Source of the DNA: Chloroflexota bacterium
GTDB lineage: Bacteria; Chloroflexota; Limnocylindria; Limnocylindrales; CSP1-4
Reading direction: 5' to 3'
Assembly (NCBI GenBank): GCA_003152995.1
Contig: PMBR01000091.1
Coordinates: 1-61,905, forward strand
Length of the DNA stretch: 61,905 bases
The notes beneath the pieces were generated by a model. That model was not told where the DNA came from. It did no database searches and saw only the letters and a list, made by a program, of their open reading frames with translations. This document shows, in pieces, positions 1 through 61,905 of the stretch. Position 1 is the stretch's first letter. Every line of letters begins with the position of its first letter. The position numbers were made by a program, and so were the translations under genes.

Positions 1-1771
1 CCACGAGATCACGATCGCGCGGCCGGGCTTGGGCAATGGCGTTGAGCGCGGCCTCTCGGATTGGCGCGTGGGTATGTCGCAAAGCCTCTGAGAAGTAGGG
101 AGGAACTGATGTTCGCGGGGTCAACAGTTTGCCGACTGCAACAAGAGCCCTCTCGCGCCGCGCTCGGCCAGCCGGCGCCGGATCCATGAACTTCTCGAAC
201 ACGAGAAGCTGCTCCGCGTTGGCGTGATTCTCGAGGAGCCCGAGGAGCTCGTCTCGCTGGCCGCCATCGAGGCGGTCATAGCCGTCGGTGGCGCCAGTAA
301 ATGCCGCGCCCGGGCCGTCGTTGGCAAGGCCGGCACAAAGGTCCAGAGAGAACAGCTGGGTCTGGCGGTTCCTGATCTCAGCAGCGGTTTCCGACGGTCG
401 AGCATCGTGGAGAGCAGGGACGAGATCTCGAATTTGACTACCGCCGAGAACTGGAGCGTCGAGAAGCTGACCGGTCGTTCCGTCGCGAAGGAGAGCGGCG
501 ACTGTCGCAGGCGAAGCCTTCTCCGACATGTAGGCAGCGGCGAGGACGCCCGCGCGTTGGGTCATCTTCTGCTGAAGAGTCTGATCCAGCACCGTCCTAG
601 TGATCGAGACGACATCGACATCCGCTGGGTCTGGCCAGGGGTAGACGGCCACCAGACCCTGGCCCCAGTCGTCGTCACGGAGCGAGTTGACGTGTCGCTG
701 CGCGACTGAGATCGCGGCGTTCGTGAGCTGGCCGTTGGCGGACGCTCCGCACCAGGCCGCCAGCTCGATGACAGAAGGGGATAGGGTGGCCGGCGCCTGG
801 ATTAGAAGGGACTCAAGACCCGGGATGGTTGTGCCCGACGGCAGAGCCCTGAGAGCCTCAAGACGAACGAGCCATTCCTCTTCAGACCATGCCCCAGCCA
901 GCGACAGCACGACTTGCCGAAGGGCTAATTGCTGCCGAAGTGTGGCCACGAACAGGCGCTTTCGGTTCTTGGGGGCAACCGATTCAACAAGTCGAACCAG
1001 AGCTTCGGATCCCGGATCCTGGCCAAGCGCCTGGCCTTCGAGCCGCTCAATGAGTTGAGCAGTCGCGTGCTTCCCTCCTTGCCTCTGAAGGTTTGGCCGG
1101 AAAGCCTGTTCGCCAGACAGCTCGGGCGCCCGAAAGACGAGTTCGCGAACAAGGTCCAGAAACTCGGTGCTTTGCTGCTGACCACCAGTGGACTCTACGT
1201 AGTCGGCGGCAACGGACCAATCCTCTGGGCGACCATTGGTTCGCAGTCCTTCCAGCAGACGCAGCGCCATTCGCTTTGCGAGCAATAGGTCCTTACTTGC
1301 GCGGGCGAAGGCCGCGCCGCGGACTTCACCGACAGACGACATCGGAGTCGCGAGAGCGGCGACATCGAGAGCGAGATCGTCAGCTAGATGTCCAGGCTGA
1401 ACGAGGGCCCAGATTTCGAACCGCGCGCGTGACTGCTGGTAGGTCGGGTGACTGAGCGCAGAAGGTGCCCGCAACGCGTCAATCAGTTCCTGCGCCCGAG
1501 CAGCAGGGAGTCGTCCAGGATGCAGTCCAATGGCCTGGCAGATGGTCGACGCGAGCGTCACGCCGATGACGGGATGAAGCACCTCTTCGGCGAGAAGGTC
1601 GTTTAGGAGGGGTTCGTCGAGCGCCGGCAGCCGCGTCGTCAAGATCTGGCACAGATCTGGGTTGTGAACGCGCCACAGGGCCTCGAGGACCTTGACCTCG
1701 CGATTGTCGACGAGCCGGGCGAGCAGAGCATTACCGTTGAGACCGTCGTAGCCCTTGCCCAAGCCCGCCAT
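1..1771 (-). CDS. Large helical-repeat protein, partial (3' end outside window)
   Basis: An open frame with no stop runs from an ATG at 1771 to the left edge, giving at least 590 residues; it starts MAGLGKGYDGLNGNALLARL. The protein is rich in Leu/Ala/Glu helices with no signal peptide, membrane segment or catalytic motif that I can see. The alternating helical stretches (for example an LVRLVES segment and an REAALNAIAQ segment near the visible end) resemble HEAT/ARM scaffolds. It lies next to a methylase and candidate nucleases, so a regulatory or scaffold subunit of a defence locus is possible, but that is inference from position only. The product family is not recognised. All short plus-strand frames over this interval are shadows of it. 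Confidence 0.7.
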   Translation of the reverse strand, partial: MAGLGKGYDGLNGNALLARLVDNREVKVLEALWRVHNPDLCQILTTRLPALDEPLLNDLLAEEVLHPVIGVTLASTICQAIGLHPGRLPAARAQELIDALRAPSALSHPTYQQSRARFEIWALVQPGHLADDLALDVAALATPMSSVGEVRGAAFARASKDLLLAKRMALRLLEGLRTNGRPEDWSVAADYVESTGGQQQSTEFLDLVRELVFRAPELSGEQAFRPNLQRQGGKHATAQLIERLEGQALGQDPGSEALVRLVESVAPKNRKRLFVATLRQQLALRQVVLSLAGAWSEEEWLVRLEALRALPSGTTIPGLESLLIQAPATLSPSVIELAAWCGASANGQLTNAAISVAQRHVNSLRDDDWGQGLVAVYPWPDPADVDVVSITRTVLDQTLQQKMTQRAGVLAAAYMSEKASPATVAALLRDGTTGQLLDAPVLGGSQIRDLVPALHDARPSETAAEIRNRQTQLFSLDLCAGLANDGPGAAFTGATDGYDRLDGGQRDELLGLLENHANAEQLLVFEKFMDPAPAGRARRERALVAVGKLLTPRTSVPPYFSEALRHTHAPIREAALNAIAQARPRDRDLV

Positions 1772-1917
1772 TGCTGCGTCCCCTTCCGTCCCTCAGCGCG
1801 GCTGAGGATGTTCCATTCTCGCGCATCCGAGGAGGCGCGATGAGTCTTGGCTCCGCGGAGACATCCACTTAGCGTCGCGCGAACCTAATCAGTCCGTGCG
1901 GCTTATGAGGGCATCAA

Positions 1918-1932
1918 CCGGCCCGAGGCCGG
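1918..1932 (-). terminator. Short GC hairpin at methylase stop
   Basis: CCGGCC (1918-1923), loop CGA, GGCCGG (1927-1932) lies directly after the methylase stop codon. On the minus strand it is followed only by TTGATG, so there is no proper U-tract. It may be a weak terminator or a 3'-end stabiliser. The rest of 1772-1933 shows no gene. Confidence 0.35.
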
Positions 1933-1933
1933 A

Positions 1934-3520
1934 TCATTGGTTCGACTTGCGCTCCTGACGACGGGTGCGAAGAGCTGTATAGGCTCCAACGAGAGCCACA
2001 TGATCGAGCCCGAGTCGCTTATCCACGATTGCGGAGGCCGCTTCGATGGAGCCCCCGCGAACAAGCGCGTCGAGGCTCGGGAAGTCCGAGAACAAGGTTC
2101 GTGCCTGCTTATCCGTAAGAGCGGGCACGATCAGCCTTTCGGCCTCCTTGGTCTCTAGCTTCAAGACTCCGCCGCCGTAGGCTCGACCTTCGATCTCTGC
2201 GCTTAGCCATGTGGCGGCGCTCAACATCGCGACCGCAAGGACCCGCGGGGAAGGGGCCTCTGGCTTCAGACAAACCCCATGAACAACGTTCGTGCTCCAT
2301 GCGCCGCTCGGGTTGGCGATCAGCCGCGGCGTGCGATGGTTCATGTAAGGCAGAAACGCCACTGGGAGCTTCTTGGGTAGCGGAACCGCATACCACGGGG
2401 TGCGCGTCCGGCACTTGTAGCCGAGATTGACTCCGTCCGCCTCACCCTGACGAATGTAGGCCAGGAGGTTGGGGTCGGTGGGTTCACCTTTGCCCTGAAG
2501 GTCGAGGAGCCAGCGGGTCTCGCCTGGATGGACTTCGAGCCCCGGAACGTCTCCACCTCGCTGGACAACAGGCGTCAACACCGACTCAGGCAGGCCCAGG
2601 CGAGCGACCTGTTCGTCCGTGAGGACGAAGAACTTGCCTGCTCCTGTCACTACCCCGATATCCACAGTTCCGATCGCCGAGAGCCTTTGTATCGCAGGGT
2701 TGGCGCAGAGATCCAGATAGACGAGGCGAGCGGGTTCGTCGATCCATGAACTCCACCGGCGGGCTTCGTGCTCTGCGATGTGCGTGGTCGGCCGGGCGAA
2801 GTCGAGTTGACCGAGATCCGCCACCGATGGCAATCGGATCAGCCGAAAGCCGCCCTCGTCGTCATTCGAGGCGAGCAGCAAGATGGCATCGACCTCGGCG
2901 TCGTCGAATACATTGCTGTCGAAGGCAACGATTACGACGGAGCGGAAGCGTTTGAGCAGGAACTCGCGGACGGGCTCCGCGTAGTCCGTGTGGAGCAACT
3001 CAGCTGGCAGCACGAGCCCAAGTCGTCCGCCGTCCGCGGAAAGAAAGGCGGTCGCGTGAACGACGAAGTGGGCCCATGAAGAGGCGAGTTGAGTCAACCC
3101 GACCCCTTGGGCGCGTGCGCGTGCCAAGCCCCGCTCGCGGTTCTCGCCCGTAAAGCCGTGGTAGCGGATGTATGGAGGATTGCCTATCACTGCGTCCATC
3201 GGCGCCAGTGCATCCGGCTCGACGTCGAAGAAGCTTGATGTGGTGATTGCCGCACCGGGCACGAGAGCCCTTGACTTGGCCGCCTCTTGTTCCTCGAGTT
3301 CGATCCCGAACAGGCGGCCAGCGAGCCTATCTGCCCCCAGATCTGCGTAACGAATGCTCGCAGCCGACAAGAACGACCCATCGCCGCACGAGGGTTCCAG
3401 GGTGCGGTCGTCGGTATCGCGAATGGCCCAGGCAGCAAGGAACGCAGTGAGCTCGCGGGGCGTATAGAAGGCGCCGCGAGCCTTGACCTGTTGGAGTGTT
3501 TCGTCTGTGAGAGGGATCAT
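1934..3520 (-). CDS. N6-adenine DNA methyltransferase (type II-like, Eco57I/HsdM style)
   Basis: Predicted to methylate adenine in DNA from S-adenosylmethionine. Motif I, LEPSCGDGSFL (about residues 41-51), is the SAM-binding loop and NPPY (about 114-117) is the catalytic motif IV of N6-adenine methylases. The C-terminal half, rich in G/P turns, is where a target-recognition domain would sit. I chose the ATG at 3520 because it overlaps the stop of the upstream gene as ATGA (3520-3517); an upstream ATG at 3553 would add 11 residues. At 528 residues it fits single-chain gamma-type methylases. It is translationally coupled to a DxK-containing protein, as in a restriction-modification operon. Confidence 0.85.
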   Translation of the reverse strand: MIPLTDETLQQVKARGAFYTPRELTAFLAAWAIRDTDDRTLEPSCGDGSFLSAASIRYADLGADRLAGRLFGIELEEQEAAKSRALVPGAAITTSSFFDVEPDALAPMDAVIGNPPYIRYHGFTGENRERGLARARAQGVGLTQLASSWAHFVVHATAFLSADGGRLGLVLPAELLHTDYAEPVREFLLKRFRSVVIVAFDSNVFDDAEVDAILLLASNDDEGGFRLIRLPSVADLGQLDFARPTTHIAEHEARRWSSWIDEPARLVYLDLCANPAIQRLSAIGTVDIGVVTGAGKFFVLTDEQVARLGLPESVLTPVVQRGGDVPGLEVHPGETRWLLDLQGKGEPTDPNLLAYIRQGEADGVNLGYKCRTRTPWYAVPLPKKLPVAFLPYMNHRTPRLIANPSGAWSTNVVHGVCLKPEAPSPRVLAVAMLSAATWLSAEIEGRAYGGGVLKLETKEAERLIVPALTDKQARTLFSDFPSLDALVRGGSIEAASAIVDKRLGLDHVALVGAYTALRTRRQERKSNQ

Positions 3521-4299
3521 GCCGCTTGCGACTCCATCTCGTTGCGAACGCATCGGCAGAACACCTCGATCACGGCGTCCATGGTAAGCCCAGGTGACGC
3601 TGGAATCGTCTCATAGGTCGTTGGCTGGTCTTCGTTCGGAGCGTGATACATGAACAGACCGACCGCATCCACATAGAGCCTGGCGAGGGCTCCCAATCGT
3701 CGGATAACCCCGCGCTGGTCGGCCGGCCCAGCAATTCGACAGCCGTAGAACACAACATACAGTGGACGCGCCGCCGCGAGGCCGGCCTGGCTCAGCGCGA
3801 CGGGTCCGGGTGACCATTGCGTCTTGAGGTCAATCGACGTCGCCATCATCTCGCGAACTCGCTTGTCGAGATCTTGGCTCACGGGACGACCAGCCGAGCT
3901 GGACGAAGCGTGATTGCCCGGATACGGGGGCGTTCCTGCGATCTTGGTCTCGCCCGCAGCGATAGGCTTGAGAGCCGCCCGTCGGCTCGGTGAGATCTCG
4001 AGGGGATCGGGGAAGACGAGATCGACATCGTGCCTGGGCAAGACCATGCCCTTGCGCTTACCTCGCTGGCCAATGTGCGTGCCCGTCCCGTTCTCGATCA
4101 GGGCGGCCACGGCCTCGTTGTAGTAGCGAGCCTTGGCCTTGTAGTCACCTGAGCCCATCTGCTGGGCCACGAAGACTGAGTCGAAGGCCGAGATCGCGGA
4201 TAGGAATGCTTCCTCAACATCTGCCCAGCGAGTGACGCGATCCCGTCGGATCGTTTCGAGAAGCTTCTCGAACTGCTGGAAGGTGTAGATCGTGGTCAC
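3517..4299 (-). CDS. Candidate restriction endonuclease partner of the methylase
   Basis: A 260-residue soluble protein starting at GTG 4299, whose stop overlaps the methylase start (ATGA), so the two are made together. It contains an acidic DVDLVF strand (about 91-96) and, after a Ser-rich linker, SIDLKTQW (about 155-162). The D...D-x-K arrangement is compatible with a PD-(D/E)XK nuclease core, and the hydrophobic strand LYVVFYGCRI follows as a core strand would. I do not recognise the exact family. The nuclease call rests on this motif plus coupling to the methylase; it could also be a specificity or control subunit. Confidence 0.5.
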   Translation of the reverse strand: MTTIYTFQQFEKLLETIRRDRVTRWADVEEAFLSAISAFDSVFVAQQMGSGDYKAKARYYNEAVAALIENGTGTHIGQRGKRKGMVLPRHDVDLVFPDPLEISPSRRAALKPIAAGETKIAGTPPYPGNHASSSSAGRPVSQDLDKRVREMMATSIDLKTQWSPGPVALSQAGLAAARPLYVVFYGCRIAGPADQRGVIRRLGALARLYVDAVGLFMYHAPNEDQPTTYETIPASPGLTMDAVIEVFCRCVRNEMESQAA

Positions 4300-4382
4300 G
4301 ACTTGAGCGTGGGCGGGATTGGGTGCTCGTCAACATCGGACGGTGCACGTGGACACCGAGAAACCCATCACACGAGCGTGGT

Positions 4383-5306
4383 ATGTTCGGAACGATGGAT
4401 GACGACTCTTACAGTCGCTTCGACGGGGCCGGGACCCGAGCCGTGGAATCGCCATGGCAAGGGGCGACTTTCCTACCGGATCTGCCACGGCTGGAAGCGA
4501 TGATGTCTCGTTGCGTCACTCCCGATGCCACCTGGGTCGGCCAAACAGCAGGCGCCATCGGCAAGGGGCTGGACCTGTGGATTGCGGACGAGCTTCGTCG
4601 TGCCGGCTACGAGCCTGATGCGGTGTGGCCCCGGGCCGATCGTCCACGAGTGTTGCCGGCGAGTTCTGGCCGTCTACTCAGAAGGCTACCCAAGAGCATC
4701 AGAACCGCCAGCGGCGAACGCATGCTGACGGCCCCATTTGCCGAGAAGGTTCGTGAGCTCGCCGGTCAATCGACGATGGCTGTGCAGGGCGAGTTCTTTC
4801 CCAAGCAAGTTGATGTGCTGGTCGCGGACTGGGACCGCGGCGTCGAGCTCATGGTAAGCACCAAGTCTATGACAGGCTCCTATGGGAACAACATCACGAA
4901 CCGATGGGAGGAGTTCGTCGGCGACCTGAGGAATATTCGGGGACGCTTCCCGCTTGCGACCCTGGGCGCTTTCTATCTGTCCGACATCGGACTTGTTGGG
5001 GAGAAGGACAACTTCGCGCGATTGCAGGAGATGCTCCGACGCCTCCGCAACAAGACCGAATCGGGGGCGGCATACGACGCGACGGGGCTCGTCCTCGCGA
5101 ATGCATCAGGGGCCGGCAAGGCCGAACTGCGAATGGACCAGGTGCCCGATGATCTCCGACCCGGCCGGTTCTTCGAGGATCTGATCCGCACTGCATTTGA
5201 GCGGTTGCCGAACAGCGAGCGCGCCGCGGCTCGGCGGATGTATGGAACGAAGGAACTACCCACGATTGAGGTCACCGGGATTCCCGACGAGATCGCGAGC
5301 AACTAA
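4383..5306 (+). CDS. Candidate PD-(D/E)XK-fold restriction nuclease, divergent
   Basis: A 307-residue soluble protein transcribed away from the methylase pair. The region QVDVLVADWDRGVELMVSTK (about 142-161) has an Asp, a Glu and a Lys on consecutive beta strands, as in restriction-endonuclease folds, followed by GNNITNRWEEFVGDLRNIRG, a helical block often seen after such cores. The spacing between E155 and K161 is not the textbook E-x-K, so a functional assignment is tentative. Start choice is uncertain: ATG 4383 (used here), ATG 4395 or GTG 4323 are all in frame and none has a strong ribosome site. It may be a second restriction subunit or an independent nuclease. Confidence 0.55.
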   Translation: MFGTMDDDSYSRFDGAGTRAVESPWQGATFLPDLPRLEAMMSRCVTPDATWVGQTAGAIGKGLDLWIADELRRAGYEPDAVWPRADRPRVLPASSGRLLRRLPKSIRTASGERMLTAPFAEKVRELAGQSTMAVQGEFFPKQVDVLVADWDRGVELMVSTKSMTGSYGNNITNRWEEFVGDLRNIRGRFPLATLGAFYLSDIGLVGEKDNFARLQEMLRRLRNKTESGAAYDATGLVLANASGAGKAELRMDQVPDDLRPGRFFEDLIRTAFERLPNSERAAARRMYGTKELPTIEVTGIPDEIASN

Positions 5307-5446
5307 ACCAGAAGTGGATCGGGTCGCCCGCACCATCCCTCGCGGGCTCAGTCATCACCGTCCCGTCCTGGCTCAGATGCAGCGCGGAGCCCGACCCAGG
5401 TGGACTCTATGGATATCCGATTACCTGCGGCTTACTTGGAATGAAA

Positions 5447-5480
5447 TGGCGGCCCGGCTGAGGGGGTAGCCGGACCGCCA
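5447..5480 (-). terminator. Strong hairpin between convergent genes
   Basis: TGGCGGCCCGGCT (5447-5459) pairs with AGCCGGACCGCCA (5468-5480) over 13 positions with one mismatch, leaving an 8-base loop. On the minus strand it is followed by TTTCATT, fitting a terminator for the large TPR gene that ends at 5579. It may also stop the plus-strand nuclease gene. The remainder of 5307-5578 holds no gene I can support. Confidence 0.6.
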
Positions 5481-5578
5481 ACGGGACGTGCGCAAGAAGA
5501 AGCCATAGGCTACTCGGTCTGACGCTGCAACTTCGGACACGCGAGATCGGTCGGTCTGGCCTGATCTCGGATCTCGTC

Positions 5579-8500
5579 TTACGGCTTGACCGCGGCCGCG
5601 CAAGCGCGCCTGACACGTTCGCGGTCAATGGGCAGCAATCGGAACTCGAACTCGACTGATTGCATCAAGAGATGCGCGCACAGTGGCATGGACGCCCGCG
5701 AATGCATCGCCGTCAGGGCAAGATCCACCAGGACTTCGATCTGCACCGCCGTGAACTGGCGAAGCGCAAATGCCTTCAGCGTCGCTCCCGCCATACGCGC
5801 GGCCCGAGGCGTCGAGACAGTGGCCAAGAGTGCGAACGCACGTTGCAGGCTCGCAACTGTCATCGGGGAGGGCTGAGAGACCGCGGCAATCAACAGATCG
5901 CTTGTTGGCAACACATAGACGTAGTTCGTGTTGATGAGCCGAAGGAGCAAGGCGTCTCGCGCGGCTGGCGTTAGGGCCTGCCGGCCCGCGAGGGCGTGAA
6001 CCAAGCTGATCGTCGAGAACGAACGAGCGCGATTCTGCTGGATCAATACGCGACGCAATCCGATGTCGTCGGCGTAGACAGCGCCTTTCACGTCAAGAGT
6101 GAGGGCGATTGCATCGAACGAGCTGTGCCCGATGAACTCGCGCATGTTGTCTTCGTCCGTCCCCTTGCCGAAGACCATCGATAGAGGACGAGACTTGATC
6201 GACACGGACGCCTCCAGCCAGGAGACGAGCGCCCGAAGGTTGTCGCGCCGACGGACCAACATCGGGCTGTTGGCCTCGACTTCCTGCATCTGGAAGCCGG
6301 GCCCGCCGGGCATCAGCGTCGAGACGCCGGAGACTACTTCGCGCTCCGCTTTCTCAAGCTCGGTGCGGAGTTCCCAGTCCAATGAGCGTGGCGCCGCGAG
6401 ATCGAAACCGTCACCGAGAATGCTCAAAAGGTCGAGTGCCTGCGCTGTGTGAAGCGCCGATCGAGTCAACACTACGGTTCCAGGTCGAACGGCGACCAGG
6501 ACAGATTCTCTCTGGTCTTGCTCGGGCGACCATTCCACGACCAGCGACCCTGGATGTGTGCCATCGAGCATGGCGCCATCCATGATCTCGGGAATGGCCG
6601 CACCAACCTGTTTGGCTGTGAATCCGAGCGGAAGGCCCATCTCGCGGCTCTTCTCGAGGACGCTTTCAACCCATTGACGCCGAGCGTTGACGGCTCCGAT
6701 CAGCGGCACGAAATCCTTGATGCCGGTCCCGTCCCCGATCGCGATGGAGGTCACGAAGAAAGGCTCGGAAGGGAACCGCTCTTCGTAGTGTTCGACGATG
6801 TCCTGGGCCGCATGAACACTCGAGGCAAGGATCGACTCGACCGTCCAACCCTTGTCGGCCCAATCCCTCTGCTCTGGGGCAGCGAGACGCTCTCCGACTT
6901 TCTTCCCGAGCAGCCCCAGTTTCGACGCGGACTCAAGGGTGAGTTCGTTTCGTAGTGGCTCCACTGGGCCGTCTTCGTAAATCGTGTGACTCCTGGCATT
7001 CCCTCGATCGTCACGGAGCAGAACGAACGTGTTGGCCCCGACCTCTGCAGGACTCGGGATAGGCTCTTCGCAGGTGACTACGAGCGAGGCGAATGAACGC
7101 TGAATCTTGGGATCCTGGGGATCGGCGCGGAAGGCGCGAAACCCAACCTCCACTGCTTCGAGCTGGCGGCCAATGAGTCGCATGAGCTCGGCAACTTGGA
7201 TTCGCTCGATGGGGGCCAGGTTGTCAACTGCAGACAGTGCATCGATGTAGATCCGGGCGTCAGAAATGCGGCCGGCATCGACGAGGGTCTTAGCGAGCAT
7301 GATCCTTGCGTCGATCGAGTCTTTCGCCGCCACCAATTCCGTCAGCCGTTGGATCGCGGCTTCGATGTCATCTGAGCGCATCGCTACATCAACTGCGACT
7401 GCGAGAACCCAGGCCGGCAGTGTCCGACCCTTCTCTACCTCGTCATCAACCAGACCCTGCGCCCGAACAAGATCATTGATCGCCATGAGCGAGGCGGCAA
7501 AGAACTGGCGCGGCTCGTCACCGACGAGTTCAAGCCCGCCGGCATCGTCGAATGCGGCTACCGCATCTGGATAGCGCCGAGCCCGGAAAAGCCTCATCCC
7601 AAGTTCGATGAGCAGAGTGTGGGCATCGCTCGGCGGAGCGATCGCGGCGGCGGCGCGATAGTGCTCGATGGCCTGGTCGACCTGATCCTGCAAGAACGCG
7701 ACCGCACCTCGAACGACCAGAAGGCGGAACCCGCCTTCATTGGCCGAGATTGACGCGACGACACGCAGGGCTCCATCGGCGTCGCCCGTCTGGGCCATGG
7801 CCCCGGCGACAACGATCTTCGCGTCGGTCACGTCGATGGCCTTCGATGTCCGACGCTCAGCTTCCTCCAGGTCGACCTTGGCGCCCGGCTTGTCGCCAGT
7901 CTCGTAGCGCAGGGTCGCCCTCATGGCGATGAGGGTGGGGTCCTGTAAGTTCGCGGCGCGCATGACCGCTGCCGCGTCCGCTACCCGGTTGCTTTCGACG
8001 AGCGACGCGGCTTGGTTTCGGATCGAGTTCTCATTCCTGGGATCAGATTCGTAGGCGCGTTGGAAGTCTGCCTTAGCCTGCTCGAGTAGGTTCAATCCAC
8101 GTCGCGCAAGACCCCGGGCGTTGTAGGCATCTGACTTCATGGCCAGGCCGATCCCCGGCTTGTTGATGATTTCAGTCGCAAGCTGTTCGACCTCGAGCAG
8201 CCGATCCCGTGTGGCACCGTCTCCCGCGTCTGGAGTATTCATCAGGCCGAAGCAGCGATAACGGAGCACGTCGACGGAGCGATCGCCGTCGGCTAATAGA
8301 CCGGCAGTCAGGCGCGCGACACGCTCCCAGTCGCCGGCGTTGATCGCTACCATCATCAGGGCCTCTTGGTAGTCCGCTGATGAGGCAACATCAGGCGGGG
8401 GCGCGACAAGCGGCAACCCCAAAGCCGCATCCACCTGGACTTTTGTCTGCCAGGCTTTCGAATTGTCTCCGTCGATCGCGACTGCCCCGTTAGCCAACCG

Positions 8501-9472
8501 TGTGGCGTCGTCGGACTTACCCAGCTTCAGCGCCGCCATGGCGCCGACGAGCATCGCAGGAACGTAGGTGGCATCGATTTCGAGAGCTTGGTTGGCAAGG
8601 TCGAATGCCTGGTCATCGTCGTCGGACCGGACTGCCGCGAGTCCCTGAAGAACCAGCAAGCGAAGCCGCGTGGTCGTCGTTACATCGGTAGCCGCGATCG
8701 AGGTCTTGATGCGATGGAGAACCACGAGACCGGCTTGAACTTGGTCGTCCTCCAGAAGTTGCTGCGTCTCGTCCAGCTGCTGCACAAAACGAGCGTCCTT
8801 CGCCGGTGGCTTCAGCCGAATCTTCCCGACGTCTTCGACGATCCCCCGAAGCTCCCGAGACGTTCGCCTCCGCTGTTTCGCGCAGATCTTGTCGGCGTCT
8901 TCCGTGAGGACGGCCCACGCGGCTTTGGTTTGGTCTGGGTCAACCAGAAGTGTGCTGAGCAGGGTCAGCACACTGCTCAGATGGCCGTCACGATCGTTGT
9001 CAAGATCTTGTTTCACGACGTGAATGCGGCCCAGGAGACTTTTGTCACGACCCGCGGCCAGGAGCCTCTTTGCCTCCGCGTGCAGTGTGTCGTCCCGGGA
9101 GCTCCGAAGCTGGTCGAGATCGTCGGCGAGATCCGGATAGACGGTCTCACTCACCTTGCCGCCGGCGACGATAGCGATGTGGCTGTCATCGTTCTCTATC
9201 GACTTGCTTGCCACTCGGTCGAGGATGGCATCGATCTCGGAACCGCCCTGCAAGCCGTGCTTTACCTGGGCCTCCGTCGTTCCAAAACGCGTCCCGAACT
9301 CAATTCGAATGTCGTCGCCCGGCCCACCCGTCTCACCGGAAACGGCAAGCGGAACGTCGTCGATCTCGTCTCCGAACCACCCAAGACGCCTCTGGGCGAG
9401 CATGTAAACGTAGACGACAGCGATGGCGCTTCCTTGGTAGCGGCTACCCCCGGTCGTTCCAGCTCCGCCCAT
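5579..9472 (-). CDS. Nuclease-like N-terminal domain fused to long TPR array
   Basis: A 1297-residue protein (ATG 9472; in-frame TTG codons lie just upstream). The first 90 residues begin with a GSRYQGSAIAVVYVYMLAQ helix and contain a DDIRIEF strand then TEAQVKHG (near residues 67-74). Conserved acidic residues followed by Q-x-K is the signature of DUF4297/Cap4-like and related PD-(D/E)XK effector nucleases found at the N-terminus of defence proteins. The middle (about 200-850) is a long tetratricopeptide array, for example SDAYNARGLARRG...KADFQRAYESDPRN. The C-terminal third is alpha/beta and unrecognised. The architecture suggests an effector nuclease controlled by a TPR sensor. It lies just downstream of jetD in the same direction (gap about 90 bp), so it may ride with the SMC operon. 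The family match is from memory of motifs, not a search. Confidence 0.6.
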   Translation of the reverse strand: MGGAGTTGGSRYQGSAIAVVYVYMLAQRRLGWFGDEIDDVPLAVSGETGGPGDDIRIEFGTRFGTTEAQVKHGLQGGSEIDAILDRVASKSIENDDSHIAIVAGGKVSETVYPDLADDLDQLRSSRDDTLHAEAKRLLAAGRDKSLLGRIHVVKQDLDNDRDGHLSSVLTLLSTLLVDPDQTKAAWAVLTEDADKICAKQRRRTSRELRGIVEDVGKIRLKPPAKDARFVQQLDETQQLLEDDQVQAGLVVLHRIKTSIAATDVTTTTRLRLLVLQGLAAVRSDDDDQAFDLANQALEIDATYVPAMLVGAMAALKLGKSDDATRLANGAVAIDGDNSKAWQTKVQVDAALGLPLVAPPPDVASSADYQEALMMVAINAGDWERVARLTAGLLADGDRSVDVLRYRCFGLMNTPDAGDGATRDRLLEVEQLATEIINKPGIGLAMKSDAYNARGLARRGLNLLEQAKADFQRAYESDPRNENSIRNQAASLVESNRVADAAAVMRAANLQDPTLIAMRATLRYETGDKPGAKVDLEEAERRTSKAIDVTDAKIVVAGAMAQTGDADGALRVVASISANEGGFRLLVVRGAVAFLQDQVDQAIEHYRAAAAIAPPSDAHTLLIELGMRLFRARRYPDAVAAFDDAGGLELVGDEPRQFFAASLMAINDLVRAQGLVDDEVEKGRTLPAWVLAVAVDVAMRSDDIEAAIQRLTELVAAKDSIDARIMLAKTLVDAGRISDARIYIDALSAVDNLAPIERIQVAELMRLIGRQLEAVEVGFRAFRADPQDPKIQRSFASLVVTCEEPIPSPAEVGANTFVLLRDDRGNARSHTIYEDGPVEPLRNELTLESASKLGLLGKKVGERLAAPEQRDWADKGWTVESILASSVHAAQDIVEHYEERFPSEPFFVTSIAIGDGTGIKDFVPLIGAVNARRQWVESVLEKSREMGLPLGFTAKQVGAAIPEIMDGAMLDGTHPGSLVVEWSPEQDQRESVLVAVRPGTVVLTRSALHTAQALDLLSILGDGFDLAAPRSLDWELRTELEKAEREVVSGVSTLMPGGPGFQMQEVEANSPMLVRRRDNLRALVSWLEASVSIKSRPLSMVFGKGTDEDNMREFIGHSSFDAIALTLDVKGAVYADDIGLRRVLIQQNRARSFSTISLVHALAGRQALTPAARDALLLRLINTNYVYVLPTSDLLIAAVSQPSPMTVASLQRAFALLATVSTPRAARMAGATLKAFALRQFTAVQIEVLVDLALTAMHSRASMPLCAHLLMQSVEFEFRLLPIDRERVRRACAAAVKP

Positions 9473-9560
9473 CAACAACCCCCAGCTGACGAAATCCGTT
9501 GCTCTCTGTCATTGGTATTTAGCATCTTGTGTCCAGTTTCAGCGTCCTTCCCGGTCCCCA

Positions 9561-10811
9561 TCACGCCTCCTGGAGGCCGGCTGGCTCACGAGCGGACGCC
9601 CAGGCTTCGGGGGCTGCCAGATCGGCGAGGAGCTCATCCATGACCTCCTCTTCGGCGACTTGGAACCCTGCGGCGATCATGGCTGGGCGCAGACTTTCGT
9701 CCCAAGGCGCGGATTGAGGGGTCCCTCCAAGGGCTGGCCGATTGCCCGCATGACGCAGCGCACGCTCGTAGTCAGCGGTCGAGAATCGCCAGGAAAGAGC
9801 GCCATAGCGCGTGATGGAAGCCGCAATTTCAAGGCCCTTCCAGTCAAAGTCTCCGTGATATCGCAGCTCAACGCCGCCTTCGGAGAGCAAAGCCACGAGG
9901 CGCATTGCTGCCGTCGACGCGTTTCCTTCGATGCAAATCAGCGGTTGCCTGATCCCCTGGGCTGCAGCCTCTTGCACTACCGACGGGTTTTCGCAGACGT
10001 AGACCCTCGAGGCGAGCACACGGATCGAATCTATGGACGCCAGCATTCGCAATGTCAGGCGAAGTGGCTCGCCGGCGTCGGCGGCGGTTGAGAGTAGCTT
10101 CGCCAGATGAGTGTCACCTTCGAGGCGCAGCCCAAGCACCAGCACGTTGGGAGACAACACGTCGCAGATGACGCCGTGGCGTTCCCAAAGTGATCGCAAC
10201 GCCGCTGCCCCCTTCGGAGGCAGCCCGTCTGTGGCGAGTGCACGGAGGATGAGGCGCGACGTCGGCGTGTCGTCATCGAGGCCGTGGGACGATCGGGTGA
10301 GCCGCGTAGCCAAGACCGGGCGCGCAACCGCCGGATCGATTGGCAGGACTGCCAGCACCTTCAGTGCTTCGTCAAGCGCGCGAACGCTGTCGGAGCCAGC
10401 GATCTTGGTGAGCGTCCCGCCCTGCGACAGGGCGTCAAGCCAGACCTGTCGTTGCGCGTTGCCACGGATGGCCACGTGAAGTCGAGCGCGAGAAAGTGCT
10501 CCACGGACCTCCTCTCGGGCGGCCAGCCTTAGGGCGCGGTCAGGGAGTTCCTTAGAGACCCATCGCGGAAGAGCCGGCCTTACTCCGTTATCCCACGAGC
10601 TCTTGCTGGTTGGAATGGCGATGACGCTTTCGCCAGCGAGGGCATGGATCGCGCCGAGTAGCTTGACGCGGCCATCTGGATCCCCGACGAACCCGAGATC
10701 AGCCGCAGCAGCCGCTTCCCAAAGAGCGGTCATCGAGACCCGGACGCCTCGGAAGACACCGATGGCATCGGCAAGACGGCGAGCGAACGGATCGAGTTCA
10801 GGCAAGGTCAA
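9561..10811 (-). CDS. jetD: Wadjet JetD-like Toprim nuclease subunit (DUF2399/TIGR02679-like)
   Basis: Predicted DNA-cleaving subunit of a Wadjet SMC system. The C-terminal half has the Toprim signature: a CENPSVV strand with the catalytic Glu (about residue 274), the strand PLICIEGNAS, and YHGDFDWKGLEIA carrying the D-x-D metal site (about 320-325), all typical of DUF2399/TIGR02679 proteins. The N-terminal half is helical, with arm or winged-helix character. The true start is likely TTG at 10811 or 10805, overlapping the jetC stop (10798-10800); an in-frame ATG at 10934 would add a poorly conserved Arg-rich leader. About 416 residues fits the family. The overlap with jetC indicates co-translation. 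Confidence 0.75.
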   Translation of the reverse strand: MTLPELDPFARRLADAIGVFRGVRVSMTALWEAAAAADLGFVGDPDGRVKLLGAIHALAGESVIAIPTSKSSWDNGVRPALPRWVSKELPDRALRLAAREEVRGALSRARLHVAIRGNAQRQVWLDALSQGGTLTKIAGSDSVRALDEALKVLAVLPIDPAVARPVLATRLTRSSHGLDDDTPTSRLILRALATDGLPPKGAAALRSLWERHGVICDVLSPNVLVLGLRLEGDTHLAKLLSTAADAGEPLRLTLRMLASIDSIRVLASRVYVCENPSVVQEAAAQGIRQPLICIEGNASTAAMRLVALLSEGGVELRYHGDFDWKGLEIAASITRYGALSWRFSTADYERALRHAGNRPALGGTPQSAPWDESLRPAMIAAGFQVAEEEVMDELLADLAAPEAWASAREPAGLQEA

Positions 10812-13800
10812 AGGCCGGTGTGTCGACAACCTGGATAATCCGCGTCGACTCCACAACCGCAGGCGGCAGATCATCGCCGAGTTCACGATCGGTGACATGC
10901 ACGAAGTCGCGCCCGAGCCGGCGATCTGGGGCATTGCGTAAGCGGATCCGGCACGGGAAGCGACCGATTGCCTTCATGTCGCTCACGCCCGACAGGAACA
11001 CGAGTTGCATCCCTGCCGCTCGTGCGACCGCGCGCTGGAGATCGAGGAAGGTCACATGGCTCGCAGAACCAAGCGGATTGTCGAGAACGACGACGCCGGC
11101 ACCAACCGCTCGCCCGCGGTTTCGCGCGCGCAGTTTCGCGATCGTTGCGAAAAGCATCAGCGAGGCAGTCACGCGCTCGCCGCCCGACCACTTTCCGAGC
11201 CGCACCGCGGGTAGTGGTTCGGCAACAAGATCTACCCGAGGCTTGAGGATCGTCACACGGAATGCGTCGTCACCGACGGCGGCCTTGGTAGCTCGCCAGA
11301 GGAGCTCGAAACCACCGGGTCGCGTCCGTTCGCGACTGATCCGGTCAACCTCATCGCCGATCCGCGCGCGCAGGACTGCTTCGCTGGTGTCGATGGACGA
11401 CCGAACGCCGATGTCGATGAACTGCTCACCTTCGAGTCCGCCGAGACCGGCCGGCAATCGGGAGAACTCGGATAGCCGGCGAAGGTCGCGCAGAGATCGA
11501 CGAACCATGCCAACGCCGTCCTCGACAACGGTGTCACGAGCTTGGTCGAGCCCCTTGAGATGCTCCAAAATCGCAGCCCGTCGAGTCTCCATCTCAGCCG
11601 CGAATGCCCGCGCCTCTGGTGCCAGCTCTTCTACCACTCGCTCACGGAACCTCGAAACGACCTCCTTGGCGACTCGGACAAATCGCGGATCGGTCGTCCA
11701 CAGGGCGATATCGCGGGCTTGCGCGACAAGGGAATCTTGTGCGGCTACATCTGCTTTGAGGGCCTCTGCCAGCGAACCACGAACGCTAACGACGGCGGCC
11801 TTGGCCTCGTCAGGTTCGCCGGCGAACGGCGTGGCTTGAGCATCGGGCTCGTCCGGACCGAGCGCGTCGCTGAGGCGGTCCACCTGAGAGCCGAAGGCTG
11901 AAGTTCGCTTCTCAGCCGCTTCGAGGTCGGCGCGCGCACCGGCGGCCCGTGACTCGGCGGTGCGACGAAGCTCGAGATGAACGTTGTTCTGTTCGATGGC
12001 ATCTTGTTCGAGACGAAGCGCCTCGACTCGAGATGCTGGCTCCTCAGGCAAGCGCACCCGTTCGCGATCTGTGGCCTGAGTCAATTCCGTTTCGGCTTGT
12101 TCGAGTTCCGCCTGTGCTCGACCAACGGACTGAGAGAGTTCCGAGACCTGCTCACCTGCCCGCACGGAGGCCAAATCGCGGGCGGCTTCGGACGAACCGT
12201 CCGGAGTCTGAAGCAGCCGAGATGCTCGATCCACCGTCATCGGGTCCTGGCGAGCCACCTTTGCCGCTGACTCGCTGGCAGCCCTGCGTGCTGTCGCGAG
12301 GTTGCGCTTCGTCTCAGATTCCTCGACTTCGCGGTTCCAGGCGTCATTCGCGTCGATCCAAGCCTGTCGGAGCACGTCGAGCGACGAACTCTCACTATCG
12401 GTTGCGTCCGCGCCGCCCGGAAGCGAGGCTCGTTCGGCCGCAAAAGCCTTGGCTTCATCGGCGCGCAGCGCGGCAATCCCCTTGGCGTTATCGCGTCGCC
12501 GTTCGCTCCCGACGATCTCTCGATCGCGGTTCCGGATCTCCTCATCCAAGGTTTGGATCCGTCCGGGGATCGCGTCGGCTTCGGCGCGTGTTGCCACTGC
12601 TGAGGCGACGCGGTCAACGAGTGCGGCCAGCCGCTCCATCGCGCGACCACGAGCATGTCGTCGGGCGGCGATTTGGGTTAGCTCCTCGCCAATAGCACGG
12701 TCGCGGAGGTCGTCGTTGCGGATGCGCTCCTTCGCCGCCGTAAGAGCCTCGGCCGCTTGGCGAGCGTCCGCCTCGGCGAGTTCGAGTCCATTTGTGAGCC
12801 GCTCAATGTCGCCAGGCTGACACTCGGCAAGCAACGAGCGCAGTCGCCGGCGTAACTCGCCGTCGGATTCCTGCCCTGCGGCGAGGTTCGCTCGCTGCAA
12901 TTCACGTTCTTCTGCGCGTGTCTCGCGTTCGGTCCAATCGGCCGCAGCTCGATCAGCGTCATACAGAGCGGCGTCAGGGGGCAGGACGAAAGCTTCAGGC
13001 GCATGCCCATTGCCAAAGACTGCCATGAGATCGTCGAGCGTCGCGACCCCAACGATCGAGGTAGGAGCCAGCCCCGCGTCCGCGAGAAGTTCCCGCGCCT
13101 TAGCGAGGTCGTCAGAATTTCGGACGAGAACACCGCCGACGACGAGGGGCGCGGAGAGAAAGGCGGTGAGGCGGCGCGACGGCTCAGCCTGTTCCGCCAG
13201 TGCACGCCATCCAGTCATCGCGGGAATTCGAGCATCCTCGAGGACTCGAAGCGCGCGTTCAACGTCGATCGAAGGAGGGAGAAGTTGAGCGGTCGCAAGA
13301 CCGCGTCGGGCGCGTTCGTCTTCAACGCTGGCGATCGCAAGAGCGATCAAGTCTTGATCCGACCGGAGGATCGACGCCCCAAGCGCCTCTTCAATAATGG
13401 GGCCCATACCGATGACATCCGGGGCTTCGGTTCCCGACAGGATCAGGATTCGCGGTTCTTCGGCCAGACCCTGCCGGAGCGCCAGGATCCGGTCGAGGGC
13501 CACCCGGTCACGTTCGGCGGCGGCTCTTGAGGCGTTGGCGAACGGCTCAAGTTCTGTCGTGAGCCGCTCACGCTCTGCGTCCACACGAGACCGAGCCTTG
13601 CTACGTTCCGCCCCGAGTTCACCGTCGCGGGCAACGTCACTGGCGTCTTCTCGCTGAGACCGAACGAAAGCGATCTCGGCCAGCTCGTCGGCTCGAATCA
13701 AACCTTCTCGCCTGGCGCGGTCGATAGAGGCATCGATGTCAGTGTGCAGAGCGTCGAGGCCACGCTTGCGCTCTTCGTATCGGATCCGTTTGAGCGTTGC

Positions 13801-15171
13801 ATCATCCTTGGCGGTGTGCGCTGAAGTCAGATCCCTCTCGGCCTCAAGAACTGACTCGGTTTGAGCGTCGACTTCCTTCCGAGCCGCTGCTTCCAGCGAA
13901 CCCAGGGCTCCTGCCAGATGAGCAGCCGTGGAGAGCCTCAACCGCTCCAGAGGTGCTGCCCCTTCGGTCAGTTTCGCGAACTCGGCTTCGAGGGTGCCGA
14001 GCCGGCGCGCGGTGTCGTCGCGCTCAACCAGGAGAGGGACTACCCGCCAGGCCCGGTCGTTTGCCTGCGCCTCACCGAGTGACGTGGTTTCCGCCTGGAG
14101 GGTGACTTGGGCCTGGTCGCGCCGGTAGAGGGCCGCAATACGCGAGTATTCGTTCGCCATAGCACGCCACTGCGACGCACTCGCCCGTTCGGCGGCGACC
14201 GACTTGTCTTCAAGATCGGCTCGTTCTTGCGCGGCAGTTCCGTCGGCTTCTGCTTTCTCCTTTGCGAGCCGAAGGGAGGTCCTCACCCGAGCGGCTTCAA
14301 CTCGGACCGCAGTCAGATGAGACCGGGCGCTGCCGGCAGAGTCATACAGGATGGCAAGGCGTCCCAGATGATCGACCGCCTCGGCACTAAAGGCCGCGTC
14401 AGCCTCCACATCCGGCCGCTCCGCCAATTGATCGGCGACGTCGCCGAGGATGGAGGCGACCTTGGTCGGTTCTCCGGGTTCAGTGATCAGCTCAAGGATT
14501 CGTCGCACGAACTCCTCGGGCTTCTGCTCGACGAACTCGTTGGCGATGCCGCCTTCCACGCGGTTCATCGAACCGATCGTTTCCCACAACGTCGGATCGA
14601 GTCCTCGATCGTCAAGCAGCTTCTCCCAGCGATGGGGCTCACCGATGATCGCAACCGGTTCGCACGCGGGCGGTAACGCCTTGATCGCCGGTAGGACCGT
14701 ATCAAGCGTGCTCTGGCGGCCGCCGTGGCGGAACGGGAGCCGGTCGAGTTCGGCCTTGTTGCCGTCGCAGTTGAATGAGTAGCGCACGATCTTGAGCTTG
14801 GCCCGGCCTGCGGCCGGATCCGCGGGCGCCTGGCGTTCGGGCCACTCGTAGATAGCGCCAGTGACAAGTCGACGGCCGTCCGGGTGGGCCCACTCGATTG
14901 CGACGTGCGATGTGTCCCCCGAAAGCACGTAATCCTCGAGGGCGCGCGCCTCCTCGTGGCCTTGACGGCCACTGAGGAATTCCGCACGCCGAGGACGCAT
15001 CAACGACACAAGAAGGGCGACAAGTGTCGACTTGCCTCCGCCGTTCCGCAGCCACAGGACGGTGTCGAGTGGATGCGTTCCGTCCGCCGACGAGAGGTCG
15101 AGTCGAACGTTGGCGAATCGACTCGCGGGCGTGCCGATCGAGTCGAGGTAGATGGACTTGATCTGCCACAT
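10798..15171 (-). CDS. jetC: Wadjet JetC-like SMC ATPase
   Basis: A 1457-residue SMC-family ATPase, predicted loop-extruding motor of a Wadjet plasmid-defence complex. Walker A is LRNGGGKST (41-49). Long Ala/Glu/Arg-rich coiled coils fill the middle and surround a globular hinge-like segment. The C-terminus has the ABC signature KWSGGERVTASLML and a Walker B-like VVVLDNPLG, where Asn-Pro follows the Asp instead of the usual Glu. The protein begins MWQIKSIYLDSIG, unlike TIGR02680 (type II) JetC proteins as I remember them. Three bases separate it from jetB upstream and it overlaps jetD downstream. SMC-ATPase identity is very sure; the Wadjet role follows from the four-gene set. Confidence 0.85.
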   Translation of the reverse strand: MWQIKSIYLDSIGTPASRFANVRLDLSSADGTHPLDTVLWLRNGGGKSTLVALLVSLMRPRRAEFLSGRQGHEEARALEDYVLSGDTSHVAIEWAHPDGRRLVTGAIYEWPERQAPADPAAGRAKLKIVRYSFNCDGNKAELDRLPFRHGGRQSTLDTVLPAIKALPPACEPVAIIGEPHRWEKLLDDRGLDPTLWETIGSMNRVEGGIANEFVEQKPEEFVRRILELITEPGEPTKVASILGDVADQLAERPDVEADAAFSAEAVDHLGRLAILYDSAGSARSHLTAVRVEAARVRTSLRLAKEKAEADGTAAQERADLEDKSVAAERASASQWRAMANEYSRIAALYRRDQAQVTLQAETTSLGEAQANDRAWRVVPLLVERDDTARRLGTLEAEFAKLTEGAAPLERLRLSTAAHLAGALGSLEAAARKEVDAQTESVLEAERDLTSAHTAKDDATLKRIRYEERKRGLDALHTDIDASIDRARREGLIRADELAEIAFVRSQREDASDVARDGELGAERSKARSRVDAERERLTTELEPFANASRAAAERDRVALDRILALRQGLAEEPRILILSGTEAPDVIGMGPIIEEALGASILRSDQDLIALAIASVEDERARRGLATAQLLPPSIDVERALRVLEDARIPAMTGWRALAEQAEPSRRLTAFLSAPLVVGGVLVRNSDDLAKARELLADAGLAPTSIVGVATLDDLMAVFGNGHAPEAFVLPPDAALYDADRAAADWTERETRAEERELQRANLAAGQESDGELRRRLRSLLAECQPGDIERLTNGLELAEADARQAAEALTAAKERIRNDDLRDRAIGEELTQIAARRHARGRAMERLAALVDRVASAVATRAEADAIPGRIQTLDEEIRNRDREIVGSERRRDNAKGIAALRADEAKAFAAERASLPGGADATDSESSSLDVLRQAWIDANDAWNREVEESETKRNLATARRAASESAAKVARQDPMTVDRASRLLQTPDGSSEAARDLASVRAGEQVSELSQSVGRAQAELEQAETELTQATDRERVRLPEEPASRVEALRLEQDAIEQNNVHLELRRTAESRAAGARADLEAAEKRTSAFGSQVDRLSDALGPDEPDAQATPFAGEPDEAKAAVVSVRGSLAEALKADVAAQDSLVAQARDIALWTTDPRFVRVAKEVVSRFRERVVEELAPEARAFAAEMETRRAAILEHLKGLDQARDTVVEDGVGMVRRSLRDLRRLSEFSRLPAGLGGLEGEQFIDIGVRSSIDTSEAVLRARIGDEVDRISRERTRPGGFELLWRATKAAVGDDAFRVTILKPRVDLVAEPLPAVRLGKWSGGERVTASLMLFATIAKLRARNRGRAVGAGVVVLDNPLGSASHVTFLDLQRAVARAAGMQLVFLSGVSDMKAIGRFPCRIRLRNAPDRRLGRDFVHVTDRELGDDLPPAVVESTRIIQVVDTPAFDLA

Positions 15172-15174
15172 CGG

Positions 15175-15900
15175 TCAGCCCTCCGCGAATTCGGAGCCGC
15201 GCTCGGTGGCGACTCGCCGCAATGCTTCGAGGGCCTCTCCGCCGGCGATCTCAGCGACCATAAGGCGGAAACGATCGGTCAACAGATAGCGGCCTTCGCC
15301 AAGACGAGCGCCGGCGCGGTTCGCCATATGCTGATCGACCAAGAGTTCGAACCCGTCCTGGACGATCCGTTGCGTGCAGCCCGTTGCCGGCCCAGGCTGC
15401 GATGCCTTTGGCTTGAAGACGGGCAGCCGATCCCACGCCAGAGCGGCCGAACGGACACGCGCCTCGACCGTGTCCGCGTCGCCAGTCAAGGCCTTCAAGG
15501 GCTCGATCGACGTCCGGACAAACTGCTCGACCCGCTTGATCGAGAGAATCTGTCCGCCCGGGGCGTCGAGCGTGTCGTCTCGTGGATACGCGAGTGCGGC
15601 GATGGCGAGCATTGCCAAGCCAAAGAGCATGCGGGCTTCCGTGTTGTCCATCCGAAGATCGCCCAAACGGAAAGCAAAGACCGACCCTGTAACTGGAGCC
15701 AGCACGACGCCGCTTCGCGGAGTGCCGAGGATGGTCAACCCAAGCCCGCGGGCGAACTCGTCCACGAGCTGGCGAAACTGCTGGTTGTTGCGATAGCGAT
15801 CGAGCGCCTGTCCGTAATCGGATCCTTCGGCCGGGTTTCGGTTTGTGAACCCAGCACCAATAAGGATCCCAGCCGCTGTCGCATCGGCCAAATCTGTCAT
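15175..15900 (-). CDS. jetB: Wadjet JetB-like (MukE/KITE-type) subunit
   Basis: A 241-residue protein between the kleisin-like and SMC genes, the position and size expected for JetB, the KITE/MukE-like winged-helix dimer that binds the kleisin. The sequence alternates helices with short beta hairpins (GVVLAPVTGSVFAFRL; LGEGRYLLTDRFRLMV), consistent with tandem winged helices. There is no catalytic motif. Its ATG overlaps the stop of jetA as ATGA (15900-15897), and its own stop is 3 bp from jetC. Assignment is mainly by synteny and length because JetB sequences are poorly conserved. Confidence 0.65.
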   Translation of the reverse strand: MTDLADATAAGILIGAGFTNRNPAEGSDYGQALDRYRNNQQFRQLVDEFARGLGLTILGTPRSGVVLAPVTGSVFAFRLGDLRMDNTEARMLFGLAMLAIAALAYPRDDTLDAPGGQILSIKRVEQFVRTSIEPLKALTGDADTVEARVRSAALAWDRLPVFKPKASQPGPATGCTQRIVQDGFELLVDQHMANRAGARLGEGRYLLTDRFRLMVAEIAGGEALEALRRVATERGSEFAEG

Positions 15901-17510
15901 TTCTTGCCTCGCCGATAGCGATCGATGGAAATAGGCTGGGGAGTTGGGTCGACCGGCATAGGGGCGACGAGGTCACTCGCAAGCAATGCTTCGGGACTGC
16001 CGACAAGTAGATCGGCGCCCGAGTAATCGGGATCGACGAGTTGTCGCCCGATATCGAGCGACTCGATACCACTCGTTATGTCTACCTCAGCGCCACGGCC
16101 GATCGCTTCGGGGTCTTCTTCTGGCGCGAACGCCCAAAGGCACGCGAGCACGAGCAGGTCAGCCAACTCTGGATCCTGGCGGGAACGTGCAAGTGTCAGA
16201 AGATCGGAGAGAAGCGTGGGAGTGCGACGGGCAACACTGAGGATCTCGCCGGCCGCGGCGATTGTCGCGTTGCTGTAGCTCTGCGGGTCGGCGGCGCCAT
16301 CATCTGCGTCTGGAACTTCGGCGTCTATTTCTCGCGGCACGTAGCTCCGTGGCGGTGCGAGCAGGCCGTCAATGAGGTCGTTCAGGCGCGCGAGACGACG
16401 ACCGCGGACGCCGAACGCATTGACCACGAATACGTCAGTGACGACCGTCGCGAGTTGAGCGGGCAGCGCCAGGACCGGTTCAAAGAGTTGCGTCCGGATC
16501 GACAGCAGCCGAAGTCGCGGCCGGCGGGCGAGCCGCTGTTCTCCCTGCGCCGAAAGGAACCGCTTGTGGACCGGAAGGATCCGCTGCTGGAGATCGAGGT
16601 GAAGCGCCTTGCAGCCTTCCAGCAGCTCAATGATTCGGCCCGACTCGGCCCGCACTTCCGCCTCGTCGGCGTCGAGTCCTGAGGCAGCGTGCTCCAGGAG
16701 GCGATTGTCGTCCACGATCCTGCCCGCGATATGGTGGCGTGCTGCGGACACCTGATCTCGCAGATCGTTCCAGTCGATGGAGGTCACATCTCGCCCGATG
16801 TCTTCGAGCAGGATGGAGATCGATGCAGCGACCCGACGTGATGTCTCGCCGGCGGCCTCGGCGCTGACACGCGCAGCATCGAGACGACCGTCCGCCAGCT
16901 GTCGCTCGAGCATGACGGCGATCGCCGCCTCAGTGTCTGTCGCATCGAGGTCGAGCGCAGAGAGGAATACGTTGATGGCCTCGGCCGAGGCGCTGACGCT
17001 GACGCCGTCCTCGGTGGGCTCAAGCTTCAAGAGATCGAAGGTGAACGGACGGGGAACGCCGTCCTCGCCGACTCCCGTGAAGGTGAACCGGGCGAAGTCA
17101 TCGGGCGCGTTGAGCAGGTGCCTGTAGACGAACTCGGCGGCGTAGCGGGCGTCCGAGGTGGAGATCCCCGGCGACATTCGCTCGGCGAACGCGGTCAGGG
17201 CATCGATCACCGCGTCTTCGCTGATATCCCGGGAGATACCCATCGAAGCGACGACGAGGTCGATTGTTCGCTGTGCCAAGCGGCGAAGGTCGAGGTGAGC
17301 CTGGTCAATCGGCTCAGGCTGTGTATGGGCGGCAGCCCGGACGAGGGCCTCGACCGGAGCCATAACGACCTGGGAGCGCCAACGACGCTCGTCGGCGGTC
17401 AGTTTCGGCGGTCGTGGACGCCGCTCGGCCTGAATCGGGGCGATCGGCACCAGGCCGACCGACTGGTCGGGTCCCCACTCAAGCTTGGCCTGGCTTTCCA
17501 CGATCCGCAC
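15897..17510 (-). CDS. jetA: Wadjet JetA-like kleisin (MukF-type) subunit
   Basis: A 537-residue protein and first gene of the jet operon (GTG 17510, preceded by AGGGGG). The order kleisin-KITE-SMC-Toprim matches Wadjet JetA-B-C-D. The N-terminal part (about 30-200) is a compact helical/winged-helix region, the middle (200-420) is long amphipathic helix resembling the MukF/JetA coiled arm, and the C-terminus is short and acidic, ending PQPISIDRYRRGKK. There is no enzymatic motif. JetA would bridge the JetC heads and recruit JetB. The assignment rests on gene order and predicted fold. Confidence 0.65.
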   Translation of the reverse strand: MRIVESQAKLEWGPDQSVGLVPIAPIQAERRPRPPKLTADERRWRSQVVMAPVEALVRAAAHTQPEPIDQAHLDLRRLAQRTIDLVVASMGISRDISEDAVIDALTAFAERMSPGISTSDARYAAEFVYRHLLNAPDDFARFTFTGVGEDGVPRPFTFDLLKLEPTEDGVSVSASAEAINVFLSALDLDATDTEAAIAVMLERQLADGRLDAARVSAEAAGETSRRVAASISILLEDIGRDVTSIDWNDLRDQVSAARHHIAGRIVDDNRLLEHAASGLDADEAEVRAESGRIIELLEGCKALHLDLQQRILPVHKRFLSAQGEQRLARRPRLRLLSIRTQLFEPVLALPAQLATVVTDVFVVNAFGVRGRRLARLNDLIDGLLAPPRSYVPREIDAEVPDADDGAADPQSYSNATIAAAGEILSVARRTPTLLSDLLTLARSRQDPELADLLVLACLWAFAPEEDPEAIGRGAEVDITSGIESLDIGRQLVDPDYSGADLLVGSPEALLASDLVAPMPVDPTPQPISIDRYRRGKK

Positions 17511-17520
17511 AATGACCCCC

Positions 17521-17710
17521 TCGTGTGACAGCTATCGTGGCACAGCTACACGACGAAATGGACGGTTCGCGCAAACGACCGTTGCCGATCTGCCCCGCTC
17601 GCATGCCTCTGCCACGACTCGCAAGGCCAAAGGCTGCCGGTCCCATCGGTGCACGAATCGGTCTTCGGCCGGGCTTTCGGGGAAGATGCCGATTCCCGCA
17701 AATGGATCGA
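17521..17710. other. Spacer between zinc-finger gene and jet operon
   Basis: No ORF is supported here. At 17521-17526 and 17548-17553 TCGTGT and ACACGA form a 6-bp inverted repeat just upstream of jetA, a possible operator. At 17650-17660 TGCACGAATCG matches 11 bases of the motif repeated at the transposon right end (28313-28396), in the opposite orientation as expected for a left end. It is a single copy, so this may be chance or a decayed end. Confidence 0.3.
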
Positions 17711-18685
17711 TCACGCCTGGTTCCCCCTCACTTGTGCATAGCGATCGCGCGACTTCCGCCTGAAGTAGACGAGGCGATGTTCCTCACGGCAGTCGGGGTG
17801 ATAGACCGGCTCGCCGCGGCGAACCCGCCCCTGCTGGCGCCCATCCACTTCCATAAGCGCGCCGCATTCCGCGCACCGACCCGTAGAGTGATCGTTGCCA
17901 AGCTGCTCGGAGTAGTCGAGAGCGATCAACCCCTTGAGAGTCTCAGGCAGGTCTGCTGCAAAGACTCCACGCTCGAACGCCTCGGGAAACGAATCTGACG
18001 CCTCCGAGTCATCGTCATCGACGAACTCGTATGTCCCGAGCCAGACGAATCGACGGCGAACGTCATACCGAGCAATCTCATCGAGCTCCCAGGCCACGAC
18101 CTGATCGATACGATGGAGCCCGATGTCGATCAGGTGGGTGTGCGGATCCTCGGTCACAGCGGAGAGGGCACTCCTTACGAGTTCTTGCATCGAGGCGAGA
18201 TCAGCGAGCGCGGTTGCGTTCGCGGCGGGCTCGAGCGGACTGCTGCCTGTCCACCAGGGACGCGGGGTTGAAAGTCCGAGCAGCCCTCCTACGAGGTGGG
18301 CGATTGCCTCATAGGGCCGGTCAACAAGGCTCAGCGACTGCAGGAGAACGGACCAGCCCGGAGCCTCCAGGACCCTTTCCGGGGACTCGGAAGGCATGAC
18401 CGACTTCGGGAAGAGCCAGCCGAAGAGGAGAAGGGCACGAATGACGGGGTCAAAGAGCCGCGTCGACTCTTTGAGGTTGTAGGAGCGAATGTGCTCGACG
18501 AGCATCCCGTCGGCATGCTTCTCCGTGCGTTCCACGAAGTAGCTGTGCCCTTCGGCGGGTTGCGGCGCTGGCAATCCATAGGCGGCGCGGACGGGAGCAA
18601 TCGTGTGGGCGACTACGAAGCCAAGCAGTGAGTCGTAGTCGGCGAGATCGGTTGCGGCCAAGTCGAGAGCGAGGCTGTGTTTCAT
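17711..18685 (-). CDS. Unrecognised protein with C-terminal zinc finger
   Basis: A 324-residue protein (ATG 18685). The N-terminal 240 residues are helical with hydrophobic patches (VIRALLLFGWLFP) but no clear membrane span. The C-terminus carries C-A-E-C-G, then H-P-D-C-R and a basic YFRRKSRDR segment, a likely zinc-binding DNA- or RNA-binding finger reminiscent of, but not matching, the CGNR finger. It sits upstream of the jet operon on the same strand with a 200-bp gap. A perfect inverted repeat (18705-18738) lies just before its start, so it may be a regulator acting on its own promoter. The function is unknown. Confidence 0.65.
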   Translation of the reverse strand: MKHSLALDLAATDLADYDSLLGFVVAHTIAPVRAAYGLPAPQPAEGHSYFVERTEKHADGMLVEHIRSYNLKESTRLFDPVIRALLLFGWLFPKSVMPSESPERVLEAPGWSVLLQSLSLVDRPYEAIAHLVGGLLGLSTPRPWWTGSSPLEPAANATALADLASMQELVRSALSAVTEDPHTHLIDIGLHRIDQVVAWELDEIARYDVRRRFVWLGTYEFVDDDDSEASDSFPEAFERGVFAADLPETLKGLIALDYSEQLGNDHSTGRCAECGALMEVDGRQQGRVRRGEPVYHPDCREEHRLVYFRRKSRDRYAQVRGNQA

Positions 18686-18704
18686 GACAACAACCTACGC
18701 CCAT

Positions 18705-18738
18705 TTCACACTACCTGGAACGTGAGATGCAGTGTGAA
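18705..18738 (-). promoter_or_regulatory. Inverted-repeat operator before zinc-finger gene
   Basis: TTCACACT (18705-18712) and AGTGTGAA (18731-18738) are perfect 8-bp arms with an 18-bp spacer, 20 bp upstream of the start at 18685. On the minus strand TTCACA (18738-18733) could be a -35 and TAGTGT (18713-18708) a -10 with a 19-bp spacer, so a protein bound to the repeat would cover the promoter. Confidence 0.5.
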
Positions 18739-18836
18739 TTCGCTCGGATCGGTAGCGTTCGTCGGCCTTTCGCCGGAAATGGGTGAGCCGATGAAGGTCG
18801 CGGCAAGCCGGGTGGTAGACCGCGGGGCAGGCTCCT

Positions 18837-19688
18837 CTACATATTTGCTGTCAGGTCGTTATTGGCCCATGCGATGGCCTCCTCGACAGTTTCAAGCACA
18901 TCGAGGTCAGTCGCCGCTTCTGCGTAGATCGAGGGCCACCCGTCGAAGGCCACAACGGTCGGGGGCCACGGCTGGGCCCTACGCGACGCAAACAGACGCC
19001 GTGCCGTCACGCCGACTGCGGCCAGGTCTGGCCTTTCTTCACGGACGAGAATCTGGAGGTCGACAAGATCATGGGCACGGTCGTTGCCTCCAGTTGCACC
19101 ACCAGAGGTGCAGGCGTGGAGCTTCTGCGCGATCTGGTGATCGACCGGGAGCAGTGGAATCGGCGCCGGCTCCGGTAACCCTACTGATGCAAAGAGCGCC
19201 ACGATATCCGGCGCAATACGCCAGTCCGGGTCAACGGCGCTTCCTACCTCGTCGCGCCCTAACTCAAAGTCAATTGTGACCCAGCGGCTACCCTTATAGG
19301 AAAGGGCGACCTTGAACGGTCTCATGACATAGTCGGCTGGCACGGTCGGCGGCGCTTTCACGGCACGACCGTCGCGGATGGTCCCAGTGAAGCCCTCCCA
19401 GCCGGTCCTGAGGTTTTCGTCGAAGACACCCAGGTAAGAGTCGAGATCAGTGCCGGCTTTCCGGGCGGCATCGAGATCTCTGGAGAACCGGGATCCTTCT
19501 TCCCCGACTCGGACCTTCAGCGCCGTGCCGCCCTTCATCACGCCCGGTGGCAACATCTGGCCGACGATGACGTTTGCTATTAGTCGATCGAGGATGCCCT
19601 CACCGCGTCCGAGTGCGCGCGCCCGACCGCGAATCCGGTCTTGAAGCTGCGCGAGGCTGCGCGGCTCCTGAATCTCGGGGAGTGTCAC
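18837..19688 (-). CDS. abiEii: AbiEii toxin, nucleotidyltransferase (type IV TA)
   Basis: A DUF1814/AbiEii-family nucleotidyltransferase toxin of 283 residues. MKGGTALKVR (51-60) followed by SRFSRDLDAA (66-75) gives the GG...D-x-D NTase active site, and DRAHDLVDLQIL downstream matches the conserved helical part. Toxins of this family block growth, and in phage defence they act by abortive infection, by adding nucleotides to RNA. The GTG start at 19688 overlaps the antitoxin stop as GTGA, the usual antitoxin-toxin order. The length is normal. Confidence 0.85.
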   Translation of the reverse strand: MTLPEIQEPRSLAQLQDRIRGRARALGRGEGILDRLIANVIVGQMLPPGVMKGGTALKVRVGEEGSRFSRDLDAARKAGTDLDSYLGVFDENLRTGWEGFTGTIRDGRAVKAPPTVPADYVMRPFKVALSYKGSRWVTIDFELGRDEVGSAVDPDWRIAPDIVALFASVGLPEPAPIPLLPVDHQIAQKLHACTSGGATGGNDRAHDLVDLQILVREERPDLAAVGVTARRLFASRRAQPWPPTVVAFDGWPSIYAEAATDLDVLETVEEAIAWANNDLTANM

Positions 19689-20236
19689 TTCTTCTCCAAC
19701 TGCTCAAGCACGCCTGCCACCTCGCCGCGCCGTAGTAGCCCTCGCTCTGCAGCTTCGTTCGCGGCAGCCACAAGCCTCTCGGTCATGACTATGCCGAGGC
19801 TGTCGGTGAGAGCGCGCGCAACTGTAGTTGAGGGGATGGATTCATAGACAGTCAGATCTTGGGGAGAGATGTCAGTGCGCACGATCTGGATCGTGCGCGG
19901 CACTCGTGGCCTCGAACGCCGCGAAGTGCCAACGCGGAGACGCGTCGGATTCACGAGCGCCAGATCGTGCAGGGCGAGGACAGCGTCGGCCATGAGAAAC
20001 GCATCCTCTCCGACTCGCAGGACAGCCTCCATGTAGGCCTCACGCCCAGTAACGGGCACGTCATCGAAACGGTAGAGGCCGTAGGAGATGTGGGTAAGCC
20101 CACCGCGTCGCAGGACCATGCCGAGCGCGATCAACGGGACCGCCAGTTCGGCTGCGTCCTTCGTTGTGAAGTATCCATACCGTTCAAAGGCACGTTCGTG
20201 CAGCTTTCGCCTATAAGTTGCCCGAAGTTCGCTCAC
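19685..20236 (-). CDS. abiEi: AbiEi-family antitoxin / transcriptional regulator
   Basis: About 183 residues. The N-terminal winged-helix region (RYGYFTTKDAAELAV...LRRGGLTHISYGLYRF) is the AbiEi DNA-binding domain, followed by the C-terminal domain that neutralises AbiEii (ESIPSTTVARALTDSLGIV). I chose GTG 20236 because AAGGA lies about 9 nt upstream; a GTG at 20257 falls inside the operator. AbiEi proteins repress their own promoter by binding inverted repeats, and a palindrome is present immediately upstream. Confidence 0.8.
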   Translation of the reverse strand: MSELRATYRRKLHERAFERYGYFTTKDAAELAVPLIALGMVLRRGGLTHISYGLYRFDDVPVTGREAYMEAVLRVGEDAFLMADAVLALHDLALVNPTRLRVGTSRRSRPRVPRTIQIVRTDISPQDLTVYESIPSTTVARALTDSLGIVMTERLVAAANEAAERGLLRRGEVAGVLEQLEKK

Positions 20237-20252
20237 CGCCCACCGTCCTTGA

Positions 20253-20286
20253 GTCACAAGTTATACGAAAACGTTATAGTTGTGAC
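20253..20286 (-). promoter_or_regulatory. Palindromic operator/promoter of abiE operon
   Basis: GTCACAA (20253-20259) and TTGTGAC (20280-20286) are perfect 7-bp arms; inside them are two direct copies of GTTATA (20260-20265 and 20273-20278), each reading TATAAC, a -10 hexamer, on the minus strand. This AT-rich island in GC-rich DNA is most likely the promoter that AbiEi represses. Confidence 0.6.
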
Positions 20287-20352
20287 ACGACGAAGTCAAT
20301 GGGACTCTCGACAGTCCTCGGAACTTAGGCTCGGCCGGGAGTGGTTCGGGGC

Positions 20353-20565
20353 CTACCTGTCCCGATCGAGGGTGTTCAGGATGTAGGTCCTCATGAAGAC
20401 CTGCACGTCACTTTGCCGAATGCGGTAAGTCGGTCGCGCACCTGTCATCAATGCCCGCGCCGGGAGCTTTCCGGAGTCGATCTGGTTTCGCACCCACCGA
20501 GCTGAGACCCCACCTATGTAGCGGGCCACGTCCTCGGTGCTCAGCCAACCCTCTCCCGTTCCCAT
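20353..20565 (-). CDS. Small helix-turn-helix (excisionase-like) protein
   Basis: A 70-residue protein starting at ATG 20565. The pattern WLSTEDVARYIGGVSARWVR...LPARALMTGARPTYRIRQSDV is the MerR-like/Xis-type winged helix: an STEDVA helix, a recognition helix, then a strand that reads the template. Such proteins are excision or recombination directionality factors, or small regulators, on mobile DNA. It stands alone between abiE and the AAA+ protease gene. No integrase gene is visible for it to assist. Confidence 0.7.
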   Translation of the reverse strand: MGTGEGWLSTEDVARYIGGVSARWVRNQIDSGKLPARALMTGARPTYRIRQSDVQVFMRTYILNTLDRDR

Positions 20566-20723
20566 GAGATCCCACTTGCCCGACTTGCCCGCGAGTCAAG
20601 GCAAACGAGGTCTCTCAGCCACGGAATGAAAGGAAAGCTCGGCACGGTCGACCTCGACGACCTCGACTTGAACAGGACTGTCTGTTTTCCTCGTGATCAA
20701 GGCATTTTCACGAAGGAGATCAG

Positions 20724-22112
20724 ATGGACATCAACTCTTGGCTGGCCGCACATCGCATTGATCCGGCCACCCTCAACTCCCAGCCAGTCGTCGATATCGG
20801 AGGGATCCAACTCGAATTTGAGAGCATCGCACAACGTTTCGAACACCCGGAAATCGTGGCCGCGGCAGGCGCGTCACTGCCCCGCGGAGTCCTCCTCATG
20901 GGGCCCGCCGGCGTCGGCAAAACCACCTGGTCACGCTGGTTAGCGAAACGCTTGGCCGGGATGGACCTCTACGAGGTCGGCCCAGAAGAGCTCACGGCCG
21001 ACCGCATCCGTGACGGCTTCGCCGTGCTGCGTGACAAGCCATCCATTCTGTTCATCGAGGACGTCGATCTCTTCGGCCTCGAGCGCAGCCGGTTTGGCGC
21101 AACCGATCTTTCTGGCGGCGTAACCAAGGCCCTCCTGGGCGCCATGGACGGCATGGTCGACTCGCCTTGGCCCCTGGTGATCGGGGCGACGACCATGAGC
21201 AAGTTCTCCCTCGAGCCCGCGCTGATTCGGGCCGGCAGGCTCGGACTGCACATCACCCTCGAGGCGCCGTTGACCGCCGAGCGTCGCGCTCTGCTTGATA
21301 CGTTCGCCTCTTCACGTGCCATCGCATCGGATGTCGACTGGGACGCCATCGCCGAGCTGACGGCCGGCTGGACACCGGCAGATCTGCGGCAGGCTCTCGA
21401 TGACGCTTTCGGTGTTGCCGTCGCCGGCGGCCGTCTGATCGTGGAGGCTGCCGACATCAAGACAGCATTCGGCCGCCGCGGCGCGATCGAACCCACGACC
21501 GAGGTCTGGGACCCGTGGCGGACCGCAGTCCACGAGTCCGGCCACGTGGCCGTGGCCCTGGCCCTGCAAGGCCCCGCGTTCATCCGTTCGGTCTCCATCA
21601 AACCCCTCGGGGGAATGACCAAAACCGGTGAGGATGGCCAGGGGATGGCCGACCTTCCGGCCGATCGAGTCCGCTCGATGTTCGCGGTCGCATACGGAGG
21701 CCTCTCTGCCGAAAAGGCAGTGCTCGGCGCCGGCACCCTCGGCGTGCTCGATGACATCAGGACCGCCACACACGACATCGAAGTCTTCCTCGCCTGCGGC
21801 CTCGACGAAGGGTTCCCTCCGATCGACCTCCGTGAGCTCAAGCACCTGGCTTCAGAAAGGCTGAAGACCCTCCACTCGGTTGCGGTTACGCGACTCGCAG
21901 ATCAGGCATGCGACACCGCTGACGCAATCGTCGCGGCGAACGTAGGCCCGATCGAGTTGTTCGCCAAGCACCTCGTCGAAAGCTCGGACCTCTCCGGGCG
22001 CGAGCTCAACAGGGCGCTTGAGGCCGCCGGCTTTCGGACGCTCGCCGCCGGCGGAGCGACGGAAACGATCGTCCACTCCGATAGGTTCACAGGTGACCAG
22101 GCGGAGGCCTGA
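20724..22112 (+). CDS. Membrane-free FtsH-like AAA+ / M41 metalloprotease
   Basis: A 462-residue single-chain AAA+ unfoldase plus zinc protease. Walker A GPAGVGKT (60-67), Walker B ILFIEDVD (108-115), second region of homology ending IRAGRL (168-173), then the M41 peptidase: AVHESGHVAVA with HExxH zinc ligands (270-274) and LDDIRTAT (342-349), matching the distal Asp ligand of FtsH. Unlike FtsH there is no N-terminal transmembrane pair; the protein begins MDINSWLAAH and is soluble and short (FtsH is about 600-650 residues). The ATG is preceded by a strong GAAGGAG site. It is followed after 41 bp by an unknown gene, an apparent two-gene unit ended by a hairpin terminator. It reads as an accessory, substrate-specific protease on the island. 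Confidence 0.85.
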   Translation: MDINSWLAAHRIDPATLNSQPVVDIGGIQLEFESIAQRFEHPEIVAAAGASLPRGVLLMGPAGVGKTTWSRWLAKRLAGMDLYEVGPEELTADRIRDGFAVLRDKPSILFIEDVDLFGLERSRFGATDLSGGVTKALLGAMDGMVDSPWPLVIGATTMSKFSLEPALIRAGRLGLHITLEAPLTAERRALLDTFASSRAIASDVDWDAIAELTAGWTPADLRQALDDAFGVAVAGGRLIVEAADIKTAFGRRGAIEPTTEVWDPWRTAVHESGHVAVALALQGPAFIRSVSIKPLGGMTKTGEDGQGMADLPADRVRSMFAVAYGGLSAEKAVLGAGTLGVLDDIRTATHDIEVFLACGLDEGFPPIDLRELKHLASERLKTLHSVAVTRLADQACDTADAIVAANVGPIELFAKHLVESSDLSGRELNRALEAAGFRTLAAGGATETIVHSDRFTGDQAEA

Positions 22113-22153
22113 CCCCACGTCGCGTGGCGCCAGCCACGAGGAAGGAGCCAATC

Positions 22154-22735
22154 ATGGCTACCGAAGCTGAGAGTCCAAAGCCCGAGGACATCCACCTCCA
22201 GCCCTTCGACGTTCTTCCGGAGACGGAACGCCGCCAGCTTCTGCTCAAGCAATGGACCGACGGGTTCGAAGAACATGGACCGACCATCATCATCGTTCGA
22301 TCGATCGCGGAGAACCCGCTGTCATTCCAGATGAGCGAGGTCTTCCCGGAACTCGCCAGTCGAACCGGCAAGCTTCATCGCCGGTGGGCTGACTGCCAGC
22401 TCGCGTCCGACTCTGTCCGCTGGAGTTCCCACCTCGGTCGCCACCTGGTCTGCCTCATTCCCGCCGGCGGACGTTGGTTCGCCGGTCTGGAAACCACCGT
22501 GAACCACGTGGTCGTCGGCGACGGCTACAAGCACCCCATCGAGTGCCTCGAGGAACTCCGGGTGAGCCTCGTGATCCTCGTCGGGATTTACGCGGGCAGG
22601 GTCCTAGAGGCGCGGCGGCATCAGCCGGTAGGCCAGACGAAACCCGAGTCAGAGCCGGAGGTCGCCGGCGCCGAACCCGACAAGGGGGAGGTCGAGAGGG
22701 AGCCAACGGAAGAGGCCCGAGATCCGCCCGAATAG
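22154..22735 (+). CDS. Unknown protein paired with FtsH-like protease
   Basis: A 193-residue protein from an ATG with AAGGAG 7 nt upstream; it follows the protease gene by 41 bp on the same strand and precedes a strong terminator, so the two form an operon. Residues 1-150 are a mixed alpha/beta soluble domain (HLQPFDVLPETERRQLLLKQ near the N-terminus; SSHLGRHLVCLIPAGGRWFA in the middle). The last 45 residues are acidic and disordered (PESEPEVAGAEPDKGEVERE). An acidic flexible tail is what a protease adaptor or substrate might carry. The function is unknown. Confidence 0.75.
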   Translation: MATEAESPKPEDIHLQPFDVLPETERRQLLLKQWTDGFEEHGPTIIIVRSIAENPLSFQMSEVFPELASRTGKLHRRWADCQLASDSVRWSSHLGRHLVCLIPAGGRWFAGLETTVNHVVVGDGYKHPIECLEELRVSLVILVGIYAGRVLEARRHQPVGQTKPESEPEVAGAEPDKGEVEREPTEEARDPPE

Positions 22736-22758
22736 CCGGATCGCCAGATTGCCGCCCG

Positions 22759-22790
22759 AACGACGCCGAGGACAACCTCGGCGTCGTTTT
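22759..22790 (+). terminator. Rho-independent terminator of protease operon
   Basis: CGACGCCGAGG (22761-22771), loop ACAA, CCTCGGCGTCG (22776-22786) is a perfect 11-bp stem, extended to 13 by AA/TT, followed by TTTT. It ends the FtsH-like operon 24 bp after the second gene's stop. Confidence 0.9.
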
Positions 22791-22821
22791 GCGTCAAAGT
22801 CCCCAACATCCCGCAGCACGA

Positions 22822-23328
22822 TCACCAAACAGGATCAGGCGCGTTGTGCCGTCCCCATAGGACCCCCGCAATCCAACGGGGGCAACGTTCGCCGTCGACA
22901 AAGGCGCGAGACGATTCGTCCAGCTGACCGTAGGACCAGCGGTCGGCGAAAGTATCCACAAACATCGGACCAACCGGGACGCCTCGATCAATCTCCTTTG
23001 CTCGTGCCTGCGATCTGGGTGTGATTGCCTCGGGTTGGTGGGGCCAGGCCGCCCTGGCCGCTACCAGCCACGCCCAGAACTCGCCAACGCTGCCGGTTGC
23101 GGCTGCGAGCCTCTCGGGGTCGAATAGGGGATCGAGGATGCCCCAGGTGGGGTCTGGCCTACTGTCGATGTAGTTTGGGCCGACCGGCGGAGTGGGGCGG
23201 TTGGGGACGATCCGACTCAACTTGGCAACTTCGGCGAGGTCGAGCCATTTGCGCCCGCGCGCAAGCAGGACAATGAGCCGATACTCGGCCATCGTGAGGG
23301 GAGCGAAAGGGCAGTCGCTCGGTTCCAT
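22822..23328 (-). CDS. Unknown protein downstream of (overlapping) tniQ
   Basis: A 168-residue frame starting at ATG 23328, directly after an in-frame TGA, and overlapping the 3' end of tniQ by 170 bp. Its N-terminal region PLTMAEYRLIVLLARGRKWLDLAEVAKLSRIV (residues about 11-42, winged-helix-like) looks more protein-like than the Arg/Pro-rich tniQ frame over the same DNA. The C-terminus, CPRWIAGVLWGRHNAPDPVW, ends 31 bp from the opposing terminator. It could be a small transposon accessory protein or the displaced C-terminus of TniQ after a frameshift. The family is not recognised. Confidence 0.55.
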   Translation of the reverse strand: MEPSDCPFAPLTMAEYRLIVLLARGRKWLDLAEVAKLSRIVPNRPTPPVGPNYIDSRPDPTWGILDPLFDPERLAAATGSVGEFWAWLVAARAAWPHQPEAITPRSQARAKEIDRGVPVGPMFVDTFADRWSYGQLDESSRAFVDGERCPRWIAGVLWGRHNAPDPVW

Positions 23329-24484
23329 TCAGAAGACGCTGTCGTCGAGCGGAATCGCACACGATCGCGACGAGCCCCACGCGGCTTGCCCGCAGGTTCG
23401 CATTGAGCGGGATGTCCGCTCGCTTGAAGCAGCCGGCGATCGTGATCGGACGGCCTTCCAGCAGATCTGACCGGCAAGTCTCCTTGAGGGCCGCCTGCCA
23501 GCCCTTGAGGCGCCGCTGGGCCTTCCTGACGTTGTGGCGGGACGGATGGTCAGACCCGTGGTTTTCGTCGAAGGTCATGACGATTCGGCGACCGACGAAC
23601 CGAGTTCCGCACTCGGGGCAGTGACGCTCCGCGAGGCCTTCGCGAGCGAGGCGGTCCTTGTCGCCAGGCGGAAGGAAGCGAGGGCACGTCGCGTTCGGGC
23701 ACGGCGGTGTAGGTCGCTCCTCGAGGTAGGAAACGAGCTCGGGCTTGATCTGCAGCGCCTGGAAGACGCTGACCAACTTCTCGAACGAGGCTGACCTTCC
23801 GACATCGTGAAGCGGATACCCGCGCTTGCGGGTCTTGATGGTCCGATAGCCGAGACCGCGGATGTCATCGCCCTTCCATCCGAGAAGGAACGTCCAGGCA
23901 CGCCACGTGTCGCGCAGGTGCTCAAGCTCGTTCTCGGCGACCGGCTCCGGCTCGGTTGCGGCAAGGTCCTGCTGGCACCCAGCACACCGAACGACGTTGC
24001 CGACGACCTCGGGCGGATATGGTCCTCCGTGGCGACCACAGAAGCCGACCAGCTTCGTCGAATGCACTGGACATACGTCCATCAGCGGCAGAAAGCAGAA
24101 CCGCGGGATCGTCCCGGTTGTGGCCAAGCACCGAGGACAGAAGCGAAGGTGGCCGGCATCACCCAGGGCAGCAATGCTGAGATCAGGGTCGTTCGCCGCC
24201 CGGCGAAGGTCGGGCAGGAGCGTCAAGCCGACCATCTGCTCGAATGGGTTGCGCGTCAGGTGGGCGAGGCGCCGTAGGTCCCACACAGTTCCTGCGGCCC
24301 ACATCGTCGCGCTCAAGTGTCGCCAATCAGTCGTGTGCGTGGCAACTACTTTGGACACACCCCCAAATTCCCAGCCATTCGCTCGATCTATGCGAAGCAT
24401 GAACCCCAGCAGGGACTCGTCGGGCAACGGATCGAGCACGTGCGGGAACGGAGACTCCGTTCCGGGGAACGCAATCACAGTCAC
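23159..24484 (-). CDS. tniQ: TniQ/TnsD-family transposon target selector
   Basis: A TniQ-family protein chooses the insertion site and hands it to TniB/TnsC. The N-terminus shows the TniQ pattern PHVLDPLPDESLLGFMLRI, then LRFCPRCLAT (C116/C119), DVCPVHSTKL (C138, H141) and VVRCAGCQQ (C167/C170), the paired zinc fingers of the family. A second zinc motif (PCPNATCP...RHCPECGTRF) lies near residues 275-310, as in longer TnsD-like proteins. The GTG start at 24484 overlaps the tniB stop. The last 55 residues are Arg/Pro-rich and out of character, and overlap another frame, so the true C-terminus is uncertain. Given the tRNA-Pro gene at the element's end, it probably recognises that gene. Confidence 0.85.
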   Translation of the reverse strand: MTVIAFPGTESPFPHVLDPLPDESLLGFMLRIDRANGWEFGGVSKVVATHTTDWRHLSATMWAAGTVWDLRRLAHLTRNPFEQMVGLTLLPDLRRAANDPDLSIAALGDAGHLRFCPRCLATTGTIPRFCFLPLMDVCPVHSTKLVGFCGRHGGPYPPEVVGNVVRCAGCQQDLAATEPEPVAENELEHLRDTWRAWTFLLGWKGDDIRGLGYRTIKTRKRGYPLHDVGRSASFEKLVSVFQALQIKPELVSYLEERPTPPCPNATCPRFLPPGDKDRLAREGLAERHCPECGTRFVGRRIVMTFDENHGSDHPSRHNVRKAQRRLKGWQAALKETCRSDLLEGRPITIAGCFKRADIPLNANLRASRVGLVAIVCDSARRQRLLNGTERLPFRSPHDGRVSAHCPACARAQMARPRRSCQVESDRPQPPHSAGRPKLHRQ

Positions 24485-25500
24485 TAGATGACCGTGACCT
24501 TCGCAGACGAACCGCTCTCGCCGTCAGGACTGGCGCTGCCTGGGTCCCGGACGAGGACTTTCGTTTCTGGCGAGGCGAGCATGGCGGCGACCACTTCGTC
24601 GATGAGCGCCGCTCCGGGTATGTCGGAGAGGTGTCGAGCTGCGAGCCGTCGAATGATGCCGTCGACAACGTTTCGGACGTTCTGCATGGTTACCCGCTCA
24701 CCGGGGTCCGTGTCGAAGAAGGAGTGAGTCAGGTGCGTGTGAATCCGGCTCGACCACATCGTTAGCCGCAGATCGGGGAAACGTTCGTTCAGGACTCCTT
24801 GCTCGTATCCGGCCAAGACGACCTTCACCTCCTCGGCGCTTAGGGAGGCGATATGGCACCAGGGTCGTTCCGAGGTCGACATCCTCTTTCGGAACTGACG
24901 CCACTGGGCTGAGCCCTTCTTGAGGATGAGCTCTTGAAACGGCATGTGGCCTTGCATGCCCTCGCAGACGATCACGAGACCGACCTTGGCACGCATCTTC
25001 TTCGCGACCTCATCGAGGAGCTGCTTCAGGTAGAGCAGGTCCTGAGACATGTGGCCATGGCCATCGTCGGTAATAACGAGACGCGTTCCACATCGCACCA
25101 TCTCGCCGATTAGCCATCGGCGACGGGCCACGAACGTGCCCCGTGGGACGGTGCCGAAGTTGTCGATGAGGGAATCCTGTAGTCCAGCCAGGGAGGAGCG
25201 GTCGTCGGTGAGCGGGCTCCCGACAATTACAGGGGCGCGCGTCTGGCCCGTGTGCAGACGCTCAACTGGATGTCGATCTTGGTAGTCCTCAATCTCGACA
25301 GATTTGCCAGCCCCCGATAGGGCAGTCGCGATGTGCCAAGACCGATTGGCAAAGGCTTCGTCGAAGAGTTCGCGCAGTTTCCTCGCAGGCGGGGTCTCCA
25401 GATAGAAGTCGTCGAGCTGGACGACAGGCCGGGAGGTCTGGACCGGCTCATCGCTCAACCTAATCCACCCGAATTCGGTCTCGACTTGAGTGGCGGCCAT
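24484..25500 (-). CDS. tniB: TniB/TnsC-like AAA+ transposition ATPase
   Basis: A 338-residue AAA+ regulator linking the target selector to the transposase. Walker A is ATALSGAGKSVEI and Walker B LVITDDGH; RKRMSTSERPWCH is near the sensor region. A Pro/Asp-rich N-terminus (VQLDDFYLETPPARKLRELF) matches TniB proteins. ATG 25500 follows the tniA stop (TAG 25505-25503) within TAGTGATG. The acidic, Gly/Ser-rich C-terminal tail could bind the transposase. Gene order tniA-tniB-tniQ and length are standard for Tn5053/Tn7-like modules. Confidence 0.88.
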   Translation of the reverse strand: MAATQVETEFGWIRLSDEPVQTSRPVVQLDDFYLETPPARKLRELFDEAFANRSWHIATALSGAGKSVEIEDYQDRHPVERLHTGQTRAPVIVGSPLTDDRSSLAGLQDSLIDNFGTVPRGTFVARRRWLIGEMVRCGTRLVITDDGHGHMSQDLLYLKQLLDEVAKKMRAKVGLVIVCEGMQGHMPFQELILKKGSAQWRQFRKRMSTSERPWCHIASLSAEEVKVVLAGYEQGVLNERFPDLRLTMWSSRIHTHLTHSFFDTDPGERVTMQNVRNVVDGIIRRLAARHLSDIPGAALIDEVVAAMLASPETKVLVRDPGSASPDGESGSSAKVTVI

Positions 25501-25502
25501 CA

Positions 25503-28154
25503 CTAATCCAACTCTCGTGGGACGCGACGACGGACCAATGGAATTACGATCGGCTCATCGACATCGTCATCGGGCCCCGGCAGCTTCGAGGGGTCTGTTT
25601 GCCAGGCCGGGCCTCGCTTCTGCGCTTCCGCCATTCGACGACGCTCCGCCAAGGCGTCAGCGGTGTGGATCTCATCTTGTTGGGCATCGAGGAAACGGGC
25701 TCGCGACGCTTCCTTCGCAATCCGCTTGCGCTCGCGGGCCATTTTCTGGGAGTCGGCCACGATGGTCGTAAGGTTCCCTGACGATGTCCGATGGGCCGTC
25801 GCCTTCGGCTCCTTCATCATCTTCCGCTCCGCATCCTGCTCCCAGACCGAGATGCGTCGAGAGGCATACTTCGGGCAATGAGCGGCGCCGAGAATGGTTG
25901 CGTCCTCGCCCATGAGGTAGATGGTGCCGATATCGCGCTTGTCCCAGAGCACGGCAACGTAGTCGTCGCGCAACCGCGCGGTCAGGCCCTCTTCGCCGAC
26001 ATACCAATTGCCCTTGAAGCTGACGCCGCCACCCTGAACGAGATACATGCCCTTCGGGTGCTTGGGATTCCAGGAACGCTTGAGGAGCAGCTTCCGCTCG
26101 TCCGACGACACCATCGATTGCGGAACGCCGAACTTGGCGGCATCAAGGTCCCAGATGACGTTTCGAGGGCCTTGGCGGAGTTCGTCCCAGTCCTGCATGT
26201 AGCCATCGACGATTGCGCGGTAGAAGAGCTCCTCGAGGTCCGTAAACGTGATCCCGCTCCTGAGCGCCCCAGCTTGCGAATCGTAGGTTCCGCGATCGGT
26301 GGGGCTGCTCTTGGTCGTGCCAGCCAGGCGGTGAGTGAACCTCTCGGTGATCCATCGGAACAAGGCTTCGACCACGCCCTTGACCGACGGGGCGTAAGGA
26401 GGTGCGAACGACTGGTTGATGCCGAAACGATCGACCAGGACGACCGTGCTGAGCTCTGAGGTGATGATCTTGCCCCGGTCACTCAGGATTTCGGCCGGGC
26501 GCCCGTAGCACGGCCACGGATTTAGGCATTTGAAGCGACGCAGGATCTCATCCTTGGGCTCCATTGCCTGCTTGATCAGGCGAAGGTAATCCTCCTCGGT
26601 CAGCGCCCTGGGGCTCAAGACTGCCGCCACGATCGCGCCAGTCTTCACATCGATCAAGACCGCTGCGTGGACTCGCTCGGTAAGCTCGGCGCCCTCGTCG
26701 CTGACTACGAAGACATCCATGTAGTGCTCGTCGACGTTGAGAATGAGCATCGGGCTTGGGATCGTCCGAACGTATCCCAACACCGAAGTGGCGGAGTGGG
26801 GGATATGGGCGAGATCCGCACGAGCGTTGCGGATGCCCACGTCGATCTTCTCGAGGTTCTTTGCGTAGTGATACACCTGCCAGTAGGAAGGCATTGGCGG
26901 GAGGACACCAGTCGCCTTGAAGGCCGCCATGGCGGCTTTCTTGAGCTCTGGCGCTTCGGTAATGTGAACGTAGGTAAGCTTCGGCTTGGTCTTCCTCTGG
27001 ACCAAGAGCTTCCGGACGGGTTCAAGGAACGCAGAGTCCATCTCGGAGCGCCGGGGGCCTAGATGGACATATGGGACGAGGGCCTCCTCGCCGCCGGCCT
27101 CGCCTTTTCGCACCAGTTGCTCGACCCGCTTCTTGCCCAAGCCCTCGACTTCCCCCACCTCGGCATAGCTCGAATTGCTCACCAAGACGGACTGGACGAT
27201 GCGCAGATTCCGGAGAAAGCCGGATCGCTGGGGCTCCGGAAGACTGTTTGGATCGACAGTCTTGCCAGGAAGAAGCCCTGCCGGCTTCGGCTCTGGCACT
27301 GGCTGATTCGACCTGAACTCTGCTATTGAAACCGGTAGCCGCGGTGGTGCGACCGCTGCCATTGACGGCGGCAGGAGCCGCAGGGGTGTGTCGAGATCGA
27401 GCAGGACCGCATCGAGATCGACGACAAGACGTCCTTCCGTCACAGCTATTGCGATCCGCCGCCAAGCCGACTCGGTTACGAGGCGCTCCCCGAATCGCGA
27501 CCCGAGAGCCGAGGCGAGCTCGCGAATGGATACCGGCTCGACCTGCAGCAGCCGCAACTCAATCTCGGGAGCGACCTCGTCGTAACCGACGAAAGGGAGC
27601 AGGTAGGCATTGAGTCGACGCAGGTTGAACAGATAGAGGTCGCTTATCGCACCTGGGAGGAACAGGCCGAACCATCCACCCAGACGGGTAAAATGCATCG
27701 TCGCGGCCGCGAGCTTGGCCTCGGATTGAGCGTCGCTCTTGAGATCCTCGATGCTCGCTTCGACCCCATACGGAGCCCCTGTAGCGAGCACCCCGACCCA
27801 ATCTATGTAGTAGTCGTGGTCGGTTCCGTCGAACCGATACGGGATTACGTAAGGGGTCGGGAGCTTCCATCCGAGCTTGTGGGCCTTGGCGAAAGAGGTC
27901 CCAATATCGCCACGCTGCGTGTAGGCGACCAACGGATTGAAGGCCTGGTAGAGAAGAGCGTCGCGCTCCTCCTGCGTCGCATAGGGCAATGCCTTGCGGA
28001 ACTCCTTGCCCAAACCGGTCTTGCCGTAGGGCAGCCATCCCGAGATGGTCTTGCCGGCCATCTTGAAGATGTCGAGGCCTTGTTCGCCGGACGCGGGCGG
28101 AGCGAGTTCGGAAGACGGATCTGCGTTGATCGAGGCCGATTTCGCGGATGACAT
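25503..28154 (-). CDS. tniA: TnsA-TnsB fusion transposase (DDE integrase, TniA family)
   Basis: An 883-residue transposase (ATG 28154 with GGAG about 9 nt upstream; ATG 28178 would add 8 residues). The C-terminal two-thirds is TnsB/TniA: DDE residues in ILNVDEHYMDV, EILSDRGKI and KGVVEALFRW, then a basic tail. It is about 300 residues longer than a plain TniA. The extra N-terminus reads as TnsA: HDYYIDWVGV (Asp near residue 118 of this start) and VEASIEDLKS (D-x-K, near 137-139), then HFTRLGGWFGLFL and a LYLFNLRRLNAYL helix, then a winged-helix segment (EPVSIRELASALG...EGRLVVDLD) as in the TnsA C-terminus. A TnsA nuclease cuts the 5' strands, so this element probably moves by cut-and-paste. 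The fusion call is my reading of motifs. Confidence 0.8.
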   Translation of the reverse strand: MSSAKSASINADPSSELAPPASGEQGLDIFKMAGKTISGWLPYGKTGLGKEFRKALPYATQEERDALLYQAFNPLVAYTQRGDIGTSFAKAHKLGWKLPTPYVIPYRFDGTDHDYYIDWVGVLATGAPYGVEASIEDLKSDAQSEAKLAAATMHFTRLGGWFGLFLPGAISDLYLFNLRRLNAYLLPFVGYDEVAPEIELRLLQVEPVSIRELASALGSRFGERLVTESAWRRIAIAVTEGRLVVDLDAVLLDLDTPLRLLPPSMAAVAPPRLPVSIAEFRSNQPVPEPKPAGLLPGKTVDPNSLPEPQRSGFLRNLRIVQSVLVSNSSYAEVGEVEGLGKKRVEQLVRKGEAGGEEALVPYVHLGPRRSEMDSAFLEPVRKLLVQRKTKPKLTYVHITEAPELKKAAMAAFKATGVLPPMPSYWQVYHYAKNLEKIDVGIRNARADLAHIPHSATSVLGYVRTIPSPMLILNVDEHYMDVFVVSDEGAELTERVHAAVLIDVKTGAIVAAVLSPRALTEEDYLRLIKQAMEPKDEILRRFKCLNPWPCYGRPAEILSDRGKIITSELSTVVLVDRFGINQSFAPPYAPSVKGVVEALFRWITERFTHRLAGTTKSSPTDRGTYDSQAGALRSGITFTDLEELFYRAIVDGYMQDWDELRQGPRNVIWDLDAAKFGVPQSMVSSDERKLLLKRSWNPKHPKGMYLVQGGGVSFKGNWYVGEEGLTARLRDDYVAVLWDKRDIGTIYLMGEDATILGAAHCPKYASRRISVWEQDAERKMMKEPKATAHRTSSGNLTTIVADSQKMARERKRIAKEASRARFLDAQQDEIHTADALAERRRMAEAQKRGPAWQTDPSKLPGPDDDVDEPIVIPLVRRRVPRELD

Positions 28155-28187
28155 GAGGGGAAGCTCCTGTCGGTGCATTCCTTCCCG

Positions 28188-28217
28188 AGTATCACCGGGC
28201 CTATGACCCTATGTCGA
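28188..28217 (-). promoter_or_regulatory. Candidate promoter of tniABQ operon
   Basis: On the minus strand TCGACA (28217-28212), an 18-bp spacer and GATACT (28193-28188) form a plausible sigma70-type promoter about 35 bp upstream of the tniA start, inside the element's right end. Confidence 0.45.
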
Positions 28218-28312
28218 TGTCGTCGCTGCCGATCGTGCCGATCGTGCCGGTTATGCCCCTCGAAATCCTCTTCGGCGGGTTCTCCGAGCCGATTCACCAA
28301 CTTTCAGGGTCA

Positions 28313-28396
28313 ATTCGTGCTCAGAGGCCGCTCGAAGGACACGATTCGTGCAATCTGGGACATGATTCGCGCAAAACCAGGTCCTACTTCGTGCAA
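28313..28396 (-). repeat. Four transposase-binding-site-like repeats at element right end
   Basis: On the minus strand the consensus TTGCACGAATCRTGTCC occurs at 28396-28380 (ends diverge), 28374-28358 and 28353-28337, with a shorter copy (core GCACGAAT at 28320-28313). Core-to-core spacings are 22, 21 and 31 bp, close to two and three helical turns. This is the arrangement of TnsB/TniA sites at Tn7-like ends. The outermost copy lies 18 bp from the tRNA CCA end; no TGT/ACA terminus could be fixed. Confidence 0.65.
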
Positions 28397-28413
28397 TTCA
28401 CCAACCGGGCGAG

Positions 28414-28489
28414 TGGTCGGGGCGGTGGGACTCGAACCCACGATCTCGTGCTCCCAAAGCACGTGCCTTACCAGCTAGGCCACACCCCG
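28414..28489 (-). tRNA. tRNA-Pro (anticodon TGG)
   Basis: The reverse complement folds as a full cloverleaf: acceptor CGGGGTG/CGCCCCG, D-arm GCC...GGC, anticodon stem CGTGC/GCACG around loop TTTGGGA (anticodon TGG), T-arm GTGGG-TTCGAGT-CCCAC, discriminator A and an encoded CCA (28416-28414). Its 3' end faces the transposon, the orientation expected for downstream insertion by a tRNA-targeting TniQ. Confidence 0.95.
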
Positions 28490-28676
28490 AGGCGTCAATG
28501 ATACGGCGCCAGACCGGTTGATCGGGGGAAACGGAGCTGCGGACGCCCCGTGAACCGATGGGCGTTCTGAATCGAACCAGCTCCTGAGCGAGAAGGTCGA
28601 CGAAGAACCCGAGACTTGGCGATCGCGCCGCTCAGCAACCTCGATCGGTCGACGATCGGCGAGCACCGCCGCCCGG

Positions 28677-28886
28677 CTAGAAGTCCGTGATCCGCACTGC
28701 TCGGTCCAGGTACTTGGAACGGAACTCCGCGTTGAGCCGCAGGACCTCGGCCTCCGGGCCTACGAAGGAGCAGCGCAGGCAGTAGTACTCGGCTTTGTCC
28801 GAGTCGTAGAGCATGTCCATGTCGATTTCCCGCATCAGGCAGCGCGGGCAGCGGTAATTCAGCTTGCCTTTTCGACCTTGAGCCAT
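28677..28886 (-). CDS. Small zinc-ribbon protein
   Basis: A 69-residue basic protein with C-P-R-C near the N-terminus and C-L-R-C about 22 residues later (RCPRCLMREIDMDML...YYCLRCSFVG), a classic zinc ribbon. The ATG at 28886 lies inside the end of the upstream gene (28-bp overlap), so it is probably co-expressed. The role is unknown; it could bind nucleic acid or a protein partner. The 28490-28676 gap between it and the tRNA contains only the tRNA promoter region. Confidence 0.75.
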   Translation of the reverse strand: MAQGRKGKLNYRCPRCLMREIDMDMLYDSDKAEYYCLRCSFVGPEAEVLRLNAEFRSKYLDRAVRITDF

Positions 28887-30703
28887 GTGCGCAATTCTCC
28901 AACACCCGTGATCGACTTCTTGATGCCGATGGTGTACATCGGCGAAAACGCGATCCCCTCGCGGAAATAGCCGGCCGCGGCTCCGGCGGTGTCGGCCGCA
29001 TCCGACCGCATCGAGAGCTTCGTATCGACCTGAGGCACGACCGCCTCAGCCGATTCGATCCCGTCCACTGCCGCCTCGCGGGATTTGTAGGCGTAGTCGA
29101 TCGATTCGGTCCCGAACTTCCCGTTGAGCGTCAGCCGGACGCCGGTCAGGTCCTCCGAATACTCGGTCGTCCCATAGCAGGCGGTCAGGTATTCGTTGAT
29201 CTCGACCTCGGCTTCGGGATCGGTCGTCTGTACGATCTTTCGGACGATCTCGATCTCGCCGGTTCCCTCGGTCAGACGGAAGACCGATTGGACCCCGATC
29301 GTGAACTTCTCGAATTCGATGGCCACCGGATCGAGCGTCACGACACGGGTGTCGCCCTCCTCCGAGAAGGAAGCCTGCGTTCGGCAGGCGCAGAGGTCGA
29401 CTTCCTCCCCGGCGTGGCCGAACTTGGCGCTCTTGACGGCTCCTTCGCCCGCGTAGTGGGTGAAATAGCCGGCCCGGTAGAGCGACTGAATGAGGAACGG
29501 GTAGGAGGCGTCCTGGATGTGCGCCGTGCCGACGCCGCAGGGACGGATCAGCTTGGCCGCATACGGCCGCAGGTCCACCATGGCGCCGCCCTGGTTCATG
29601 TCAAGGCAGAACCGCATCCAGGGGTCCACGAACCAGAACTGCTGGCGTTTGGAGCCGTACAGGATGTCTTTCCAGAGCGAGACTTCCGGGCGGGAGTACG
29701 GGCGGTCCGATCGGTATGCGTCGGCGAACTCGCTCACTGTGAGGTCGACGGCCTGGCCGTCTTTTTTGAGCTGGCCGTAGTACGCCATGCCGTCTTCGTA
29801 GCTCTTGAGCAGGAAGTCGTAGTCGGCTTCCCAGCGTCCGCTCTTGCTCATCCAGCCCGGCCCGACGAACATCATGTTGTAGGAGTAGCCGCGGTTGAAA
29901 CGCGCCATCGCCCGGTACTGGTCGACGATGTTCATGAAGTAGGGGATCTCGCGGTCCTCGTAGACCATGCCCCGCAGGATGTTCTGCGGATGCGTGCCGT
30001 AGTAGGAACCGGGCCCGTCGAACACAGCCATCAGATCGCGCGACAGATGCGGCACGGCCACGATCCCGATGTCGTCGGATTCGTCGGAAGCGGGGCAGTG
30101 GATGTTGCGCTTCGACGGGATCCACGGGTTCCATGGGCCGCCGTCGAGGAGCGTGTACCACGAGTTGTTGGCGTTGTGGTAGGCCTTGGGACCCTCTTCC
30201 CAGCACGTGGCCACCGCGGCCTTGATCATCGGGTAGCGCTCTTTGATGTAGTTGACCAGCTCGGCGTCCATGTAATACGAGCCGGTCGAGGTCGGCAGGA
30301 AGCCGAAGACCTCCTGGAACTTGCCGAAGACTTCGTCGACGATCGCTCGCTTGTCCTCTATCGAGAAGAGCCAGATTGCGAGTTCCTTCGAGTGGAACTT
30401 CTCGCGGAACTGGGCACACTGGATGCCCAGGAAAGTCGACCCGATCTCGTCGCCGTACTTCTCGTGGTCCGCCTTTGCGAGCGCCACAGCCTCTTCGTTG
30501 AAGAGGCTGGCGTAGGTCATCTGGATCGTGGTCCGGATGCCGTTGTCGTGGGCGACGCGCTGCTGAGTGCGGAAGATGTCCAGCGACTCGCCGATCACGC
30601 CGCTTCTCCCGATGTCCTCGGCCTTGCCTTCCTCCGCCTCTTTCTGGAGATACTCGGGCACCAGTTCCGGCCGATGGATCACGGTCAGGTAGAAGGTCGT
30701 CAT
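28859..30703 (-). CDS. Uncharacterised (beta/alpha)-barrel carbohydrate-active-like protein
   Basis: A 614-residue soluble protein. I chose ATG 30703 because AAAGGA precedes it; the frame extends 55 codons further upstream but those are low-complexity. It begins MTTFYLTVIHRPELVPEYLQ. The first 400 residues look like a distorted TIM barrel as in polysaccharide deacetylases or GH38/GH57-type enzymes: DNGIRTTIQMTYASLFNEEA, a TSTGSYYMDAELVNYI segment, and many Trp/Tyr. The C-terminal 200 residues are beta-rich, fitting an accessory sandwich. There is no signal peptide. Downstream of an alpha-amylase gene on the same strand, it may act on intracellular glucans. The exact family and activity are unknown. 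Confidence 0.6.
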   Translation of the reverse strand: MTTFYLTVIHRPELVPEYLQKEAEEGKAEDIGRSGVIGESLDIFRTQQRVAHDNGIRTTIQMTYASLFNEEAVALAKADHEKYGDEIGSTFLGIQCAQFREKFHSKELAIWLFSIEDKRAIVDEVFGKFQEVFGFLPTSTGSYYMDAELVNYIKERYPMIKAAVATCWEEGPKAYHNANNSWYTLLDGGPWNPWIPSKRNIHCPASDESDDIGIVAVPHLSRDLMAVFDGPGSYYGTHPQNILRGMVYEDREIPYFMNIVDQYRAMARFNRGYSYNMMFVGPGWMSKSGRWEADYDFLLKSYEDGMAYYGQLKKDGQAVDLTVSEFADAYRSDRPYSRPEVSLWKDILYGSKRQQFWFVDPWMRFCLDMNQGGAMVDLRPYAAKLIRPCGVGTAHIQDASYPFLIQSLYRAGYFTHYAGEGAVKSAKFGHAGEEVDLCACRTQASFSEEGDTRVVTLDPVAIEFEKFTIGVQSVFRLTEGTGEIEIVRKIVQTTDPEAEVEINEYLTACYGTTEYSEDLTGVRLTLNGKFGTESIDYAYKSREAAVDGIESAEAVVPQVDTKLSMRSDAADTAGAAAGYFREGIAFSPMYTIGIKKSITGVGELRTWLKVEKAS

Positions 30704-30871
30704 CGAGAGTCCTTTGTTGCGTGCGTCCGGCGCGTGGCCGCCGACGATCTTGCTCGGTCGCTCGAACCGCCCGTCTCGCCGCGTCACGGGACGCTGATTA
30801 TCTCGCTTCGCCGGCCGACGAGAGGCCGCCGCGGCCGCTGGCCGAGCCGTCGGACGATTGGCTGCCACTCG

Positions 30872-32221
30872 CTAGCGGCCGACCAGGATTCGCGCCCAGA
30901 ACGGTGGTATCTCGGCCGCCAGCGCGCCGCCGCCGGCGATGACGGCGTCCCCGTTCAGGGCGTCCGTCCAGACTCCATCGTGGGGCGCCGCGACGCGCAC
31001 TTTCGCCGCCAGCTCCGACGCGTTGAGCATTACCACGACCGCCTCTCCCTCGACTTCGCGCACGAACGCCAGCTGTTCGTCGGCCACGTACAGCTGGCGG
31101 TATCCCCCGTGCCGGAGCGCCGTCAGCTCCGCCCGAACAGTCGACAGCCTCGCGATCGCACCGGCCAGCGCGGGTTCGGCGCCCAACCCCGGAGACGTGC
31201 CCAGTTCGAGTGCCGGCCGGACCGGGCTGTCGTCGCCCGGGCGTCTTCGGCCTTCCATCGCCCATTCGGAGCCGTAATAGATCGACGGCACGCCCGGCAT
31301 CGTGAACAGCAGGCAGTGCAGCGGATACAGGTGCTCGCGGCGGGCGAGCATGCTGGCGACTCGGTCCTGGTCGTGGTTGTCGACGAAGTTGTACAAGGGC
31401 AGGTCTCGGTAGATCCCGTTCGGGCCGAACTGGCGGTCGAGGGCATATGCGATCTCGAAGTAGTTGCGATCGACCAGGCTCGAGTGGAGCCCCTTGTAGC
31501 ACTCGTAGTTGGTGACCGAGTCGAGCGTCTGCGGGTTCGCCCAGCGCCGATAGTCGCCGTGCACGATTTCACCGAGCAGCCAGAAGTCTGGCCTCTGCTC
31601 CCGGCATCGGGCGGCCAGTTCCCTCTGGAAGCCAATGTCGAGCACGTCGGCGGCGTCGAGTCGAAGTCCGTCGATCCCAAAGTCGTCGATCCAGCTTCTT
31701 ACGGCACCGAACAGATGCTCACGCACGGCCGGATTCCCCACGTCGAGCTTCACGAGGTCGAAATGGCCGTTCCAACCCTCGTAGGCGAACGGGTCGCCGT
31801 GTGGGCTGTGGGCGTCGAAGCGGAGGCCGGCGAACCAATCGCGATAGGCCGAACTCCGGCCGTTTGTCAGGACGTCGCGGAAGGCCCAGAAGTCGCGGCC
31901 CACGTGATTGAAGACGCCGTCGAGGACGACCCGGATCCCGGCATCGTGACAGGCCGCGACCAGATCACGCAGGGTCTCGTCCGTGCCCAGCCGCCGATCG
32001 ACATGGTAGTAGTCGGCAGTGTCGTAGCCGTGGGCGGTCGACTCGAAGACCGGGCCCAGGTACAGCGCGTTGACGCCGATCTCGCGCATGTGACCGAGCC
32101 AGCCCTGGAGCCTCTCGAGCCTCGGCACGGGCGCCGCGCCGAAGTCGTTGCGTGGCGGCGCGCCGCACATCCCGAGCGGGTAGACGTGATAGAAGAATGC
32201 GTCCCAGGCCCAATGTGCCAA
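30872..32221 (-). CDS. Alpha-amylase family (GH13) glycoside hydrolase
   Basis: A GH13 TIM-barrel enzyme of about 449 residues. Conserved regions: DGVFNHVGRDF (region I), GLRLDAADV with the nucleophile Asp (region II), LLGEIVHGD with the acid/base Glu (region III), and NFVDNHDQDR with the third Asp (region IV). A C-terminal beta domain follows. The frame is open further upstream, but a TTG at 32221 with a GGAGGAA site 8 nt away gives the natural start (LAHWAWDAFFYHVYPLG). No signal peptide, so it is probably cytoplasmic; substrate could be alpha-glucan, maltodextrin or a disaccharide. Confidence 0.85.
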   Translation of the reverse strand: MAHWAWDAFFYHVYPLGMCGAPPRNDFGAAPVPRLERLQGWLGHMREIGVNALYLGPVFESTAHGYDTADYYHVDRRLGTDETLRDLVAACHDAGIRVVLDGVFNHVGRDFWAFRDVLTNGRSSAYRDWFAGLRFDAHSPHGDPFAYEGWNGHFDLVKLDVGNPAVREHLFGAVRSWIDDFGIDGLRLDAADVLDIGFQRELAARCREQRPDFWLLGEIVHGDYRRWANPQTLDSVTNYECYKGLHSSLVDRNYFEIAYALDRQFGPNGIYRDLPLYNFVDNHDQDRVASMLARREHLYPLHCLLFTMPGVPSIYYGSEWAMEGRRRPGDDSPVRPALELGTSPGLGAEPALAGAIARLSTVRAELTALRHGGYRQLYVADEQLAFVREVEGEAVVVMLNASELAAKVRVAAPHDGVWTDALNGDAVIAGGGALAAEIPPFWARILVGR

Positions 32222-32261
32222 CGGTCTGTTCCTCCAGGAGGCAAGGCCACGCGCGACGGCT

Positions 32262-32921
32262 CTAGAACCCGAGCCCGGCCAGGATCGAGTGCATGCGGCG
32301 CGCAGCGCGGCCGCGGTGGGAGATTCGGTTCTTGGCTTGCGCCGTCCATTCGCCGAGCGTCCGGCCGCCGGGCAGTTCCACGGCGGGCTCGAATATCGGG
32401 TCGTAGCCGAAGCCGCCGCCGCCTCGGGGAGCGAGGGCGATGCGGCCCTCGAGAGTTCCCTGCGCGAATCGGAGCGGGATTCCGCCACGCGGCCCGGCGG
32501 CCTCGGGGAGCGCCAGCGCCAGCGCGCAGCGATAGCGCGCCGTCCGCCGCTCCGGCGGAAGACCCGTCAGCTCGCGGAGTAACTTGAGGTTGTTGTCCTG
32601 GTCCGTGGCGTTCTCGCCGGCGTAGCGACGCGTCCGGACACCCGGACCGCCGCCGAGCGCATCGACCTCGATGCCGGAATCGTCGGCCAGGGTTGGAAGG
32701 CCGGAGAGTGCCGCGAAAAAGCGGGCCTTCTTGGCCGCGTTCGATTTGAACGTTTCGCCGTCTTCGATCGCGTCGCCCGGGAGGCCGATGTCGTCGAGCG
32801 AGACCAGCTCCGCTCGGAGCGGGCCCAGCAGTTCGCGCAGTTCCCGGAGCTTGTGGGCCGATCGAGTGGCGACCAGCAGGCGCGATCGGTCGGACACGGC
32901 TGCAGCGGTCGGAGCCTTCAC
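32262..32921 (-). CDS. rdgB: dITP/XTP pyrophosphatase (RdgB/HAM1)
   Basis: Hydrolyses non-canonical purine nucleoside triphosphates (dITP, XTP) to monophosphates, cleaning the nucleotide pool. Family motifs: LLVATRSAHKLRELRELL at the N-terminus, SNAAKKARF, LADDSGIEVDAL (metal-binding acidic loop), GFGYDPIFEP and the C-terminal KNRISHRGRA. The GTG start at 32921 is used; a GTG 24 bp downstream (VSDRSRLLVA) is nearly as likely. It follows rph by 15 bp, a widespread pairing. Confidence 0.92.
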   Translation of the reverse strand: MKAPTAAAVSDRSRLLVATRSAHKLRELRELLGPLRAELVSLDDIGLPGDAIEDGETFKSNAAKKARFFAALSGLPTLADDSGIEVDALGGGPGVRTRRYAGENATDQDNNLKLLRELTGLPPERRTARYRCALALALPEAAGPRGGIPLRFAQGTLEGRIALAPRGGGGFGYDPIFEPAVELPGGRTLGEWTAQAKNRISHRGRAARRMHSILAGLGF

Positions 32922-32936
32922 CTGGGCCGCGGCTCG

Positions 32937-33671
32937 TTAGCGCTTCACCGAGGCCAGCGCCTCGGCTTGCGCTGCGAAGAGGCGCTCCAGCCCGCCGGCC
33001 GCGAGATCGAGCATCCGGTCGAGGTCGGCCCGTTCGAACGGCTTGCCTTCGGCCGTGCCCTGCAGTTCGACGTATCGGCCCGCGTCGGTCGCGACGACGT
33101 TGAAATCCACGTCCGCCTTCGAATCCTCGGAATAATCCAAATCCAGGTACGTCACGCCACTCAGGAGTCCGACGCTCACGGCGGCCACGCGACCGACGAG
33201 GCAGCGCTCCATGCCGTACGTGGTGAGGGCAGCGGCCAGGGCGACCCAGCCGCCCGTGACCGACGCGGTTCGCGTGCCGCCGTCGGCGTTGATCACGTCG
33301 CAGTCTACGGTGATCGTCCGCTCGCCGAGCTTCGCCATGTCGACCACGCCTCGCAGCGAGCGGCCGACCAGGCGCTGGATCTCGTAGGTCCGCCCACCGA
33401 GCTTGCCCTTGGTGGCCTCGCGGATGCTCCGTTCGCTGGTGGCCCGCGGCAGCATGCTGTACTCGGCGGTGACCCAGCCGGTGCCCTTGCCTCGGAGGTG
33501 GGGCGGGGTCTTGTCCTCGATCGTGGCCGCGCACAGGACCTCGGTGCCGCCGAGCTTGATCAGGCACGAACCTTCGGCCCACTTCTGGACGCCGAGGGTC
33601 ATCGAAATCGGGCGCAGGTCGCCCGGCAGGCGCCCGTCGGCCCGTTTGAGGGATTGGGCTCCGATAGTCAT
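32937..33671 (-). CDS. rph: Ribonuclease PH
   Basis: A 3'-5' phosphorolytic exoribonuclease that trims tRNA 3' ends. The 244-residue protein shows all family hallmarks: KRADGRLPGDLRPI, VQKWAEGSCLIKLGGTEVLC, KGTGWVTAEYSMLPR, QRLVGRSLRGVVD, DCDVINADGGTRTASVTGG and DLDYSEDSKADVDFNVV. I chose ATG 33671, preceded by GGAGA; the frame continues upstream but the extension is not conserved. Confidence 0.96.
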   Translation of the reverse strand: MTIGAQSLKRADGRLPGDLRPISMTLGVQKWAEGSCLIKLGGTEVLCAATIEDKTPPHLRGKGTGWVTAEYSMLPRATSERSIREATKGKLGGRTYEIQRLVGRSLRGVVDMAKLGERTITVDCDVINADGGTRTASVTGGWVALAAALTTYGMERCLVGRVAAVSVGLLSGVTYLDLDYSEDSKADVDFNVVATDAGRYVELQGTAEGKPFERADLDRMLDLAAGGLERLFAAQAEALASVKR

Positions 33672-33789
33672 TGTCCGGTCTCCTTGCCGCTTGCAGACGT
33701 AGCCCGGACCCACCGATCGTCGCCTGCAACTCGTTCGGTCGGCCGGCTCATTCTTGCGTTGGCTCCTGGTGCTTTTCGTCCACGCACCT

Positions 33790-35088
33790 TCAGGTGCGCT
33801 CGCTCCGATCGCCAGGCCTGCGTGGCGCCTCGTCGTCGCCCTGGCCCGCCGCCAGATTTGCGCTCGTCGACCCGGCCGTCTGCGACGCGTGACCGGCAGA
33901 TCCGGGCTTGGCGTCTGTTGCCTGACGCGCCGCGGCGGCGGCTCTCTCTTCGATCTTGGCAGCATCCCACAGCTCGTCGAGCTCGGCCAGCCCGAGATCG
34001 CGGAGCCGCACGTTCCGCTGGCGGGCCATCCGCTCAACTCGGCGGAAACGGGCACGGAACTTGTCCGCCGCCGCCCGAAGCGCGTCCTCGGCGTCCACGC
34101 CGTGGCGGCGGGCCAGATTCGTGACGACGAGGAGCAGGTCGCCGACCTCCTCGCGTTTCTCGGGCGCTGTGGTCGCGGCGTCCAGCTCAGCGAGCTCTTC
34201 GTTGATCTTGTCGAGCACGCCGACGATGTCGGGCCAGTCGTAGCCGAGGTGGGCCGCGCGCTCCTGCATCTCCTGGGCGGCGGCCAGCGCGGGCATGGAC
34301 CGGGAGATACCGTCGAGGGCGCTTCGAACCTCGGCCGGCTCGGCGGCCTCATCGGCGGCCTGCTCGCGCTCGGCCCGCTTGATCTGCTCCCACTGGCGGT
34401 TGACGTCGCTCGCGGTTTCCGCCTGCGCGTCGCCGAACACGTGCGGGTGTCGCCGGACGATCTTGCGCCCGATCGACGCCTGGACGTCCACCATGTCGAA
34501 CACGCCGGCTTCGGCCGCGAGTTGAGCGTGCAGGACGATCTGCAGCAGCAAATCGCCCAGCTCGCCGGCCAGGTCGGGAGTGGCTTCCTCGCTCAGGGCG
34601 TCGTAGACCTCGTACGCCTCCTCGAGCAGGTGCTTCTTGAGGGAGAGGTGGGTCTGTTCGCGATCCCACGGGCAGCCGTCCGGCCGGCGCAGCCGATCGG
34701 CCATCCAGGGCAGCGCCCATGGGCCGGCCGGGGCAAGCTCGGGGGCGACGGGACCCAGGTACAGAGCGCCCGCCAGCGCCGCCTGCGAGAGCTCGCCCAC
34801 CGTGGTTGTCTCCGCGATTCCGATGCGGCCGACCACGTGATCGGCCGGGTAGAGCCGGGCCAGGACGGCCAGCGCCGACTGGTCCGCCGGGGCATGTCGC
34901 CCCGGTAGTGGCGCAACCCCGCCGTCGGCGGGCGCAGCCGCGCGCATGATGCTCAGGGGCACCAGCAACAATGGGCGCGACGCTTCGATTGGGAACGAGG
35001 CCAGGCGCTCGGGAGCGACGACCTGCAGACCGGCGGAGGCGTCCAGCCCCCAGCGAATGCGGGCCTCGGCGACGAGCGCGTCGAGCAC
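33790..35088 (-). CDS. mazG: MazG nucleoside triphosphate pyrophosphohydrolase
   Basis: A 432-residue protein with two MazG domains: the first around PDGCPWDREQTHLSLKKHLL...EEAYEV...ELGDLLLQIVLHA and the second around INEELAELDA...EEVGDLLLVVTNLAR. The E-x-x-E-x-x-x-D metal-binding helices are present. Many homologues carry a full tetrapyrrole-methylase domain in front; here only about 110 residues precede MazG, with no SAM-binding motif, so it looks like a truncated remnant. The Ala/Gly-rich C-terminal tail is low-complexity. GTG 35088 has AGGACAAC upstream. It hydrolyses NTPs in house-cleaning or starvation responses. Confidence 0.9.
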   Translation of the reverse strand: MLDALVAEARIRWGLDASAGLQVVAPERLASFPIEASRPLLLVPLSIMRAAAPADGGVAPLPGRHAPADQSALAVLARLYPADHVVGRIGIAETTTVGELSQAALAGALYLGPVAPELAPAGPWALPWMADRLRRPDGCPWDREQTHLSLKKHLLEEAYEVYDALSEEATPDLAGELGDLLLQIVLHAQLAAEAGVFDMVDVQASIGRKIVRRHPHVFGDAQAETASDVNRQWEQIKRAEREQAADEAAEPAEVRSALDGISRSMPALAAAQEMQERAAHLGYDWPDIVGVLDKINEELAELDAATTAPEKREEVGDLLLVVTNLARRHGVDAEDALRAAADKFRARFRRVERMARQRNVRLRDLGLAELDELWDAAKIEERAAAAARQATDAKPGSAGHASQTAGSTSANLAAGQGDDEAPRRPGDRSERT

Positions 35089-35105
35089 GTTGTCCTACGA
35101 AGCTC

Positions 35106-36899
35106 CTACGGTGTCGGCGAGGCGGGGGTGATCGCCGTAAGCCCGGCCTGGTCTGTCCAGATGTTGGTGGCGGCCGTCAGGTCGCTCAGCCACGTAGTGA
35201 ACGCAGACTTCTTGAGGTCCGGCTGCTGCGTGGCATCTGGCACTCTCGTTTCCTCGGCGATCACCTTGAAGAGGTAGTAACCGTCGCTGTTCTTGACCAG
35301 GCGGCTCAAGCCGCCGACGGGAGCCTGGAAGATCGCGTCTTCGAGGTCCGAGCCGAGCTGGTAGTGCTGCGATATCCATCCCATGTCGCCGCCGGCGCTG
35401 GCGTCGGGTGCCTCTGAGTACTGCCCGGCCACGGCCGCAAAATCGGTCCCGGTTGCGACCGCCAGCTGAGCGTCTGCGATGCGCTGCGCCGGCGGTGGCC
35501 GAACGCCCTGGAAGTCGACGACGATATAGCCCATCGCCGGCTCGAGGAGGGGCGCCATGAGGCCCGGAGCCAGACCCGGTGCAAATATCGCGGCCGGGAC
35601 GGTCGTCAATCCCAGGCCCTGCTGGTTGGCTGCGGAGCCGACGAAGAGCGCGTTGGGTAGCCACGGCAGGTCGCCGCCGACGCTGGCGACGTATGGGTCA
35701 TCGTTGTTCTTGGTATCCATGGCCAGCTTGGTGAACTGCGTCAGATCCTTCTGGAGGGTTGCGTATGCGGCGTCGGCGCGCGATTTGGCCTCGGCCCAGG
35801 CCGGGTCGGTCTGAGGCAGTGACGAGGCCGAAGTCGTGTCGTGGTTGGGGGCGAAGATCATGATCTTGATCTTGGCCTCCATTCCATCTCCCAGCTGACC
35901 GTAGCCTGACCCGATGAAGATCTCCTGGACATGGCGGTTCGATGTAGAGCCGGTGACGTACTGGCTCTCGACCGAGGTCTGGATCGCCGCCTTGATGGCC
36001 TCGTCACGAGCTGCGCTGCGATAGTCGCTGCCGCTGGCGGCCTGTCCGATCGCATCCTTCCAGCCGTTGTCCACGCTAGGCGCAACGATCTGAGTGACCG
36101 TTGCGAAGCGATAGATGCCGTCCTTGCCTTTGAACACCGTCGTAATGTCGTTGAGGTTCTTCAAGTTGAAGATCGCGTCGACAAAGTCGGGATCGACGTT
36201 CAAGCCGTCTCTGGTCACGAGGCCCATGTCGCCCGAGGCGCTGATGGTGCCCAGGACCTGCGACGCCGTGAAGACGTCGTCCCATTTCTGGGCTCCGGAT
36301 TTGATGGAGTCGAGATAGCCCTGGGCCTTGGTCTGGGCGGCCGTCAATTCAGCCGCCGTCGCAGCCGGCGCCGGTGGCGTCGGATTCGTCTGTACGGCGA
36401 TGATCTTGACGTGGCGCATTTCCGGCAGAGTGCCGTCCTTCACGATCTGCGCGTCGACGTCCGCGTCCGTCACGGTTATGCCGTGCTTGTCGGCGTACTG
36501 CTGGAGCGTCAGTCCCTCGGTGAGCTGGTTGAGGGCATCGGAATACAGCGTCGCGACGACTTCGGCGGAAACGACGGAGCTCGTCACGTTCTGGTAATCC
36601 GCCGTCGTGAGCGTGCCCTGGTTGCGCAGGGTGTCGTAATTCTTCAGCACTCGCTCATCGCGGGCGAGGTTGACTGCCGCGCGCGTGCGCACCGAGTCCT
36701 TGCTGACTGCGACACCGCCGACCGACGCGACGGCAACGCCGTGGTCCGCATACCAGTTGGAGAACAGCACCCCAGCCAGCAACGCCAGCGCCGCCAGACT
36801 GGCGACGCCGAAGGCGGCATTGAGGTAGAGCGCTCGCCTTGTATCAACCTGGCGGGTGCGGCGGCGCGTGGGCTTCGTGGTCGGGGGCCGGAAGGTCAT
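35106..36899 (-). CDS. Membrane-anchored peptidyl-prolyl isomerase / foldase (PrsA/SurA type)
   Basis: A 597-residue protein with a basic N-terminus (TKPTRRRTRQVDTRR) and one transmembrane helix (AAFGVASLAALALLAGVLF, about 29-47), then an extracytoplasmic SurA_N-like helical region and two parvulin-type domains: one around MRHVKIIAV...SGDMGLV and one around VQEIFIG...GGDLPWLPNAL, with a further parvulin-like GGDMGWI near the C-terminus. It helps exported proteins fold outside the membrane. It lies upstream of mazG, gap 17 bp. Between it and the next gene (36900-37086) only a hairpin is seen. Confidence 0.85.
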   Translation of the reverse strand: MTFRPPTTKPTRRRTRQVDTRRALYLNAAFGVASLAALALLAGVLFSNWYADHGVAVASVGGVAVSKDSVRTRAAVNLARDERVLKNYDTLRNQGTLTTADYQNVTSSVVSAEVVATLYSDALNQLTEGLTLQQYADKHGITVTDADVDAQIVKDGTLPEMRHVKIIAVQTNPTPPAPAATAAELTAAQTKAQGYLDSIKSGAQKWDDVFTASQVLGTISASGDMGLVTRDGLNVDPDFVDAIFNLKNLNDITTVFKGKDGIYRFATVTQIVAPSVDNGWKDAIGQAASGSDYRSAARDEAIKAAIQTSVESQYVTGSTSNRHVQEIFIGSGYGQLGDGMEAKIKIMIFAPNHDTTSASSLPQTDPAWAEAKSRADAAYATLQKDLTQFTKLAMDTKNNDDPYVASVGGDLPWLPNALFVGSAANQQGLGLTTVPAAIFAPGLAPGLMAPLLEPAMGYIVVDFQGVRPPPAQRIADAQLAVATGTDFAAVAGQYSEAPDASAGGDMGWISQHYQLGSDLEDAIFQAPVGGLSRLVKNSDGYYLFKVIAEETRVPDATQQPDLKKSAFTTWLSDLTAATNIWTDQAGLTAITPASPTP

Positions 36900-37051
36900 C
36901 TGGGCGTCCTGGTGTGGGCTGGCCTCGGCGAGACGCGCCGGGGGTGACGAGGCCGTATGCTACCGCATTCCGCCACGTGACCGGCGGGCGGCGCGGCCGG
37001 GCCCGACCCGTGTGGATTGTCGCTCACGACGAAAGGACCGATCCTGAAAGG

Positions 37052-37073
37052 CCGCCGACGCCCCGGCCGGCGG
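37052..37073 (-). terminator. Possible terminator after glycosyltransferase gene
   Basis: CCGCCG (37052-37057) pairs with CGGCGG (37068-37073) just after the stop of the glycosyltransferase gene; on the minus strand it is followed by CCTTTC. The stem is short and the U-tract weak. Confidence 0.3.
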
Positions 37074-37086
37074 TTCGTGACCACTT

Positions 37087-38301
37087 TCAGTCGTCCCGTC
37101 GGCGGTCGGTCAGCCTATCCACCACGGCGTGGTATGCCTCCGCCTGATGAGCCCAGCTGAGTTCGTCGACCCGTTTCGCGGTCCGTCCGACCCTGGCTTC
37201 GCGGTCTTCGCGATCGTCCACCAGGTGCAGAATCACCTTCGCCAGCGATTCCGCATCGCCGGGCTCGTAGAGCGAGAGAGAGTCCTGGCCGAAGTAGAGC
37301 TCCACCGTCGGCAGGCGAGTCGCCGCCACCGGCTTCTCCATCGCGCCGTACTCGAGGACCTTCGTCGAGAGGCTGACTTCGGAGTAAGAATCGAGGCGCG
37401 TGGCCGCCACGCCGATGTCGGCGGCTGCGACGGCTGCCGCCACCATGTCGATCGGGATGCGTCCGGGCAGCTCCACGCTGTCGCCGATCCCCAACTCAAC
37501 CGCGAGCGCCCGGAGCGAGTCCTCGGCGTCGCCGCGGCCGTACAACGTGGCCACGACCTTGAGCGACGGGCGTTCGCGCCGCAAAGCCGCCACCGCCCGC
37601 AGTACCACGTCCAGTTCGTAGGTGGGCGTGATCGCGCCCGTGTACACGAGACGGAGCACGTCGTCGGCCATGAAGTCGCGGCGCGGATGCGCGGCCGGCG
37701 AGAAGAGCCGCAGGTCCGGGCTGTTCATCACCACGGTCAATCGGGCAGGGTCGGCGCCGCGTTTGCGCAGTCTCTCGGCGAGAGGCTCGTTGACGGTCAG
37801 CAGCTCGTTCGCCACCCCGATCGACATCCTCTCCTGGAGCAGCAACAGCTTGTATGAGATCGGGTTCGCCGCCCTGGGAAAGCGTCCCCGGAAGAACTCC
37901 GGCATCGCCTCATGCAGGTCCAGCAAGACCGGCACCCCGACCATCTTGAGCGGCAGCGCTGCGAAGACGAGGTAGTCCGGCAGGGTGTGGACCTGGACCA
38001 TTCCGTAGTGCCGGCGGCGCTGAGCCCCGGCGGCGGCAAACATCGCCCGGACCAGGAAGAAGCCGTACTCCATCAGGTAGATGGGCAGGCCCGCGCCCTG
38101 ATGGCGGCGGACCGGTAGCCGGCGAACCTTCACGCCTTCGATCACGGCGGTCGCGGGATCGCCGGGATGCTGGAGGCCGATTACGTCGACTTCCCATCCG
38201 GCGGCGACGAGCGACTCGGCTTCACGGCGAACGCGCGGGTCTTCCTCGTAGTAGGCGTGGACGATCATGCAGATCGGCCGGCGCCTCGGCCGGGCGCTCA
38301 T
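37087..38301 (-). CDS. GT4-family glycosyltransferase
   Basis: A GT-B fold retaining glycosyltransferase of 404 residues. The N-terminal domain has MIVHAYYEEDPRVRREAESL, typical of GT4 'glycosyltransferase, family 4' proteins. The C-terminal nucleotide-sugar domain shows LVYTGAITPTYELD, YGRGDAED, VELPGRIP and the E-x7-E region STKVLEYGAMEKPV. It is last in the wbp operon and coupled to the epimerase gene (ATGA at 38301-38298), so it probably transfers ManNAc(3NAc)A or the next sugar onto a lipid-linked glycan on the inner membrane face. Confidence 0.88.
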   Translation of the reverse strand: MSARPRRRPICMIVHAYYEEDPRVRREAESLVAAGWEVDVIGLQHPGDPATAVIEGVKVRRLPVRRHQGAGLPIYLMEYGFFLVRAMFAAAGAQRRRHYGMVQVHTLPDYLVFAALPLKMVGVPVLLDLHEAMPEFFRGRFPRAANPISYKLLLLQERMSIGVANELLTVNEPLAERLRKRGADPARLTVVMNSPDLRLFSPAAHPRRDFMADDVLRLVYTGAITPTYELDVVLRAVAALRRERPSLKVVATLYGRGDAEDSLRALAVELGIGDSVELPGRIPIDMVAAAVAAADIGVAATRLDSYSEVSLSTKVLEYGAMEKPVAATRLPTVELYFGQDSLSLYEPGDAESLAKVILHLVDDREDREARVGRTAKRVDELSWAHQAEAYHAVVDRLTDRRRDD

Positions 38302-39431
38302 GCGCCCACCGTCACGCGCGGCGCCGTCGACGCCAGAACGGATGCGATGCGTTCCGGGGCCCCCGCGCTCACGAGGCGAAGGTTGGCCGCCCGGTCCGTT
38401 GCCTGGCGGCCGGATGAGTCTCGCGGCGCGCGCGAGTCGAGCTCGCGAACGGCGGCCGACACATCGAGTCCGACGAGAACGGCCGAACTGTCGGGCCCGC
38501 CCACGGTTTCAACCCATTCGGTGGTCGTCCGGAGCACGAGGCAAGGAACGCCAAGCCAGGCCGACTCACGCTGGACTCCGCCAGAGTCAGTCAGCACGGC
38601 GGCGGCGTGCAGCTGCAACGCGAGCGAGGTGCGGTAGCCCTGCGGCTCGATGACGATGACGTTCGGCGGAAGGACGATCTGCGCGGCGTCGAGGGCGGCC
38701 CGGGTCCCGGGATGGAGCGCGAGCACGACCGGCCGGTCCGGTGCGGCAACGGCACCGAGAAGCGCGGTCCAGGCCGTCATCGCCTCAAGGCTGCGGTTCT
38801 CGGCCCGGTGGACGGTGGCGAAGAGAAAACCCCCGGTGGCGATCGGCAGGTTGAGTCGCGAGGCCAGCGCCGCCAGAACGGCCGGGCCCCGGACCTCGGC
38901 TGAGACTCGAGCCGCCAGGTCGAGCATCAGATCGCCGACCTCGACCACTCCGGCGGTGATTCCCTCGGCGGTCAGGTTGTCCACGGCTGCGGGAGTGGGG
39001 GCGAAGAGCCAGCTCGAGAGGTGGTCCGCAACCACGCGGTTGAGCTCCTCGGGCATGCGGCGGTCGAAGCTGCGCAGGCCTGCCTCGATGTGCGCCACCG
39101 GAATTCCGAGCTTCGCCGCGGCCAGTGCCCCGGCCAGCGTGGAGTTGGTGTCGCCGTATACGACTACGGCGTCGGGCGTCGCGGCGCGCAGGAGCGGCTC
39201 CAGGGCGATCAACATTCGGCCCGTCTGGTCGCCATGGCCGCCGCCGCCGATTCCGAGACTGTGGTCCGGCTCGGCCAGGCCCAGCTCGGCGAAGAAGGCA
39301 CCCGCCATGGCGTTGTCGTAGTGCTGGCCCGTGTCCACGAAGATCTCCTCGTGGTCGCGGCGCAGCGCGGGCTGCAGCGCCGCCGCTTTGATCAGCTGCG
39401 GCCGCGTTCCGACGACGCTGACGATTCGCAC
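38298..39431 (-). CDS. wbpI: UDP-GlcNAc(3NAc)A / UDP-GlcNAc 2-epimerase
   Basis: A non-hydrolysing 2-epimerase of 377 residues: VVGTRPQLIKAAALQPAL at the N-terminus, VDTGQHYDNAMAGAFF, VVYGDTNSTLAGALAA, VAHIEAGLRSFDRRMPEELNR (residues about 104-124), and LTDSGGVQRESAWLGVP. Here the neighbouring genes supply UDP-GlcNAc(3NAc)A, so the substrate is more likely that sugar (WbpI) than UDP-GlcNAc (WecB); sequence alone cannot tell. The GTG start is 12 bp after the dehydrogenase stop. The stop overlaps the glycosyltransferase start. Confidence 0.85.
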   Translation of the reverse strand: MRIVSVVGTRPQLIKAAALQPALRRDHEEIFVDTGQHYDNAMAGAFFAELGLAEPDHSLGIGGGGHGDQTGRMLIALEPLLRAATPDAVVVYGDTNSTLAGALAAAKLGIPVAHIEAGLRSFDRRMPEELNRVVADHLSSWLFAPTPAAVDNLTAEGITAGVVEVGDLMLDLAARVSAEVRGPAVLAALASRLNLPIATGGFLFATVHRAENRSLEAMTAWTALLGAVAAPDRPVVLALHPGTRAALDAAQIVLPPNVIVIEPQGYRTSLALQLHAAAVLTDSGGVQRESAWLGVPCLVLRTTTEWVETVGGPDSSAVLVGLDVSAAVRELDSRAPRDSSGRQATDRAANLRLVSAGAPERIASVLASTAPRVTVGA

Positions 39432-39443
39432 GATCGGCGCTCG

Positions 39444-40874
39444 CTAAGAGGGAGTGGCGGCTCGACGCCGCGTGGCGGCCTGGACACCGATCCCGAAGTA
39501 GCGAACCGCCGCCGGCAGTTCGACCTCGCGCAGGCTATTCCGGCCGTCGAAGAGCACTTCGAGCCTTGGATAGAGCGAGAAATCCAGGGACCGCCAAAGC
39601 CTGTCTCCGGTCTGAGTGACGATCGCCCGGAATGGCGCGGACTCCCCCCAGTGATAAGGCTTGGCGCAGCTGCGTGCGATCTCTTCGTCCGACAGGAGCG
39701 GGTCGTAGGCCCAGACCTCGGCGCCGTGGAAACCGAGCCGATCGATCAGGGGCAGGGCCCGAGAATATGCGAGTTCCTTGACGTTCTCGCGGTAGGTCAG
39801 CCCCAGGACGAGGATCTGGGCGTCGTCCAGGCCGCCGAGTTGCGATTCGATCGTCTTGATGACCGAGCCCAGCACGCCGTCATTGGTTCGACGAGCGGTG
39901 GCCACGACCTCCAGATCCGGCGCGCGGCTCAAGAGCAGGTGCGGGTAGACCGGAATGCAGTGGCCGCCGACGCCGATCCCCGGCTGGTGGATATGCGAAT
40001 ACGGCTGGCTGTTGGCCGCAGCGATCACTTCCTGGATGTCCACGCCGGCGCGGTCCGCGAAGCGGGCGAACTCGTTGGCCAGGGCGATGTTGACGTCTCG
40101 GTATGTCGTATCGGCGAGCTTGCTGAACTCGGCCGCCTCGGCGCCGCTCATGGCCACGATCTCCGCATCGAGCACGGAGTCGTAGAAGACGGCGGCGCGG
40201 CGCGTCGACTCGGGGCCGACGCCACCGACCAGTTTGGGGTAGGTGGCCAGGTTGGCGAAGACCGCGCCCGAATAGAGCCGCTCCGGCGAGAAGGCAACGA
40301 ACAGGTCCTCGTCGCCGATCAAACCGCCGGCGGCTTCGAGTCGCGGCAGGAAACGGCCACGCGTGTCCCCGACGGGAAGAGTCGTCTCGAAGATCACGGT
40401 CAGGCCGGAGTGGACGCCACGGGAGATCGATTCCACGGCCGAATCCATGAAGCGGTAGTCCGGCTGGTGGGCGTCGTCGAGCATGACCGGCACTATCAGG
40501 ACGGCCACGTCTGCCTGACGAACGGCCGCGGCGGCATCCGTGGTGGCCCGCAGACGCCCCGCCGCGTGGACTTCCGCCACTCCCTCGGCCAGGCCCGGCT
40601 CCTCGGTCACGTGCGAACGGCCGGCGTTGACCGCCGCCACGACGTCGGGATTGACGTCCACTGCCGTCACGTCCCAGCCGTGGCGGGCGAACTGCACCGC
40701 CAGGGGCAGGCCCATCTTGCCGGCCCCGACGACTACCGCTCGGCCGACTGTTCCGGCTTCGCCCGTCCACGGGGACGCGGGTCGGGGCGTGCCGTGGGCG
40801 CAGGGATTGATGGCGGGTCTGATGGCGCCGCCCAGAAAACTGGGGACGCCCGATGGGCTGGCGACGATTGTCAT
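39444..40874 (-). CDS. wbpA: UDP-GlcNAc 6-dehydrogenase (nucleotide-sugar dehydrogenase)
   Basis: An NAD-dependent UDP-sugar dehydrogenase of 476 residues. The Rossmann start AVVVGAGKMGLPLAVQFARHG lies after a 45-residue leader that is poorly conserved. FETTLPVGDTRG, EFSKLADTTYRDVNIALANE and the catalytic Cys in GIGVGGHCIPVYP are all present, as is the C-terminal UDP-binding domain. It would oxidise UDP-GlcNAc to UDP-GlcNAcA, the first step of the ManNAc(3NAc)A route. ATG 40874 overlaps the oxidoreductase stop (ATGA). Confidence 0.88.
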   Translation of the reverse strand: MTIVASPSGVPSFLGGAIRPAINPCAHGTPRPASPWTGEAGTVGRAVVVGAGKMGLPLAVQFARHGWDVTAVDVNPDVVAAVNAGRSHVTEEPGLAEGVAEVHAAGRLRATTDAAAAVRQADVAVLIVPVMLDDAHQPDYRFMDSAVESISRGVHSGLTVIFETTLPVGDTRGRFLPRLEAAGGLIGDEDLFVAFSPERLYSGAVFANLATYPKLVGGVGPESTRRAAVFYDSVLDAEIVAMSGAEAAEFSKLADTTYRDVNIALANEFARFADRAGVDIQEVIAAANSQPYSHIHQPGIGVGGHCIPVYPHLLLSRAPDLEVVATARRTNDGVLGSVIKTIESQLGGLDDAQILVLGLTYRENVKELAYSRALPLIDRLGFHGAEVWAYDPLLSDEEIARSCAKPYHWGESAPFRAIVTQTGDRLWRSLDFSLYPRLEVLFDGRNSLREVELPAAVRYFGIGVQAATRRRAATPS

Positions 40875-41896
40875 TCCGCGTTCAGCCTCGAAGGTAGATC
40901 CGAGAGGTCGATGGGTCGACGTTCAGCCGCGGCGGTCAGGAGGGCATTGGCAATCCCAACCGCCCAGAGTCCGTCTTCGCCCGGTACATACGGTCGATCG
41001 CCCGTCCGAAGGACGCGAACGAACTCGTCGAGCTGGGCGCGCAGCGGCTCGATGCTGACGACCGGGATCTCGGCCACGTCGCCGCTGAAGGTGGTGGCGT
41101 AGCCGGCGATCATCTGCGGCCGCTCCACGTTGGAGCGGGTGAAGGTCAGCCTCTGAGTCAGGTAATCCAACTCGAACATGCCTTCCTCACCGACAGCCAT
41201 GAGGCTGCGACGTTTCGCCGGCGTGAGCCAGTCAACGTCGAGGAACCCCGTGGCGCCCGAGGGAAAGTGCATCAGGCCGAAGAGGAGGTCTTCGTGGGTG
41301 GCGTGGATCCGCTGGGCCGTCTCGGCGTAGACGCGTATCGGCCGCTCGCCGGCGATCCAGGAGAGCATATCCACGTCGTGGGTGCCCAGGTCAACGGTCA
41401 CGCCCACGTCGCGAATGCGGGCCGGGAAGGGACCGGCGCGGCGGCTGGTGATGGCGTAGATCGTGGACAGCCAGCCGGCTCGCAGGAGGCGGCCCATCTC
41501 CAGGACTGCGGGGTTGTAGCGCTCGACGTGGCCGACCTGGACCCGGACGCCGCGCTTACGGGCCGCGCTGACGATGGCGATGGCGTCGTCCACAGTTGCG
41601 GCGAGCGGCTTCTCGACCAGGACCGGCAGGCCGCGCTCAATGGCGGCGAGGGCTAGAACGGTGTGATTGGTGGTGGGTGCCGCGATGACGAGGCCATCGA
41701 GATCCACGCCGGCAATCATGTCGAGCGGGTCGGTGAAACCCTGAGCGCCGGTCTGATCGACCGCGGCCGCCAGTGCCTCTGCCGTTGGGTCGGCGACTGC
41801 AGCGAGGACCGTCTCCGGGTGATTCGAGATCACACGAAGGTGGTTGCGGCCCATGGAGCCGAGGCCGGCCAGGCCGAGCCGCAGGGTAGCGCTCAC
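40871..41896 (-). CDS. wbpB: Gfo/Idh/MocA oxidoreductase (WbpB-like 3-dehydrogenase)
   Basis: NAD(P)-dependent sugar oxidoreductase, 341 residues. GLAGLGSMGRNHLRVI is the dinucleotide-binding loop, and LPVLVEKPLA carries the catalytic EKP Lys; VGHVERYNPAV and LGTHDVDML follow. It is expected to oxidise C3 of UDP-GlcNAcA to the 3-keto sugar. GTG 41896 overlaps the aminotransferase stop as GTGA and is chosen over distant upstream codons, since the frame continues open for another 470 codons through other genes. Confidence 0.87.
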   Translation of the reverse strand: MSATLRLGLAGLGSMGRNHLRVISNHPETVLAAVADPTAEALAAAVDQTGAQGFTDPLDMIAGVDLDGLVIAAPTTNHTVLALAAIERGLPVLVEKPLAATVDDAIAIVSAARKRGVRVQVGHVERYNPAVLEMGRLLRAGWLSTIYAITSRRAGPFPARIRDVGVTVDLGTHDVDMLSWIAGERPIRVYAETAQRIHATHEDLLFGLMHFPSGATGFLDVDWLTPAKRRSLMAVGEEGMFELDYLTQRLTFTRSNVERPQMIAGYATTFSGDVAEIPVVSIEPLRAQLDEFVRVLRTGDRPYVPGEDGLWAVGIANALLTAAAERRPIDLSDLPSRLNAE

Positions 41897-43002
41897 GGTC
41901 TGGGCTCGCTCATCGCGGGTGCGTGACGTTCCACCGAAGCGCGGAGGGCCGCGATGACCTGGTCTTGCTCCGCCTCGGTGAGGCCCGGATACATGGGCAA
42001 CGACATGCTGGTCGCCGCCGCGGCGTCCGTCACCGGCAGGTCCGCCTCGATGCCCAGCTCCAGAACGTACGGTGCCTTGTGGCAGGGGATCGGGTAGTAG
42101 ATACCGCAGCTGACTCCGGCTTGCTTCATCTCGTCGACTATCTCGTCGCGGGCCTGACCCACCGAGATTGTGTACTGGTGATAGACGTGCGTCCGACCCT
42201 CCGGACACACGGGGAGTCGGATGGGAAGGTCGGCGAAGGCCTCGTCGTATCGGCCGGCGACGGCCTGGCGACGGGCCGTGTTCCGCTCGAGCTTGTCGAG
42301 CTGGACGAGTCCGATCGCCGCCGCAATGTCGGTCATTCGGAAGTTGTAGCCCAGGATCTCGTGGTGGTAGCGCTGGCGCATGCCCTGGTTGCGGTAGAGC
42401 CTGACCCAGTCGGCGAGGCGGTCGTCGTTGGTGTTGATGAAGCCGCCCTCGGCGGTGGTCATGTTCTTGGTGCCGTACAGGCTGAAGGCAGCGGTGCCGA
42501 AGCTGCCGGCGCGCCGCCCACGATAGAGCGCTCCGTGAGCCTGGCACGCATCCTCGACGACCACCAGACCGTGACGATCGGCGATCGCCTGAATGGCATC
42601 CATGTCCGCGATCACGCCGAAAAGGCTGACCGGGCAGATCGCTCGGGTCCGCGAGGTGATGGCGGCTTCGATCCGGCCGGCGTCCATCAGGTACGTGTCC
42701 GGCTCGATGTCGACGAATACCGGCGAGGCGCCGGTGAAGAGGATCGAGCTGACTGTCGCATTGAAGGTGTGCGACACGGTGATGACCTCGTCGCCGGGCT
42801 CCAGACCGAGGCCGGCCCAGATAGACATCAGGGCGACGGTGCCGTTGGACATTGCCAGGGCGTGCTTGCTGCCGCAGAACTTCGCCCACCGCTCTTCGAG
42901 CTCGGCGACCTTGCGGCCACCAGCAATCATGCCGCTGGCGAGGACTTCGGTGACTGCGGCAGTCTCCTCGGGGCCGAGATCGGGGCGTGCGGGAGGGATC
43001 AT
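41893..43002 (-). CDS. wbpE: DegT/DnrJ/EryC1/StrS aminotransferase (WbpE-like)
   Basis: PLP-dependent sugar aminotransferase of 369 residues. ASGMIAGGRKVAELEERWA and SNGTVALMSIWAGLG are N-terminal family blocks, VVEDACQAHGA holds the PLP-contacting Asp, and SLYGTKNMTTAEGG carries the PLP Lys (about residue 179). It would aminate the 3-keto intermediate to UDP-GlcNAc(3NH2)A. ATG 43002 overlaps the acetyltransferase stop (ATGA) and has GGAG upstream. Confidence 0.9.
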   Translation of the reverse strand: MIPPARPDLGPEETAAVTEVLASGMIAGGRKVAELEERWAKFCGSKHALAMSNGTVALMSIWAGLGLEPGDEVITVSHTFNATVSSILFTGASPVFVDIEPDTYLMDAGRIEAAITSRTRAICPVSLFGVIADMDAIQAIADRHGLVVVEDACQAHGALYRGRRAGSFGTAAFSLYGTKNMTTAEGGFINTNDDRLADWVRLYRNQGMRQRYHHEILGYNFRMTDIAAAIGLVQLDKLERNTARRQAVAGRYDEAFADLPIRLPVCPEGRTHVYHQYTISVGQARDEIVDEMKQAGVSCGIYYPIPCHKAPYVLELGIEADLPVTDAAAATSMSLPMYPGLTEAEQDQVIAALRASVERHAPAMSEPRP

Positions 43003-43661
43003 GCGGTGGCTCCTCGGTTCGAAGCGGGCCGCTCCTCGAGGGCGCCGCTGTGGGGATTGAAAGCGTATCCGCGGCCGCACCGTGAGCAGCCGAGAGACGC
43101 ATCGCGAGTTGGGTTGGGGGTCGCAGGGCGGCCGGTCTCGTCGTCGAGGCGGGCGCCGCAGGCGCACACCCAGCCGAGGCGGCGGGCCGGGTTGCCGGCC
43201 ACGAGCGCGAAGTCGGGCACGTCGCGAGTGACGATGGCGCCGGCCCCGACGGTGGCAAAACGGCCGATGGTCGTGCCGGCCACGACCACGGCGCCGGCGC
43301 CGATCGAGCAGCCGTCATGAAGCTCGATCGGGCTCACGGTCCAATCGTCGCCCCGAGCGAGCTCGCCGGCGGCGGTGATCGCTCTCGGGTAGCGGTCGTT
43401 GGTCAGGATGGCGCCGGGACCGATGAAGACGCCGTTGCCAACGGTTACACCGTGGTAGACGAGGGCGCCGTTCTGAACCTTGACCCGATCTCCGAGATGA
43501 ACGCCTTCGTCGATGAATGCGTCTCGACCGATGACGCATTCCGCGCCCAGGCTGGCCCCGTTTCGAAGCACGGCCCGGTGCCAGACACTCGTCCCGGGTC
43601 CGATCGAAACGTCAGCTTCGACGTCGACGGACGCATGCACACGAGCGGTCGGATCGATCAC
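42999..43661 (-). CDS. wbpD: Left-handed beta-helix acetyltransferase (WbpD-like)
   Basis: First gene of the operon, 220 residues. Hexapeptide repeats run from DPTARVHASVDVEADVSIGP through VKVQNGALVYHGVTVGNGVFIGPGA to IGAGAVVVAGTTIGRFATVG and VAGNPARRLG, the signature of LbH acyltransferases. It would N-acetylate the 3-amino group to give UDP-GlcNAc(3NAc)A. An extra C-terminal zinc ribbon (CACG...CSRCG) follows, as in some WbpD/WlbB relatives. ATG 43661. Confidence 0.88.
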   Translation of the reverse strand: MIDPTARVHASVDVEADVSIGPGTSVWHRAVLRNGASLGAECVIGRDAFIDEGVHLGDRVKVQNGALVYHGVTVGNGVFIGPGAILTNDRYPRAITAAGELARGDDWTVSPIELHDGCSIGAGAVVVAGTTIGRFATVGAGAIVTRDVPDFALVAGNPARRLGWVCACGARLDDETGRPATPNPTRDASLGCSRCGRGYAFNPHSGALEERPASNRGATA

Positions 43662-43729
43662 GAAGAACTCCTGCGAACGGACGGAGGTCGGCTGAGGGAT
43701 CCACCTGGACGCCGCTCAGCAGGCGACTG

Positions 43730-43735
43730 AGTATA
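43730..43735 (-). promoter_or_regulatory. Candidate -10 box of wbp operon
   Basis: TATACT on the minus strand (43735-43730), within GGTATACT, about 70 bp before wbpD. The same octamer occurs before mreB. No good -35 is visible 16-18 bp upstream. Confidence 0.35.
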
Positions 43736-43814
43736 CCGGACGGCCTCCCGGCGAGCCGCGAGCCGGCATCGGTGGCGACCGATGTTATCCACCGAACTAG
43801 CCAAGAGACCGGCG

Positions 43815-44507
43815 TCAGCCGCGCCTGCGTCGTGTCACAAGCCCGACTGCCAGGGCCAGGACGGCTCCTACCGCCAGCGCACCGCGCCAGTCCAGGACTG
43901 TTCGAACATCGCCCTCGACCCTGCGCGCGAGGAGGATAAAGGTGCCCGATCCCTTCTCGAGCGTCACGTGCTCGGCCACGATCGATTGCGCCCCGCCCTG
44001 TCGGACGTGGACGTCGCGGGCGAGAATTGCTCGGGTGTAGCCCTGCTTGAGTTCGACTTTCCCGCCTACCACCAGGCCGACGGTGCCGAGCTCGACTGAG
44101 ACGTGTTCGCCGTGGGCTACGCCGATGGCGCCGAGGCGAACTGCGATATCGTCGGCATGGGCCCGGCCGATGCCGCCCATGTTTACCGTAATGTCCTCGG
44201 CGGAGGCGGCTCCGATGCCGCCCTGGCGGACGTTGACCGAGTCTGCCTCGACTTCAGCAACGCCGGACTGCGTCAGGTTTACTGTCGCCGCCCGGATTGG
44301 CGCGATCGCCGCAGATGGTTCGGCAGCGGGCGCGGCCGGCGCCGTCTTCGCGGGCGCCGCTACGATGGCGGGCGCTGCCTCCGGCGCTGCAACCTCCGGC
44401 GCTGCAACCTCCGGCGCCGCCGCAGCCGGGGTGGCCGGCGCCCCGCGCCTGGGCCGGGGCGCGGCCTTGATCTTGTCCGCGGGCTTCTCGCTCGGCTGAT
44501 CGTTCAT
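43815..44507 (-). CDS. 15-residue-repeat beta-solenoid protein with C-terminal membrane helix
   Basis: 230 residues from ATG 44507 (AAGGGGAT upstream). Residues 1-75 are Ala/Pro-rich and disordered. Then come about seven repeats of 15 residues with the pattern h-x-V-x-x-G-x-I-G-x-A-x-A-x-x: VNVRQGGIGAASAED, TVNMGGIGRAHADD, AVRLGAIGVAHGEH, SVELGTVGLVVGGK, then ELKQGYTRAILARD, HVRQGGAQSIVAEH and TLEKGSGTFILLARR. A single hydrophobic helix (GALAVGAVLALAVGLV) and RRRRG end the protein. The repeat regularity fits a beta-solenoid, bactofilin-like in spirit. No known family is recognised; a structural or scaffold role at the membrane is likely. Confidence 0.7.
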   Translation of the reverse strand: MNDQPSEKPADKIKAAPRPRRGAPATPAAAAPEVAAPEVAAPEAAPAIVAAPAKTAPAAPAAEPSAAIAPIRAATVNLTQSGVAEVEADSVNVRQGGIGAASAEDITVNMGGIGRAHADDIAVRLGAIGVAHGEHVSVELGTVGLVVGGKVELKQGYTRAILARDVHVRQGGAQSIVAEHVTLEKGSGTFILLARRVEGDVRTVLDWRGALAVGAVLALAVGLVTRRRRG

Positions 44508-44704
44508 CGCAATCCCCTTGCACGCACTCCGGTCGAAGGTCCGGCAGATCGGGCTACCGCTGCCGCCCCAGCCTACAGCGACTCGCCACATGCCGCGAGC
44601 AGGCGGCATTGCGGAGTCCGAATCGGCCGGCGGGCGCGTATCCCAGGAGTGGCCCGGCGCAAACGACGCATCTGCCAGTGCGGTCGACAGGTCTCAGGCC
44701 ACGG

Positions 44705-47700
44705 TCAGCGGTAGTAGCCAAGGATGTCCACGACCACCTGGGTGGTCGATGCCCGGTTGCCCTTGAACGTCACGGCCAGCGTGCCGCCGGGTCCGAGGAG
44801 ACTGACGAAGCCGTTGGCGCGGTTGTCGCCCATTGGGAAGTTGAGTGTGGACGTGCCGGTTACCGGGCCCGGCCCGGCCGCCAGCCAACCGTTCGAAGTC
44901 TGGGCCGTGACCGTGAGGTTGCCCACGATTGCGACTGCGATCGGGCGGACGGAGACCTGCCCGCTCACGGCGAACGTCGCGGTGCCGCCGGTCTTGAGCG
45001 GCCCGGCGAAGCCCAGGGCCGTCCGGCTGTCGACGACCCGGCCGGGCGTCAGCGGCACAAACGTTGCCCCGGACAGACCGGGGACGAAGTAGCCGGTCAC
45101 GTCGAAGATGAATTGGACGGTGGTCCTTGCCCCGCCGATGTACTCGACCTGCAGCTTCCCGCCGGAGAGTGGCACGGTCACGTTGTTGGCCCGGTTGTCG
45201 CCGACAGGGAAGTTGACGGTGGAGGAGACGGGTGTCGAGCCCGCGACGAGATTTGGTGCGACGGTGATGTAGCCCACTCCCGTCTGGCCCGTGATGGTGG
45301 CGTTGCCGGACACGGCGATCGCATTGGAGGGGACTCCGGCCAGGCCGGTCACTGAGAAGGTGGCGATCTTGCCGGCGGCGAGTGGCGCCGAGAGACCTTG
45401 CCTGGCACGGCTGTCGACGATGCGAGTCGGGGCGATCGGGACGAACGTCGCCCCATTCGCATCCCGCAGGAAGTAGCCCGTGAGGTCGAAGATCACCTGG
45501 ACGGTGCCCTTCGCGGACGACGTGTGATACAGCCCGCTCAAGCTGCCGTCGGCGGCAAGCCCCAGGGTGATGCCGTTCGCCCGATTGTCACCGGCCGTGA
45601 AGTTGATCGTCGAGGAGGTGCTGGTCACCGATGGCCCGAGGCGCAGCCATCCCCCGCCGGTCGCCTCGGTCACGGTCAGGTTGCCGGTGACCGCGATTGC
45701 GTTCGACGGCACATGCGGGACCACGCCCGCGATGACGAATGAGCGTGCCTTGTCCTTGCTGAACGCACCGGTCAGGCCGATCGCGTGGCGAGTATCGAGC
45801 ACTCGGACAGGCGGCAGCGGGTAGTAGGTCCCACTTGGCGTTGTGTCGATCACGACGCCCAGCCGATCCAGCTGCCCGGCCCCGAACGGCGCCACCGACG
45901 GCGCGTGATAGGTCGCGGTGCCCGCGGTCGCGCTCACCTGGATCAAGTACCGGCCGTCTGGGAGCGGCGTCGAGCCGCCGGGCGTCCCGTTCCAGCTGTA
46001 GGTTTGCGGGCCGGCAGCGCGCGCTCCCAGATCGATTGTCCCGGCAATCGTCCCGTCCTCGCGGTAGATCGTCAGGACCACGTCGTCGAAGGCCACTTTG
46101 TCGGACCAGGAGATGGGCAGCGTGTCACGGATCCCGTCGCCGTCGGGCGAGAAGACCTTGCCCCGGTCGATGCCGGTCCCAGACGGCAGCATTCCAGCCA
46201 CGCCCACGGAGTAGTCGGTGATCCCGGCCGAAACCGCCGTTGAGTTGGGCGGGGTTACGGGCGCCGCAAAGACCGTGGCCCCCGGCCCGTCCGTAACCGC
46301 GACCCATGGCCCCGGGAAGAGAGGAATCACTGGATTGACTGCGGCGACGGGGCCGGTGACCTGATACCAGAGCCCGTCGGCCAGCTTCTGCGGTCCGCCG
46401 ATGATCTGCAGGACCGTGCCTCTGGTTGCGGTGGCCAGGACCGTGGCGCCGCCGGAGGCGGTTTCGCGCTCGCTGACCGACGCGGCCACGACACTGATGT
46501 AGCCACCTGTGGCGTAGATGGGCGCCGCGACGTAGGTCGATGTGACATCCCACGCCCCGACATTGCCGACCCCGTCCGTGGCCCTGACCCGGAACGAGTA
46601 GTTGTGGCCGGACGAGCCCTGGAAGTTGTCCGTCGTTTCAGTTGTTCCCGTGAGCCAGTCGACGAACGCGCCACGATCGGTGGAGACCTGGACGTCGTAG
46701 CCGGCGATTCCGTTCCAGTCGTCCTGGCCCGTCCAGCTGACCGGGAAGCCTTCGTCGGCTTCGCTGGCTGGGAGGTTCACGATGCCGACCTTGGGCGGAG
46801 TTTTGTCGTTGAGGAACTTGGCGGCGACCAGGCTCGGCATCTCGGGGTGGCCGGCGTCGTAGCCGAGCGCCCAGATGCCCATCCCTCGCAGGTTCCAGTA
46901 GTTGATCATGTCGTACTTGGCGCCCAGCGATTGGGCATCGTCGTAGTAGAGCTCGCGCCAGGTGGCCACTCCATTGCAGGTGAGCTGGTACGAGGTCCAG
47001 GCGGACTGCTCGACGGAGTCGTAGTTGCGGCCGTTCGTCGACGCCAGCAGCGCCGCCTGGGCGAAGAAGACGGACGTGGCTGCGCATCCAGAACTCGGCA
47101 GAACCGTGGCATTGGGTGCGTTGGACGTTGTCGACCAGGCAATGCCGTAGTAGGGCAGCCCCACGATGATCTTCGATGCCGAGGTCCGCTTCTCCCAGAG
47201 ATTGACGACGTAGGTCAAGTCGTACACGGGCATGGGGCTGGTGAGCGGATCGATGGAGCCGGCGTAGCCCGAACTTCCGGTCCGGAAGTCGTAGCCCATG
47301 ATGAAGACGGCATCCGCTGCCCCGGCCGCGGTCAATCCGGCGACGTCGTAGTAGCCCGTGGATCCAGTTGCGCAGAAGGTCAGCTCGTAGCCCGGATGGA
47401 TCTTGTCGAGTTCGACTCGGAGGGTCCGTACGAAGCTGACGTAATCGGCTTCCTCGGTGGCGGCGATCGGCTCGAAGTCCAGGCTCACGCCGTCGGCGCC
47501 ACGCTGGCTGACCGATGCGGCGATCTGCTCTGCGGCGTTGAGCCGGTTCGCCGAGCTCGACAGAAGGGCGACCTGAGCGGTCCGCTCCCCGGCGGTCCAG
47601 GCGAACGATTCAATCGTGAGGGCAACCCGCGTCCCGTGGGCGTGGGCGGCGTTGATGACGTTCGTCATCCACGAACTCGACCAACCGGCCCAGCCCGACC

Positions 47701-48343
47701 CGCCCTTTGTGAGGTTGCCGTTGCTTTCCACGGCGACGCCGAAGTAGGCGACGGTGGAGAGGATGTCGTAGTTGAGCTTGGGCCCCGCGACCGATTCCCA
47801 GTAGGGCAGGAAGCCGTAGACCTCGCGTCGCAGCACATTGGCCGCGGGGGCGGCCTGTCCCTGAGCCGGCACCGTCGGCGACACGATGGCGCCGCTCGTG
47901 CCGGCCGCCGGCGTCGAATTGGATGCCGTGACGTCCGGACTGGCCCACACCGAGCCCTGGGGACTTGCGACCATCGACCGACCGGACGCCGTCGCGCCCG
48001 GGAGTGGCACGGGCAGGCTGCCGTCGACTTCGGTCGCATCACCCGCGCGTGGGCGGTACGGAACCGTCACTGCGTCTCCGGGGACGAATGTGTTCGGGTC
48101 GTTCGCGTGCTCGAGGGCCTGCTGGTAGGAGATGGAAGTCGAGATGTCGGCCCCGGCTCCAGAGCCGGAGTCCGAGCCGGAATTCGGATTGGCGGCAGCC
48201 GCCACCCGTACGCCCGGCCCGCCCGTGCCGAAGGCAAGAGCCGCCGCGAGCGCGACGGCAAGCGCCACGGGCGCAAGCTTCCTGGATCGCCCCCCGGCGT
48301 TGCGGCGTTCCGGCGATCGGAACGGCGCCGAGTTGATGATCAT
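44705..48343 (-). CDS. Secreted GH18-type hydrolase with SH3b, FlgD-like and three surface modules
   Basis: 1212 residues with a Sec signal peptide (ALAVALAAALAFGTGG core, about 25-45). Residues about 170-500 are a GH18/SleL-like barrel: GVSLDFEPIA holds the D-x-x-D-x-D-x-E equivalent with the catalytic Glu, and the barrel end is VGLPYYGIAW. A fibronectin-like domain, an SH3b-type segment (ISVVAASVSERETASGG) and a FlgD-like Ig domain (FSPDGDGIRDTLPISW) follow. The C-terminus has three modules of about 130 residues, starting at YYPLPPVRVLDTRHA, FVPIAPTRIVDSRAR and FVPLTPGRVVDSRTA and each ending in D-[LIV]-[TL]-GY[FY]. It is predicted to cleave peptidoglycan or chitin-like glycans outside the cell, held at the surface by the modules. 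Confidence 0.8.
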   Translation of the reverse strand: MIINSAPFRSPERRNAGGRSRKLAPVALAVALAAALAFGTGGPGVRVAAAANPNSGSDSGSGAGADISTSISYQQALEHANDPNTFVPGDAVTVPYRPRAGDATEVDGSLPVPLPGATASGRSMVASPQGSVWASPDVTASNSTPAAGTSGAIVSPTVPAQGQAAPAANVLRREVYGFLPYWESVAGPKLNYDILSTVAYFGVAVESNGNLTKGGSGWAGWSSSWMTNVINAAHAHGTRVALTIESFAWTAGERTAQVALLSSSANRLNAAEQIAASVSQRGADGVSLDFEPIAATEEADYVSFVRTLRVELDKIHPGYELTFCATGSTGYYDVAGLTAAGAADAVFIMGYDFRTGSSGYAGSIDPLTSPMPVYDLTYVVNLWEKRTSASKIIVGLPYYGIAWSTTSNAPNATVLPSSGCAATSVFFAQAALLASTNGRNYDSVEQSAWTSYQLTCNGVATWRELYYDDAQSLGAKYDMINYWNLRGMGIWALGYDAGHPEMPSLVAAKFLNDKTPPKVGIVNLPASEADEGFPVSWTGQDDWNGIAGYDVQVSTDRGAFVDWLTGTTETTDNFQGSSGHNYSFRVRATDGVGNVGAWDVTSTYVAAPIYATGGYISVVAASVSERETASGGATVLATATRGTVLQIIGGPQKLADGLWYQVTGPVAAVNPVIPLFPGPWVAVTDGPGATVFAAPVTPPNSTAVSAGITDYSVGVAGMLPSGTGIDRGKVFSPDGDGIRDTLPISWSDKVAFDDVVLTIYREDGTIAGTIDLGARAAGPQTYSWNGTPGGSTPLPDGRYLIQVSATAGTATYHAPSVAPFGAGQLDRLGVVIDTTPSGTYYPLPPVRVLDTRHAIGLTGAFSKDKARSFVIAGVVPHVPSNAIAVTGNLTVTEATGGGWLRLGPSVTSTSSTINFTAGDNRANGITLGLAADGSLSGLYHTSSAKGTVQVIFDLTGYFLRDANGATFVPIAPTRIVDSRARQGLSAPLAAGKIATFSVTGLAGVPSNAIAVSGNATITGQTGVGYITVAPNLVAGSTPVSSTVNFPVGDNRANNVTVPLSGGKLQVEYIGGARTTVQFIFDVTGYFVPGLSGATFVPLTPGRVVDSRTALGFAGPLKTGGTATFAVSGQVSVRPIAVAIVGNLTVTAQTSNGWLAAGPGPVTGTSTLNFPMGDNRANGFVSLLGPGGTLAVTFKGNRASTTQVVVDILGYYR

Positions 48344-48628
48344 CCCGACCTCATTCGATGCCTGGACTGAACCTTCGCCCTGCTGCGTTCGGCGGCCGGC
48401 AGGCGAGGCTGTGACGGGCGCCCGGCAGCGAAGGCGCCAGCGGGCGTCACCGTACCGGCCGCATCGCGCCCGGGCCTATCGTTCCTTGGTCCCCCCGGCG
48501 CGATGGTACCGATGGGTTGGGTGCGGTGCGGTTTGATGGGCGTGGCGACTGTCGACGCCCGCCGGAAGGCCCCGAGCCTAGTCGCCGTCATCGCCTGCCG
48601 CATGGCCTCGAGCCGTGCCGCAGACCGG

Positions 48629-50647
48629 TTAGGCGGCGCCCATGTAGTAGCCGGTGACGTCCAGCAGCAACTCGGCCGTGCTCCCGGCTCGGGCTACATA
48701 GATGACGTCCAGGCTGCCGTCGGACGCCAGCGGGACGGTGAGTCCGTTGGCGCGATTGTCGCCCACGGGGAAGTTGAGGTTGGAGAAGTTGGTCGAGGCG
48801 TCGATTTTGGGCCCGACCGCCGCGAAACCGGTGGCAGTCTGCGCGGTGGCGGTCAAGTTGCCCGTGATCGCCACGGCGCCCTTCGGGACGCCGCCATTAC
48901 CCGTGACCTGGAGCGACTTGGCCTTGTTGGCCGAGAACGACCCTGCGATGCCTTTGTCCGACCGCGAGTCGAGGATTCGGGCCGGTTGAAGCGTGTGGAA
49001 CAGTGTCCCGCCCGACGCGGTGAAGTAGCCCGAGATGTCCAGTACCAGGTCGACGGTCGCGCCTGCGGCGCCGATGTAGACCGCCGAGATCGTGCCGTCG
49101 GCGTTGACCGGCACGACGACGTTGTTGGCCCTTATGTCTCCGGCCGGGAAGTTGATCGTGGATGAGCTGGGAGTGTCGGTCGGGCTCGGCCCGAGCGCCA
49201 CGTAGCCCTTGGCGGTCGGCCTCACCACGGTGAGGTTGCCCGTTACGGCCACGATCCCGGACTTGGGCAGGCCTGCCACGCCGGCGATCTGAATCTTGCG
49301 ATGGTGACCGTTCACGGGGCCGGCCACGAACGGCCCGGTCAGACCCGGGATTCCGGACTTTGGCCGCGTGTCGAGCACTCGCTGCGGACCGAATGCGACA
49401 TAGCCGGCGCCTGCCGTGCCCGGCAGGAAGTAGCCGGTCACGTCGATGATCATGTCGAGAGTGTTACCGGTTGGGGCCCCGCCGTACCAGGCCGCGACAC
49501 CGCCCGCAGTCGAGAGGGCGACCGTGGCCCCGTTGGCTCGGTTGTCTCCCTTCAGGAAGTTGATCGTCGACGTCGGCGGAAGCGCTTCGGCGGTCGGTCC
49601 AAGATACAGCCAGCCGGAGGCCGTCTGGTCGGTGACGGTCACGTTGGCGGTGACGGCGATGGCGGTCGACGGGACCGGGGTCGCCGAGCCCACCTTCTTG
49701 CCCGCAATCTGATACGTGTAGGCGCCACCAGTGGTCAGCGTCCCGATCGGGCCCATGGTGCGCGGCCGTGTATCGACAAGGCGAGTCGGGGTGATCGGGT
49801 AGTAAGACCCGCTCTTGCTGACCAACGGCGTCGTGTGGCCGGTGACTATGTTGTCAGTTGTCGTGGTCGGGATCGAGACCATGGAGCGGTAGTAGACATC
49901 GCCGTCCGACGCCGGATGACCGAGGTTGGGGTCGCTCATCGACGTGAAGCCTGCGCTTCGCGTGCTCGTCCAGCTGACGACGTGGTTGTTGAATGTCGGG
50001 GATCCCTTCCACATTGCATCGACCGTCGTGTGGCCGGTGAAGAGCGTGTCGACGTAGTAACTGAGGTCGTAGAGGCCTTCGGCGATCACTGCTCTGGCGC
50101 CGCCGCGAAGAAAGCCTGAGGCGTAGCCGTCGATGCGGGTGTGGGCGACGGACACCGTTGGAAGGCCGGCGCCTCCCTCGTTGTTCCCGGATGCGTAGCA
50201 CAGGTGGTTGAGAAGAACGATGGCGTTGGGTGCAAGGCCCAGCTGGCCCATGTAGTTCTCGCCGTAGTAGTAGCTCTTGTTGGCGATAGGACCGTCCAAG
50301 CCCATGCCGTTGTCGCCGTTGGGCTGCAGGTAGCTCACATATGGATTCGGCCAACCGCTGCCATGGCCCATGTAGACGAGGATGTTCGCGCCCTGGGCCG
50401 CCGCCTTGACGGCGCTCCAGGTGGCGTGCGGCGAGTACACCTTGACGATGTTGGTGGTGTACTTCGCGAACTCGGCGGCGGTGGCGTCGGCGTCGGAGCG
50501 ATATCTCGCGGTCTGGCCCTGAGTCTGGCCGACGATGAGCACGACCTTGGCCTGGTAGGACGCTGCGGCGGCCGGGACCGGGTTCGTGAACGCGCCGGTG
50601 GCGGCGATGAGCAGTCCGACCGCGAACGCAAGGGTGAGCTTACGCAT
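48629..50647 (-). CDS. Secreted caspase/gingipain-like protein with three surface modules
   Basis: 672 residues from ATG 50647 (GGGAGACCGAG upstream). A signal peptide precedes AAAASYQAKVVLIVGQTQG. The catalytic domain (about 30-260) has a clan-CD dyad: NILVYMGHGSGWPN (His) and VLLNHLCYASGNN (Cys), as in gingipain/caspase-type peptidases. Three modules follow, starting YYPITPTRLVDTRPR, YVAFGPQRVLDTRPK and LFHTLQPARILDSRS, the same type as in the neighbouring GH18 protein; the protein ends at DVTGYYMGAA. The peptidase call needs testing: the domain could be an inactive relative. It is likely exported and cell-surface associated. Confidence 0.7.
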   Translation of the reverse strand: MRKLTLAFAVGLLIAATGAFTNPVPAAAASYQAKVVLIVGQTQGQTARYRSDADATAAEFAKYTTNIVKVYSPHATWSAVKAAAQGANILVYMGHGSGWPNPYVSYLQPNGDNGMGLDGPIANKSYYYGENYMGQLGLAPNAIVLLNHLCYASGNNEGGAGLPTVSVAHTRIDGYASGFLRGGARAVIAEGLYDLSYYVDTLFTGHTTVDAMWKGSPTFNNHVVSWTSTRSAGFTSMSDPNLGHPASDGDVYYRSMVSIPTTTTDNIVTGHTTPLVSKSGSYYPITPTRLVDTRPRTMGPIGTLTTGGAYTYQIAGKKVGSATPVPSTAIAVTANVTVTDQTASGWLYLGPTAEALPPTSTINFLKGDNRANGATVALSTAGGVAAWYGGAPTGNTLDMIIDVTGYFLPGTAGAGYVAFGPQRVLDTRPKSGIPGLTGPFVAGPVNGHHRKIQIAGVAGLPKSGIVAVTGNLTVVRPTAKGYVALGPSPTDTPSSSTINFPAGDIRANNVVVPVNADGTISAVYIGAAGATVDLVLDISGYFTASGGTLFHTLQPARILDSRSDKGIAGSFSANKAKSLQVTGNGGVPKGAVAITGNLTATAQTATGFAAVGPKIDASTNFSNLNFPVGDNRANGLTVPLASDGSLDVIYVARAGSTAELLLDVTGYYMGAA

Positions 50648-51017
50648 GGCTCGGTCTCCCTTCGGGCCCACCGCGGCTTCGCGTGGCTCCAAACCCGCCG
50701 GGGGCAGGTTCGATGGGCCGACTACGGTTGTGCGCTAAGACTGTGACGGTTCAGTGGCGGCGACAATCGTGCCTTGGTCCGGGGGCGGTGTGGTCCCATC
50801 GGCAAGGCTGCGGTGGGCGGTCCGACCATATCAGACCTCCCTGGACCTGACTGAGGGTGGCCATGATATGCGCATCGGCGCCATTTCGTCATAGCCCGGG
50901 TGCCCTATAGAGGGGCGGCCTGGCTGCCCGAATCGATAGTCAAGCCGGGACTCAATGGGTTGGGCTCCGCAAGACGCCGTTCCAGCAGCCCAGTCCGGTG
51001 CGGCGGCGGACACAGTC
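50648..51017. other. 370-bp gap between surface-protein gene and rmlC
   Basis: No ORF, tRNA or strong hairpin is supported here. The region must contain the promoter of the caspase-like gene, but I cannot fix its boxes. Confidence 0.4.
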
Positions 51018-51602
51018 TCAGTTGCCGCGCAAGCGCTCGACGAGCTCCAGGAGCGTGGGGTTGGATCGATCCCGATCGGACAGAATCGGGCTTCCGTCGG
51101 GCGTGCCCGGAACCGCCGGCCAAGGAACCCCCACGGCCGGATCGTCCCAGGCGAAGCCAAGCTCGTCGCTGCCGTCGTACTCGTTGGTGACCAGGTAGAG
51201 CAGCGACAGCGGCTCCAGAGCAAGGAAACCGTGAGCGACGCCCGTTGGGATCGTGACCGATTCGCGGTCGCTCAGCTCTCGCGTCTCCACAAGGGCATGA
51301 GCACCAGGATTTGCAACGACCGGCCGGACGTCGACGAGGGCGACGAGTGCTCTGCCGCCGACGACGATCCAGTGGTCGAGCTGGCGGCGGTGGTAGTGGA
51401 GCCCGCGGAGCACGCCCTGGGCGGAGGTCGAAAGGTTGGCCTGAACGAAGCGGGCGTCCGGCATGCCGGCGGCATCGACCCCGATCTCGCCGAATATCGA
51501 CGAACGCCACAATTCGGTGAAGGATCCGCGCTGGTCGCCGAGCCGGTTCAGCCTGCCATAGCGAACGCCTGCCAGGCGCGACCCGATCTCCTCTCGACTC
51601 AT
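51018..51602 (-). CDS. rmlC: dTDP-4-dehydrorhamnose 3,5-epimerase
   Basis: A cupin-fold epimerase of 194 residues, last of the rhamnose operon. FTELWRSSIFGE, QANLSTSAQGVLRGLHYHR (catalytic His), WIVVGGRALVALVDVR, SVTIPTGVAHGFLAL and LLYLVTNEYD are family blocks. ATG 51602 overlaps the rmlD stop (ATGA). It converts dTDP-4-keto-6-deoxyglucose to the rhamno-configured keto sugar. Confidence 0.93.
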   Translation of the reverse strand: MSREEIGSRLAGVRYGRLNRLGDQRGSFTELWRSSIFGEIGVDAAGMPDARFVQANLSTSAQGVLRGLHYHRRQLDHWIVVGGRALVALVDVRPVVANPGAHALVETRELSDRESVTIPTGVAHGFLALEPLSLLYLVTNEYDGSDELGFAWDDPAVGVPWPAVPGTPDGSPILSDRDRSNPTLLELVERLRGN

Positions 51603-52564
51603 CGTGAAGGCTCCTGTGGGACTGGGTTGATTGCGAGGTACTTCGCCACTGCCGCCTGCCAGGCCCGGAGCGGGCCGCCGGGGAGTGGCGTCGGCTCCAG
51701 CACTCCCCACGGCGGGGGCGTCGAAGGCCGGGGCCACGTGCTCAGGGGCACGTCTCGGGTCGGGACAGTAACGCCGGCGAGGCGCAGCACTTCGCGCGCC
51801 CATTCGGCCCGCGATCCGTGCCCGCCGTTCACTACGTGGTGGATCCCCCCCAGGGCGTTCCGCCCGTTCGTGCCGGCGAGAGCCACCAGGCTCGCGATCG
51901 CCGCGGCCAGATCCGCGGTATAGGTCGGGCAGCCCACCTCGTCCGAGACCAGATCCAGTGTCCGGTTCTCGGCCTGAGCCCGAGCGGCAGCGGCCAGGAT
52001 CTTCCTTGGAAAATCTCCGCCAGGCGGTCCAAAGAGCCACGCCGTCCGAACGATCGCCAGCGGCGGGATCGAGGCGCCTCGACCTCCCGGTGCCACGTGC
52101 GCCGCGGCCGCGAAGTCGTCCCCGGTCGCCCAGAATGCCGCGCGGGCCATCTGCTCGCCCGCCAGCTTCGCGGCCCCGTAGGCATTGCCGGGCCTGGGGC
52201 GGTCCGTGGGGCTGTACGGCCGGACGTCGGTTCGAAGCCCGTCGAACACCTCGTTTGTCGAGATGGCGATCAGCGCAGCCCCGTGAGTCGCGCAGGCCTG
52301 GGCCATCTCACCGACGGCGGTGCCGTTGCGACGCATTGCCAGGCCCGGATCCAGGGCGCAGCCGTCGACATCCGTCCAGGCCGCGGCGTGAACGACGAGG
52401 TCGGGGCGATTACTCGACACCAGCCGCATGGCCGACTCGGGGTCGTCCAGGTCGTGGTCGGGGAGATCCCACGCCAGCAACTCTCCGACGATTGGCACAT
52501 CGGCCAGGGCGGCCAGGAGGGCCGTTCCCAGTCGACCGCCGGCCCCGGTGACCGCGACGCGCAT
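51599..52564 (-). CDS. rmlD: dTDP-4-dehydrorhamnose reductase
   Basis: A short-chain dehydrogenase of 321 residues: MRVAVTGAGGRLGTALLAAL, VVHAAAWTDVDGCALDPG, ISTNEVFDGL, NAYGAAKLAGE (the Y-x-x-x-K is intact) and VRTAWLFGP. It makes dTDP-L-rhamnose. A Gly/Ala-rich insertion near residue 165 (ATGDDFAAAAHVAPGGRGAS) is unusual for the family. ATG 52564 is 22 bp after the rmlB stop. Confidence 0.93.
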   Translation of the reverse strand: MRVAVTGAGGRLGTALLAALADVPIVGELLAWDLPDHDLDDPESAMRLVSSNRPDLVVHAAAWTDVDGCALDPGLAMRRNGTAVGEMAQACATHGAALIAISTNEVFDGLRTDVRPYSPTDRPRPGNAYGAAKLAGEQMARAAFWATGDDFAAAAHVAPGGRGASIPPLAIVRTAWLFGPPGGDFPRKILAAAARAQAENRTLDLVSDEVGCPTYTADLAAAIASLVALAGTNGRNALGGIHHVVNGGHGSRAEWAREVLRLAGVTVPTRDVPLSTWPRPSTPPPWGVLEPTPLPGGPLRAWQAAVAKYLAINPVPQEPSR

Positions 52565-52586
52565 CAGTGCCGTCCCGTCGACGCGG

Positions 52587-53678
52587 TCAACCGGCATCCC
52601 GCGAATTGGCGAGCCGGGCAGAATACTGGCGGCGGTAGTACTCCTCCCACTGGCCCGACTTGATCGGTCGCCACCACGCCTCGTTGTCGCGGAACCAGTC
52701 GACGGTCGCGGCCAACCCCTCTTCGAAGGGCATCGCGTTCTTCCAGCCGAGCGCCGCGAGCTTGGTCCCGTCCATGGCGTAGCGCCGGTCGTGGCCGGGC
52801 CGATCGGCGACTGTGCGGACGAGCGACCAGGGCTTCCCCAGGCGCTCCAGGAGAGCGGCAACGACGTCGCGGTTGGTCCGTTCGTTGGCGGCAGGGACGT
52901 TGTAGATCTCACCCGATCGGCCGTGCTCCAGAACGTGACCGATGGCGCCGGCGTGGTCCGCCACGTACAGCCAGTCACGGCGCTGTAGGCCGTCGCCGTA
53001 GAGCGGCAGCTGCTGGTCGTCGATGGCGTTGGTGATGAACAGAGGGATCAGCTTTTCGGGGTGGTGGAATGGGCCGTAGGTATTGGACCCGCGAGTGATC
53101 ACTACGTCCAGCCCATACGTCACGAAGTACGAGCGAGCCAGCAACTCGCCGCCGGCTTTGGCAGACGAATACGGCGAACGCGGCTCCAGGCGGTCGCCTT
53201 CCCGGCTCTCGCCGGTCTCCACTGACCCGTACACCTCGTCGGTGGAAACCTGGAGCAGCCGCGGCGCGGATGCCCGATCGCCGGCGAGGGCACGCGCCTG
53301 CTGTTCCCGACACGCCTCCAGGAGAACGTGGACGCCCAGAACATCGGTTCGCAGGAAGTCCACCGGCTCCAGAATGGAGCGGTCCACATGCGACTCGGCG
53401 GCGAAGTTGACGACGGCGTCGGCTTCGGCGACGAGCGGAGCCACGATATGGGAATCGGCTATGTCGCCGACGACGAACCGGAACCTGGCCGCTTGCTCCG
53501 GGTCCGCTTCCACGGCGGCGAGGTTGGCGCGGTTGCCGGCGTAGGTCAGCTTGTCCAGGACGACTATCTGGGTTCCGTCGCGGCGGGCCATACGGTCGCG
53601 GACGAAGCACGAGCCGATGAAGCCTGCTCCTCCTGTGACCAGAAGCCGCCGGAAGTGCGGCTCGATCGACTGGGTCAC
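52587..53678 (-). CDS. rmlB: dTDP-glucose 4,6-dehydratase
   Basis: An extended SDR of 363 residues. VTGGAGFIGSCFVRD is the NAD-binding start, KLTYAGNRANLAAV and SHVDRSILEPVDFLRTDVLG follow, catalysis is by STDEVYGSVE and YSSAKAGGELL, and RGSNTYGPFHHPEKLIPL and ERTNRDVV close the protein. GTG 53678 overlaps the rmlA stop as GTGA. Confidence 0.94.
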   Translation of the reverse strand: MTQSIEPHFRRLLVTGGAGFIGSCFVRDRMARRDGTQIVVLDKLTYAGNRANLAAVEADPEQAARFRFVVGDIADSHIVAPLVAEADAVVNFAAESHVDRSILEPVDFLRTDVLGVHVLLEACREQQARALAGDRASAPRLLQVSTDEVYGSVETGESREGDRLEPRSPYSSAKAGGELLARSYFVTYGLDVVITRGSNTYGPFHHPEKLIPLFITNAIDDQQLPLYGDGLQRRDWLYVADHAGAIGHVLEHGRSGEIYNVPAANERTNRDVVAALLERLGKPWSLVRTVADRPGHDRRYAMDGTKLAALGWKNAMPFEEGLAATVDWFRDNEAWWRPIKSGQWEEYYRRQYSARLANSRDAG

Positions 53679-54433
53679 GACTTGGGCCTGGCCGGAGGCT
53701 CGGGCAGGCGACCGGCCCGCGACTCTTGCTCGGCCAGCTCGGCCGCGCGAATGAGCGAAGTGACGGTCCCGGCGTCCGTCCAAAGGCCGTCGAAACGCCG
53801 GGCGAAGAGGTTGTCCGGGAGGTAGTGATTGAGAAGGTCGGTGATCTCGAGCTCGCCGCGGAGGGATGGGACGAGACGGTCCACGACGCCGAACGCGTCG
53901 GACCTCAGGAAGTACACGCCGATCGGGATGAGGTTGCTCTTGGGCTGGGTCGGCTTCTCTTCGAAGCCCACCACGTTGCCCTTGGCGTCGAATTCCGCCA
54001 CCCCGAAGCGCTCGGGGTCGGCGACTTCGTACAGCAGCGTGCCGGCGCCCCACGACCCGTCCTCGAACTCCCGGGCGGTGTCGGCCAGCGGAGGACCGAG
54101 CAGGACGTTGTCGCCGAGGACGCAGCAGAAAGCGTCGTCGCCGACGAAGTCACGGGCGAGGCCGATAGCGTGGGCGATTCCGAGCGCGCCTCGTTGATAC
54201 CGGTACGTGAGATCGAGGCCGAAATGCTCGCCGTCCGCGAGGAGCTGGACCACATCTCCGACGCTCTTGCCGCCGACGATGACCATGACCTCCCGAATTC
54301 CCATGCCGGCCAGCGTGGCGATCGGGTAATAGATCATCGGCCGGTCGAAGATCGGCAGCAGATGCTTGTTGGTGACGATCGTGAGCGGGAAAAGGCGAGT
54401 GGCCGTGCCGCCCGCGAGCACGAGACCCTTCAA
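53675..54433 (-). CDS. rmlA: Glucose-1-phosphate thymidylyltransferase
   Basis: A nucleotidyltransferase of 252 residues, first step of the dTDP-rhamnose route. MKGLVLAGGTATRLFPLT (the usual GGSGTRL is GGTATRL here), NKHLLPIFDRPMIYYPIATL, VLGDNVL, GVAEFDAKGNVVGFEEKP and GLWTDAGT are conserved. The TTG start at 54433 is supported by GGAGGAG just upstream. It is somewhat shorter than classic RmlA (about 290) at its C-terminus, as in many Gram-positive-type homologues. Confidence 0.9.
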   Translation of the reverse strand: MKGLVLAGGTATRLFPLTIVTNKHLLPIFDRPMIYYPIATLAGMGIREVMVIVGGKSVGDVVQLLADGEHFGLDLTYRYQRGALGIAHAIGLARDFVGDDAFCCVLGDNVLLGPPLADTAREFEDGSWGAGTLLYEVADPERFGVAEFDAKGNVVGFEEKPTQPKSNLIPIGVYFLRSDAFGVVDRLVPSLRGELEITDLLNHYLPDNLFARRFDGLWTDAGTVTSLIRAAELAEQESRAGRLPEPPARPKS

Positions 54434-54497
54434 CGAGGCTCCTCCGGCGTCTTGATCCAGAGCGTAGCAGGTTCAGACAGGGCTTCGCGGGCGGTCA

Positions 54498-55475
54498 TCA
54501 ATGAGGTGGCGGCGTGACGATCCCCGGCGCGGGCGAGGCCGTGGGCGTGGCCAGAGGCGGTATGGGCGTGGGGTTGAGGCTCGCCGACGGTGATGAGCTG
54601 GGACTCGCAGACGGTCCGGGTGATGCGAAGCCACCTTGATAGCTCGTTATTACGAGAACCGCCTCGATATTGTTCAGATCCGCCGCGGGTTGAACCAGCG
54701 CCGACTGGACTACCTCATTCGGGTCGGAAGATACGCTGAGGATCGTCCCAATCAGCAGGCCCCTTGGATAGGGCGATCGCACGTCGCCGCCGGGGCTGAC
54801 CATGCCCGCGGTGACGACCGCCTGGCCTTTCTCGAGCTTGGCAGTTGAGTTCACGTAGGACATCTGCAGGAGGCCGCCGATCTGGCCCTGGATGGTGCCG
54901 ACCGCGCTCGACTTCGCCTCGAGGCCGATCACTCTGGCAGAGCTGTCGTTGACGAGGAGAACCCCGGCATTGTTCGCAAGGACCCACTGGACCCTGCCCA
55001 CCAGGGCGAGGCCGGCGTCGACGACGACCTGCCCGACCGCGATACCGTCTGCCGTGCCCTTGTTGAGGACCAGGGTCCTCTGTCGAACGTCGGTGATGTC
55101 GCGCACGACGACCCAGGCGATGATCGACTGATATGGCGAAGACTGCTGGGCCACGGAGATCTTCGTCCAGTCGTCGTTGAGGTGGGCGACACCGTCCCCG
55201 CGCGCGACCTCTTCCTGGAGCGTCCTGTTCTCCGCCTCGAGTCGAGCGTTGTCGGAACGGACCTGGTCAAGCTGGGTCAAGGTGGACCAATACGACGCCG
55301 CCGTATCTGCCGTGCCGTTTACCCACAACTCGACCGGGTTGAGAATCGAGTTGACGTCCGTCTGGACAGTGCGGGCGAACCTTGTTCCGGACGCGCCCAT
55401 CATGCCGACGCTCAGGGTCACCAGCAGGAGGAACGTGAGCCACTGTCCCCGTGGGAGTCGATAGCGGAAGTTCAT
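54498..55475 (-). CDS. mreC: Rod shape-determining protein MreC
   Basis: 325 residues: one N-terminal transmembrane helix (WLTFLLLVTLSVGMMGA), a coiled coil (LTQLDQVRSDNARLEAENRT), then the MreC beta domain (ALVGRVQWVLANNAGVLLVNDSSARV...RSPYPRGLLIGTIL). The C-terminal tail is Ser/Pro-rich. It lies 26 bp after mreB and scaffolds elongasome proteins. No mreD follows; the rhamnose operon begins 64 bp downstream. Confidence 0.92.
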   Translation of the reverse strand: MNFRYRLPRGQWLTFLLLVTLSVGMMGASGTRFARTVQTDVNSILNPVELWVNGTADTAASYWSTLTQLDQVRSDNARLEAENRTLQEEVARGDGVAHLNDDWTKISVAQQSSPYQSIIAWVVVRDITDVRQRTLVLNKGTADGIAVGQVVVDAGLALVGRVQWVLANNAGVLLVNDSSARVIGLEAKSSAVGTIQGQIGGLLQMSYVNSTAKLEKGQAVVTAGMVSPGGDVRSPYPRGLLIGTILSVSSDPNEVVQSALVQPAADLNNIEAVLVITSYQGGFASPGPSASPSSSPSASLNPTPIPPLATPTASPAPGIVTPPPH

Positions 55476-55500
55476 CTGGCCGGGCGGGCCGCGCGACAGT

Positions 55501-56559
55501 TCAGCGCGGCGGGCGGGCGTATGTGTCCGCCACGAGCACTTCTTCCATGATGTCCAGCTCCTCGAGCACGACGCCGGTTCCGCGGACGACGCAGGTCAGC
55601 GGGTCGTTCGCCACATGGACCGGCATCTGAGTAGCCTCCGCGACGCGATGGTCCAGGCCGCTCAACAGCGCGCCACCACCCGCGAGAACGATGCCCTGGT
55701 CCATGATGTCGGCCAGCAGTTCCGGGGGCGTTTCCTCGATCGTGTCCGTGATCGTCTCCACGATGAGCGCCAGCGACGGTTCGATTGCCTCGCGGATCTG
55801 CTCGCCGCCGACCTCGACGCTGCGCGGCAGGCCGGTCAGCAGGTCGCGGCCTCGCAGAGTGACGCGCTGCGCGTCCCATTCTCCCGCGGCCGCCGAACCA
55901 ATGGCGATCTTGATGTCCTCGGCCGTGCGCTCGCCCAGGAGGAGGTTGTACTCGCGGCGGGCATAAGCGACGATGTCCACGTCCATCTCGTCGCCGCCGA
56001 CCCGGATGCTGCGGCTGACCACGATGCCGCCCAGGCTGATGACGGCCACTTCTGTGGTGCCGCCGCCGATGTCGACGATCATGCTGCCGGTGGGCTCATT
56101 GACGGGCAAGCCGGCGCCGATCGCGGCGGCCATCGGCTCTTCGATAAGACCGGCCCAGCGAGCTCCGGCATTGATGGCGGCGTCACGCACGGCGCGCTTC
56201 TCGACCTCGGTCACGCCCGAAGGGATGCCCAGCAGCATTCGAGGCCGGGGCACCATGCCGATGCGGTCGTGAACCTTGCGCACGAAGTACGCGATCATCT
56301 GCTGGGTCACGTCGAAGTCGCTGATGACTCCGTCGCGCAGCGGACGGACGGCGATGATGCTCGCCGGCGTCCGGCCGACCATGCGCTTGGCCTCTGCACC
56401 GACCGCCAGGACCCGCTTGGTCTTGGCCTCCATGGCGACCACACTCGGCTCGCTGATGACGATGCCCCGGTCGCGAACGTGGACGAGGGTGTTGGCCGTG
56501 CCCAGGTCTATGCCGATGTCACGCGAGAACAGGCCTAGAAGACTGTGGACGCCAAACAT
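55501..56559 (-). CDS. mreB: Rod shape-determining protein MreB (actin homologue)
   Basis: 352 residues. DIGIDLGTANTLVHVRDRGI (phosphate 1), VTEVEKRAVRDAAINAGA, IVDIGGGTTEVAVISLGG (phosphate 2), SIRVGGDEMDVDIVAYARR and GIVLAGGGALLSGLD (adenosine) are all present; length is standard. It forms membrane filaments that direct sidewall synthesis. ATG 56559; an 18-bp perfect palindrome lies 33 bp upstream. Confidence 0.96.
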   Translation of the reverse strand: MFGVHSLLGLFSRDIGIDLGTANTLVHVRDRGIVISEPSVVAMEAKTKRVLAVGAEAKRMVGRTPASIIAVRPLRDGVISDFDVTQQMIAYFVRKVHDRIGMVPRPRMLLGIPSGVTEVEKRAVRDAAINAGARWAGLIEEPMAAAIGAGLPVNEPTGSMIVDIGGGTTEVAVISLGGIVVSRSIRVGGDEMDVDIVAYARREYNLLLGERTAEDIKIAIGSAAAGEWDAQRVTLRGRDLLTGLPRSVEVGGEQIREAIEPSLALIVETITDTIEETPPELLADIMDQGIVLAGGGALLSGLDHRVAEATQMPVHVANDPLTCVVRGTGVVLEELDIMEEVLVADTYARPPR

Positions 56560-56591
56560 GATTCGAGGCTATTCCTTCCTCGTAGTGCTGG

Positions 56592-56609
56592 TCCCCGCCA
56601 TGGCGGGGA
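56592..56609 (-). promoter_or_regulatory. Perfect 18-bp palindrome in mreB leader
   Basis: TCCCCGCCATGGCGGGGA is self-complementary and would make a 9-bp cruciform or, if transcribed, a hairpin with little loop. It sits 33 bp upstream of the mreB start. A protein operator or leader structure is plausible. The rest of 56560-56910 contains no gene. Confidence 0.4.
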
Positions 56610-56731
56610 ACGGGGATGCCAGCTCGAGTGATCCAGGTGACCGAGCGAGTGGCGTCGTCTCGGACTCTGGTAGCCCCCATCAAGGGTGCGGGACCGTGGA
56701 TCCGCCCGCTTTGACCCCGGGGAGCCCGAGC

Positions 56732-56737
56732 AGTATA
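56732..56737 (-). promoter_or_regulatory. Candidate -10 box of mreBC
   Basis: TATACT on the minus strand within GGTATACT, about 175 bp before mreB, the same octamer as before wbpD. No clear -35 is visible. Confidence 0.3.
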
Positions 56738-56910
56738 CCCGCATGAGTGGAGTAGGGGGCTGGGGGCGGTCGCGCGGCCGGTGGTTGCGCCCCGCGACAG
56801 GTTCCAATGGGCCGGGCGCACCCACGGCTGGCGGGCGCCGGCCGCGGCCACACGACGATCCTGTCGCTGGCAGGCCCGGCGTTCTGCGGCGCTCGACCGC
56901 CGGAGCGAGG

Positions 56911-57588
56911 CTACGAGGTGCGGTCGAAGGCTACGCCGCGGTCGCGCAGCGAAACGAAGCCGTCGCCGGCGACGATGAGATGGTCGAGCAGCTGGATGTC
57001 GAGTAGTCGGCCGGCCGCGAGCGCCTCGGCCGTGAGACGGAGGTCGTCCGGGCTGGGCGTCGGGTCCCCGGACGGGTGGTTGTGGACGAGAATCAAGCCC
57101 GCGGCATTGAGGCGCACCGCGTCGCGGAAGAGTTCACCGATCCGGACGAGACTCGATGACACGTTGCCCTGGTACACCGTGACCAGTCGCAGAACGGCGT
57201 TCCGTGTGTTCATGAGAACCACGCGCAGTTCTTCGCGTTCCAGAAAGCCCATCTGGGGAACGAGCCGCTCGCCGACGTCGCGCGGTGCTCGCACCGTCCA
57301 GCGACCTTGCGGCCAGTCGGTCACCACGCGCCGGCCCAACTCGAAAGCGGCCTCGAGCTGCGCGGCGCGAACGGGACCGACTCCGGGCACGTCCTCCAGC
57401 TCGACGTCCGTGGCGCGCGCCAGACCGACGAGGCCCTCGTGGCGCCGCAGCGCGTCGGACGCCGCGTCGACGGCGGTGGCGCCGCGGGTGCCGGATCCCC
57501 AGAGCACACCAATCAGCTCAGCGGCACTCAGGGCCGCGGCGCCGTGCATCGCCATGCGCTCCCGGGGCCGCTCTCTGGCGGGCATCAT
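56911..57588 (-). CDS. radC: RadC-family JAB-domain protein
   Basis: A 225-residue protein from ATG 57588. The N-terminal half is helix-hairpin-helix (GAAALSAAELIGVLWGSG; DVELEDVPGVGPVRAAQLEA) and the C-terminal MPN/JAB domain has the metal motif LILVHNHPSGDPTPSPDD. The frame is open to 57774, but that extension is Pro/Gly/Arg-rich. RadC is associated with DNA repair or conjugal DNA; its biochemical function is not settled. Confidence 0.9.
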   Translation of the reverse strand: MMPARERPRERMAMHGAAALSAAELIGVLWGSGTRGATAVDAASDALRRHEGLVGLARATDVELEDVPGVGPVRAAQLEAAFELGRRVVTDWPQGRWTVRAPRDVGERLVPQMGFLEREELRVVLMNTRNAVLRLVTVYQGNVSSSLVRIGELFRDAVRLNAAGLILVHNHPSGDPTPSPDDLRLTAEALAAGRLLDIQLLDHLIVAGDGFVSLRDRGVAFDRTS

Positions 57589-57760
57589 GGCGACACCCGA
57601 CAGCGGCCGTTCGGCTGCGCGGGACTGGCATCGCGGGCCGCCCCGAGGCCCCGCCGTCAGCCCAGGCGGCGGCCCCATTCGTGGCCCCGTTCGCGGCTCT
57701 GACTCTCCCGGTTCCACGGCTGAAATCCTGCTTGTCGGGGCGGATCGGGGCTGGCTCACA

Positions 57761-57819
57761 GTTCCCGGAGCCAAACGACGGGAGCCCGCCGATTCCCCCC
57801 GCCATCGGGCTCCGGGAAC
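57761..57819. repeat. 12-bp perfect inverted repeat upstream of radC
   Basis: GTTCCCGGAGCC (57761-57772) and GGCTCCGGGAAC (57808-57819) are exact complements with a 35-bp spacer, in the 478-bp space between radC and the CPBP gene. It may be an operator, a leader hairpin or a terminator for transcription from the right. Confidence 0.45.
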
Positions 57820-57943
57820 AAGACGAGGCTAGACCCGGCCGCTTATCTGCGGACCAACTGCGGCTTAACGGGATCCGCCGACTATCACTGCTCCCGCTCG
57901 ATGCGGTGCTAGTCACTGCCAGCGGTCACAGCCAAGGCCGAGC

Positions 57944-58012
57944 GGCCACGGCCCGCCTCGGCCAGCGGCCAGCGGCCAAGGCCGCGGCGGAGTGGCCACG
58001 GCCCGCCTCGGC
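57944..58012. repeat. GC-rich 50-bp tandem repeat
   Basis: GGCCACGGCCCGCCTCGGC occurs at 57944-57962 and exactly again at 57994-58012, within a 50-bp period, followed by variants of GCGGCCACGGCC up to about 58030. The stretch is just downstream of the CPBP gene's stop. No coding value is apparent. Confidence 0.5.
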
Positions 58013-58066
58013 TAGCGGCCACGGCCACGGCTGAGCGGCGATCTGCGGCGCTGGGAGACTCGCCAC

Positions 58067-59800
58067 TCACCGCACGGTGCTTGCCCACCACACCAGGAGT
58101 ACGAGCCCGCCGTTGTAAGCCCCATGCAGCGCGATCGAGGAGTAGATCGAGTGCCGCCGCGTGTAAATCCACGCCAGCGTCCAGGCCACCGGGATTCTCG
58201 CGGCCACGGCGAGGATTGCCGCTCGGAGGAACACGTCCGGGCCGACGGCACCGATCAGGTTGATGAGGTGGATGCAGGCGAACAGAATCGCAGCCCGGAG
58301 GATTGCGTCGTTTCGCTTGAGCGATCTGGCCCAGGCGTTGGTTGCGAAGCCCCGGAAGAAGACCTCTTCGCCGATGGGTGCCACGATCGCAAGTGACAGG
58401 AATGTGATCCACAGATCCCAACCCGGAAAGAGCGTAGGGATGGGCTCGGACAGGTCCGTGTTCTTGACCCCAAGGATGGTGGCCAGGATCGCGGTGAAGA
58501 TCAGGGTCGCGATCAGGATCGGGATGGCCATGACCAGCCCCAGCGAGATGTCCCCGATCAGAGCCCTGGTGCCGCCGCCGGCCGCACGTGCCGGCGTGCC
58601 CGTCCAAGCCGCGGGGACGGACCAATCGGTCGGATCCGGAGCGAGATGACTCGGACGAGCGATGTCGCGCCACGAAAGAGCGCCGGGTCGAACTGCAACG
58701 ACCTGGACGAGCGCCCAATACGAGGCGACATAGAGGAGAAGGACGAAGAGCGTCCCGACCGAGGTCGGCAGGTTGATCCCGACGAAGTCCAGCGCGGCGG
58801 AGGCCGCGAACTGGAGCGTTAGCGACAACGAGAGCCACGCCGGGACGACGAGAAAGGGAGACGGCCCGACGTAATCCAGCCATCCGTCGGCACGGCGCTG
58901 CCGGCCCTGAGCCAACGAGGCGGCGACGAATCCGACCGCGAGCAGCGCGAAGGCCAGCTCAATTGCCGATGCGGCGGCAATGCCCGGTATTCTCCTGGCG
59001 ATCCCGGAGTACCCGGCCGCGATGACGGCGGTGCCTATGAACAGACCGACGAGCGAAAGCATCCACCCCGCGGCGTACATTCGCGGCGCTGCGCGCCCTC
59101 GGCCGGAAAGGATTTGTCTGGGAGGCAGCTTTGGGTGCAGGCGCCCCGGCGCTTCGGCCTCGGGTGCGTACCCGTAGCCCCATGGCAGGTTCGGGTATGG
59201 AGTGACCCACGGGGCCGGCGCGGATCCCCATCCGCCATATCCCGGCTGCTGGTAGCCCCAACCGCTTGGCTGCGCGAATTGGTATGGAGCCGAACCGTAC
59301 GCCGGCGGCCAGCCGTACGGCGGCGTGGCAACGTAGCCGGGCGGCCAACCGTAAGCCTGGGGAGTCGGGTTGGCCGGCGGCCAGCCGTACGGCGGCGTGG
59401 CAACGTAGCCGGGCGGCCAACCGTAAGCCGGGGGAGTCGGGTTAGCCGGCGGCCAGCCGTACGGCGGCGTGGCAACGTAGCCGGGCGGCCAACCGTAAGC
59501 CGGGGGAGTCGGGTTAGCCGGCGGCCAGCCGTAAGCCGGCGCGGTCGAATAGCCTGGTGCGGTCGAGTATCCCGGCGGAAGTGATGCTTGAGACGGCCGC
59601 GTCGCGTCGGCGGTCCCGCCTGAGGTCGACTGCGGCCATGGGGCGTCCAGGCGTTCGGCCGGCGTCGAGGACGGCGTCGAGGACGGCGACGGAAGGTAAC
59701 CGCCCGCCGGCGTCGGCACAGGCTGCGGGCTCGATCCAGTCCCTGGTAGGCTGGCGGGCGCCTCCCCGGATGCGTCGCCGCGCGGCTGGTCGACCGTCAT
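58067..59800 (-). CDS. CPBP intramembrane metalloprotease with repeat-rich N-terminus
   Basis: 577 residues from ATG 59800. The first 245 residues are disordered and rich in Pro, Tyr, Gly and Trp; the core is a 24-residue repeat (YGWPPGYVATPPYGWPPANP...) of three near-perfect copies. Then about eight membrane helices follow, with the CPBP (Abi/CAAX protease) motifs APIGEEVFFRGF (EExxxR), CIHLINLIGA and SIALHGAYNGG. Such proteases process lipidated or bacteriocin-related peptides, or act in self-immunity; no substrate is suggested here. A PYGWPP-rich domain is a cytoplasmic assembly or low-complexity platform in other proteins, but its role here is unknown. Confidence 0.8.
   Translation of the reverse strand: MTVDQPRGDASGEAPASLPGTGSSPQPVPTPAGGYLPSPSSTPSSTPAERLDAPWPQSTSGGTADATRPSQASLPPGYSTAPGYSTAPAYGWPPANPTPPAYGWPPGYVATPPYGWPPANPTPPAYGWPPGYVATPPYGWPPANPTPQAYGWPPGYVATPPYGWPPAYGSAPYQFAQPSGWGYQQPGYGGWGSAPAPWVTPYPNLPWGYGYAPEAEAPGRLHPKLPPRQILSGRGRAAPRMYAAGWMLSLVGLFIGTAVIAAGYSGIARRIPGIAAASAIELAFALLAVGFVAASLAQGRQRRADGWLDYVGPSPFLVVPAWLSLSLTLQFAASAALDFVGINLPTSVGTLFVLLLYVASYWALVQVVAVRPGALSWRDIARPSHLAPDPTDWSVPAAWTGTPARAAGGGTRALIGDISLGLVMAIPILIATLIFTAILATILGVKNTDLSEPIPTLFPGWDLWITFLSLAIVAPIGEEVFFRGFATNAWARSLKRNDAILRAAILFACIHLINLIGAVGPDVFLRAAILAVAARIPVAWTLAWIYTRRHSIYSSIALHGAYNGGLVLLVWWASTVR
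59302..59535. repeat. 72-bp tandem repeat inside CPBP protease gene
   Basis: Copies start at 59302, 59374 and 59446 with a partial fourth at 59518, differing by only a few bases. They encode 24-residue Pro/Tyr/Trp-rich repeats. The near identity points to recent expansion or homogenisation. Confidence 0.8.
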
Positions 59801-59835
59801 CGGCGGGGCCGGCTCGTTAGTGCTCGGCTCGGCCG

Positions 59836-60459
59836 TCAGCGACCGGCAAAGGGTTCGCCGGGTGACATCGCTCCTGCCGGTCGAGGAGTCGCCCCGCGGA
59901 CTGAACCGCCCGAGATCGCAGGCGCTTGTATTGGCGCGCGCGATACTGCCGGCGCCGTCCCGAGAACCTGCTCGACCACGGGCTTCTCGAAGTCCTTGCC
60001 GCACCATGCGCACAAAGACCAATCGAGACCGACCAGGCGTTCGCAGTTCGGGCAGACGCGGTTGAGGCGCTGGCGGCACCAGGGGCAAATGATCCATTCG
60101 GCGTCAACGCGGCGGTCGCAGCTACGACAGGTCTTGACTGCTTCGACCTCGGCGAGCAGGGCCTCTTCGGCGAGGTTGCGCTCGTACACGTCGCCCAGCC
60201 GCTCCGGCGGACGAACGACCCGATAGACGACCACGCCCAGAGGGAAGAAGAAGGGCAAGAACATGATGATCAGGCCCGTCGCGAGGAACGGCAGCACCGG
60301 GTTCTCGGTGCGGTCCCGCATGTCTCGGAACGCCCAATACGCGGCCGTGATCCACAGCAGGATCATGTAGAAGAAAGCGGCGTAGAGGATCAACTGGACG
60401 ACCGCGTTCGCGAAGAACGCGCTCATCGCACCGCCCAGAGCACCCAACGGGTCATTCAT
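59836..60459 (-). CDS. Membrane protein with double zinc ribbon
   Basis: 207 residues from ATG 60459. Two transmembrane helices (VVQLILYAAFFYMILLWITA; FLATGLIIMFLPFFFPLGVV) are followed by a cytoplasmic region with zinc ribbons CRSC...CPWC and CPNC...CAWC, then a Pro/Ala-rich tail. It ends 35 bp before the CPBP gene. Double zinc-ribbon membrane proteins of this kind are common in Chloroflexota-type genomes; their function is not known. Confidence 0.75.
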   Translation of the reverse strand: MNDPLGALGGAMSAFFANAVVQLILYAAFFYMILLWITAAYWAFRDMRDRTENPVLPFLATGLIIMFLPFFFPLGVVVYRVVRPPERLGDVYERNLAEEALLAEVEAVKTCRSCDRRVDAEWIICPWCRQRLNRVCPNCERLVGLDWSLCAWCGKDFEKPVVEQVLGTAPAVSRAPIQAPAISGGSVRGATPRPAGAMSPGEPFAGR

Positions 60460-60646
60460 GGAGAGGGATCCGCTTTCTCCGATCCGTCCCTCGACTCATG
60501 CGATCGAGCTTCCGAGGGGCCAGTTAAGTCTACCAGGGTGGGAACGCCCCACGACCACTGTGCGGGCCTGTGACGGCCGGCCTCGACGCCTGGTGACGGT
60601 CATCGCGACCCCTTGTAGCGATCGACCCCGCCGGGAACTGGGCGGT

Positions 60647-61905
60647 TCAGCCTCTACGCTCGCCGGCGGGGAAGAAGAGGCCGACGATCGAGCCGGCGAC
60701 GAGCAGGACGGCGCCGAACATCAGGGGCAAGATGCCTCCGCCGCATCCCCACGGCAGCAGCTGGTACAGAAGGCCCACGCCGAGCAGGATCCCGCCCAGA
60801 AGCATCGGCAGGACCATCTCAGTGAGGCGCCTGATGGTAGGAGCCAGCGCCGGCACCAATTCCTCCACCCGGTCGCTGGTCAGGATGAGCCCCAACAGGA
60901 TCACGGTGATGAGGAATATCGGCCAGCCGCCGGCCGTGTCGAATGCCCACGCGCCAGGCCGGGGATGGGCGTCTACCGTGCCCACGCCCATGCCGTTCTG
61001 AGCCGTCCAGGGCAGAAAGAAAGACACAAGTCCGATCGCTCCGCCGAGCGCGGTCAGGCCGGTAACAACCAGTTCGGACTTGGGCTCGGCGGCGATGGAG
61101 GCGAGCGTTGCCTTGATCTTGTCCGCAGTGGTGATGGGCACGACAGTCGGCACGGTTGGCCTCCCTGCGGCAGATGGGACGGCGCGACCCATGAGCGGGC
61201 TGGCGCCTTGTGCTGGAGCCGGAGTTCGAGGGGGCATGTATGCCGTTGCCACAGCGGCGCCCGTCGGGCCTATGGACGCAGCGGCGAGTCTGCCGGCACC
61301 GATTGAAGAGAGGGTCCGGTGGGTCGCGGACGGCGCAAGATATCGGCCCGAGGCCTGAGCGCCCTCGTCCGCCAGCGCTGTGCGCGCTGTCTCGGCGCCG
61401 AAATCGACGTCAAACTCCGACTCCGCGGCGAGTGCCGCGTTTACGGCGGCCACCTTCTCGGCGGCGGCTCGAGCGGCCGCCTCCCGAGCTGCGGCCGCCG
61501 CCTTCACGGAGGCGTCCCGAGCCGTAGGGCGTTGCGCGTCGTCCTCGACGGACCGACCTGCCTGAGCTTGACCGAGTGGCGTCGCCTGGATCGTGGTTGT
61601 GGCCGTGGCCACGGCCTGGAGCTCATCGGAGGACGCCGTCGGCGAGGACGCCCCGCGAAGGGCAGCCAGCCGGGGATCGCCGACCTCGTCGGCCGCCGCC
61701 TCGGTGGTCGGCTCATCTGCTTCCGCCACCGGCTCCGCGGGCGCCTCGGCCGTGCCTTCGGCCGTCGGCTCCGCCGTGCCTTCGGCCGTCGGCTCCGCCG
61801 TGCCTTCGGCCGTCGGCTCCGCCGTGCCTTCGGCCGTTGGCTCCGCCGGCGCCTCGGCCGCCACCGGCTCCGCCGGCGCCTCGGCCGTCGGCTCCGCCGG
61901 CGCCT
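60647..61905 (-). CDS. Multi-pass membrane protein with Ala/Glu/Pro-rich N-terminus, partial
   Basis: The open frame continues to the right edge, so the 5' end is missing; at least 419 residues are visible. The N-terminal part is low-complexity with an eight-residue repeat (TAEPTAEG) and Ala-rich coiled stretches. The C-terminal 140 residues have about four transmembrane helices (LVVTGLTALGGAIGLVSFFL; WPIFLITVILLGLIL; MVLPMLLGGILLGVGLLY; LPLMFGAVLLVAGSIVGLFF). The product is not recognised; it resembles the membrane proteins clustered here. Confidence 0.6.
   Translation of the reverse strand, partial: APAEPTAEAPAEPVAAEAPAEPTAEGTAEPTAEGTAEPTAEGTAEPTAEGTAEAPAEPVAEADEPTTEAAADEVGDPRLAALRGASSPTASSDELQAVATATTTIQATPLGQAQAGRSVEDDAQRPTARDASVKAAAAAREAAARAAAEKVAAVNAALAAESEFDVDFGAETARTALADEGAQASGRYLAPSATHRTLSSIGAGRLAAASIGPTGAAVATAYMPPRTPAPAQGASPLMGRAVPSAAGRPTVPTVVPITTADKIKATLASIAAEPKSELVVTGLTALGGAIGLVSFFLPWTAQNGMGVGTVDAHPRPGAWAFDTAGGWPIFLITVILLGLILTSDRVEELVPALAPTIRRLTEMVLPMLLGGILLGVGLLYQLLPWGCGGGILPLMFGAVLLVAGSIVGLFFPAGERRG
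61751..61846. repeat. 24-bp tandem repeat in membrane-protein gene
   Basis: Four copies of a 24-bp unit (start CGTGCCTTCGGCCGTCGGCT), encoding TAEGTAEP on the minus strand, with one base change. Likely to vary in copy number. Confidence 0.7.

Follow-up and report, generated by a model that had tools for sequence, protein, structure and literature searches.

Tn7 generates a 5-bp target duplication, and the end of Tn7 that carries the transposase genes is the one nearest the target gene. The Tn5053 family has the gene order tniA-tniB-tniQ. All of these properties are displayed by the element described here, which is found in the window, i.e. the entire 61,905-nt stretch of Chloroflexota DNA that was analyzed. 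The element also shares the TnsB, TnsC and TnsD logic of Tn7, however Tn7 targets glmS, has separate TnsA and TnsB proteins and contains TnsE (PMC10293859 in part, otherwise general background). Unlike the window element, Tn5053 has a site-specific recombinase in place of TnsA and targets res sites (PMC11406308). Type V-K CASTs resemble the element in that insertion is near tRNA genes and that ShCAST TnsB is the nearest solved TnsB to the alignment profile of the transposase (E-value = 1.7e-25). They are RNA-guided and lack TnsA (PMC11406308), whereas the window element has a TnsA-like part and no guide was found in the searches given below.

The closest described systems are in the TnsAB-fusion branch, which includes the type I-B2 and I-D CASTs PmcCAST, CyCAST and McCAST. 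The likeness, as judged from published descriptions (PMC11406308, PMC10293859), consists of a fused TnsA-TnsB, a TnsC, a large TniQ/TnsD and an insertion point that is downstream of a tRNA gene. The window element differs in its Chloroflexota host, in that no CRISPR-Cas was found, and in having G or S where the TnsA lysine is expected. In addition, CyCAST inserts approximately 30–33 nt past the end of its tRNA-Leu (PMC10293859), whereas the window element and its homologue L072 are 10–11 bp past the CCA end of tRNA-Pro. The best reading of the window TniA is a fusion of TnsA and TnsB. On this reading, the nearest kind is not Tn5053 but the TnsAB branch of the Tn7-like elements that homes to tRNA genes.

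The locus is very probably a complete 38,693-bp Tn7-like TnsAB-fusion transposon without CRISPR that has targeted tRNA-Pro(TGG) and inserted on its 3′ side. It adds a well-delimited case to a kind of mobile element that is already known. Its interest is that a fully delimited TnsAB-type element from Chloroflexota, with no CRISPR found, apparently homes to tRNA-Pro and has a cousin at the same target.

Ends, length and defence cargo

The preliminary description placed a Tn7-like element at positions 22822–28489. The element is present, but this interval is too narrow, as the element extends from C109, another contig of the same genome, to window position 28403. The left portion is 10,316 bp (C109:1-10316, L045). 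C109 and the first 26 bases of the window overlap exactly (26 bp), and an 881-aa open reading frame stays open across the join. The joined length is 38,693 bp; this length and the left end depend on contig overlaps in a genome that is incomplete (73%). At its outer end, C109 is overlapped by contig C44 over 21 bp of low-complexity sequence. The features of the right portion and its border are:

1–28403, no strand: right element portion, 28,403 bp, assigned by the C109 overlap and the open reading frame across the join
1–1771, minus strand: window part of the join-crossing 881-aa open reading frame, whose C109 part matches HEAT_2 (2.3e-6)
28337–28353, minus strand: subterminal repeat 3, TTGCACGAATCGTGTCC
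28358–28374, minus strand: subterminal repeat 2, TTGCGCGAATCATGTCC
28380–28396, minus strand: subterminal repeat 1, TTGCACGAAGTAGGACC, a putative TnsB site
28388–28403, minus strand: right terminal inverted repeat, inward TGGTGAATTGCACGAA, identical to the C109 left end
28404–28408, no strand: right copy of the 5-bp target duplication ACCGG; the left copy adjoins the left end on C109
28414–28489, minus strand: intact tRNA-Pro(TGG), the target landmark, CCA end facing left

The terminal inverted repeat is 16 bp and perfect between the two ends. The 17-bp motif, which was built from the three window copies themselves (starting at 28337, 28358 and 28380), has zero-mismatch copies in the genome only at these three positions and at two on C109 (10248 and 10293); a third C109 copy, at 10224, has one mismatch. 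This second cluster, on C109, marks the opposite end of the element. When up to three mismatches are allowed there is no enrichment, either in the window (7 copies versus 5.9 expected, with 39 of 100 shuffles reaching 7) or in the genome (74 + 98 versus 80 + 80 for the reversed control). Repeat arrays at both ends together with a 5-bp duplication are characteristic of Tn7-like elements. Thus the precise boundary, the left end and the target duplication that the preliminary description proposed to look for are located at 28403, on C109 and in ACCGG, respectively.

Window positions 1–28403 are entirely within the element, in agreement with the earlier proposal that the flank travels with it. The defence genes reported to the left of tniABQ are real and display family matches as follows:

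1934–3553, minus strand: type II methyltransferase (1.7e-109)
3517–4299, minus strand: type II restriction enzyme match (6.4e-7)
5579–9478, minus strand: TPR protein with a PIN-TPR-GreABC domain (7.1e-7)
9561–17510, minus strand: Wadjet locus, with type III models for JetA, JetB and JetC
9561–10934, minus strand: JetD, best model JetD2
10798–15171, minus strand: JetC, type III model
15175–15900, minus strand: JetB, type III model (4.1e-5)
15897–17510, minus strand: JetA, type III model
18837–19688, minus strand: AbiEii
19685–20257, minus strand: AbiEi
20724–22112, plus strand: AAA+/peptidase M41 protein, best PADLOC match IetA (1.5e-14)

The cargo of the whole element comprises Gabija, type II restriction-modification, Wadjet, AbiE, a kinase, PIN-TPR and AAA/M41. 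Several defence systems are thus seen to travel together, in a single unit of 38.7 kb, to a site that is safe.

Transposition genes

The minus strand carries tniA, tniB and tniQ, which point away from the element edge, as had been described. A TnsB-type transposase, a TnsC ATPase and a TniQ in one operon are a further Tn7-like property.

25503–28178, minus strand: tniA, 891 aa, read as a TnsA-TnsB fusion; N-terminal TnsA-like part, transposase part with invariant D483, D567 and E604
24484–25503, minus strand: tniB/tnsC, AAA+ ATPase (Pfam TniB 7e-4, below the curated cut-off)
23159–24484, minus strand: tniQ/tnsD, 441 aa, the proposed tRNA-Pro reader (Pfam TniQ 1e-10)
22822–23328, minus strand: orf168, overlapping the tniQ 3′ end, no family matched

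The tniA product matches Pfam Mu-transpos_C at 7.5e-4, which is below the curated cut-off. The name tniA is corrected here to a probable TnsA-TnsB fusion on the basis of a fold match and a family match in a homologue. Foldseek aligns the protein with TnsA (1t0f) at a probability of 1.00 and an E-value of 1.8e-3, given without an aligned range. The L072 homologue matches the NCBIfam TnsA-like family at residues 91–242 (2.6e-4) and the Pfam TnsA-like N-terminal family (0.061), both below cut-off; the window TniA has no TnsA-like match in Pfam or NCBIfam. The fusion is the best reading of these TnsA-like matches, which are weak.

The catalytic residues of TnsA are E, D and [E/Q]xK. In the TnsA part E71, D126 and E140 are invariant in 8 of 8 sequences, and the expected lysine position is G in seven and S in one, with the placement of the motif on TnsA being our own reading. 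K147 is invariant in the TnsA-like part across the aligned homologues.

The possibility that orf168 is the tail of tniQ, cut off by a frameshift, was considered and rejected, as the TniQ of the homologue ends at about the same place. A single-sequence structural model of TniQ was of no use (pLDDT 34.8). A PDB look-up with TniQ alone gives one unrelated match at 0.44, and with the TniQ alignment gives TniQ chains at 0.0035 and weaker.

Location at tRNA-Pro and alternative explanations

The element terminates 10 bp from the CCA end of tRNA-Pro(TGG). The earlier observations that the tRNA 3′ end faces the element and that the outermost repeat is 18 bp from the CCA are both borne out: the tRNA is on the minus strand with its CCA leftward at 28414, and the repeat ends at 28396, which leaves 17 bases between. 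Empty sites had been suggested as a check. In 15 of 18 relatives from the same genus, only 62–2,989 bp separate tRNA-Pro from the genes of C44, which here are on the other side of the element, so that these 15 sites look empty as judged by gene order. The length of the interval between tRNA-Pro and its neighbor varies among relatives. Extra copies of the 5′ half of tRNA-Pro are also present, with other insertions or duplications nearby.

L072 is a homologous element in another class of Chloroflexota, with a TniA 38% identical to that of the window. Its tRNA-Pro(TGG) is at 5807–5883 and the element end, TGGTAATTGACACGAAT, is at 5895, i.e. 11 bp past the tRNA, on the same side and in the same orientation as in the window. 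The tniA, tniB and tniQ genes of L072 also point away from tRNA-Pro; the far end of this element was sought in its genome and not found. The occupation of the same kind of spot by so distant a cousin suggests that the element finds the gene on purpose. These two elements, at 10 and 11 bp, are the only tRNA-Pro cases of this analysis. A third TniQ-bearing homologue speaks against homing: the 9,135-bp contig of L086, apparently identical with that of L078, contains no tRNA, and by eye the L086 element sits behind a gene resembling a Tn3-family transposase.

TniQ is inferred to read tRNA-Pro. As a TnsD-like protein, it would bind the tRNA-Pro gene in its 3′ part, by means of the C-terminal region, and would then recruit TniB (TnsC). 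Insertion about 10 bp downstream would be carried out by the TnsAB fusion from its position on the end repeats, and the tniA end would come to lie closest to the tRNA. Because the tRNA stays whole, such a site would do the host no harm, and the defence cargo would be carried along.

Alternatively, insertion may have little sequence preference and the position at tRNA-Pro may reflect a permissive hotspot or selection. The variable interval in relatives and the insertions or duplications near the extra tRNA-Pro halves agree with this, however a homologue from another class shares the tRNA, side, orientation and nearly the distance, and a random landing within 11 bp of a given tRNA end is estimated at about 1 in 10^5 to 10^6; this explanation is unlikely. 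It is more improbable still that C109 terminates another copy located elsewhere in the genome, with a different true left end and length. The assembly is incomplete and the join is made by overlap, but the two ACCGG copies agree, the contigs are identical over their 26-bp overlap, the 881-aa frame is continuous, and the genome (73% complete) has one TniA match. Very little probability is given to a TnsA-less, Tn5053-type res-site hunter at a tRNA gene by chance. Gene order and the below-cut-off TnsA-like matches are in its favor, but the long N-terminal part has a TnsA-like fold match, the L072 homologue has the family match, no resolvase is among the scanned open reading frames and the target is a tRNA gene. 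Membership in Tn5053 is rejected on these grounds.

Targeting by a hidden guide matching tRNA-Pro has the least probability. Guides against attachment sites are used by type V-K elements and by some elements of type I, and those of V-K are mostly directed at tRNA genes (PMC11406308). The best 17-nt match between target and element has two mismatches, without a control, and is in the left flank outside of the tRNA. Against a guide, the longest exact match is 12 nt (11–13 in 20 shuffles), and the best 24-nt match has four mismatches, which 3 of 12 shuffles reach; the tRNA part alone has six. Direct repeats of at least 22 nt within 1.5 kb are absent from window positions 1–28410, the range searched. 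Cas families are absent among the scanned open reading frames, with the 881-aa frame represented by its C109 part. Thus neither the Cas genes nor the array or guide of a CRISPR-associated transposon were found within these ranges.

Returning to homing by TniQ, the window and L072 proteins are most alike at residues 255–395 (41% identity, 57/138), compared with 30% (45/150) at residues 1–150 and 24% (23/95) in the middle. Because the two elements share a target, the tRNA-reading part of TniQ becomes testable, and the C-terminal region is its best conserved stretch.

A strict pattern (tRNA 3′ end, 6–14 nt, element end) finds both source sites and no others in 400 genomes of the phylum; it was derived from these two sites, thus their recovery is built in and the search is partly circular. 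The reversed control gives one match in one genome. A looser tRNA-end pattern matches 32 of 177 genomes of the class, similar by eye to its reversed control, and is regarded as noise. Among homologues, matches occur in 11 of 47 genomes of the order of G251 and in 1 of 158 of the class of G231, which is G231 itself. A plasmid search gives seven records of at most 31% identity, none with 80% coverage.

A tentative and rather doubtful generalization is that of a Chloroflexota TnsAB-TnsC lineage whose TnsA part has dispensed with the canonical catalytic lysine, relies on a displaced one or has fallen silent, and in which a tRNA-Pro-reading TniQ is optional. Members with TniQ would home to tRNA-Pro and might carry a defence island, and those without it (in Ktedonobacteria and in Blastocatellia, another phylum) would spread like insertion sequences.

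Boundaries of the element

The Tn7-like element is real and is precisely bounded, and the preliminary description, which had placed such an element with a defence-rich flank beside a tRNA-Pro gene, was correct in the main. The window is an entire contig, C96 (61,905 bp), of a 3.05 Mb genome that is 73% complete. The tniA, tniB and tniQ genes lie to the left of the tRNA and point away from it.

Features at the insertion site:
28414-28489, minus strand, tRNA-Pro(TGG)
28403, right end of the element

The sequence ACCGG directly follows the element end (28404-28408), with five further bases between it and the CCA end of the tRNA. With zero mismatches, a search of the whole genome finds the end-repeat motif only on C96 (three copies, which are the source of the motif itself) and on a second contig, C109 (two copies, with a one-mismatch third copy beside them). 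At up to three mismatches the motif is not commoner than the control, and therefore the case rests on the exact matches. C109 carries the identical terminal sequence, preceded by ACCGG when read from the other side. The two contigs, correctly oriented, share an overlap of exactly 26 bp, and the join is crossed by an open reading frame of 881 aa. The element joined by this overlap is 38,693 bp long and displays a perfect 16 bp terminal inverted repeat at both ends. In the left end, copies of the motif are at positions 9, 61 (inverted) and 78; those of the right end are at 9, 31 and 52.

Transposase and cargo

TniA has a chain length of 891 aa and is read as a TnsAB fusion. The last two thirds match TnsB (profile E-value 1.7e-25 to ShCAST TnsB), and D483, D567 and E604 are invariant in all eight TniA sequences. 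The AlphaFold model has a mean pLDDT of only 56.8; residues of about 70-290 form blocks that mostly exceed 80, and the value falls at 91-110 and at 141-150. The top Foldseek match of the model is a TnsABCD transpososome chain (9.4e-7), and a match to TnsA (1t0f) has probability 1.00, E-value 1.8e-3 and a TM-score by target of 0.42, the matched range not being given. Window TniA has no match to the NCBIfam TnsA-like or Pfam TnsA-like N models. The TniA of L072, a locus in genome G251 with a homologous element at tRNA-Pro(TGG), matches both below cut-off (2.6e-4 at residues 91-242, and 0.061, respectively). E71, D126 and E140 of TniA are invariant; the position at which we place the expected TnsA lysine is G in seven of the eight sequences and S in the other.

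The cargo in the window comprises a type II methyltransferase, a match to a restriction enzyme (6.4e-7), a PIN-TPR protein, AbiE, AAA/M41, and a Wadjet system in which JetA-C match type III models and JetD matches JetD2. C109 adds Gabija (GajA 1.8e-57, GajB 1.6e-63) and a protein kinase, for which PD-T4-6 is the best model. Many defence systems, Wadjet among them, are described as cargo of Tn7-like elements in passages of PMC8649781. An open reading frame, orf168 (22822-23328), overlaps the 3′ end of tniQ by 170 bp and is without a match in a family search; it is possibly an accessory factor.

Homologous elements and target selection

The element belongs to a known kind, as a further member. 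Passages of PMC11406308 describe the ancestors of type I-D and I-B2 CASTs as elements with fused TnsA/TnsB and a TnsD using various tRNA genes, and Tn5053 as targeting res sites, with TnsA replaced by a site-specific recombinase. A literature search on Tn7-like and TnsAB elements, tRNA-Pro and Chloroflexota TniQ gave no title on this case, subscription papers being mostly outside its scope. What merits following here is the pair of elements at tRNA-Pro, together with the altered TnsA motif.

TniA matches at an E-value of 1e-40 are found in 13 of 400 genomes of the phylum, the window's own included. G251 is outside the window's class. In L072 the tRNA-Pro(TGG) is at 5807-5883, and 11 bp past it is TGGTAATTGACACGAAT, followed by a repeat array. 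The order from the tRNA is short tniQ, tniA, tniB and full tniQ, all pointing away from the tRNA. The tniA is 38% identical to that of the window; the full TniQ is 41% identical in its C-terminal part (255-395), 30% in the N-terminal part and 24% in the middle. The short TniQ (6072-6968), between element end and tniA, is without most of the C-terminal region. This dual layout is similar to that of some CASTs, the likeness being one of TniQ arrangement; at dual TniQ-TnsD loci a protein of more than 400 aa is taken as the direct target selector (PMC10293859).

A strict pattern of tRNA 3′ end, 6-14 nt and element end, derived from the window and L072 sites, recovers these two by construction and no further genome among the 400; the reversed control gives one match in one genome. 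L086 (apparently the same contig as L078) has a TniQ, yet there is no tRNA on the contig, which counts against tRNA-Pro as a family-wide rule. By eye, this homologue (2088-5367) starts directly behind a gene like a Tn3-family transposase and its repeats end in CCTCGAACA. The other homologue loci have tniA and, where visible, tniB, with TniQ not found; several of these contigs stop soon after tniB. Seven loci from Ktedonobacteria and Blastocatellia (L087, L089, L090, L092, L093, L095 and L098) have TnsAB and TnsC with no nearby TniQ match, L087 and L090 being short contigs and tniA being in pieces in L093, L095 and L098. These homologues are insertion-sequence-like.

The best supported mechanism is that TniQ would read tRNA-Pro, as the preliminary description had proposed, that TnsC would serve as the bridge, and that TnsAB would insert about 10 bp downstream of the tRNA. 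The CyCAST insertion is about 30-33 nt downstream of its tRNA-Leu, according to a section of PMC10293859. RNA guidance is without support. Target and element match over 12 nt at most, where shuffles give 11-13, and the best 24-nt match has four mismatches and is equalled in 3 of 12 shuffles. A 17-nt match with two mismatches is in the left flank and has no shuffle control for comparison. Window positions 1-28410 show no direct repeats of at least 22 nt within 1.5 kb.

The tRNA-Pro site in relatives

Twenty loci were retrieved from 19 of 20 genomes of the same genus, and 18 of them (18 genomes) carry tRNA-Pro(TGG). On the right side of the tRNA, window genes from beyond 28600 are matched in 13 of the 18, with inverted orientation in the case of L042. 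To the left, over 4 kb, genes of the type found on C44, another contig of the window's genome, are 62 to 2,989 bp from the tRNA in 15 of the 18; L036, L042 and L043 are without such a match. By gene order, the 15 sites appear to be empty. Between C44 and the outer end of C109 there is a 21 bp overlap of low-complexity sequence, and C109 carries a carboxypeptidase-regulatory-repeat gene outside the left end of the element. In this genome, then, this gene and the element intervene between the tRNA and the C44 genes, which are near it in relatives. The C109 flank has no match in the 18 left flanks, and the bare joined sequence is seen in none of the relatives fetched. TniA is not found in the 20 other genomes of the genus (E-value 0.001; 69-95% complete) and, at 1e-30, has no match outside the window's genome among 177 genomes of the class; genomes G021 and G044 show weaker matches. 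The gene outside the left end (10453-12117 of L045, on C109) is a member of a multi-copy family also present on C20, C59 and C105 of the same genome.

Several relatives have partial copies of tRNA-Pro, consisting of its 5′ half and located 5′ of the intact gene, with matches starting at window position 28450 (tRNA position 40):
L027 13387-13448, 5′-half copy
L029 1408-1465, 5′-half copy, no intact tRNA on this locus
L031 10465-10501 and 12155-12210, tandem pair of 5′-half copies
L036 2455-2486, 5′-half copy
L039 7044-7083, 5′-half copy

These copies suggest that insertions or duplications have recurred at the anticodon region. The genes in between are ordinary ones, by eye MFS-like and sigma-factor-like.
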